The notes under the pieces are model-generated. The model did not search any database. It saw only the letters and a program-made list of their open reading frames with translations, and had not been told where the DNA came from. This document shows positions 1-24,623 of a DNA stretch of 24,623 nt, one piece after another. Positions within the stretch are counted from its first letter, which is position 1; each line of letters starts with the position of its first letter. A program made the translations under genes and the position numbers. Source of the DNA: a virus; the IMG/VR virus record IMGVR_UViG_3300017727_000153, positions 1 to 24,623 of that record, one strand, 5' to 3'.

Positions 1-1
1 A

Positions 2-481
2 GATGCTGTATCTACCGATTTAAGATATGGTGGAAATGAAAGAAGTGTTATTGCTGGTGAGTACTATTACTTATATCCATCAGAAGCAACAAGTGTTCAA
101 AAAACACAAACTATCGATGGTATCGTACATGCAGCTAACTTAGTTCAAAAATTAATTCAGAATGTAGTATTAGTACAACCTTCAGAAACTAAATTAAGTA
201 TTTGGAATACGATTAGAGATAATAGAACTTTAATTCAAAAAGAAGTAACTGAATACATTGATTACACATTCCCATTCTTTACATATAATAGAGAAAAGTG
301 TAGAAGAGATGTTGGACACATCTTAGATGGTGTTGCAACCGATTTCTTATGGGGTGGTAATCAACGAAGTATTAAGAGTGGAGAATTTTATTACTTATTC
401 CCATCTGAAGCAACTACCGTACAAAAAGTAGAAACTATTGAGGGTATTGTATATGCTAAGAATTTAGTTAGAGATATAATT
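2..481 (+). repeat. Helical GGN repeat block 1 (two copies, first partial)
   Basis: Starts inside one copy (DAVSTDLRYGGNERS) and holds a second with its Cys at 299 (CRRDVGHILDGVATDFLWGGNQRS). Each copy continues with a YYY(L/F)xPSEAT segment and a TxxGIxxAxxL helix. Confidence 0.85.
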
Positions 482-3400
482 ACACAAAAAACATTTACTC
501 CAACAACAGCAACTTATGACCCATCAAATGGAGACTTTGTATTTACTATTTCTAAACATGGTTTAGATGTTGGGGATGAAATTTGTATAAGACCAGAATC
601 GTTTGTATTCACTTGTACAATGGATAATAATAGAACGGAACATAAATTACCATCAATTGGACAACCAGCATATAATAATAAATTAAAAGTTAAATCGGTA
701 ACCGAAGATACTATAACTGTGGATGTTGGTAAATCAGGTCCTAATGTAGAGTTCACACCTTCTTCTGCATCTTATGACCCAGCAACTGGAGAATTTGTAA
801 TCACAACTGGTAATCATAGTTTAAGTATTGGTGAGGGTATCGTATTAGATACTGGTTCATTTGCATTCACTTGTGATATGGACAATAACCAATCTGTTAA
901 ATCTTACCCTCGATTTGGAATAGACCCATTTGCAGGTCGTTCAATGATTATAACTGATGTTACTGATACAACAATGACTGTTAATGTTGGAGTATCGGCT
1001 CCGAATAAATTATTTACACCAACTGATGTTGATTACAACGCATTGAGTGGTGATATGGTTGTAACTGTTGGACAGCACGGATTAGGAGTAGGAAGAAGTG
1101 TAGTATTAGAAAACGAATCTTTTGCTTTCACTTGTGACCAAGATGGTGATACATCTGTTCACTCTTACCCAAGATTAGGTTCAGACCCATATGCGGAACA
1201 ATCAATTGTAATAAATTCAGTTGGAACTACATCCCATACTATAACTAATGCACCTTATGATGCATCTACTGGTGATGTTACTATAACAATCGCAGGACAT
1301 GGATTTAGTAATGGAGATTATATCAAACTTTCTGATAATTCTCTAACCTATACTTGTATATTAGATGGTAATAGTGTTGAGAAATCATATCCAAGACCTG
1401 GTTATGATTACCCATCTGGAAGATGGTTAGAAATTTCTAATGTAACAACTAATACTTTCGATATTAACATTGGTTCATCATCTTACACATCAGCTCATAC
1501 TTTTGTATCAGCTACAACAAATGGTTTAGAAAGACAAACTGGAACATTTACAATAAACGTTGGAGATGGTGGAAGTGCAAGTGGCTCAATACATACATTT
1601 GTATCAGCATCAATAAACGCTGTAAAACATTTACCACAATCAGTTCATACTTTTGTATCAGCTTCTAATGGAGCAGTAAAACACCTACCTCAGGCAGGTC
1701 ATACTTTTGTTAGAACTCAAAATAACTCAATAAGTGTTTTATCTCAATTAATAACTAAAACTCCATCTAAAGTTTCTAATAGTGATGGAAATATAAAAGT
1801 AACATCATTTAATTCAGTATCTTCATCAATTGCATTGAGTGGTTCATATCAAACTGAAGTTAGTGAATCATATGATATTGTAACTGGAATTATAAAAACA
1901 GGTATTGAATCATTCACACCTAAAACAGCAACTTATGACCCTGCTAATGGTGATTTCTTAATGACTGTACCTAAACATAATTTACATAGTGGTGATAGTA
2001 TCTATCTAAAACCTGAATCATTTGTATTCACTTGTGATATGGATGGAAATAGAACTGAGCACAAACTTCCATCAATTGGACAACCTGCTTATGATAATAG
2101 ATTAACAATTAAATCAACAACATCAGATACTATAACTGTAAACGTTGGTAAATCGGGTCCAAATGTAGAATACAATCCATCAACTGCATCTTATGACCCA
2201 GCAACTGGGGAATTTGTTGTAACTGTAGCAAGTCATAGTTTAAGTATTGGTGAAGGTGTAGTAATGTCACCTGAATCATTCGCATTTACTTGTGATATGG
2301 ATAACGACCAATCAGTTAAATCCTACCCAAGAGTTGGTATTGACCCGTATTCAGTACGTTCACTTCCTCTTACGGCTGTAACTGATACTACAATGACATT
2401 TAATGTAGGAGTATCAGGTCCGAATAAATATTTCACACCTGTATCTGCTTCTTACAATTCTCTAAGTGGAGATATGACTCTAACTGTTACTGAATCATTC
2501 GGATTGGGTGTTGGTAGAAGTGTGGTGTTAGAAAACGAATCATTTGCATTCACTTGTGATATGGATAGTAACGTAACTACTCATTCTTATCCAAGAAGTG
2601 GTTCTGACCCATACGCTGAGCAATCAATAAAAATCACTTCAGTTGGAACTACTTCTCATAGTGTAACCGATGCACCATATGATTCTGCAACTGGTGATGT
2701 AACTATTACAATAGCTAACCACAATTTCAATAATGGAGATTACATAAAATTAGATGATAATTCTCTAACTTATACTTGTGTATTAGATAAAAATATAACT
2801 ACAAAATCTTACCCAAGACCTAATTACGATTATCCAAGTGGAAGATGGTTAGAAATTTCAAATGTAACAACTAACACATTTGATATCAATATAGGTTCTT
2901 CACCATATGTAGGTTCACATACATTTGTATCAGCAACTACTAATGGATTGAAGAGACAAGATGGAACGTTTACAATTAATGTAGGAGATGGTGGAAGTGC
3001 TTCTGGTTCATTACATACATTCGTATCAGCATCCAATAGAGCAGTTAAACATGAACCTCAATCAGTTCATACTTTTGTATCAGCTTCCAATGGGGCATTG
3101 AAACATTTACCTCAATCAGCTCATACATTTATTAGAACTCAACGAGATTCAGTAAGTACTTTACCTATATTAACTGAAAATATTGAAGGATTAATTAAAA
3201 TTAATGATACATCTCAATTTACTTCTTCACTAAGTGGTAGTGAAGTTGAATCAGCATTTGTAACTCGTAGTGTAGGGTTTATTAATGATATTATTAGATT
3301 CGGAACCGATGATACACCATTTGCATTAGCTAAGTGGTTTGATGATACATTAGATACTCCACAACAACTAACAACTGGTTCTTATGTAACTGCTAGTGGT

Positions 3401-6400
3401 ACTTATGTAACTGATACTGAATTTGGTATTGTAAGTTCATCATTTGGAGAAATTATTAATATCATAGAAAATGGTACAGATTCATTTACTCCAACAACAG
3501 CAACTTATGACCCATCAAATGGAAACTTTGTAGTTACTATTCCAAATCATACTTTGGATATTGGAGATGAAATTTATATAAGACCAGAATCGTTTACATT
3601 TACTTGTACGATGGATGGGAACAGAACTGAACACAAATTACCTTCAGTTGGACAACCTGCTTATACTAATAAATTAGAGATAACAGCAAAAACTACTGAT
3701 ACTATAACTGTAAATGTAGGAGCATCGGATCCTGATATTGAATGGACTCCAACTAATGCAACTTATGACCCTGCTAATGGTGATTTCGTAATTACAACTG
3801 GAACTCACACATTAAGTGTTGGAGAAGGTATAGTATTAAGTACTGGTTCATTTGCATTTACTTGTGATATGGATAACAACCAATCAACTAAATCTTATCC
3901 TAGATTTGGAATTGACCCATTCGCTGGACGTTCAATGAAACTTACTTCGGTAACTTCAAATACAATGACGGTAAATGTAGGTATATCAGGTCCTAATAAA
4001 TACTTTACACCAACTACTGCATCATATGATGCTTTAAGTGGTGATATGACTCTAACTGTTACTGAATCATTTGGTTTAGGAGTAGGAAGAAGTGTAGTAT
4101 TAGAAAATGAATCTTTTGCGTTCACTTGTGACCAAGATGGAGATGCTACAACTCACTCTTATCCAAGAAGTGGTTCTGACCCATACGCTGAACAATCAAT
4201 TGTGATTACTTCGGTAGGTACAACATCGCATACTCCAACAAACGCTCCATACAACTCAGTAACAGGTGTAGTAACACTAACAATCGCCAATCACGGATTT
4301 AGTAATGGTGATTATGTTAAAGTTGCTGATAACGCATTAACTTATACTTGTGTATTAGATGATAATACAACTACTAAATCATATCCAAGACCTGGTTATG
4401 ATTACCCATCTGGAAGATGGCTAGAAATTTCTAATGTAACTACGAATACATTTAATATTAATATTGGTGCATCATCATATATAGGAGAACACAAATTTAT
4501 ATCAGCTGCAGCAAATGGTATTGAGAGACAAACTGGTACATTTACAATAAATGTAGGTGATGGTGGAAGCGCTTCAGGTTCATTACATACATTCGTATCA
4601 GCTTCAGCAAACGCTGTTAAACATGAACCTCAATCATTACATACATTTGTATCTGCATCTAAAGGAGCAGTTAAACATTTACCTCAGGCAGGTCATACTT
4701 TTGTTAGAACTGAAAATAACTCAATAAGTATTTTACCAAAATTAGTAACTAATGCTGAAAACAATATTAAAGTAACTTCAGCAAATCAGTTTACTTCTTC
4801 TATTGTAGGTTCATCAATTGAAATTAATAAAGTAAATACATCAGTTGGTATAATTGAAAATATATTACAAAATGGATTGGGTGTTAAACCAAACGTTGTT
4901 AAAAATAACTCTGATGTTGATAACTTAATTAAAGTTACTGACGCAGTTCAATTTACATCTGAATCATTTGGAGATAGATTACAACAAAGATTAATTTCAT
5001 CATCAATTGCAATTGTAACTAATATTGTTAAAAATGGAACTGGTTCATTACCAACTGTTGTTGAGTATGGAGCTCCATCAGAATCACCAACAACAATTGC
5101 AGCATATAACTTATTAAAAGAAAATATTGGATTTATTCAAAGTGAATCAATTGCTTATTTATCATCTTCTTGGTCAACTGCATCATATGATGAAAGTAAG
5201 TGTAGTAGAGATATAGGAGGAATTATAAGTGGGGCAGCTGAAGATATGTTGTATAACGCAAATTCTGCATCTATATTCAATGGTAAATTCTACTATGATT
5301 TCCCATCTCAGGCACAAGGTGCACAATTACAACAAACTTTAGATGGTATTAATTATGCTGGTAGATTAGCAGAAAGTATTGTAAGAGGATATACGTTCCA
5401 AACTGCATCCGCAGTAGTTAGTGGTTCTTATGAATTGATTAGAAATAATAGAGAATTTATTCAAAATGAAACAATTGAATTCTTATCATCTTCGTGGGAT
5501 GGATTTACTTATAATGAAATAACTTGTAAAAGAGATATTACTCATATTATAGATGCAGTTTCTACTGATTTATTATATGGTGGAAATGAAAGAAGTGTGA
5601 ATGCTGGAGATTATTATTACAGATTCCCATCAGCAGCTATTAGTGGTGGTGTACCAAATGAAAATAGACAAAAAGACCCAACTGTAACTGCTATTGATTA
5701 TGTACAAAATATAGTAACTGAAATAGTAAGTGGAGCTGTTTTCCAAACTGCATCAAATGAAGTTGAATTTGTTTATGATACAATTAGAGAAAATAGAGAA
5801 TTCTTACAAGCTGAAACTGTAGCATTCGTAAACGCTAAATATCCAAACTTTGAATACAATGAATTAAGTTGTAGTAGAGATACTGGATTCATAATTGATG
5901 CTGTTGCTACTGATTTAAGATATGGTGGAAACCAAAGAGCATTAACTGCTGGTGAATTCTATTATAGATTCCCATCTGAAGCAACTGGTAATCAATTAGA
6001 TGAAACTACTGATGCATTAATCTATACTAAAGATTTAATTGAAAAATTAGTTAACAAAGAAACATTATTTGTTCAAACAGGAAGTTTGAATACTGATAAT
6101 GGAATTAAAGTAACTTCATTCTCACCAGCAACTGGTAGTAGTATAACTGATGTTACTATTTTTAACACAATTTCATCTTCATTCGCAATTGTATCAGATG
6201 CAATAGCTAATGGAAAAGCAGATTCAACTCCAACTAACGCAACTTATGACCCATCAAATGGTGAGTTTGTATTAACAATTGAAAGTCATTCTTATACTGA
6301 GGGTGAGGGTATATACTTATCACCTGAATCGTTCACATTTACTTGTGATATGGATAACAACAAAACTGAAGATAAATTACCTTCAGTTGGACAACCTGCT

Positions 6401-9400
6401 TACAATAATGAATTAGAAATTCTTTCAAAAACCAATAATACTATAACTGTTAACGTAGGAGCGTCTGGACCTAATGTAGAATTTAATCCAACAACTGCAT
6501 CTTATGACCCAGCAACGGGTGAATTCGTAATGACTGTTGAAAGTCATAGTTTAAGTATTGGTGAAGGTATCATTTTAGATATTGAATCATTTGCTTTCAC
6601 TTGTGATATGGATAATAATCAATCAGTTAAATCATATCCAAGAGTTGGTATTGACCCATTCGCTGGACGTTCAATGAAGATAACGGATATTACTGATACT
6701 ACAATGACTGTAAATGTTGGTATTTCGGGTCCAAATAAATTCTTTACACCATCGGATGTTGATTACAACGCATTAAGTGGTGATATGATTGTAACTGTTG
6801 GACAGCATGGTATAGGTGTTGGTAGAAGTGTAGTATTAGAAAATGAATCATTCGCATTTACTTGTGACCAAGATGGTGATACATCTGTTCATTCTTATCC
6901 AAGAAGTGGTTCTGACCCATACGCTGAACAATCAATAGTTATTACTTCAGTTGGAACTACATCACATACTGTAACTGATGCTCCTTATAACGCATCAACT
7001 GGTGATGTTACTATAACAATAGCTAATCATAATTTTAGTAATGGTGATTATATCAAATTAGATAATAATTCTCTAACTTATACTTGTGTATTGGATGGTG
7101 ATACTGTTGAAAAATCATATCCAAGAGCTGGAATAGATTATCCAAATGGAAGATGGTTAGAAATTTCTAATGTAACTACAAATACGTTTGATATAAACAT
7201 AGGTTCTTCCTCATATACAAACACACATACATTTGTATCGGCTACAAATGATGGATTAGAAAGACAAACTGGTACATTTACAATAAATGTAGGAGATGGT
7301 GGAAGTGCTTCTGGTTCGGTACACACATTTGTATCTGCATCAACAAACGCTGTAAAACATCTACCTCAATCAGTTCACACATTCGTATCAGCATCAAATG
7401 GAGCAATTAAACATTTACCACAATCAGTTCACACATTTGTTAGAACTGAGCAAAATTCAGTAAGTGTTGTTCAACCTGCATTTGAATATGGTTCATTATT
7501 AACTGGTTCTGATATTCTAACTACATATGGATTGATTACTGAAAGTGTACCATTTATACAAAATGAAGTTGTAGAATATATTTCTTCTTCGTGGATAGGA
7601 TTTGATTATGATGATGTTAAGTGTAGAAGAGATGTTGGATTTATTGTAAATGGTGTAGCAGAAGATTTAAGATATGGAATCGTATCTCAATCAGTAGTAA
7701 ACGCTAAGTTCTACTATCAATTCCCATCTGAAGCTAATGGAACTGGTTCTCAAGCTCAACAAACTATTGATGGTATCAATTACGCATCACAATTAACTGA
7801 ACAAATCGTTAAAGGTGTAACATTTGATTTCCCATCAGCTCAAATATCAGCATCAGTTGAATTAATTAGAAATAATAGAGAGTTTATTCAATCTGAATCA
7901 ATTTCTTACCTAAGTTCTTCTTGGGAAGGGTTTGATTATGTAGAAGCAACTTGTATGAGAGATGTTGGACATATTTTAGATGCAGTATCTACTGATTTAC
8001 TTTATGGTGGTAACCAAAGAAGTAAGATTGCAGGAGAATACTACTACAAATATCCTTCATCAGCAACATCAACTCAATTAGAACCAACTACAACGGGTAT
8101 TAAGTACGCGGGTGATGTGGCAAGTAAATTAGTACAAAACGAAATATTCGTAACGGCATCGGCTGAGAGATTAGCTGGAAATAAAGTTCTTTTAGATAAT
8201 AAAGAATTTATTCAGAATGAAGTAATCGCTTACATCTCATCTTCTTGGAGTACATTTGATTACAATGAAGATAAATGTAAGAGAGATACTGGATATATCT
8301 TAAATGGTGTAGCAACGGATTTCTTATATGGTGGAAATGAAAGAGGTAGAGTAAATGGTGAGTACTATTACTTATACCCATCAGATGCAACTGTTAATTA
8401 CCAAACTAATCCAAACGGACAATTAAATCAAACAATTGATGGAATTAACTACTCTGCTAGATTGGCTGAAAAAGTATTAGAAAATACAATATTCGTTTCA
8501 CCAACATCTGAAGTATCTGCATCGGCTGAATTACTAAGAAACAATAGAAGTTTCGTACAAAATGAAACTATCGAATTTATATCATCTTCTTGGAGTAATG
8601 TAACTTACAACGAAGATAAATGTAGAAGAGATACTGGATATATAATTGATGCAGCTGTAACTGATTTAGTTTACGGTGGAAATGAAAGAAGTAGAGTAGC
8701 TGGATTATACTATTGGAGATACCCATCAAGAGCAACTAAGGGTGGTACTCCATCAGAAGCTAATCAGTTAGACCCAACAATTGATGGAATTAGATTTGCT
8801 AATGGAACTTCACAAAATGTAGTTCAAAACTTAGAATACATAAATCCATCAGCTGAAATTAAAAATGGTGTTCAGTTATTAAGAGATAACACAACATTTA
8901 TACAAAAAGAAACAATCGCTTATCTAAGTTCGTCTTGGAGTGAGTTTGAATACAACGAAGTTAGTTGTAGTAGAGATTTAGGATACATCATAGATGCAGT
9001 AGCAACTGATTTAACATATGGTGGTAATGCTAGAGCAGTACAAGCAGGTACATTCTACTACTATATTCCTTCAATCGCAACTACGGAACAAAAACCACAA
9101 ACAACTGATGGTATTGATTTCTCAAAAGGGTTGGCTGAAAAGATAATCAAACAACAACAATTAGTATTCCCATTCTTATTAAATAAAAATGGAGCTAATG
9201 CACTTAGAGCGGAGAAAAAAGTATTACAAGGTAAGGCAATATCGTACACAAATGCGGCATTCCCTACTTTTGATTACAATGAAGAAAAATGTTATAGAGA
9301 TACTGGATTTATTTTAGATGCTATCGCAACTGATATCATCTATGGTGGTAATGAGAGAAGTATCAGAGCGGCTGAATCGTATTACAATGGAGTGTATGGA

Positions 9401-9796
9401 AGTGCAGCTGTTGTTATTAACGAACAAAAGAAAGAAACTGCAGAAACTAATAGATATTTAAGAACTCAATTCCAATTCGCTGCTAGACAAGCGCCTGTTG
9501 AAGAGTTTGGTTCTTTAATTATTACAACTGGACATGATTTCTCTTACGCTGGTGCTGGTGTAACTTATAAAGCATTACCTCCTAACCAAGGTGGTGATGG
9601 TGTACCTGATCCTGATAAGGAAATTACTGAAATTGGTGGAGGTAGAGTATTCTTTACTTCTGGTAACGAACTTGGTGACTTTAGAATTGGTGGAGGTCTT
9701 GTTATTAAACAAGCTTCTGGTACATTAGAGGGTAGAACATTCTCTAAATCGTTATTCTCACTTGTAACACCATTCTCATTAGCACTGCAGGATTAA
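2..9796 (+). CDS. Giant modular virion structural protein, 5' end outside window
   Basis: The frame is open from base 2 to the TAA at 9794-9796, giving 3264 residues with the true start upstream. An ATG at 620 lies inside a conserved repeat and is not the start. Counting from base 2, helical repeats occupy residues 1-163, about 1700-2020 and 2500-3150 (signature CxRDxGxIIDAVATDLxYGGNERS). Four beta-rich units of about 420 residues occupy 164-583, 637-1057, 1161-1581 and 2075-2490. Linkers carry a recurring IKVT...SSS...IVxxIIxNG segment. Residues 3151-3264 form a C-terminal segment (GHDFSYAGAGVTYKALP, GGRVF, GDFRIGGG, EGRTFSKSLFSLVTP) that I recall from very large virion proteins of T4-like cyanophages and their relatives. 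No signal peptide or membrane segment is seen. Inferred role: baseplate or tail-periphery structural or fibre protein. The family match rests on recall, not a search. Confidence 0.85.
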   Translation, partial: DAVSTDLRYGGNERSVIAGEYYYLYPSEATSVQKTQTIDGIVHAANLVQKLIQNVVLVQPSETKLSIWNTIRDNRTLIQKEVTEYIDYTFPFFTYNREKCRRDVGHILDGVATDFLWGGNQRSIKSGEFYYLFPSEATTVQKVETIEGIVYAKNLVRDIITQKTFTPTTATYDPSNGDFVFTISKHGLDVGDEICIRPESFVFTCTMDNNRTEHKLPSIGQPAYNNKLKVKSVTEDTITVDVGKSGPNVEFTPSSASYDPATGEFVITTGNHSLSIGEGIVLDTGSFAFTCDMDNNQSVKSYPRFGIDPFAGRSMIITDVTDTTMTVNVGVSAPNKLFTPTDVDYNALSGDMVVTVGQHGLGVGRSVVLENESFAFTCDQDGDTSVHSYPRLGSDPYAEQSIVINSVGTTSHTITNAPYDASTGDVTITIAGHGFSNGDYIKLSDNSLTYTCILDGNSVEKSYPRPGYDYPSGRWLEISNVTTNTFDINIGSSSYTSAHTFVSATTNGLERQTGTFTINVGDGGSASGSIHTFVSASINAVKHLPQSVHTFVSASNGAVKHLPQAGHTFVRTQNNSISVLSQLITKTPSKVSNSDGNIKVTSFNSVSSSIALSGSYQTEVSESYDIVTGIIKTGIESFTPKTATYDPANGDFLMTVPKHNLHSGDSIYLKPESFVFTCDMDGNRTEHKLPSIGQPAYDNRLTIKSTTSDTITVNVGKSGPNVEYNPSTASYDPATGEFVVTVASHSLSIGEGVVMSPESFAFTCDMDNDQSVKSYPRVGIDPYSVRSLPLTAVTDTTMTFNVGVSGPNKYFTPVSASYNSLSGDMTLTVTESFGLGVGRSVVLENESFAFTCDMDSNVTTHSYPRSGSDPYAEQSIKITSVGTTSHSVTDAPYDSATGDVTITIANHNFNNGDYIKLDDNSLTYTCVLDKNITTKSYPRPNYDYPSGRWLEISNVTTNTFDINIGSSPYVGSHTFVSATTNGLKRQDGTFTINVGDGGSASGSLHTFVSASNRAVKHEPQSVHTFVSASNGALKHLPQSAHTFIRTQRDSVSTLPILTENIEGLIKINDTSQFTSSLSGSEVESAFVTRSVGFINDIIRFGTDDTPFALAKWFDDTLDTPQQLTTGSYVTASGTYVTDTEFGIVSSSFGEIINIIENGTDSFTPTTATYDPSNGNFVVTIPNHTLDIGDEIYIRPESFTFTCTMDGNRTEHKLPSVGQPAYTNKLEITAKTTDTITVNVGASDPDIEWTPTNATYDPANGDFVITTGTHTLSVGEGIVLSTGSFAFTCDMDNNQSTKSYPRFGIDPFAGRSMKLTSVTSNTMTVNVGISGPNKYFTPTTASYDALSGDMTLTVTESFGLGVGRSVVLENESFAFTCDQDGDATTHSYPRSGSDPYAEQSIVITSVGTTSHTPTNAPYNSVTGVVTLTIANHGFSNGDYVKVADNALTYTCVLDDNTTTKSYPRPGYDYPSGRWLEISNVTTNTFNINIGASSYIGEHKFISAAANGIERQTGTFTINVGDGGSASGSLHTFVSASANAVKHEPQSLHTFVSASKGAVKHLPQAGHTFVRTENNSISILPKLVTNAENNIKVTSANQFTSSIVGSSIEINKVNTSVGIIENILQNGLGVKPNVVKNNSDVDNLIKVTDAVQFTSESFGDRLQQRLISSSIAIVTNIVKNGTGSLPTVVEYGAPSESPTTIAAYNLLKENIGFIQSESIAYLSSSWSTASYDESKCSRDIGGIISGAAEDMLYNANSASIFNGKFYYDFPSQAQGAQLQQTLDGINYAGRLAESIVRGYTFQTASAVVSGSYELIRNNREFIQNETIEFLSSSWDGFTYNEITCKRDITHIIDAVSTDLLYGGNERSVNAGDYYYRFPSAAISGGVPNENRQKDPTVTAIDYVQNIVTEIVSGAVFQTASNEVEFVYDTIRENREFLQAETVAFVNAKYPNFEYNELSCSRDTGFIIDAVATDLRYGGNQRALTAGEFYYRFPSEATGNQLDETTDALIYTKDLIEKLVNKETLFVQTGSLNTDNGIKVTSFSPATGSSITDVTIFNTISSSFAIVSDAIANGKADSTPTNATYDPSNGEFVLTIESHSYTEGEGIYLSPESFTFTCDMDNNKTEDKLPSVGQPAYNNELEILSKTNNTITVNVGASGPNVEFNPTTASYDPATGEFVMTVESHSLSIGEGIILDIESFAFTCDMDNNQSVKSYPRVGIDPFAGRSMKITDITDTTMTVNVGISGPNKFFTPSDVDYNALSGDMIVTVGQHGIGVGRSVVLENESFAFTCDQDGDTSVHSYPRSGSDPYAEQSIVITSVGTTSHTVTDAPYNASTGDVTITIANHNFSNGDYIKLDNNSLTYTCVLDGDTVEKSYPRAGIDYPNGRWLEISNVTTNTFDINIGSSSYTNTHTFVSATNDGLERQTGTFTINVGDGGSASGSVHTFVSASTNAVKHLPQSVHTFVSASNGAIKHLPQSVHTFVRTEQNSVSVVQPAFEYGSLLTGSDILTTYGLITESVPFIQNEVVEYISSSWIGFDYDDVKCRRDVGFIVNGVAEDLRYGIVSQSVVNAKFYYQFPSEANGTGSQAQQTIDGINYASQLTEQIVKGVTFDFPSAQISASVELIRNNREFIQSESISYLSSSWEGFDYVEATCMRDVGHILDAVSTDLLYGGNQRSKIAGEYYYKYPSSATSTQLEPTTTGIKYAGDVASKLVQNEIFVTASAERLAGNKVLLDNKEFIQNEVIAYISSSWSTFDYNEDKCKRDTGYILNGVATDFLYGGNERGRVNGEYYYLYPSDATVNYQTNPNGQLNQTIDGINYSARLAEKVLENTIFVSPTSEVSASAELLRNNRSFVQNETIEFISSSWSNVTYNEDKCRRDTGYIIDAAVTDLVYGGNERSRVAGLYYWRYPSRATKGGTPSEANQLDPTIDGIRFANGTSQNVVQNLEYINPSAEIKNGVQLLRDNTTFIQKETIAYLSSSWSEFEYNEVSCSRDLGYIIDAVATDLTYGGNARAVQAGTFYYYIPSIATTEQKPQTTDGIDFSKGLAEKIIKQQQLVFPFLLNKNGANALRAEKKVLQGKAISYTNAAFPTFDYNEEKCYRDTGFILDAIATDIIYGGNERSIRAAESYYNGVYGSAAVVINEQKKETAETNRYLRTQFQFAARQAPVEEFGSLIITTGHDFSYAGAGVTYKALPPNQGGDGVPDPDKEITEIGGGRVFFTSGNELGDFRIGGGLVIKQASGTLEGRTFSKSLFSLVTPFSLALQD
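491..1750 (+). repeat. Beta mega-unit copy 1 (420 aa)
   Basis: Begins TFTPTTATYDPSNG and ends with HTFVRT...SVLSQL. It contains four sub-repeats, each with (F/Y)TCxxDxN: FTCTMDNN, FTCDMDNN, FTCDQDGD and YTCILDGN. The first is followed by HKLPSIGQPAY and the others by SYPR. A tail of HTFVSA repeats about 18 residues apart (HTFVSASxxAVKHLPQ) closes the unit. Confidence 0.9.
1910..3172 (+). repeat. Beta mega-unit copy 2 (421 aa)
   Basis: Same order of four sub-repeats (FTCDMDGN, FTCDMDND, FTCDMDSN, YTCVLDKN) and the same HTFVSA tail as copy 1, ending HTFIRT...STLPIL. It is reached after a linker of about 53 residues containing IKVTSF. Confidence 0.9.
3482..4744 (+). repeat. Beta mega-unit copy 3 (421 aa)
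   Basis: Starts SFTPTTATYDPSNGNF. Sub-repeat loops are FTCTMDGN, FTCDMDNN, FTCDQDGD and YTCVLDDN. Ends HTFVRTENNSISILPKL. It has the same length as copy 2 and is followed by two IKVT linker segments before a helical block. Confidence 0.9.
5090..6070 (+). repeat. Helical GGN repeat block 2 (three copies)
   Basis: Signature cysteines lie at 5201, 5525 and 5870, spaced 324 and 345 bases. Motifs are CSRDIGGIISGAAEDMLYNANS (GGN lost), CKRDITHIIDAVSTDLLYGGNERS and CSRDTGFIIDAVATDLRYGGNQRA. The pattern Fxxx(E/A)xxxxxxSSW before the Cys recurs in the first two copies. Confidence 0.85.
6224..7471 (+). repeat. Beta mega-unit copy 4 (416 aa)
   Basis: Starts STPTNATYDPSNGEF. Loops are FTCDMDNN (followed by KTEDKLPS), FTCDMDNN, FTCDQDGD and YTCVLDGD. 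Ends HTFVRTEQNSVSVV. It is separated from copy 3 by three helical repeats. Confidence 0.9.
7490..9451 (+). repeat. Helical GGN repeat block 3 (six copies)
   Basis: Signature cysteines lie at 7622, 7952, 8276, 8621, 8966 and 9290, spaced 330, 324, 345, 345 and 324 bases (108-115 residues). Each copy has (F/I)xQxExxxxxSSWxxxxYNExxCxRD(T/V/L)G followed by the (D/N)(A/G)VATDLxYGGNxR helix. The first copy has YGIVSQS in place of YGGNxRS. Confidence 0.88.
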
Positions 9797-9823
9797 TAAA
9801 AAAAGTGAATAAAAATAAAAGAA

Positions 9824-9833
9824 ATATTTATAT
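9824..9833. promoter_or_regulatory. ATATTTATAT element in the 42-base gap
   Basis: The 42-base gap before the 9839 gene contains ATATTTATAT. The same decamer occurs at 22903-22912, in the only other gap over 40 bases. Its reverse complement contains TATAAATA, the T4 late promoter core, but that would face away from the genes. AGG at 9834-9836 sits too close to the ATG to be a strong ribosome site. Function is unproven. Confidence 0.25.
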
Positions 9834-9838
9834 AGGAT

Positions 9839-10699
9839 ATGGCAGAAGAATTAATACCACTAAACGCATTTAAATCCGTACTTACCACTTTGACAGGTGA
9901 TGATGATGTAGTATATTCAGCTCCAAAAGGAGTTTCTACTATTTTATTATCTGCTCAAATAACGAATACTGGAACTACAGATGAACCCGTTACTATTAGT
10001 ATAACAAGTAATAGGGATTTGCCAGTTCCACAAGTAGATTCAATAAGTAATTCGGGTAGTTTTTTAAGCGCATCCGCACTTATAGCTAAAAATCAAACAT
10101 TTTTAGAAAAAGAATCAGCGGCATACACAAATTTTCAAAACAATTTAACACAAATTCCATTTAGTTTTACATCTTCTTTCTTTGAAGGATATGTTAGAAC
10201 TGCTGTGGATGGTGTTGAGGCGGATTTAATCGAAGGAGGAACACTTCAGAGTAAAAAAGCAGCTCTTTCTTATTATAATAAGAACGGAGAAATCTTAATA
10301 CCTAATGATTATTATACAGCATCTTATCAATCGATAGATTACGCTAATTTATTAGTACAACAAATACTTATTAATGAATCTGTAACGGGTTCAATTGATA
10401 TACCTAGATTATATCAAGATAGTGTTACACAATCTTTTGATAATACATTAATAGCAGAATCAGGTTCAATCAGTGCTTCAGTTAATTTGTTTGATGCAAT
10501 ATCTGATACCATATCAAATCCAACGAGAGTTGAACAAGAACCCGTTGATTTAATTACAAATGTAACGATACCTGCTGGAGATTCATTATCACCGATTGTG
10601 GCGGGTAAATTAGTATTAGAACAACAATTTTCACTAATTGTATCAGGTTCTACCGATTTAACGGTAATTCTATCGATACTTGAAAGTGCAAACGAATAA
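9839..10699 (+). CDS. Small beta virion protein with inserted helical-repeat-like domain
   Basis: 286 residues. The N-terminal part (about 1-52: MAEELIPLNAFKSVLTTL, then VVYSAPKGVSTILLSAQITNTG and VTISITSN) and the C-terminal part (about 232-286: LITNVTIPAGDSLSPIVAGKLVLE, then STDLTVILSILESANE) together match the fold pattern of the 110-residue gene at 23271. The middle (about 60-190: LIAKNQTFLEKESAAYTNF, EGYVRTAVDGVEADLIEGG, KAALSYY, SIDYANLLVQQIL) resembles one helical GGN repeat of the upstream giant protein but lacks its Cys and GGN. Proteins with this N- and C-terminus are familiar to me from T4-like cyanophage structural clusters, usually annotated only as virion structural. It begins 42 bases after the giant gene, so co-transcription is likely. 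Molecular role unknown. Confidence 0.85.
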   Translation: MAEELIPLNAFKSVLTTLTGDDDVVYSAPKGVSTILLSAQITNTGTTDEPVTISITSNRDLPVPQVDSISNSGSFLSASALIAKNQTFLEKESAAYTNFQNNLTQIPFSFTSSFFEGYVRTAVDGVEADLIEGGTLQSKKAALSYYNKNGEILIPNDYYTASYQSIDYANLLVQQILINESVTGSIDIPRLYQDSVTQSFDNTLIAESGSISASVNLFDAISDTISNPTRVEQEPVDLITNVTIPAGDSLSPIVAGKLVLEQQFSLIVSGSTDLTVILSILESANE

Positions 10700-10722
10700 T
10701 TATATATTAAGAACACAAATAA

Positions 10723-13700
10723 ATGAGCCAATTATTAAGCGGAAAGGTTAAAGTAATAAGGCCCTCCGATGTATCGGAGAATAGATATGAATATCTAAGG
10801 CTGAATGAGGCTGAACCAAACTTAGGTGTACCTGAGAGTGGTTCACTTTCTTCTGGTTCTATTGCTCTTGTTGCTTCTGATGCTGATGGTAATCGTTTAT
10901 TTGTTACAACACTTCAATTAGAGCAAGTTACTGGTTCATTTAGTGGTTCATTTAGTGGAGATGGTTCTGAATTAAATAACCTTCCAGAAGCAGTAAGATT
11001 ATTATCAGGTTCTGCATCAGCATCAATTTCACCAAATACTGGATTCTTAGTAAATGTATCATCATCATTTGATGGTGATGTAGATGTAGATGGTGATGTA
11101 AGAGTTACTGGTGATTTAATTGTTGATAATCGTATTGTAGCTAGAGAATTAATTGTAGAAATTATTTCCTCTTCAGTTATTTTTTCATCTGGTTCAAATA
11201 TCTTTGGTGATGAACTTACTGATAAGCAAGAATTTACAGGTTCAGTTGGAATTACTGGTTCATTAGAAATAAATGGTGATACAAATGTTACTGGAGGATT
11301 TAGTGTAGAAGGAACATCATCTTTATCAGATACTATAATAGTAGGAATAACTGAATTAAGTGGTTCTACATTCGCAAGTGGAACTATTGAATTAAATAGT
11401 GGTTCATTCTTTAGTGGTAGTGGTGAGGGATTATTTAACATTCCAAAATCAGCACTAGCACCTGATGCATTAGTTACTCCAATCATAGCAACTGGTTCAG
11501 TAAGTGCATCTGTTGATGATTCTGGATTCTTTAGAGTATTTGGTAGTAGTTCAGTAACAACTGAATTAAGTGGTTCACTTTTAGTTAGTGGAAATATAGA
11601 ATTAAATAGTGGTTCTTCATTTAGTGGTAGTGGTGAAAATCTTTTTAACATTCCAAGAACTGCACTTACCGATGATGCATTTGATTCATCAAGAATCGTA
11701 ACAGGTTCAGTAACCGCATCTTTAGACCCATCTGGAGTTTTTAAGGTAGAATCAACTGGTTCAGTAAAATCTGAATTTAGTGGTTCAATATTTGTAAGTG
11801 GAGCAGTTCAACTTAATAGTGGTAGTATATTTAGTGGTAGTGGTGCTAATCTTTTCGATATTCCTCGTTCAGCACTTACCGAAGATGCATTAGAAACGAA
11901 TTTAATTATTAGTGGTTCAGTAACTGCTTCCGTATCACCTGATACTGGTTTTGTAGTAAACTCATTAGATAGTGGTTCAACATTTACAGGTTCAATATTT
12001 TTAAGTAGTGGTTCATTTATTTCTGGTAGTGGTGAAAAATTATTTAATGTACCATTAGCAGCACTTTCAGATGATGCTCAAGACGCTGTTGAAGCAGTTC
12101 TTGCTTTTGAAGCTGGTTTATTAGCAACTGGTAGTGTAACTGCATCGGTTTCTGATGCTGATGGATTTGTTGTAAAATCCGAAGCTAGTGGTTCAACATT
12201 TAGTGGTAGTTTAAGATTAAGTAGTGGTAGTATATTTAGTGGTAGTGGTGCAGAGTTATTTGATATACCAAAATCAGCACTTACTGAAGATGCACTTATT
12301 ACAAATAATATTAGAAGTGGTTCAGTAACCGCATCAGTTTCTCCAAACTTTGGATTAGTTGTAGAATCAGAATTAAGTGGTTCTACTTTTACAGGTTCTG
12401 TATTTTTAAGTAGTGGTTCATTCTTTAGTGGTAGTGGTGAACAATTATTCAATATACCAAGAACTGCATTAACGGATGATGCACTTATTTCGAACTTAAT
12501 ATCTACTGGTTCAGTAACCGCATCGGTTTCAACTGATGGTTTCTTTAGAGTACAATCAACGGCTTCAGTAACAACTGAATTAAGTGGTTCGGTATTTGTT
12601 AGTGGTGCAGTTCAATTAAATAGTGGTTCAAAATATAGTGGTAGTGGTGAAGATTTATTTGATATACCATTCTCAGCACTTTCTAATGATGCACAAGAAT
12701 CAATTGAAGCGTTAGTATCGAGAGAAGCAGTTTTTATTGGAACTGGTAGTGTAACTGCTTCAACTGATGATAATGTATTTAGAGTAACCTCAATAGATAG
12801 TGGTTCTATATTTAGTGGTAGTGTTCAATTAAGTAGTGGTAGTGTATTTAGTGGTAGTGGTGCGGAATTATTTGATATACCAAAATCTGCGTTAGTTGAA
12901 GATGCACTAATTTCTAATTTAATCACAACTGGTTCAGTAACCGCATCGGTTTTACCCGATGGTACATTTAAAGTATTCGGAACAGGTTCAGTAAAATCTG
13001 AATTTAGTGGTAGTGTTTCTATAACAGAAACATTAGATGTTCCAAAAATTATAGCTGATGAAATTACTGGTTCATTTAGTGGTTCATTTAGTGGTGATGG
13101 TTCGGATTTAAATAATATCCCTCAATCAGCACTTTCTGAAGATGCTGTTAGAATTGCTAGTGGTTCAGCAACCGCATCTATTTCACCTAACTTAGGATTT
13201 GTAGTAAATACATCAGCTTCTATACAAGGTGATTTAACAATTGATAATGATTTAACTGTTGTTGGTAGAATTACAGCTAACGAAATATTTACTGATTTTA
13301 TTTCATCATCAATAATTTATTCTTCTGGTTCAAATATATTTGGTGATAATACTGGAAGTGATAAACAAACATTATTTGGTGATACTTCTATATTTGGTAA
13401 TTTAACATCAAGTAAATTTATAAGTTCCAGTGGATTTGTTGGGGATGGTAGTGGATTATTTAATATTCCACAATCAGCACTTTCAGAGGATGCACCATTA
13501 ATATCAAGTGGTTCAGTAACCGCATCAGTTTCTCCAAACTTTGGATTTGTAGTAAAATCTGTTGAAAGTGGTTCAATATTTAGTGGCTCTTTATTTGTAA
13601 GTGGAAATGTACAACTTGATGTTAGTTCATCATTTAGTGGTAGTGGTGCTAATTTATTTGATATTCCACAATCTGCACTTTCTGAAGATTCTCCAAGAAT

Positions 13701-16700
13701 ATCAAGTGGTTCAGCAACGGCATCTATTTCTCCAAACTTAGGGTTTGTTGTAAATACATCAGCATCTTTTGATGGTGATATTGATGTAAGTGGAACTGTA
13801 TCTGCATCTATTTTTAGTGGTAGTGGTGAATCTTTATTTAATATACCTCGTTCAGCAATTACAGATGAAGCATTTAGAATTGTAAGTGGTTCAGTAACTG
13901 CATCGGTTCATCCGACTAGAGGATTTGAAGTAAACTCAACTGGTAGATTTGAAGATGATGTAACTATTAGTGGTAGTGTATTTATTTCATCATCAAATCA
14001 AATAAAAGATAATTTAACAAAAATAGTTACTGTTGGTTCAACTGATGATGGTAACAAATATTTTATAGATGGACAAATACATCCAGATTTATATTTAGTA
14101 AGTGGTAGTACATATACATTTGACCAATCAGATACATCAAATGAAACTCACCCATTAAAATTTTCTACAACATTAAATGGTATTCATTCTTCTGGAACTG
14201 AATATACTTCAAGTGTAACTACTGGTAGTATTGATGCTGGAAGTGCAGGTTCTCAAGTTAGTATATTAATAACATCAGAAACACCAACTCAACTTTACTA
14301 CTATTGTTTGAATCATGGTGGTATGGCTGGGTCAGCTGTTATTAATGTTGTTAATGAATTCCCATACTTAGATTCACGAATTGAAGATAATCTAAGAATA
14401 GATGGAACATTAAATGTAACGGAATCAATTACTACTCCAAAGATTATAGCTGATGAATTTAGTGGTTCGTTTAGTGGTAGTGGTAGAGATTTATTTGATA
14501 TTCCATTATCGGCACTTTCCGAAGATGTAATTCAACGAAGTTTTATAGCTAGTGGTTCTTTTACCGCATCAATTGCACCTGATGAGGGATTTGTAGTAAA
14601 TACATCTTCATCTCTTCAAGGTGATGTTGATATATTAGGTGATACTACTATAACTGGTTCTTTAGTAGTTTCATCATCTATTTTATTAGAAAATATACCA
14701 ACAAGTCGTTCAGTAATAATATCAGAAAGTAGGTACTTTATAGATGGTGTTGGTAAAGCAACATTTAAAACTATTAAAGATAACCCTTATTATTTTGATT
14801 TATCAGATAGTTCTAATGCTGGATTTGATTTCAAAATTTCAGAAAATTTAGATGGTACAAATTCTGACAGTGGTTCTCAATACTTTATTAATGTAGTTAG
14901 TAGTAGTGTAAATCCTGGTGCTAATGGAGCTTTCTTAACGATTACCCCATCAGCTAGTGCACCATCACAATTATATTATTACGCAGCACAATCAGAATCA
15001 TATGGTAATGTATTTAATGTATTAGGTACAACTCCAGAAGTAACAACTAACATTCTCAAAGGAGATGTAGATGTAACTGGTAGTTTTGATGTAAGTGAAA
15101 AAATAACAGCTAATAAAATAGAAGCTGATGAAATTAGTGGTTCATTCTCTGGTTCATTTGTAGGGGATGGTTCTCAATTAACAAATGTACAAGCTGATTT
15201 ATCACCTGTAATTGCTAGTGGTTCTGCTACGGCATCGGTTGAGAGTGGAGAATCGTTTGTAGTAACGGCAATAAGTGGTTCAGAATTTAAATCATCTTTA
15301 GATGTAAGTGGTAGTGTATCAATAGGATTCTTAACTGGAAGTAAAAATTTATCAGTAACTGGTTCGGTTGATATTGCTGAATCTGTAAGTGCATCATTCT
15401 TTGTTGGTGATGGTTCTCAATTAACAAATGTACAAGCAGCAGCTGCTCCTCTTATCTCAAGTGGTTCTGCTACGGCATCGGTTGCTAGTGGTGATACATT
15501 TGTAGTAACTGCACCAACTGGTGGAGCAGTATTCACTGGTTCAATTGTAACATCTGGTTCAATAACTGTTGGTGGTGGTGGAGTATTTACTGGTGATGGT
15601 AGTGGTTTAACAAATATTGATATTGCTAATTTATCACTAAACGTAACTCAGTTATCAAGTGGTTCAGCAACTGCATCTTTATCGGAAACTGAATTTAAAG
15701 TATTTAACGAAACCTCATCAATTGCAGTAGATTCATCATTTAGTGGTTCAGTTATTATTTCTGAATCTTTAGATGTTGGTGGTATTATTACTGGTGATGG
15801 TAGTGGGATTACAAACATTGATATTGCTAACTTAGCAATTGATTCATCAAAAATATTTACTGGTTCGGTAACTGCATCAGTTGACCCATTAGGTTTCTTT
15901 AGAGTTGAAAACTTAGATTCAAATATAAACTCAGGTTCAGTTAAAGTAGAAATTAGTGGTTCTCTACATGTTTCTCAATCAATAACAGCATCTTTATATA
16001 AAGGTGATGGTGGTGGATTATTTAATATTCCATTAGATGCACTTGAAGATTTAGAATTAGATAGAATTGTATCTGGTGCTGCTGAAGCAAGAGTAGACCC
16101 TACTGCTGGTTTAATCGTAAATAAACCAATTAGTGGTACATTATTTACTGGTGATGGTGGGGGATTATTTAATATTCCTGCAGAAGCATTAGAAGATTTA
16201 GAATTAAATCTTATCATAAGTGGTGGTATTAGTGCATCGGTTGATAATATAGAAGGGTTTAGGGTATTTTCTCCAACAAGTGGTTCTACTTTTATTGGTA
16301 ATATAGAAATACCATCTGGAAGTGGATTCTTTAGTGGTAGTGGTGAGGGATTATTTAATATTCCTGCTGATGCTATTGAAGGATTAGACCAAAGTAGAAT
16401 ACTTAGTGGTTCTGTAACCGCATCGGTTACTCCTGATGATGGATTCGTAGTTAGGTCAATAGATAGTGGTTCAACATTTTTCGGAGATGTAACCTTCCAA
16501 AACGATGTAAGTGCATCTAAGATAACTGTAACGGATGAAATATTCTCACCAAGAATTACATCATCATTCGTAGGTTCATACCAAGGTGAAAATGTTGGTA
16601 TAGATGTACCTGATGATTTAGATATTTTAGTATTTGATGCAGATGCAAACAAATTTAGACCTGTAACACAATTTGGTGATACTGCTGTATTCCCATTCTC

Positions 16701-19700
16701 AGATGTAACTCAGGTAACATTCCAACACAATTTCGCTATTGATTATCCAGTAGTTCAAATTTATGAAACTGGTTCAAATGGACAGATTATTCCACAAGCA
16801 ATAGAATCAATCGATAGTTCATCGGTTAGAGTAACATTTAGTGGATTGACAAGTGGACAAGCAGTAATTGGTACTGGTGGTAGATTAGCAGGATTTGTAC
16901 AAGGTAGTGATGTAGTAGGTTCAGTATTATCAGCATCATATGCTAGAAACGCTGATTTAGCTCAAACTGCATCAAACTTATTTGGATTCGATTCGGCATC
17001 TCTTGCTGAGATTGCTAATTTAGATAACTATATACAAAATGACCAAACGGCTTCAATGACTGTACTTTCAGCATCATATGCTGAAACTGCTTCATTCGCC
17101 GTAAACGCTGGTGATTTTAATACTGATAACTTTGTAAGAACTGACCAAACGGCATCGATGACTGTACTTTCAGCATCATACGCTCTTTCAGCATCTTATG
17201 CTATAAACGCTGTATCTGCTGAAGATTATGTAAGAAATGACCAAACGGCATCGATGACTGTACTTTCAGCATCTTATGCAGCAACTGCTTCATTCGCTTT
17301 AAATGCTGGTGATTTCTTAGGAGAAAATTTCTTACCAAATACTGGTACTGGTTCATTTGTTGGAAGATTTGAAGTAAGTGGTAGTTTAGTATCATCTGGT
17401 AGTACACAATTTGTAGGATTACAAACTGGTAGTTCAGATACAGTTTTAGTTATTGATGAATCAACTGGAAAAGTTTTCAAAAGAGATGTAACTGCTGTAA
17501 GTGGTACATCTGGTACTGGTGGTACATCGGGTTCTTCTGGTAGTAGTGGTACTACTGGAACGGCTGGTTCATCTGGTTCAAGTGGAACTTCTGGAACTGC
17601 TGGTACAAGTGGTAGTAGTGGAACTGCTGGAACAAGTGGTACTGCTGGTACTTCTGGTTCAAGTGGAACAGGTGGTAGTAGTGGGACAAGTGGTAGTAGT
17701 GGAACCGCTGGAACAAGTGGTAGTAGTGGAACTTCAGGTTCATCTGGTACTTCTGGTTCAAGTGGAAGTAGTGGTACTTCTGGTTCATCGGGTACTTCTG
17801 GAACAAGTGGAACGAGTGGTAGTAGTGGAACTTCAGGAACGTCTGGAACATCTGGTTCTTCCGGCTCAAGTGGTTCTTCTGGAAGTAGTGGTACATCTGG
17901 TACTGCTGGTACATCAGGTTCAACTGGTACATCTGGAACATCAGGTTCGTCTGGAACGAGTGGTACATCTGGTACTGCTGGTAGAGAAGGTGGAGCTTTG
18001 TTCATTGTTAGAACACCAGGTGGAAACAATTATACAATAGATGGATATAGTGGAAACCAACCATCATTAACTCTTGTAAGGGGTGAATTATATTACTTTG
18101 ATGTTTCAAATGTAAGTTCATCACATCCATTTGCATTAAGATTAGAATCTGGTGATAATACAACTGTGCCTGGTACAACAAATAATGATGCAGGAGCTGG
18201 AGTTCATAGTACTTCTACTTTAATAGAATATAGAGTTCCTGAAAATGCTCCTAATAACATATATTACCAATGTAGTGTTCATGGTTCAATGCTTGGAACA
18301 ATAAACATTGTTGATAAATACGGAACATCAGGTACATCTGGTTCAAGTGGAACTTCAGGCTCATCTGGTACGGGAGGTTCTTCTGGAACATCGGGTTCAT
18401 CTGGTTCAAGTGGTATAAGTGGAAGTAGTGGAACTTCGGGTACATCTGGTTCAAGCGGAAGTAGTGGTAGTGGAGGTACATCCGGTTCATCGGGTTCATC
18501 TGGTTCAAGCGGAAGTAGTGGTACAAGCGGAACAAGTGGAAGTTCTGGTACAAGTGGTACAAGCGGAAGTTCTGGTTCAAGTGGTTCTTCTGGAAGTAGT
18601 GGAACAAGCGGAAGTAGTGGAAGTAGTGGTACGAGTGGACAAGAAGGTTCTTCAGGTTCAGCTGGTACTTCTGGTTCATCGGGTACTTCTGGTTCTTCTG
18701 GTTCGACAGGTACTAATGGTACATCAGGTACTTCTGGAACAAGTGGAACAAGTGGAGCAGAAGGTTCATCAGGTTCGGCTGGTACATCTGGAACTTCAGG
18801 TACAAACGGAACATCAGGTTCATCTGGAACAAGTGGAAGTAGTGGTACAAGTGGTACTTCTGGAACAAGCGGAACAACTGGAACTTCTGGAACAAGTGGA
18901 ACGTCTGGTAGTGGAGGTTCAGCAGGTACATCGGGTACATCTGGAACTTCTGGAACAACTGGTTCTGAAGGAACTTCTGGTACATCTGGAACGAGTGGTA
19001 GTAGTGGAACAAGTGGTTCTGATGGAACGAGTGGTAGTAGTGGAACTTCTGGTACATCTGGAACGAGTGGTAGTAGTGGGACAAGTGGTTCAGCAGGTAC
19101 ATCGGGTACATCTGGTTCTAATGGAACAAGTGGTTCAGCTGGTACTTCTGGTACAACTGGTACATCAGGTACATCAGCTGAGGGAAGTAGTGGAACGGCT
19201 GGTACTTCTGGAACAAGCGGAACAACTGGAACTTCAGGTTCAGCAGGAACAAGTGGTACATCTGCTGAAGGAAGTAGTGGTACATCAGGTACATCTGGAA
19301 CAAGTGGAAGTAGTGGTACAAGCGGAACAAGTGGAACATCAGGTTCTTCTGGTACATCCGCAGAGGGAAGTAGTGGAACAAGTGGAACTTCTGGAACAAC
19401 TGGAACAAGCGGAACAACTGGAACAAGTGGTAGTTCTGGTACATCAGCTGAAGGGAGTAGTGGAACATCAGGTACATCAGGTACAAATGGTACTAGCGGA
19501 AGTAGTGGGACAAGTGGTTCGGCAGGTTCGTCTGGTACAAGTGGAACTTCAGGTTCTTCTGGTGTAGATGGAACATTCTTCGGTTCATCTGGTTCAAGTG
19601 GAACCGCAGGTTCATCGGGTACTTCTGGATTAGGAAGTGATGGTACATCTGGAACAACTGGATTAGATGGAACGTTCTTTGGAAGTAGTGGTACTTCTGG

Positions 19701-21480
19701 AACATCTGGAACCAGCGGTAGTAGTGGCTCATCTGGTACTGCTGGCTCTTCAGGTACAACTGGTACATCGGGTATTGATGGAGAAAATGGAGCTAATGGT
19801 ACAAATGGTACTTCGGGTTCATCTGGACAAGATGGAACTAACTTTGGTACTGCTGGAACTTCTGGAACGAGTGGTACAACTGGAACATCAGGTTCTTCTG
19901 GTACAACTGGAACTTCAGGTTCTTCTGGTTTAGATGGAACTAATTTTGGTACGGCTGGTACTTCCGGTACGAGTGGAGCAGGTACATCTGGTACAAGCGG
20001 TGAGAGTGGTAGTAGTGGGACAAGTGGTACAACTGGTACATCAGGTGTTGATGGAACATTCTTCGGTTCATCAGGTACGGCTGGTACTTCTGGTACTTCT
20101 GGTGCTGGAACATCAGGTAGTAGTGGGGTAAGTGGAACGAGTGGAACAAGCGGACAAGATGGAACATTCTTTGGTTCAGCTGGTTCATCTGGAACAACTG
20201 GTACTGGTGGTTCATCTGGCTCATCTGGTACTTCATCAACTGCTGGTACATCGGGTACAACTGGTACTTCAGGTTCTTCTGGACAAGATGGAACATTCTT
20301 TGGAAGTAGTGGTACACATGGTACTTCGGGAACTTCAGGTTCAACAGGTACCGCTGGTACTGCTGGTACTGGAGGTTCATCAGGTACTTCTGGAACAACT
20401 GGTACAAGTGGTATTGATGGAACTTTCTTTGGTTCATCTGGTTCTTCTGGTACGCGTGGTACGAGTGGAGAAAGTGGAACATCTGGTGTAAGTGGAACTG
20501 CTGGTTCATCAGGTACTTCTGGACAAGATGGTACTTTATTCGGAAGTAGTGGTTCAAGCGGTACAAGTGGAATAAGTGGTTCTTCTGGTACGAGTGGAGA
20601 AAGTGGTTCAGCTGGAACATCAGGTACTTCTGGACAAGATGGTACTTTATTTGGAAGTAGTGGTAGTAGTGGTACGAGAGGTACTGCGGGTTCATCGGGT
20701 TCGTCTGGTACTGCATCAACGGCTGGTTCATCTGGAACGGCTGGTACATCTGGTACAAGTGGTTTAGATGGTACTTTATTCGGAAGTAGTGGTAGTAGTG
20801 GAACAGGTGGAACTTCTGGTTCTTCGGGTACATCGGGTATAACTGGAGAGGGTGGTTCATCAGGTTCGTCTGGTACTGCTGGTACATCTGGTTTAGATGG
20901 TACTTTATTTGGAAGTAGTGGTACGAGTGGTACAAGTGGAACTTCTGGTTCATCAGGTGAAACTGGTTCTTCGGGCTCATCTGGTACATCTGGTTCAAGT
21001 GGATTATTAAATGTAGATAATGATGCAGAAGATAGAGTTGTTACTATGGAAGGTGATGGAACTGCAAATGCAGAAGCTAATTTAACATTCAATGGTAATT
21101 TATTAGATGTAACTGGTGATTTAGATGTAAGTGATGCTACATTCTCTACAAGATTCCACGAAAACTACTACGATATAGGTAATTCAAGTGGAACAACAAA
21201 TATAGATTTAACTGAAGGTAACAACTTTAGAATCAATAGAACTGGTAGTATAACAATTTCTCTTTCAAACGCACCAACAGGCCCTCGTGCAATTGGATTT
21301 ACATTGGTGTTGGAAGATGGAAGTGGTGGTACTGCAACTGTAAGTTGGCCTGGTATAATACAATGGGCTAATGGAGCAGCACCAACACTAACAGCAAATG
21401 GAAAAGATATATTAGTATTCTATACTTATGATGGGGGGAGTACATATTATGGATTCCTAAGTGCAAACAATGTAAGTTAA
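10723..21480 (+). CDS. Very long tail fibre with Gly-X-Y shaft and cupredoxin-like insertions
   Basis: 3585 residues; ATG 23 bases after the previous stop, without a clear Shine-Dalgarno. Domains in order: N-terminal segment 1-78 (MSQLLSGKVKVIRPSD...YEYLRLNEAEPNLG), probably the attachment end; about 21 GDGS/GSGxxLFNIP repeats (79-1920); two cupredoxin-like insertions (about 1110-1212 and 1337-1438); a beta domain VTFQHNFAIDYPVVQIYETG...QIIPQ (about 1990-2056); three NDQTASMTVLSASYA repeats (about 2107-2190); a Gly-X-Y shaft (2261-2423 and 2534-3427) interrupted by a third cupredoxin-like domain; and a C-terminal tip with FTLVLEDGSGGTATVSWPGIIQW and FYTYDGGSTYYGF, a type I recall from many marine phage fibres. 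The fibre assignment is strong. Receptor and exact fibre class are unknown. Its module set recurs in the 23614 gene. Confidence 0.88.
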   Translation: MSQLLSGKVKVIRPSDVSENRYEYLRLNEAEPNLGVPESGSLSSGSIALVASDADGNRLFVTTLQLEQVTGSFSGSFSGDGSELNNLPEAVRLLSGSASASISPNTGFLVNVSSSFDGDVDVDGDVRVTGDLIVDNRIVARELIVEIISSSVIFSSGSNIFGDELTDKQEFTGSVGITGSLEINGDTNVTGGFSVEGTSSLSDTIIVGITELSGSTFASGTIELNSGSFFSGSGEGLFNIPKSALAPDALVTPIIATGSVSASVDDSGFFRVFGSSSVTTELSGSLLVSGNIELNSGSSFSGSGENLFNIPRTALTDDAFDSSRIVTGSVTASLDPSGVFKVESTGSVKSEFSGSIFVSGAVQLNSGSIFSGSGANLFDIPRSALTEDALETNLIISGSVTASVSPDTGFVVNSLDSGSTFTGSIFLSSGSFISGSGEKLFNVPLAALSDDAQDAVEAVLAFEAGLLATGSVTASVSDADGFVVKSEASGSTFSGSLRLSSGSIFSGSGAELFDIPKSALTEDALITNNIRSGSVTASVSPNFGLVVESELSGSTFTGSVFLSSGSFFSGSGEQLFNIPRTALTDDALISNLISTGSVTASVSTDGFFRVQSTASVTTELSGSVFVSGAVQLNSGSKYSGSGEDLFDIPFSALSNDAQESIEALVSREAVFIGTGSVTASTDDNVFRVTSIDSGSIFSGSVQLSSGSVFSGSGAELFDIPKSALVEDALISNLITTGSVTASVLPDGTFKVFGTGSVKSEFSGSVSITETLDVPKIIADEITGSFSGSFSGDGSDLNNIPQSALSEDAVRIASGSATASISPNLGFVVNTSASIQGDLTIDNDLTVVGRITANEIFTDFISSSIIYSSGSNIFGDNTGSDKQTLFGDTSIFGNLTSSKFISSSGFVGDGSGLFNIPQSALSEDAPLISSGSVTASVSPNFGFVVKSVESGSIFSGSLFVSGNVQLDVSSSFSGSGANLFDIPQSALSEDSPRISSGSATASISPNLGFVVNTSASFDGDIDVSGTVSASIFSGSGESLFNIPRSAITDEAFRIVSGSVTASVHPTRGFEVNSTGRFEDDVTISGSVFISSSNQIKDNLTKIVTVGSTDDGNKYFIDGQIHPDLYLVSGSTYTFDQSDTSNETHPLKFSTTLNGIHSSGTEYTSSVTTGSIDAGSAGSQVSILITSETPTQLYYYCLNHGGMAGSAVINVVNEFPYLDSRIEDNLRIDGTLNVTESITTPKIIADEFSGSFSGSGRDLFDIPLSALSEDVIQRSFIASGSFTASIAPDEGFVVNTSSSLQGDVDILGDTTITGSLVVSSSILLENIPTSRSVIISESRYFIDGVGKATFKTIKDNPYYFDLSDSSNAGFDFKISENLDGTNSDSGSQYFINVVSSSVNPGANGAFLTITPSASAPSQLYYYAAQSESYGNVFNVLGTTPEVTTNILKGDVDVTGSFDVSEKITANKIEADEISGSFSGSFVGDGSQLTNVQADLSPVIASGSATASVESGESFVVTAISGSEFKSSLDVSGSVSIGFLTGSKNLSVTGSVDIAESVSASFFVGDGSQLTNVQAAAAPLISSGSATASVASGDTFVVTAPTGGAVFTGSIVTSGSITVGGGGVFTGDGSGLTNIDIANLSLNVTQLSSGSATASLSETEFKVFNETSSIAVDSSFSGSVIISESLDVGGIITGDGSGITNIDIANLAIDSSKIFTGSVTASVDPLGFFRVENLDSNINSGSVKVEISGSLHVSQSITASLYKGDGGGLFNIPLDALEDLELDRIVSGAAEARVDPTAGLIVNKPISGTLFTGDGGGLFNIPAEALEDLELNLIISGGISASVDNIEGFRVFSPTSGSTFIGNIEIPSGSGFFSGSGEGLFNIPADAIEGLDQSRILSGSVTASVTPDDGFVVRSIDSGSTFFGDVTFQNDVSASKITVTDEIFSPRITSSFVGSYQGENVGIDVPDDLDILVFDADANKFRPVTQFGDTAVFPFSDVTQVTFQHNFAIDYPVVQIYETGSNGQIIPQAIESIDSSSVRVTFSGLTSGQAVIGTGGRLAGFVQGSDVVGSVLSASYARNADLAQTASNLFGFDSASLAEIANLDNYIQNDQTASMTVLSASYAETASFAVNAGDFNTDNFVRTDQTASMTVLSASYALSASYAINAVSAEDYVRNDQTASMTVLSASYAATASFALNAGDFLGENFLPNTGTGSFVGRFEVSGSLVSSGSTQFVGLQTGSSDTVLVIDESTGKVFKRDVTAVSGTSGTGGTSGSSGSSGTTGTAGSSGSSGTSGTAGTSGSSGTAGTSGTAGTSGSSGTGGSSGTSGSSGTAGTSGSSGTSGSSGTSGSSGSSGTSGSSGTSGTSGTSGSSGTSGTSGTSGSSGSSGSSGSSGTSGTAGTSGSTGTSGTSGSSGTSGTSGTAGREGGALFIVRTPGGNNYTIDGYSGNQPSLTLVRGELYYFDVSNVSSSHPFALRLESGDNTTVPGTTNNDAGAGVHSTSTLIEYRVPENAPNNIYYQCSVHGSMLGTINIVDKYGTSGTSGSSGTSGSSGTGGSSGTSGSSGSSGISGSSGTSGTSGSSGSSGSGGTSGSSGSSGSSGSSGTSGTSGSSGTSGTSGSSGSSGSSGSSGTSGSSGSSGTSGQEGSSGSAGTSGSSGTSGSSGSTGTNGTSGTSGTSGTSGAEGSSGSAGTSGTSGTNGTSGSSGTSGSSGTSGTSGTSGTTGTSGTSGTSGSGGSAGTSGTSGTSGTTGSEGTSGTSGTSGSSGTSGSDGTSGSSGTSGTSGTSGSSGTSGSAGTSGTSGSNGTSGSAGTSGTTGTSGTSAEGSSGTAGTSGTSGTTGTSGSAGTSGTSAEGSSGTSGTSGTSGSSGTSGTSGTSGSSGTSAEGSSGTSGTSGTTGTSGTTGTSGSSGTSAEGSSGTSGTSGTNGTSGSSGTSGSAGSSGTSGTSGSSGVDGTFFGSSGSSGTAGSSGTSGLGSDGTSGTTGLDGTFFGSSGTSGTSGTSGSSGSSGTAGSSGTTGTSGIDGENGANGTNGTSGSSGQDGTNFGTAGTSGTSGTTGTSGSSGTTGTSGSSGLDGTNFGTAGTSGTSGAGTSGTSGESGSSGTSGTTGTSGVDGTFFGSSGTAGTSGTSGAGTSGSSGVSGTSGTSGQDGTFFGSAGSSGTTGTGGSSGSSGTSSTAGTSGTTGTSGSSGQDGTFFGSSGTHGTSGTSGSTGTAGTAGTGGSSGTSGTTGTSGIDGTFFGSSGSSGTRGTSGESGTSGVSGTAGSSGTSGQDGTLFGSSGSSGTSGISGSSGTSGESGSAGTSGTSGQDGTLFGSSGSSGTRGTAGSSGSSGTASTAGSSGTAGTSGTSGLDGTLFGSSGSSGTGGTSGSSGTSGITGEGGSSGSSGTAGTSGLDGTLFGSSGTSGTSGTSGSSGETGSSGSSGTSGSSGLLNVDNDAEDRVVTMEGDGTANAEANLTFNGNLLDVTGDLDVSDATFSTRFHENYYDIGNSSGTTNIDLTEGNNFRINRTGSITISLSNAPTGPRAIGFTLVLEDGSGGTATVSWPGIIQWANGAAPTLTANGKDILVFYTYDGGSTYYGFLSANNVS
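11137..11265 (+). repeat. SGSNIFGD module, copy 1
   Basis: Reads ARELIVEIISSSVIFSSGSNIFGDELTDKQEFTGSVGITGS. The same module recurs at about 13276-13386 in this gene and 24208-24309 in the next fibre gene. It is followed by more SGS-type beta repeats. Confidence 0.75.
13276..13386 (+). repeat. SGSNIFGD module, copy 2
   Basis: Reads ANEIFTDFISSSIIYSSGSNIFGDNTGSDKQTLFGD. It follows a GDLTIDNDLTVVGRIT segment, as copy 1 follows GDLIVDNRIVARE, so a larger block including the preceding NIP repeat was duplicated. Confidence 0.75.
14050..14358 (+). other. Cupredoxin-like domain 1, ligands present
   Basis: About 100 residues inside the fibre: GNKYFIDGQIHPDLYLVSGSTYTF, SNETHPLKF, SSGTEYTSSVTTGSI, then PTQLYYYCLNHGGMAGSAVINV. 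His is at 14149, Cys at 14305, His at 14314 and Met at 14323, forming H...CxxHxxM, as expected for a type 1 copper-like site in the cupredoxin fold. Similar domains are familiar from marine phage proteins. Copper binding is inferred, not shown. Confidence 0.7.
14731..15036 (+). other. Cupredoxin-like domain 2, degenerate
   Basis: Aligns along its length with domain 1: RYFIDGVGKATF...YYFDLSDSSNAGFDFKISENLDG, SGSQYFINVVSSSVNPGANG, APSQLYYYAAQSESYGNVFNV. At the four ligand positions it has Phe, Ala, Ser and Tyr instead of His, Cys, His and Met. The fold appears kept and the metal site lost. Confidence 0.65.
16690..16890 (+). other. Fibre beta domain (HNFxxDYPVVQIYE type)
   Basis: The segment VTFQHNFAIDYPVVQIYETGSNGQIIPQAIESIDSSSVRVTFSGLTSGQAVIGTGG matches, from memory, a small beta domain found in many phage fibres before coiled or collagen-like shafts. 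It marks the change from NIP repeats to SASYA repeats. Confidence 0.6.
17041..17300 (+). repeat. Three DQTASMTVLSASYA repeats
   Basis: Copies start at 17041, 17143 and 17239 (spacing 102 and 96 bases). Each reads DQTASMTVLSASYA followed by (E/L/A)TASFAxNAGDF or SASYAINA. Copies 2 and 3 are identical at DNA level over 35 bases. The alanine-rich SASYAxxASFA pattern may form a trimeric helical segment. Confidence 0.75.
17503..17991 (+). repeat. Collagen-like Gly-X-Y shaft, segment 1
   Basis: About 163 residues of Gly-Thr-Ser, Gly-Ser-Ser and Gly-Thr-Ala triplets in unbroken register, ending GREGG before the third cupredoxin-like domain. No proline is present. Glycine codons are almost all GGT or GGA, while serine uses both AGT and TCN. 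Confidence 0.9.
17992..18321 (+). other. Cupredoxin-like domain 3, ligands present, inside the shaft
   Basis: Reads ALFIVRTPGGNNYTIDGYSGNQPSLTLVRGELYYF, VSSSHPFALRLESG, GVHSTSTLIEYRVPENAPNNIYYQCSVHGSMLGTINIV. His is at 18124, Cys at 18271, His at 18280 and Met at 18289, the same H...CxxHxxM pattern as domain 1. It is flanked directly by Gly-X-Y triplets on both sides. Confidence 0.7.
18322..21003 (+). repeat. Collagen-like Gly-X-Y shaft, segment 2
   Basis: About 894 residues, mostly GTS and GSS triplets, with no proline seen. Three zones are visible: a near-unbroken zone to about 19167; a zone with four GTSAEG breaks (19168, 19255, 19351, 19438); and a zone with twelve GxDGT(F/L/N)FG breaks between 19561 and 20890. 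Two further breaks read GTSSTAG and GTASTAG. Confidence 0.9.
19561..20915 (+). repeat. Twelve GxDGTxFG register-break motifs
   Basis: Starts at 19561, 19660, 19825, 19927, 20044, 20152, 20281, 20410, 20521, 20632, 20761 and 20890. The third residue is always Asp. The aromatic pair is FF in six copies, NF in two and LF in the last four. Each puts one extra residue between glycines (G-T-F-F-G), shifting the triplet register. Confidence 0.85.
21004..21477 (+). other. Fibre C-terminal tip domain
   Basis: LLNVDNDAEDRVVTMEGDGTAN, then DLDVSDATFSTRFHENYYDIG, NFRINRTGSITISLSNAPTGPRAIGFTLVLEDGSGG, WPGIIQWANGAAPTLTANGKDILVFYTYDGGSTYYGF. This end domain is familiar from many marine phage fibres and is the likely surface-contacting tip (inference). 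Confidence 0.7.
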
Positions 21481-21489
21481 TGAATAGTT

Positions 21490-22416
21490 ATGAGTATAGC
21501 AAGACGTTTAATTTCAATAGAAGCAGGACAAGTGAGACCTTTTAAATTTACAATACAAACTGGAGGAGCAAATACACAATTTGAGTTGCCCCTAACTTCA
21601 CCTGGTGGAAAACAACCTAATATAGTTGTTGACTGGGGTGATAGTAGTGGTACAACTACAATATTACAAACTCTTGATTCTGGTAGATTCCATACATATT
21701 CAACTGCTGGTACTTATCAAATTATAATTAGTGGATATTGTCCAGGTTTTAATGTGAATAACAATTCATCATATAAAGGATTATATCGTTCAGTTGATGA
21801 TTGGGGAGGTATTGATTTTGAACAAATTGACTTTTTTGGATGTATTAATTTAACAACAATCCCATCAGATGTTTCTAATAATGCAACCTTAAACGAAGGA
21901 TTAAATACTGTACTTAGATTTAACTCTACATTTAGACAAACTGGAATAACAATAATTCCAAATGGTTTATTTGATTTTTCATCAAATGTTACTTCTTTTG
22001 TTAATACATTCGTATTTTGTACTGGAATTTCATCGATACCAAGTGGATTATTTGATAATAATACAAATGTAACATCTTTTTCTGGTACATTCAATGCATG
22101 TTTAACTTTAACATCAATACCAAGTGGATTATTTGATAACAATACACAAGTTGTAAACTTTGAATCAGTATTTAGGAATTGTAGGTCAATAACCGCAATT
22201 CCATCAAACTTTTTTAGTAACAACCAATCGGTTACAACATTCTCTAATGCATTTAATATGGCAACAACAGCTAACTCATTAGGTGGAGCAACTCCAACTG
22301 ATACACCAAGTGGTGATGAAATTTTTGAAAGAACTCCAACACCTATTGGTACTGATTGTTTTGCATTTTGTAGTGGTTTAACTAATTTTGGTTCGATACC
22401 AGCAACATTTAAATAA
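21490..22416 (+). CDS. BspA-like leucine-rich-repeat protein with PKD-like N-terminus
   Basis: 308 residues, starting 9 bases after the fibre stop; the leader GAATAGTT carries no Shine-Dalgarno. Residues about 20-85 resemble a PKD-like beta domain (ELPLTSPGG, IVVDWGDSSG, FHTYSTAGTYQIIISGY). Residues 156-263 are four repeats of exactly 27 residues, pattern IPxGLFDNNTNVTSFxxTFxxCxxLTS, typical of BspA-like or DUF285 surface repeats. Fainter repeat-like segments lie on both sides (FGCINLTTIPSDV; CFAFCSGLTNFGSIPATFK at the end). Such repeats mediate protein or surface binding in bacteria; in a phage fibre cluster, an adhesin or fibre-tip role is the natural inference. No signal peptide is seen. 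Lying between a fibre and a probable chaperone, it is likely a virion protein. It could instead be a host-derived gene with another job. Confidence 0.8.
   Translation: MSIARRLISIEAGQVRPFKFTIQTGGANTQFELPLTSPGGKQPNIVVDWGDSSGTTTILQTLDSGRFHTYSTAGTYQIIISGYCPGFNVNNNSSYKGLYRSVDDWGGIDFEQIDFFGCINLTTIPSDVSNNATLNEGLNTVLRFNSTFRQTGITIIPNGLFDFSSNVTSFVNTFVFCTGISSIPSGLFDNNTNVTSFSGTFNACLTLTSIPSGLFDNNTQVVNFESVFRNCRSITAIPSNFFSNNQSVTTFSNAFNMATTANSLGGATPTDTPSGDEIFERTPTPIGTDCFAFCSGLTNFGSIPATFK
21955..22278 (+). repeat. Four 27-residue BspA-type repeats
   Basis: Units begin at 21955, 22036, 22117 and 22198, exactly 81 bases apart. Units 2 and 3 share most of the DNA for IPSGLFDNNT. A Cys recurs at the same place in the first three units (FVFC, FNAC, FRNC). 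Confidence 0.88.
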
Positions 22417-22422
22417 AATATT

Positions 22423-22881
22423 ATGTATCTAAAAGTATCAGGTTCAACTATAACATATCCATATTCGGTTCAAAATTTAAAAATTGATAATCAGAATACA
22501 AGTTTTCCAACAATTATCACAGATAGTTTATTGGAAACTTTTGGTGTATATAATGTTGAATTAAAAGATAGTGGTTATGACGATGATTACACTAAAGATG
22601 TAGTAGAAGTAACTCCAACTTTATCTGGTTCAGTATATGTACAAACATATGAAATATCAGATGCAGATGAAGCTACAATAAATACAAGAAAAGAAATAAA
22701 GTGGTCTGATATAAGAGATAGTAGAAATACATTATTGAGTAATTCTGATTGGACTCAATTTCAAGATTCACCAATCACAGGTTCTCAACTAACTGATTGG
22801 CAAAATTATAGACAATCTTTAAGAGATGTAACAACACAATCAGACCCTTATAATATTGTATGGCCTACAAAGCCATCTTAA
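22423..22881 (+). CDS. Probable tail fibre assembly chaperone
   Basis: 152 residues, 6 bases after the BspA-like gene. The C-terminal half carries the pattern WSDIRDSRNTLLSNSDWTQFQDSPI, then LTDWQNYRQSLRDV, then DPYNIVWPTKPS. This is characteristic of the phage tail assembly chaperone family (Phage_tail_APC type): RxxRNxLLxxxDW, WxxYRQxLRD and WPxxP. The N-terminal half (YLKVSGSTITYPYSVQNLKIDNQNTSFP...LLETFGVYNV) also fits the usual start of this family. Members help fold or trimerise fibres and normally sit next to the fibre gene, as here. No Shine-Dalgarno is obvious in the AAATAAAATATT leader. The family call is from motif memory, and which fibre it serves is unknown. Confidence 0.8.
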   Translation: MYLKVSGSTITYPYSVQNLKIDNQNTSFPTIITDSLLETFGVYNVELKDSGYDDDYTKDVVEVTPTLSGSVYVQTYEISDADEATINTRKEIKWSDIRDSRNTLLSNSDWTQFQDSPITGSQLTDWQNYRQSLRDVTTQSDPYNIVWPTKPS

Positions 22882-22890
22882 AAGGTAAAA

Positions 22891-22915
22891 GATATTTATT
22901 TGATATTTATATCAA
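22891..22915. promoter_or_regulatory. Direct and inverted repeat in the 52-base gap
   Basis: GATATTTAT occurs twice (22891-22899 and 22902-22910). TTGATAT/TT/ATATCAA at 22900-22915 is a perfect 7-base inverted repeat with a 2-base centre. The site includes the ATATTTATAT decamer shared with 9824-9833. It may be an operator or promoter region for the 22934 gene. The AT-rich stem is too weak to call a terminator. Confidence 0.35.
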
Positions 22916-22933
22916 AGAAAACGATAATTATCA

Positions 22934-23266
22934 ATGAGAATAGACCAACCTAGTTTTTCCGGTTCGATTACACAAGCTCCTTCGGCATACGCTGATTTGA
23001 GTGGTTCATTCACTGGTTCATTTACAGGTTCACTTAGTGGTTCATTTATTGGTGATATTACAGTTGAGCAGGCTGAATTTAGTAATTTAACTGTAAAACA
23101 AACATTAAACGTTGGTACGGAAAATACTGATGGTGGTGTAAATATTATTAATAGTGGTTCAGTTCAAGTAAGTGGTTCAATAAATGTAACAAATGGAAAC
23201 GCATTTACAGTTGAAGGTGTAGATGTATTAGATTCTGCGTTGGCATTTTCAATAGCATTAGGATAA
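22934..23266 (+). CDS. Small GS-rich fibre-like protein
   Basis: 110 residues, ATG after a 52-base gap. The N-terminal half has repeated GSFTGSFTGSLSGSFIGD, the same kind of segment that precedes GDGS repeats in both large fibre genes (ITGSFSGSFSGDGS at about 13063 and 10930). The rest (VEQAEFSNLTVKQTLNVGTEN, GGVNIINSGSVQVSGSINVTNGNAFTVEGVDVLD) resembles one fibre beta repeat. No catalytic motif, signal peptide or membrane segment is seen. It could be a short fibre, a fibre cap or connector, or the remains of a duplicated fibre start; the sequence does not decide. The frame is intact, with a TAA stop 4 bases before the next gene, so translation is probably coupled. Confidence 0.7.
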   Translation: MRIDQPSFSGSITQAPSAYADLSGSFTGSFTGSLSGSFIGDITVEQAEFSNLTVKQTLNVGTENTDGGVNIINSGSVQVSGSINVTNGNAFTVEGVDVLDSALAFSIALG

Positions 23267-23270
23267 AGAT

Positions 23271-23603
23271 ATGGCAAATGTATTTAAAAATAGTATAAAA
23301 GGACCTGCAGGAACAGGTGGATTGAGTGTTTATACAACACCAGCTGCAACATCAACAACTGTGATTGGTGTAAATGTAGCAAATATTGTATCTCAAAACA
23401 TTTATGTAGATGTACAAATAACCGATAATTCTGCTAGTGTTACTAAATATTTAGTAAAAGGAGCAGTTATCCCAAATGGTTCATCGGCAGTTTTAGTTGG
23501 TGGTGACCAAAAAGTAGTTTTAGAGGCAAACGATTCAATAACAGTGACATCTAATGTTAATAGTTCGGCAGATGTTATTTTATCAGTATTAGAGATATCA
23601 TAA
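23271..23603 (+). CDS. Small beta virion protein (VYTTP...VLEIS family)
   Basis: 110 residues: MANVFKNSIKGPAGTGGLSVYTTPAATSTTVIGVNVAN, VDVQITDNSASVTKYLVKGAVIPNGSSAVLVGGDQKVVLEANDSITVTS, DVILSVLEIS. This is a compact all-beta protein of a type I recall as widespread in marine phage structural clusters, with no experimentally known role that I can name. It shares order and key residues (VY(T/S)xP; IP(N/A)Gxx; (V/L)LE; (V/I)LS(V/I)LE) with both ends of the 286-residue gene at 9839, so the two are paralogues, this one without the insertion. It starts 4 bases after the previous stop and its own stop overlaps the CATAAATA motif. Confidence 0.82.
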   Translation: MANVFKNSIKGPAGTGGLSVYTTPAATSTTVIGVNVANIVSQNIYVDVQITDNSASVTKYLVKGAVIPNGSSAVLVGGDQKVVLEANDSITVTSNVNSSADVILSVLEIS

Positions 23604-23606
23604 ATA
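23599..23606 (+). promoter_or_regulatory. Possible late-promoter-like CATAAATA
   Basis: CATAAATA matches the NATAAATA form of T4-like late promoters. It overlaps the stop of the 23271 gene and lies 7 bases before the ATG at 23614, so a transcript from it would have almost no leader. In DNA this AT-rich a chance match is plausible. Confidence 0.25.
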
Positions 23607-23613
23607 GAGGTTA

Positions 23614-24623
23614 ATGGAATACGGAGGAAAGAACCCAAACGGAATCAATCAGGTCAGTCAAAGTTTACTTTCGATTGATGTTCAAGGTGTAGAACAAGCA
23701 ACTATATCTACATCTTCGGTTGATATCAATACGTCTTTAAATGTAGATAATAGTGTAACTGCATCTTCTTTTAGTGGTTCTTTCAGAGGAGATGGTTCAG
23801 AATTAAATAATATACCAACATCAGCTCTTACTGGTGATATAGCAAGAATAGCAGAAGGTTCAGCAACCGCATCAGTTGAAAGTGGAACTACATTTGATGT
23901 AACTGGTAATACTACAATAACAGGTTCATTAAATATAAGTTCAAATGTATCAGCATCAAGATATGATGGTGATGGTAGTGGTTTATATAATGTACCAGCA
24001 TCAGCATTAGGTGATATCGATAGATTAAAATCAGGTTCAGCAGAAGCTGTAATTTCTGAAAATAAAGGTTTAAGAATAAACACAGGTACTACAATTGATA
24101 AATTTTTAATTGTAACTGGTAGTGGTATTTTTAAGAATAATGCACAAATAGATAACGATTTAACAATCGGAAACGATTTATCAGTAGGTGGAACAATAAC
24201 ATCAACTGAATTAATAACAACATTTATTTCATCATCAGTAATTTACGCATCGGGTTCGAATGTGTTTGGTGATGAAAGTACTGATTCACATCAATTTACA
24301 GGTTCAGTATTAATTAAAGATTCGGTAGTAATTCCAGTCTTTAGTTCAGAACCATCTGGTGGTGTAGTTGGACAATTATATTATAACTCAACTGATACTA
24401 ACATATTTAGATACACAGGTTCAGAATGGGAACCAGCAGCTGGTACTGCTGGAACATCTGGAACATCTGGAACGTCTGGTACATCTGGAACTTCTGGAAC
24501 TTCTGGAACTTCTGGAACAAGTGGTACATCTGGTTCATCTGGGATAGATGGTACTGATGGTACTTCTGGTAGTAGCGGTTCAAGTGGAAGTAGTGGAACT
24601 TCAGGTACATCTGGAACATCTGG
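23614..24623 (+). CDS. Second collagen-like tail fibre, 3' end outside window
   Basis: The frame is open from ATG 23614 to the window end (336 full codons). AGAGG at 23606-23610, 3 bases before the ATG, is the clearest ribosome site in the window. Order: N-terminal MEYGGKNPNGINQVSQSLLSIDVQGVEQATI; two GDGS/NIP-type repeats (GDGSELNNIPTSAL, GDGSGLYNVPASAL); an SGSNVFGD module at about 24208-24309; a GGVVGQLYYNSTDTNIFRYTGSEWEPA segment familiar from other fibres; then Gly-Thr-Ser triplets from 24442. All parts except the N-terminus and the LYYN segment match modules of the 10723 gene, so this is a shorter-fronted paralogue. A separate attachment site or receptor is a reasonable inference. Length and tip are unseen. 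Confidence 0.85.
   Translation, partial: MEYGGKNPNGINQVSQSLLSIDVQGVEQATISTSSVDINTSLNVDNSVTASSFSGSFRGDGSELNNIPTSALTGDIARIAEGSATASVESGTTFDVTGNTTITGSLNISSNVSASRYDGDGSGLYNVPASALGDIDRLKSGSAEAVISENKGLRINTGTTIDKFLIVTGSGIFKNNAQIDNDLTIGNDLSVGGTITSTELITTFISSSVIYASGSNVFGDESTDSHQFTGSVLIKDSVVIPVFSSEPSGGVVGQLYYNSTDTNIFRYTGSEWEPAAGTAGTSGTSGTSGTSGTSGTSGTSGTSGTSGSSGIDGTDGTSGSSGSSGSSGTSGTSGTS
24442..24623 (+). repeat. Collagen-like Gly-X-Y shaft of second fibre (partial)
   Basis: GTAGTSGTSG... with GSSGIDGTDGTSG at about 24535, continuing off the window. It is proline-free and coded with the same GGA/ACA/TCT triplets as the first fibre. Confidence 0.9.

Follow-up and report, generated by a model that had tools for sequence, protein, structure and literature searches.

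A predicted cupredoxin domain with a type-1-like ligand set, repeated within a giant phage tail-fibre-like protein

Plastocyanin, pseudoazurin and amicyanin are soluble electron carriers, and cupredoxins are familiar as copper proteins, either soluble or enzyme-bound. In this work we analysed a domain, predicted to be a cupredoxin, which occurs with its full ligand set as a repeated part of phage adsorption machinery. PF00127 proteins (plastocyanin/pseudoazurin/amicyanin) share with this domain, named D1 here, the ligand order H...C..H..M and the last-loop position; unlike them, D1 sits in a fibre of 3585 amino acids (aa), has His-Pro at the first ligand and scores below the PF00127 cut-off. 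The closest structural match, the N-terminal cupredoxin of Hyphomicrobium denitrificans nitrite reductase (2dv6), is part of an enzyme, whereas D1 is a fibre module with no catalytic partner seen.

On the phage side, the domain resembles the end of the cyanophage gp9-type baseplate wedge tail fibre connector (PHROG 677). A second complete copy of the domain, D3, matches positions 308–410 of the 412 in this profile (E 1e-21); both D1 and D3 match the last ~100 positions only, not the whole profile, and the rest of ORF 10723–21480, searched in parts, gave no PHROG 677 row. The gp9-type connector is a protein of ~400 aa of the Kyanoviridae, whereas the domain lies here inside the giant fibre of a putative far-T4 phage. 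The accessible part of PMC11705849 describes iron-binding HxH tail fibres, together with a Trojan Horse idea. The T4 gp37 and alterophage fibres treated there carry metal in a tail fibre, as we propose here, but they bind iron via HxH motifs, whereas D1 is a predicted cupredoxin with its site inside one domain (accessible part of PMC11705849). For cyanophage P-SCSP1u, the accessible part of PMC10575957 reports fibre N-termini alone as resolved. Among the papers listed, our literature search found no description of a cupredoxin in phage fibres; it covered few subscription papers and no bioRxiv, and is weak evidence.

Three domain copies in one fibre ORF

The window, that is the whole stretch of DNA analysed, corresponds to an IMG/VR virus record 24,623 bases long. 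A self-search of the window revealed three copies of one domain within ORF 10723–21480, parts of which match PHROG families of tail fibres; D1 is homologous to D2 (E 6.9e-14) and to D3 (E 2.1e-10) of the same ORF.

10723–21480, + strand: giant tail-fibre-like ORF of 3585 aa that holds D1, D2 and D3 (ORF call; parts match PHROG tail-fibre families)
14005–14364, + strand: D1, predicted cupredoxin domain with a complete H/C/H/M set (motif scan, alignment, AlphaFold2, Foldseek, VIA)
14149–14151, + strand: codon of the D1 ligand His 49, domain numbering (motif scan, alignment)
14305–14325, + strand: D1 ligand loop CLNHGGM with Cys 101, His 104 and Met 107 (scan, alignment, AlphaFold2)
14686–15042, + strand: D2, copy with a predicted cupredoxin fold, its four ligand positions changed to F, A, S and Y
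17977–18330, + strand: D3, the other copy with all four ligands, lying between G-x-y repeat arrays
18124–18126, + strand: codon of the D3 ligand His (motif scan)
18271–18291, + strand: D3 ligand loop CSVHGSM (motif scan)

The D1 ligand codons are H 14149–14151, C 14305–14307, H 14314–14316 and M 14323–14325, and D3 has the same pattern, H...CxxHxxM. The initial annotation had pointed to an HPLKF motif and a downstream motif YYYCLNHGGMAG, which indeed lie in frame in this ORF at 14149–14163 and 14296–14331, and the full Cys/His/Met ligand set H...CxxHxxM that it described is present in D1 as His, Cys, His and Met. The interval that it gave, 14050–14358, cuts off the first strand, and 14005–14364 is a better delimitation; D2, in which the site is lost, and D3, in which it is kept, come in addition.

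A search of all six frames of the window for HP or HA with CxxHxxM at most 120 residues further on, and no stop in between, gives just two matches, both in ORF 10723–21480: in D1 at 14080–14325, where the match begins at an earlier HP, and in D3 at 18124–18291. A bare CxxH with M three to five residues on gave five rows, the other three of which are on the – strand, with a stop spanned by two of them. That the D1 motif is beyond chance follows from the homology of the domain to D2, to D3, to 75 IMG/VR loci and to 240 phage records.

An open-ended ORF of 3264 aa at 2–9796 contains many repeats with matches to PHROG 5342 (tail fibre) and PHROG 701 (virion protein); long collagen-like G-x-y (GTS/GSS) repeats flank D3 on both sides (17572–20958), and the PHROG matches just upstream include 'collagen like minor tail'; a likely tail-fibre assembly chaperone gene (PHROG 8716, 4912) lies downstream, at 22423–22881. 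A host electron-carrier gene, that is a plastocyanin-type phage metabolic gene, was considered and rejected on the ground that the domain sits within a fibre-like ORF next to tail genes.

Predicted fold and kinship to copper proteins

The AlphaFold2 model of D1, made on a 54-row alignment (A1) that combines sequences from the window with those of retrieved loci, has a pLDDT of 95.3 and a pTM of 0.88. In this model the last two strands, 96–101 and 113–116, flank Cys101, His104 and Met107, and His49 stands just ahead of strand 51–54; a Cys/His/Met loop between the last two strands is the cupredoxin layout. The type-1 ligand order, His...Cys-His-Met/Gln with the last three before the final strand, is thus found in D1 as modelled. 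That the Cys, the two His and the Met would lie close together, as the initial annotation required, is indicated indirectly by topology and alignment. A Foldseek search of the PDB with D1 gave 1375 matches at E ≤10, three of which reach E ≤0.001, the top one being nitrite reductase 2dv6 (E 3.4e-4, best TMq 0.60). The leading matches are nitrite reductase, pseudoazurin, rusticyanin, AcoP, plastocyanin and laccases, and 44 of the best 50 of the 1375 are cupredoxin folds, as counted by PDB title, with 3cvb a plastocyanin by its name in a separate profile search and with factors V and VIII, which we take to be cupredoxin folds, included. The other six of these 50 are SO1698, titled aspartic peptidase; SO1698 is absent from the best 50 of 998 chains in the VIA comparison of D1, an absence that excludes nothing. 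VIA superposed D1 on the N-terminal domain of 2dv6 with Z 9.7 and an rmsd of 2.5 Å over 101 residues at 20% identity, and its best 50 of 998 chains comprise the nitrite-reductase cupredoxin, small laccases and rusticyanin; Z 8, below which a match may reflect merely a common arrangement, was reached by 135 of the 998. Among predicted viral proteins, 69 match D1 at E ≤0.001, and the named proteins among the best 50 of these are mainly from cyanophages and uncultured phages. We are confident that D1 belongs to the cupredoxin superfamily by its predicted fold; the cupredoxin fold proposed in the initial annotation is thus borne out by the model, whose nearest solved structures are type-1 copper proteins.

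The D2 model, from 31 rows, is poorer than that of D1 (pLDDT 82.3), and its ligand-loop region is a tight turn between strands 95–100 and 103–113. It compares with rusticyanin at Z 8.8 and an rmsd of 2.5 Å over 95 residues, 6 of 998 chains having Z ≥8. D2 is therefore predicted to keep the cupredoxin fold despite the loss of its ligands.

A match to cupredoxin profiles, also anticipated, was found for relatives of D1 above the PF00127 cut-off and, to plastocyanin, for the D3-family profile, but not for D1 alone in Pfam and NCBIfam, where it matched no family, PF00127 (Copper-bind) and TIGR02657 included. With D1 as query, phmmer found no cupredoxin in the PDB, its matches there being antibodies and a hyaluronoglucuronidase, none with E below 0.064, and D3 alone did not reach PF00127 in Pfam, its single row being a sub-threshold At5g54830. 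Among the 54 family members, PF00127 was matched by 5 (best E 4.9e-5), CBM_4_9 by 9 (best E 0.002) and Ig_GEX2_N by 3 (best E 1e-4); the NCBIfam amicyanin model (TIGR02657) was weakly matched by 4 (best E 0.0021), D1 not among them, and the rusticyanin and plastocyanin models by 3 each, the best E values of these three NCBIfam models being 0.0015–0.0021. When 10 members were scanned singly, three passed the PF00127 cut-off of 21.2 bits (24.1, 21.9 and 21.3); they are close relatives of one type (L062, L063 and L064), and Ig_GEX2_N, while below its own cut-off, scores about as well as PF00127 in two of them, and in one better.

The A1 profile gave 10 rows in the PDB, the best of which is an LptD chain (E 0.033); the other nine are copper proteins by name (E 0.11–1.6), none of them significant alone; when the profile is aligned to fern plastocyanin 1kdi (E 0.35), each of the four ligands meets its counterpart. 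With the D3-family profile (A3, nine rows), 12 rows were obtained, all copper proteins by name, led by plastocyanin 1b3i (E 8.9e-4) and nitrite reductase 2vmj (E 0.002), with amicyanins at E 0.76–1.2; CxxHxxM is matched gap-free in 2vmj, and the first His is one position off in 1b3i. A comparison by hhalign shows the families of D1 and D3 to be homologous (probability 98.6, E 1e-15). A profile headed by D2 but made mostly of D1 relatives (A4) found no cupredoxin in the PDB. The CxxHxxM spacing of the ligand loop in D1 and D3 is that of amicyanin; the PDB entry 2ux6 is titled as a pseudoazurin with an engineered amicyanin ligand loop.

Ligand states and distribution of the domain

The pooled loci contain 373 copies of the domain, 263 of them distinct, and the census of ligand states covers the 256 distinct copies of no fewer than 70 aa in which none of the four columns is missing. 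Of these, 230 are HCHM and 3 HCHQ, and in 23 the site is lost: DSDQ in 8, DSSQ in 3, YSNQ in 3, NSSY in 2, and FASY, FTSY, NSSF, HTSF, YSSL, EATL and EGTL in one each. The seven copies left out are cut or without a ligand column; among them, L293 is without at least the Cys (HA--) and a piece of L075 has Tyr for Met (-CHY). The ligand-less D3 relatives (DSDQ/DSSQ) make up 11 distinct copies, those listed being at L258–L268. The copies with Gln for the axial Met (L085, L095 and L123) are in SAR86 and Porticoccaceae records; Gln is the natural axial ligand in stellacyanins.

Some of the searches bear on these counts. The patterns used for the 75 IMG/VR loci contain ligand residues, and such pattern searching favours intact copies; among the patterns of the prokaryote scan and the relatives search, one contains the first His and none contains the Cys, the second His or the Met. 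The relatives search contributed 80 of at least 598 relatives, and the copies from isolates came from a pattern-free tblastn, with 24 records chosen from 240 and 323.

At 60% identity the copies reduce to 56 representatives, of which 45 have four ligands, 2 have three (both HCHQ), 1 has one and 8 have none. All-or-none states thus account for 53 of the 56, against a shuffled mean of 27.2, and this number was reached in 0 of 10000 column shuffles, a test that ignores relatedness. At least 4 changes of site state are required on a tree of 87 rows from whose alignment the ligand columns were left out, although this tree is poorly resolved (support below 80 on 43 of 84 inner branches); the count answers the shuffle test's neglect of relatedness in part only. 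Among the 9 representatives that lack HCH, the four ligand residues are retained in 1 (the first His), 0, 0 and 0 cases, whereas other columns conserved at 0.94–0.96 are kept more often (F in 9, Y in 7, G in 7 and P in 4 of the 9), as is a Pro column of 0.76 conservation (9 of 9). Intact copies are defined by HCH in this comparison, so that those three columns carry no evidence in it; the fourth ligand place is Met in 0.96 of the 47 HCH representatives. Sequences that have given up a metal site but kept the fold would be expected to show this pattern. The four ligands appear to behave as one unit, which argues for a selected metal site without indicating which metal.

In 50,697 phage records, tblastn found D1 in 240 and D3 in 323, mostly Synechococcus and Prochlorococcus phages, with D1 additionally in four records each of Pelagibacter and Methylophilales phages; the count of 75 IMG/VR loci with D1 homologues includes near-identical records. 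The domain is thus common in marine phages, and a copper-type domain on a fibre is not the unusual feature that it had been taken for. In the 24 phage records read, it lies in tail fibres, baseplate connectors, structural and hypothetical proteins, and 26 of the 29 copies are HCHM. In 7 of these records it forms the C-terminal end of a gp9-type connector, with all four ligands present, and in P-SSM7 (L285) and S-MbCM6 (L286) the protein that follows gp9 combines one intact copy with one ligand-less copy, as do D1 and D2. The annotations among the phage matches listed are tail fibre, baseplate, virion structural or hypothetical, never copper protein. A scan of 84,980 prokaryote genomes with two patterns, which finds only pattern matches, gave 61 loci. 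Of eight proteins examined in prokaryote records, one (L091) is plainly from a phage, with a T7 fibre N-terminus; in others the domain stands beside PBP, collagen, cadherin or S8-peptidase domains, and two proteins start with lipoprotein-like signals, as judged by eye. The domain is thus also present in lipoprotein-like surface proteins of marine bacteria. In a marine group II euryarchaeote record, one protein (L100) combines collagen repeats with a copy of the domain at its C-terminus, an arrangement that resembles that of the phage fibre.

All seven related records searched have three copies of the domain in one open frame of 3131–4577 aa, and relatives of 102 kb and 75 kb have a frame of 3585 aa like that of the window, with which they are counted as one orthologue. 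The order intact, lost, intact is found in five of the six distinct orthologues (the window type, G005, G006, G007 and G008), the lost copy of G006 retaining its first His, while all three copies are intact in G009. The ligand-poor D2 is thus a stable part of the fibre and not a recent accident. Between the window and L010, dN/dS is 0.26 for D2 (119 codons) and 0.77 for D1 (120 codons, with few synonymous changes); the D1 value shows no strong constraint there.

The 102-kb relative encodes a T4-type gp23, the nearest homologues of which are from an uncultured phage, Flavobacterium phages immuto and Microcystis phage Mel-JY01 (52–54%), followed by Rhodothermus RM378 (38%), and we take this relative to be putatively far-T4 in kind. 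Neither it nor the 75-kb relative, both fragments, was found to carry psbA, which is present in two other long records with the domain. An assignment to cyanophages was considered and is unsupported, given these fragments without psbA and the mixed phages that have the nearest gp23.

Candidate functions of the domain

We consider it probable, from the sequences and models, that D1 is a cupredoxin with a type-1-like mononuclear site, presumably for copper, and a module of a metal-stabilised fibre. The His-Cys-His-Met set would form this site, with a Cys-His-Met loop of amicyanin length. Free copper is all but absent from the cytoplasm, and the domain would accordingly fold without metal and acquire it on release: the fibre would be assembled metal-free in the cytoplasm, with the Cys reduced, and copper would be taken up at or after lysis. 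The bound metal would stiffen the domain and protect it against unfolding in the extracellular fibre. D3 would be a second copper site and D2 a spacer of the same fold without metal; phage fibres are usually trimeric, and a trimeric fibre would carry six sites. Redox work by the domain is unlikely because no partner is seen. The fold seems to tolerate loss of the site, in D2 and other copies, so copper would not be needed in every copy.

The domain could instead be an ordinary beta-sandwich, derived from a cellular cupredoxin and used for spacing or adhesion, in which the ligands are kept for packing and the virion is metal-free. This would agree with the predicted fold of D2, with the persistence in the family of D2 and 22 other distinct copies without the site, and with the weak Pfam matches of A1 members to CBM_4_9 (9 of 54) and Ig_GEX2_N (3 of 54). 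We nevertheless find it unlikely, because the ligands are lost together, just 3 of 56 representatives having one to three of them, because residues conserved to a like degree mostly remain when the ligands go, and because the fourth place is Met or, in 3 of 233 copies, Gln, the only other state found with HCH in the full census. The ligands might also serve another chemistry, with Zn or another soft metal in the site, or with a reactive Cys that becomes oxidised or bonded upon release. In vitro, Zn and Hg can occupy type-1 sites, and the sequence does not tell which metal is available; yet the Met/Gln in the fourth position and the spacing CxxHxxM are those of copper proteins, which are also the best neighbours by sequence and fold, and make such a use very unlikely.

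Alternatively, the domain may recognise a copper-bearing or copper-transport structure of the host surface, the metal being part of the receptor contact. Its presence in fibres, baseplate connectors and structural proteins of the records read, its occurrence in lipoprotein-like surface proteins of marine bacteria, and the iron precedent of HxH fibres (accessible part of PMC11705849) are in keeping with such a role. But D1 is mid-chain and not terminal, and a domain common to phages of unrelated hosts (cyanobacteria, Pelagibacter and Methylophilales) fits a generic part better, so that we hold receptor contact to be quite unlikely.

If the site of D1 binds copper, it would be a second kind of metal in phage tails besides the known iron sites, and the numbers of marine phages would give it relevance to seawater copper chemistry. 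A broader idea, possible but doubtful, is that type-1 copper sites are virion parts of marine tailed phages, loaded on release to lock the fibre in its infectious form, and that the particles act as a seawater copper ligand; it would parallel, for copper, what has been proposed with iron for HxH fibres. The ligand-less copies provide built-in controls on the role of the metal. The 102-kb relative has a further copy of the domain (L307, G001:C1:69200-69700) in a different giant frame, of 3362 aa; this copy ends in WYYCENHVGMG and has a longer stretch ahead of that end.
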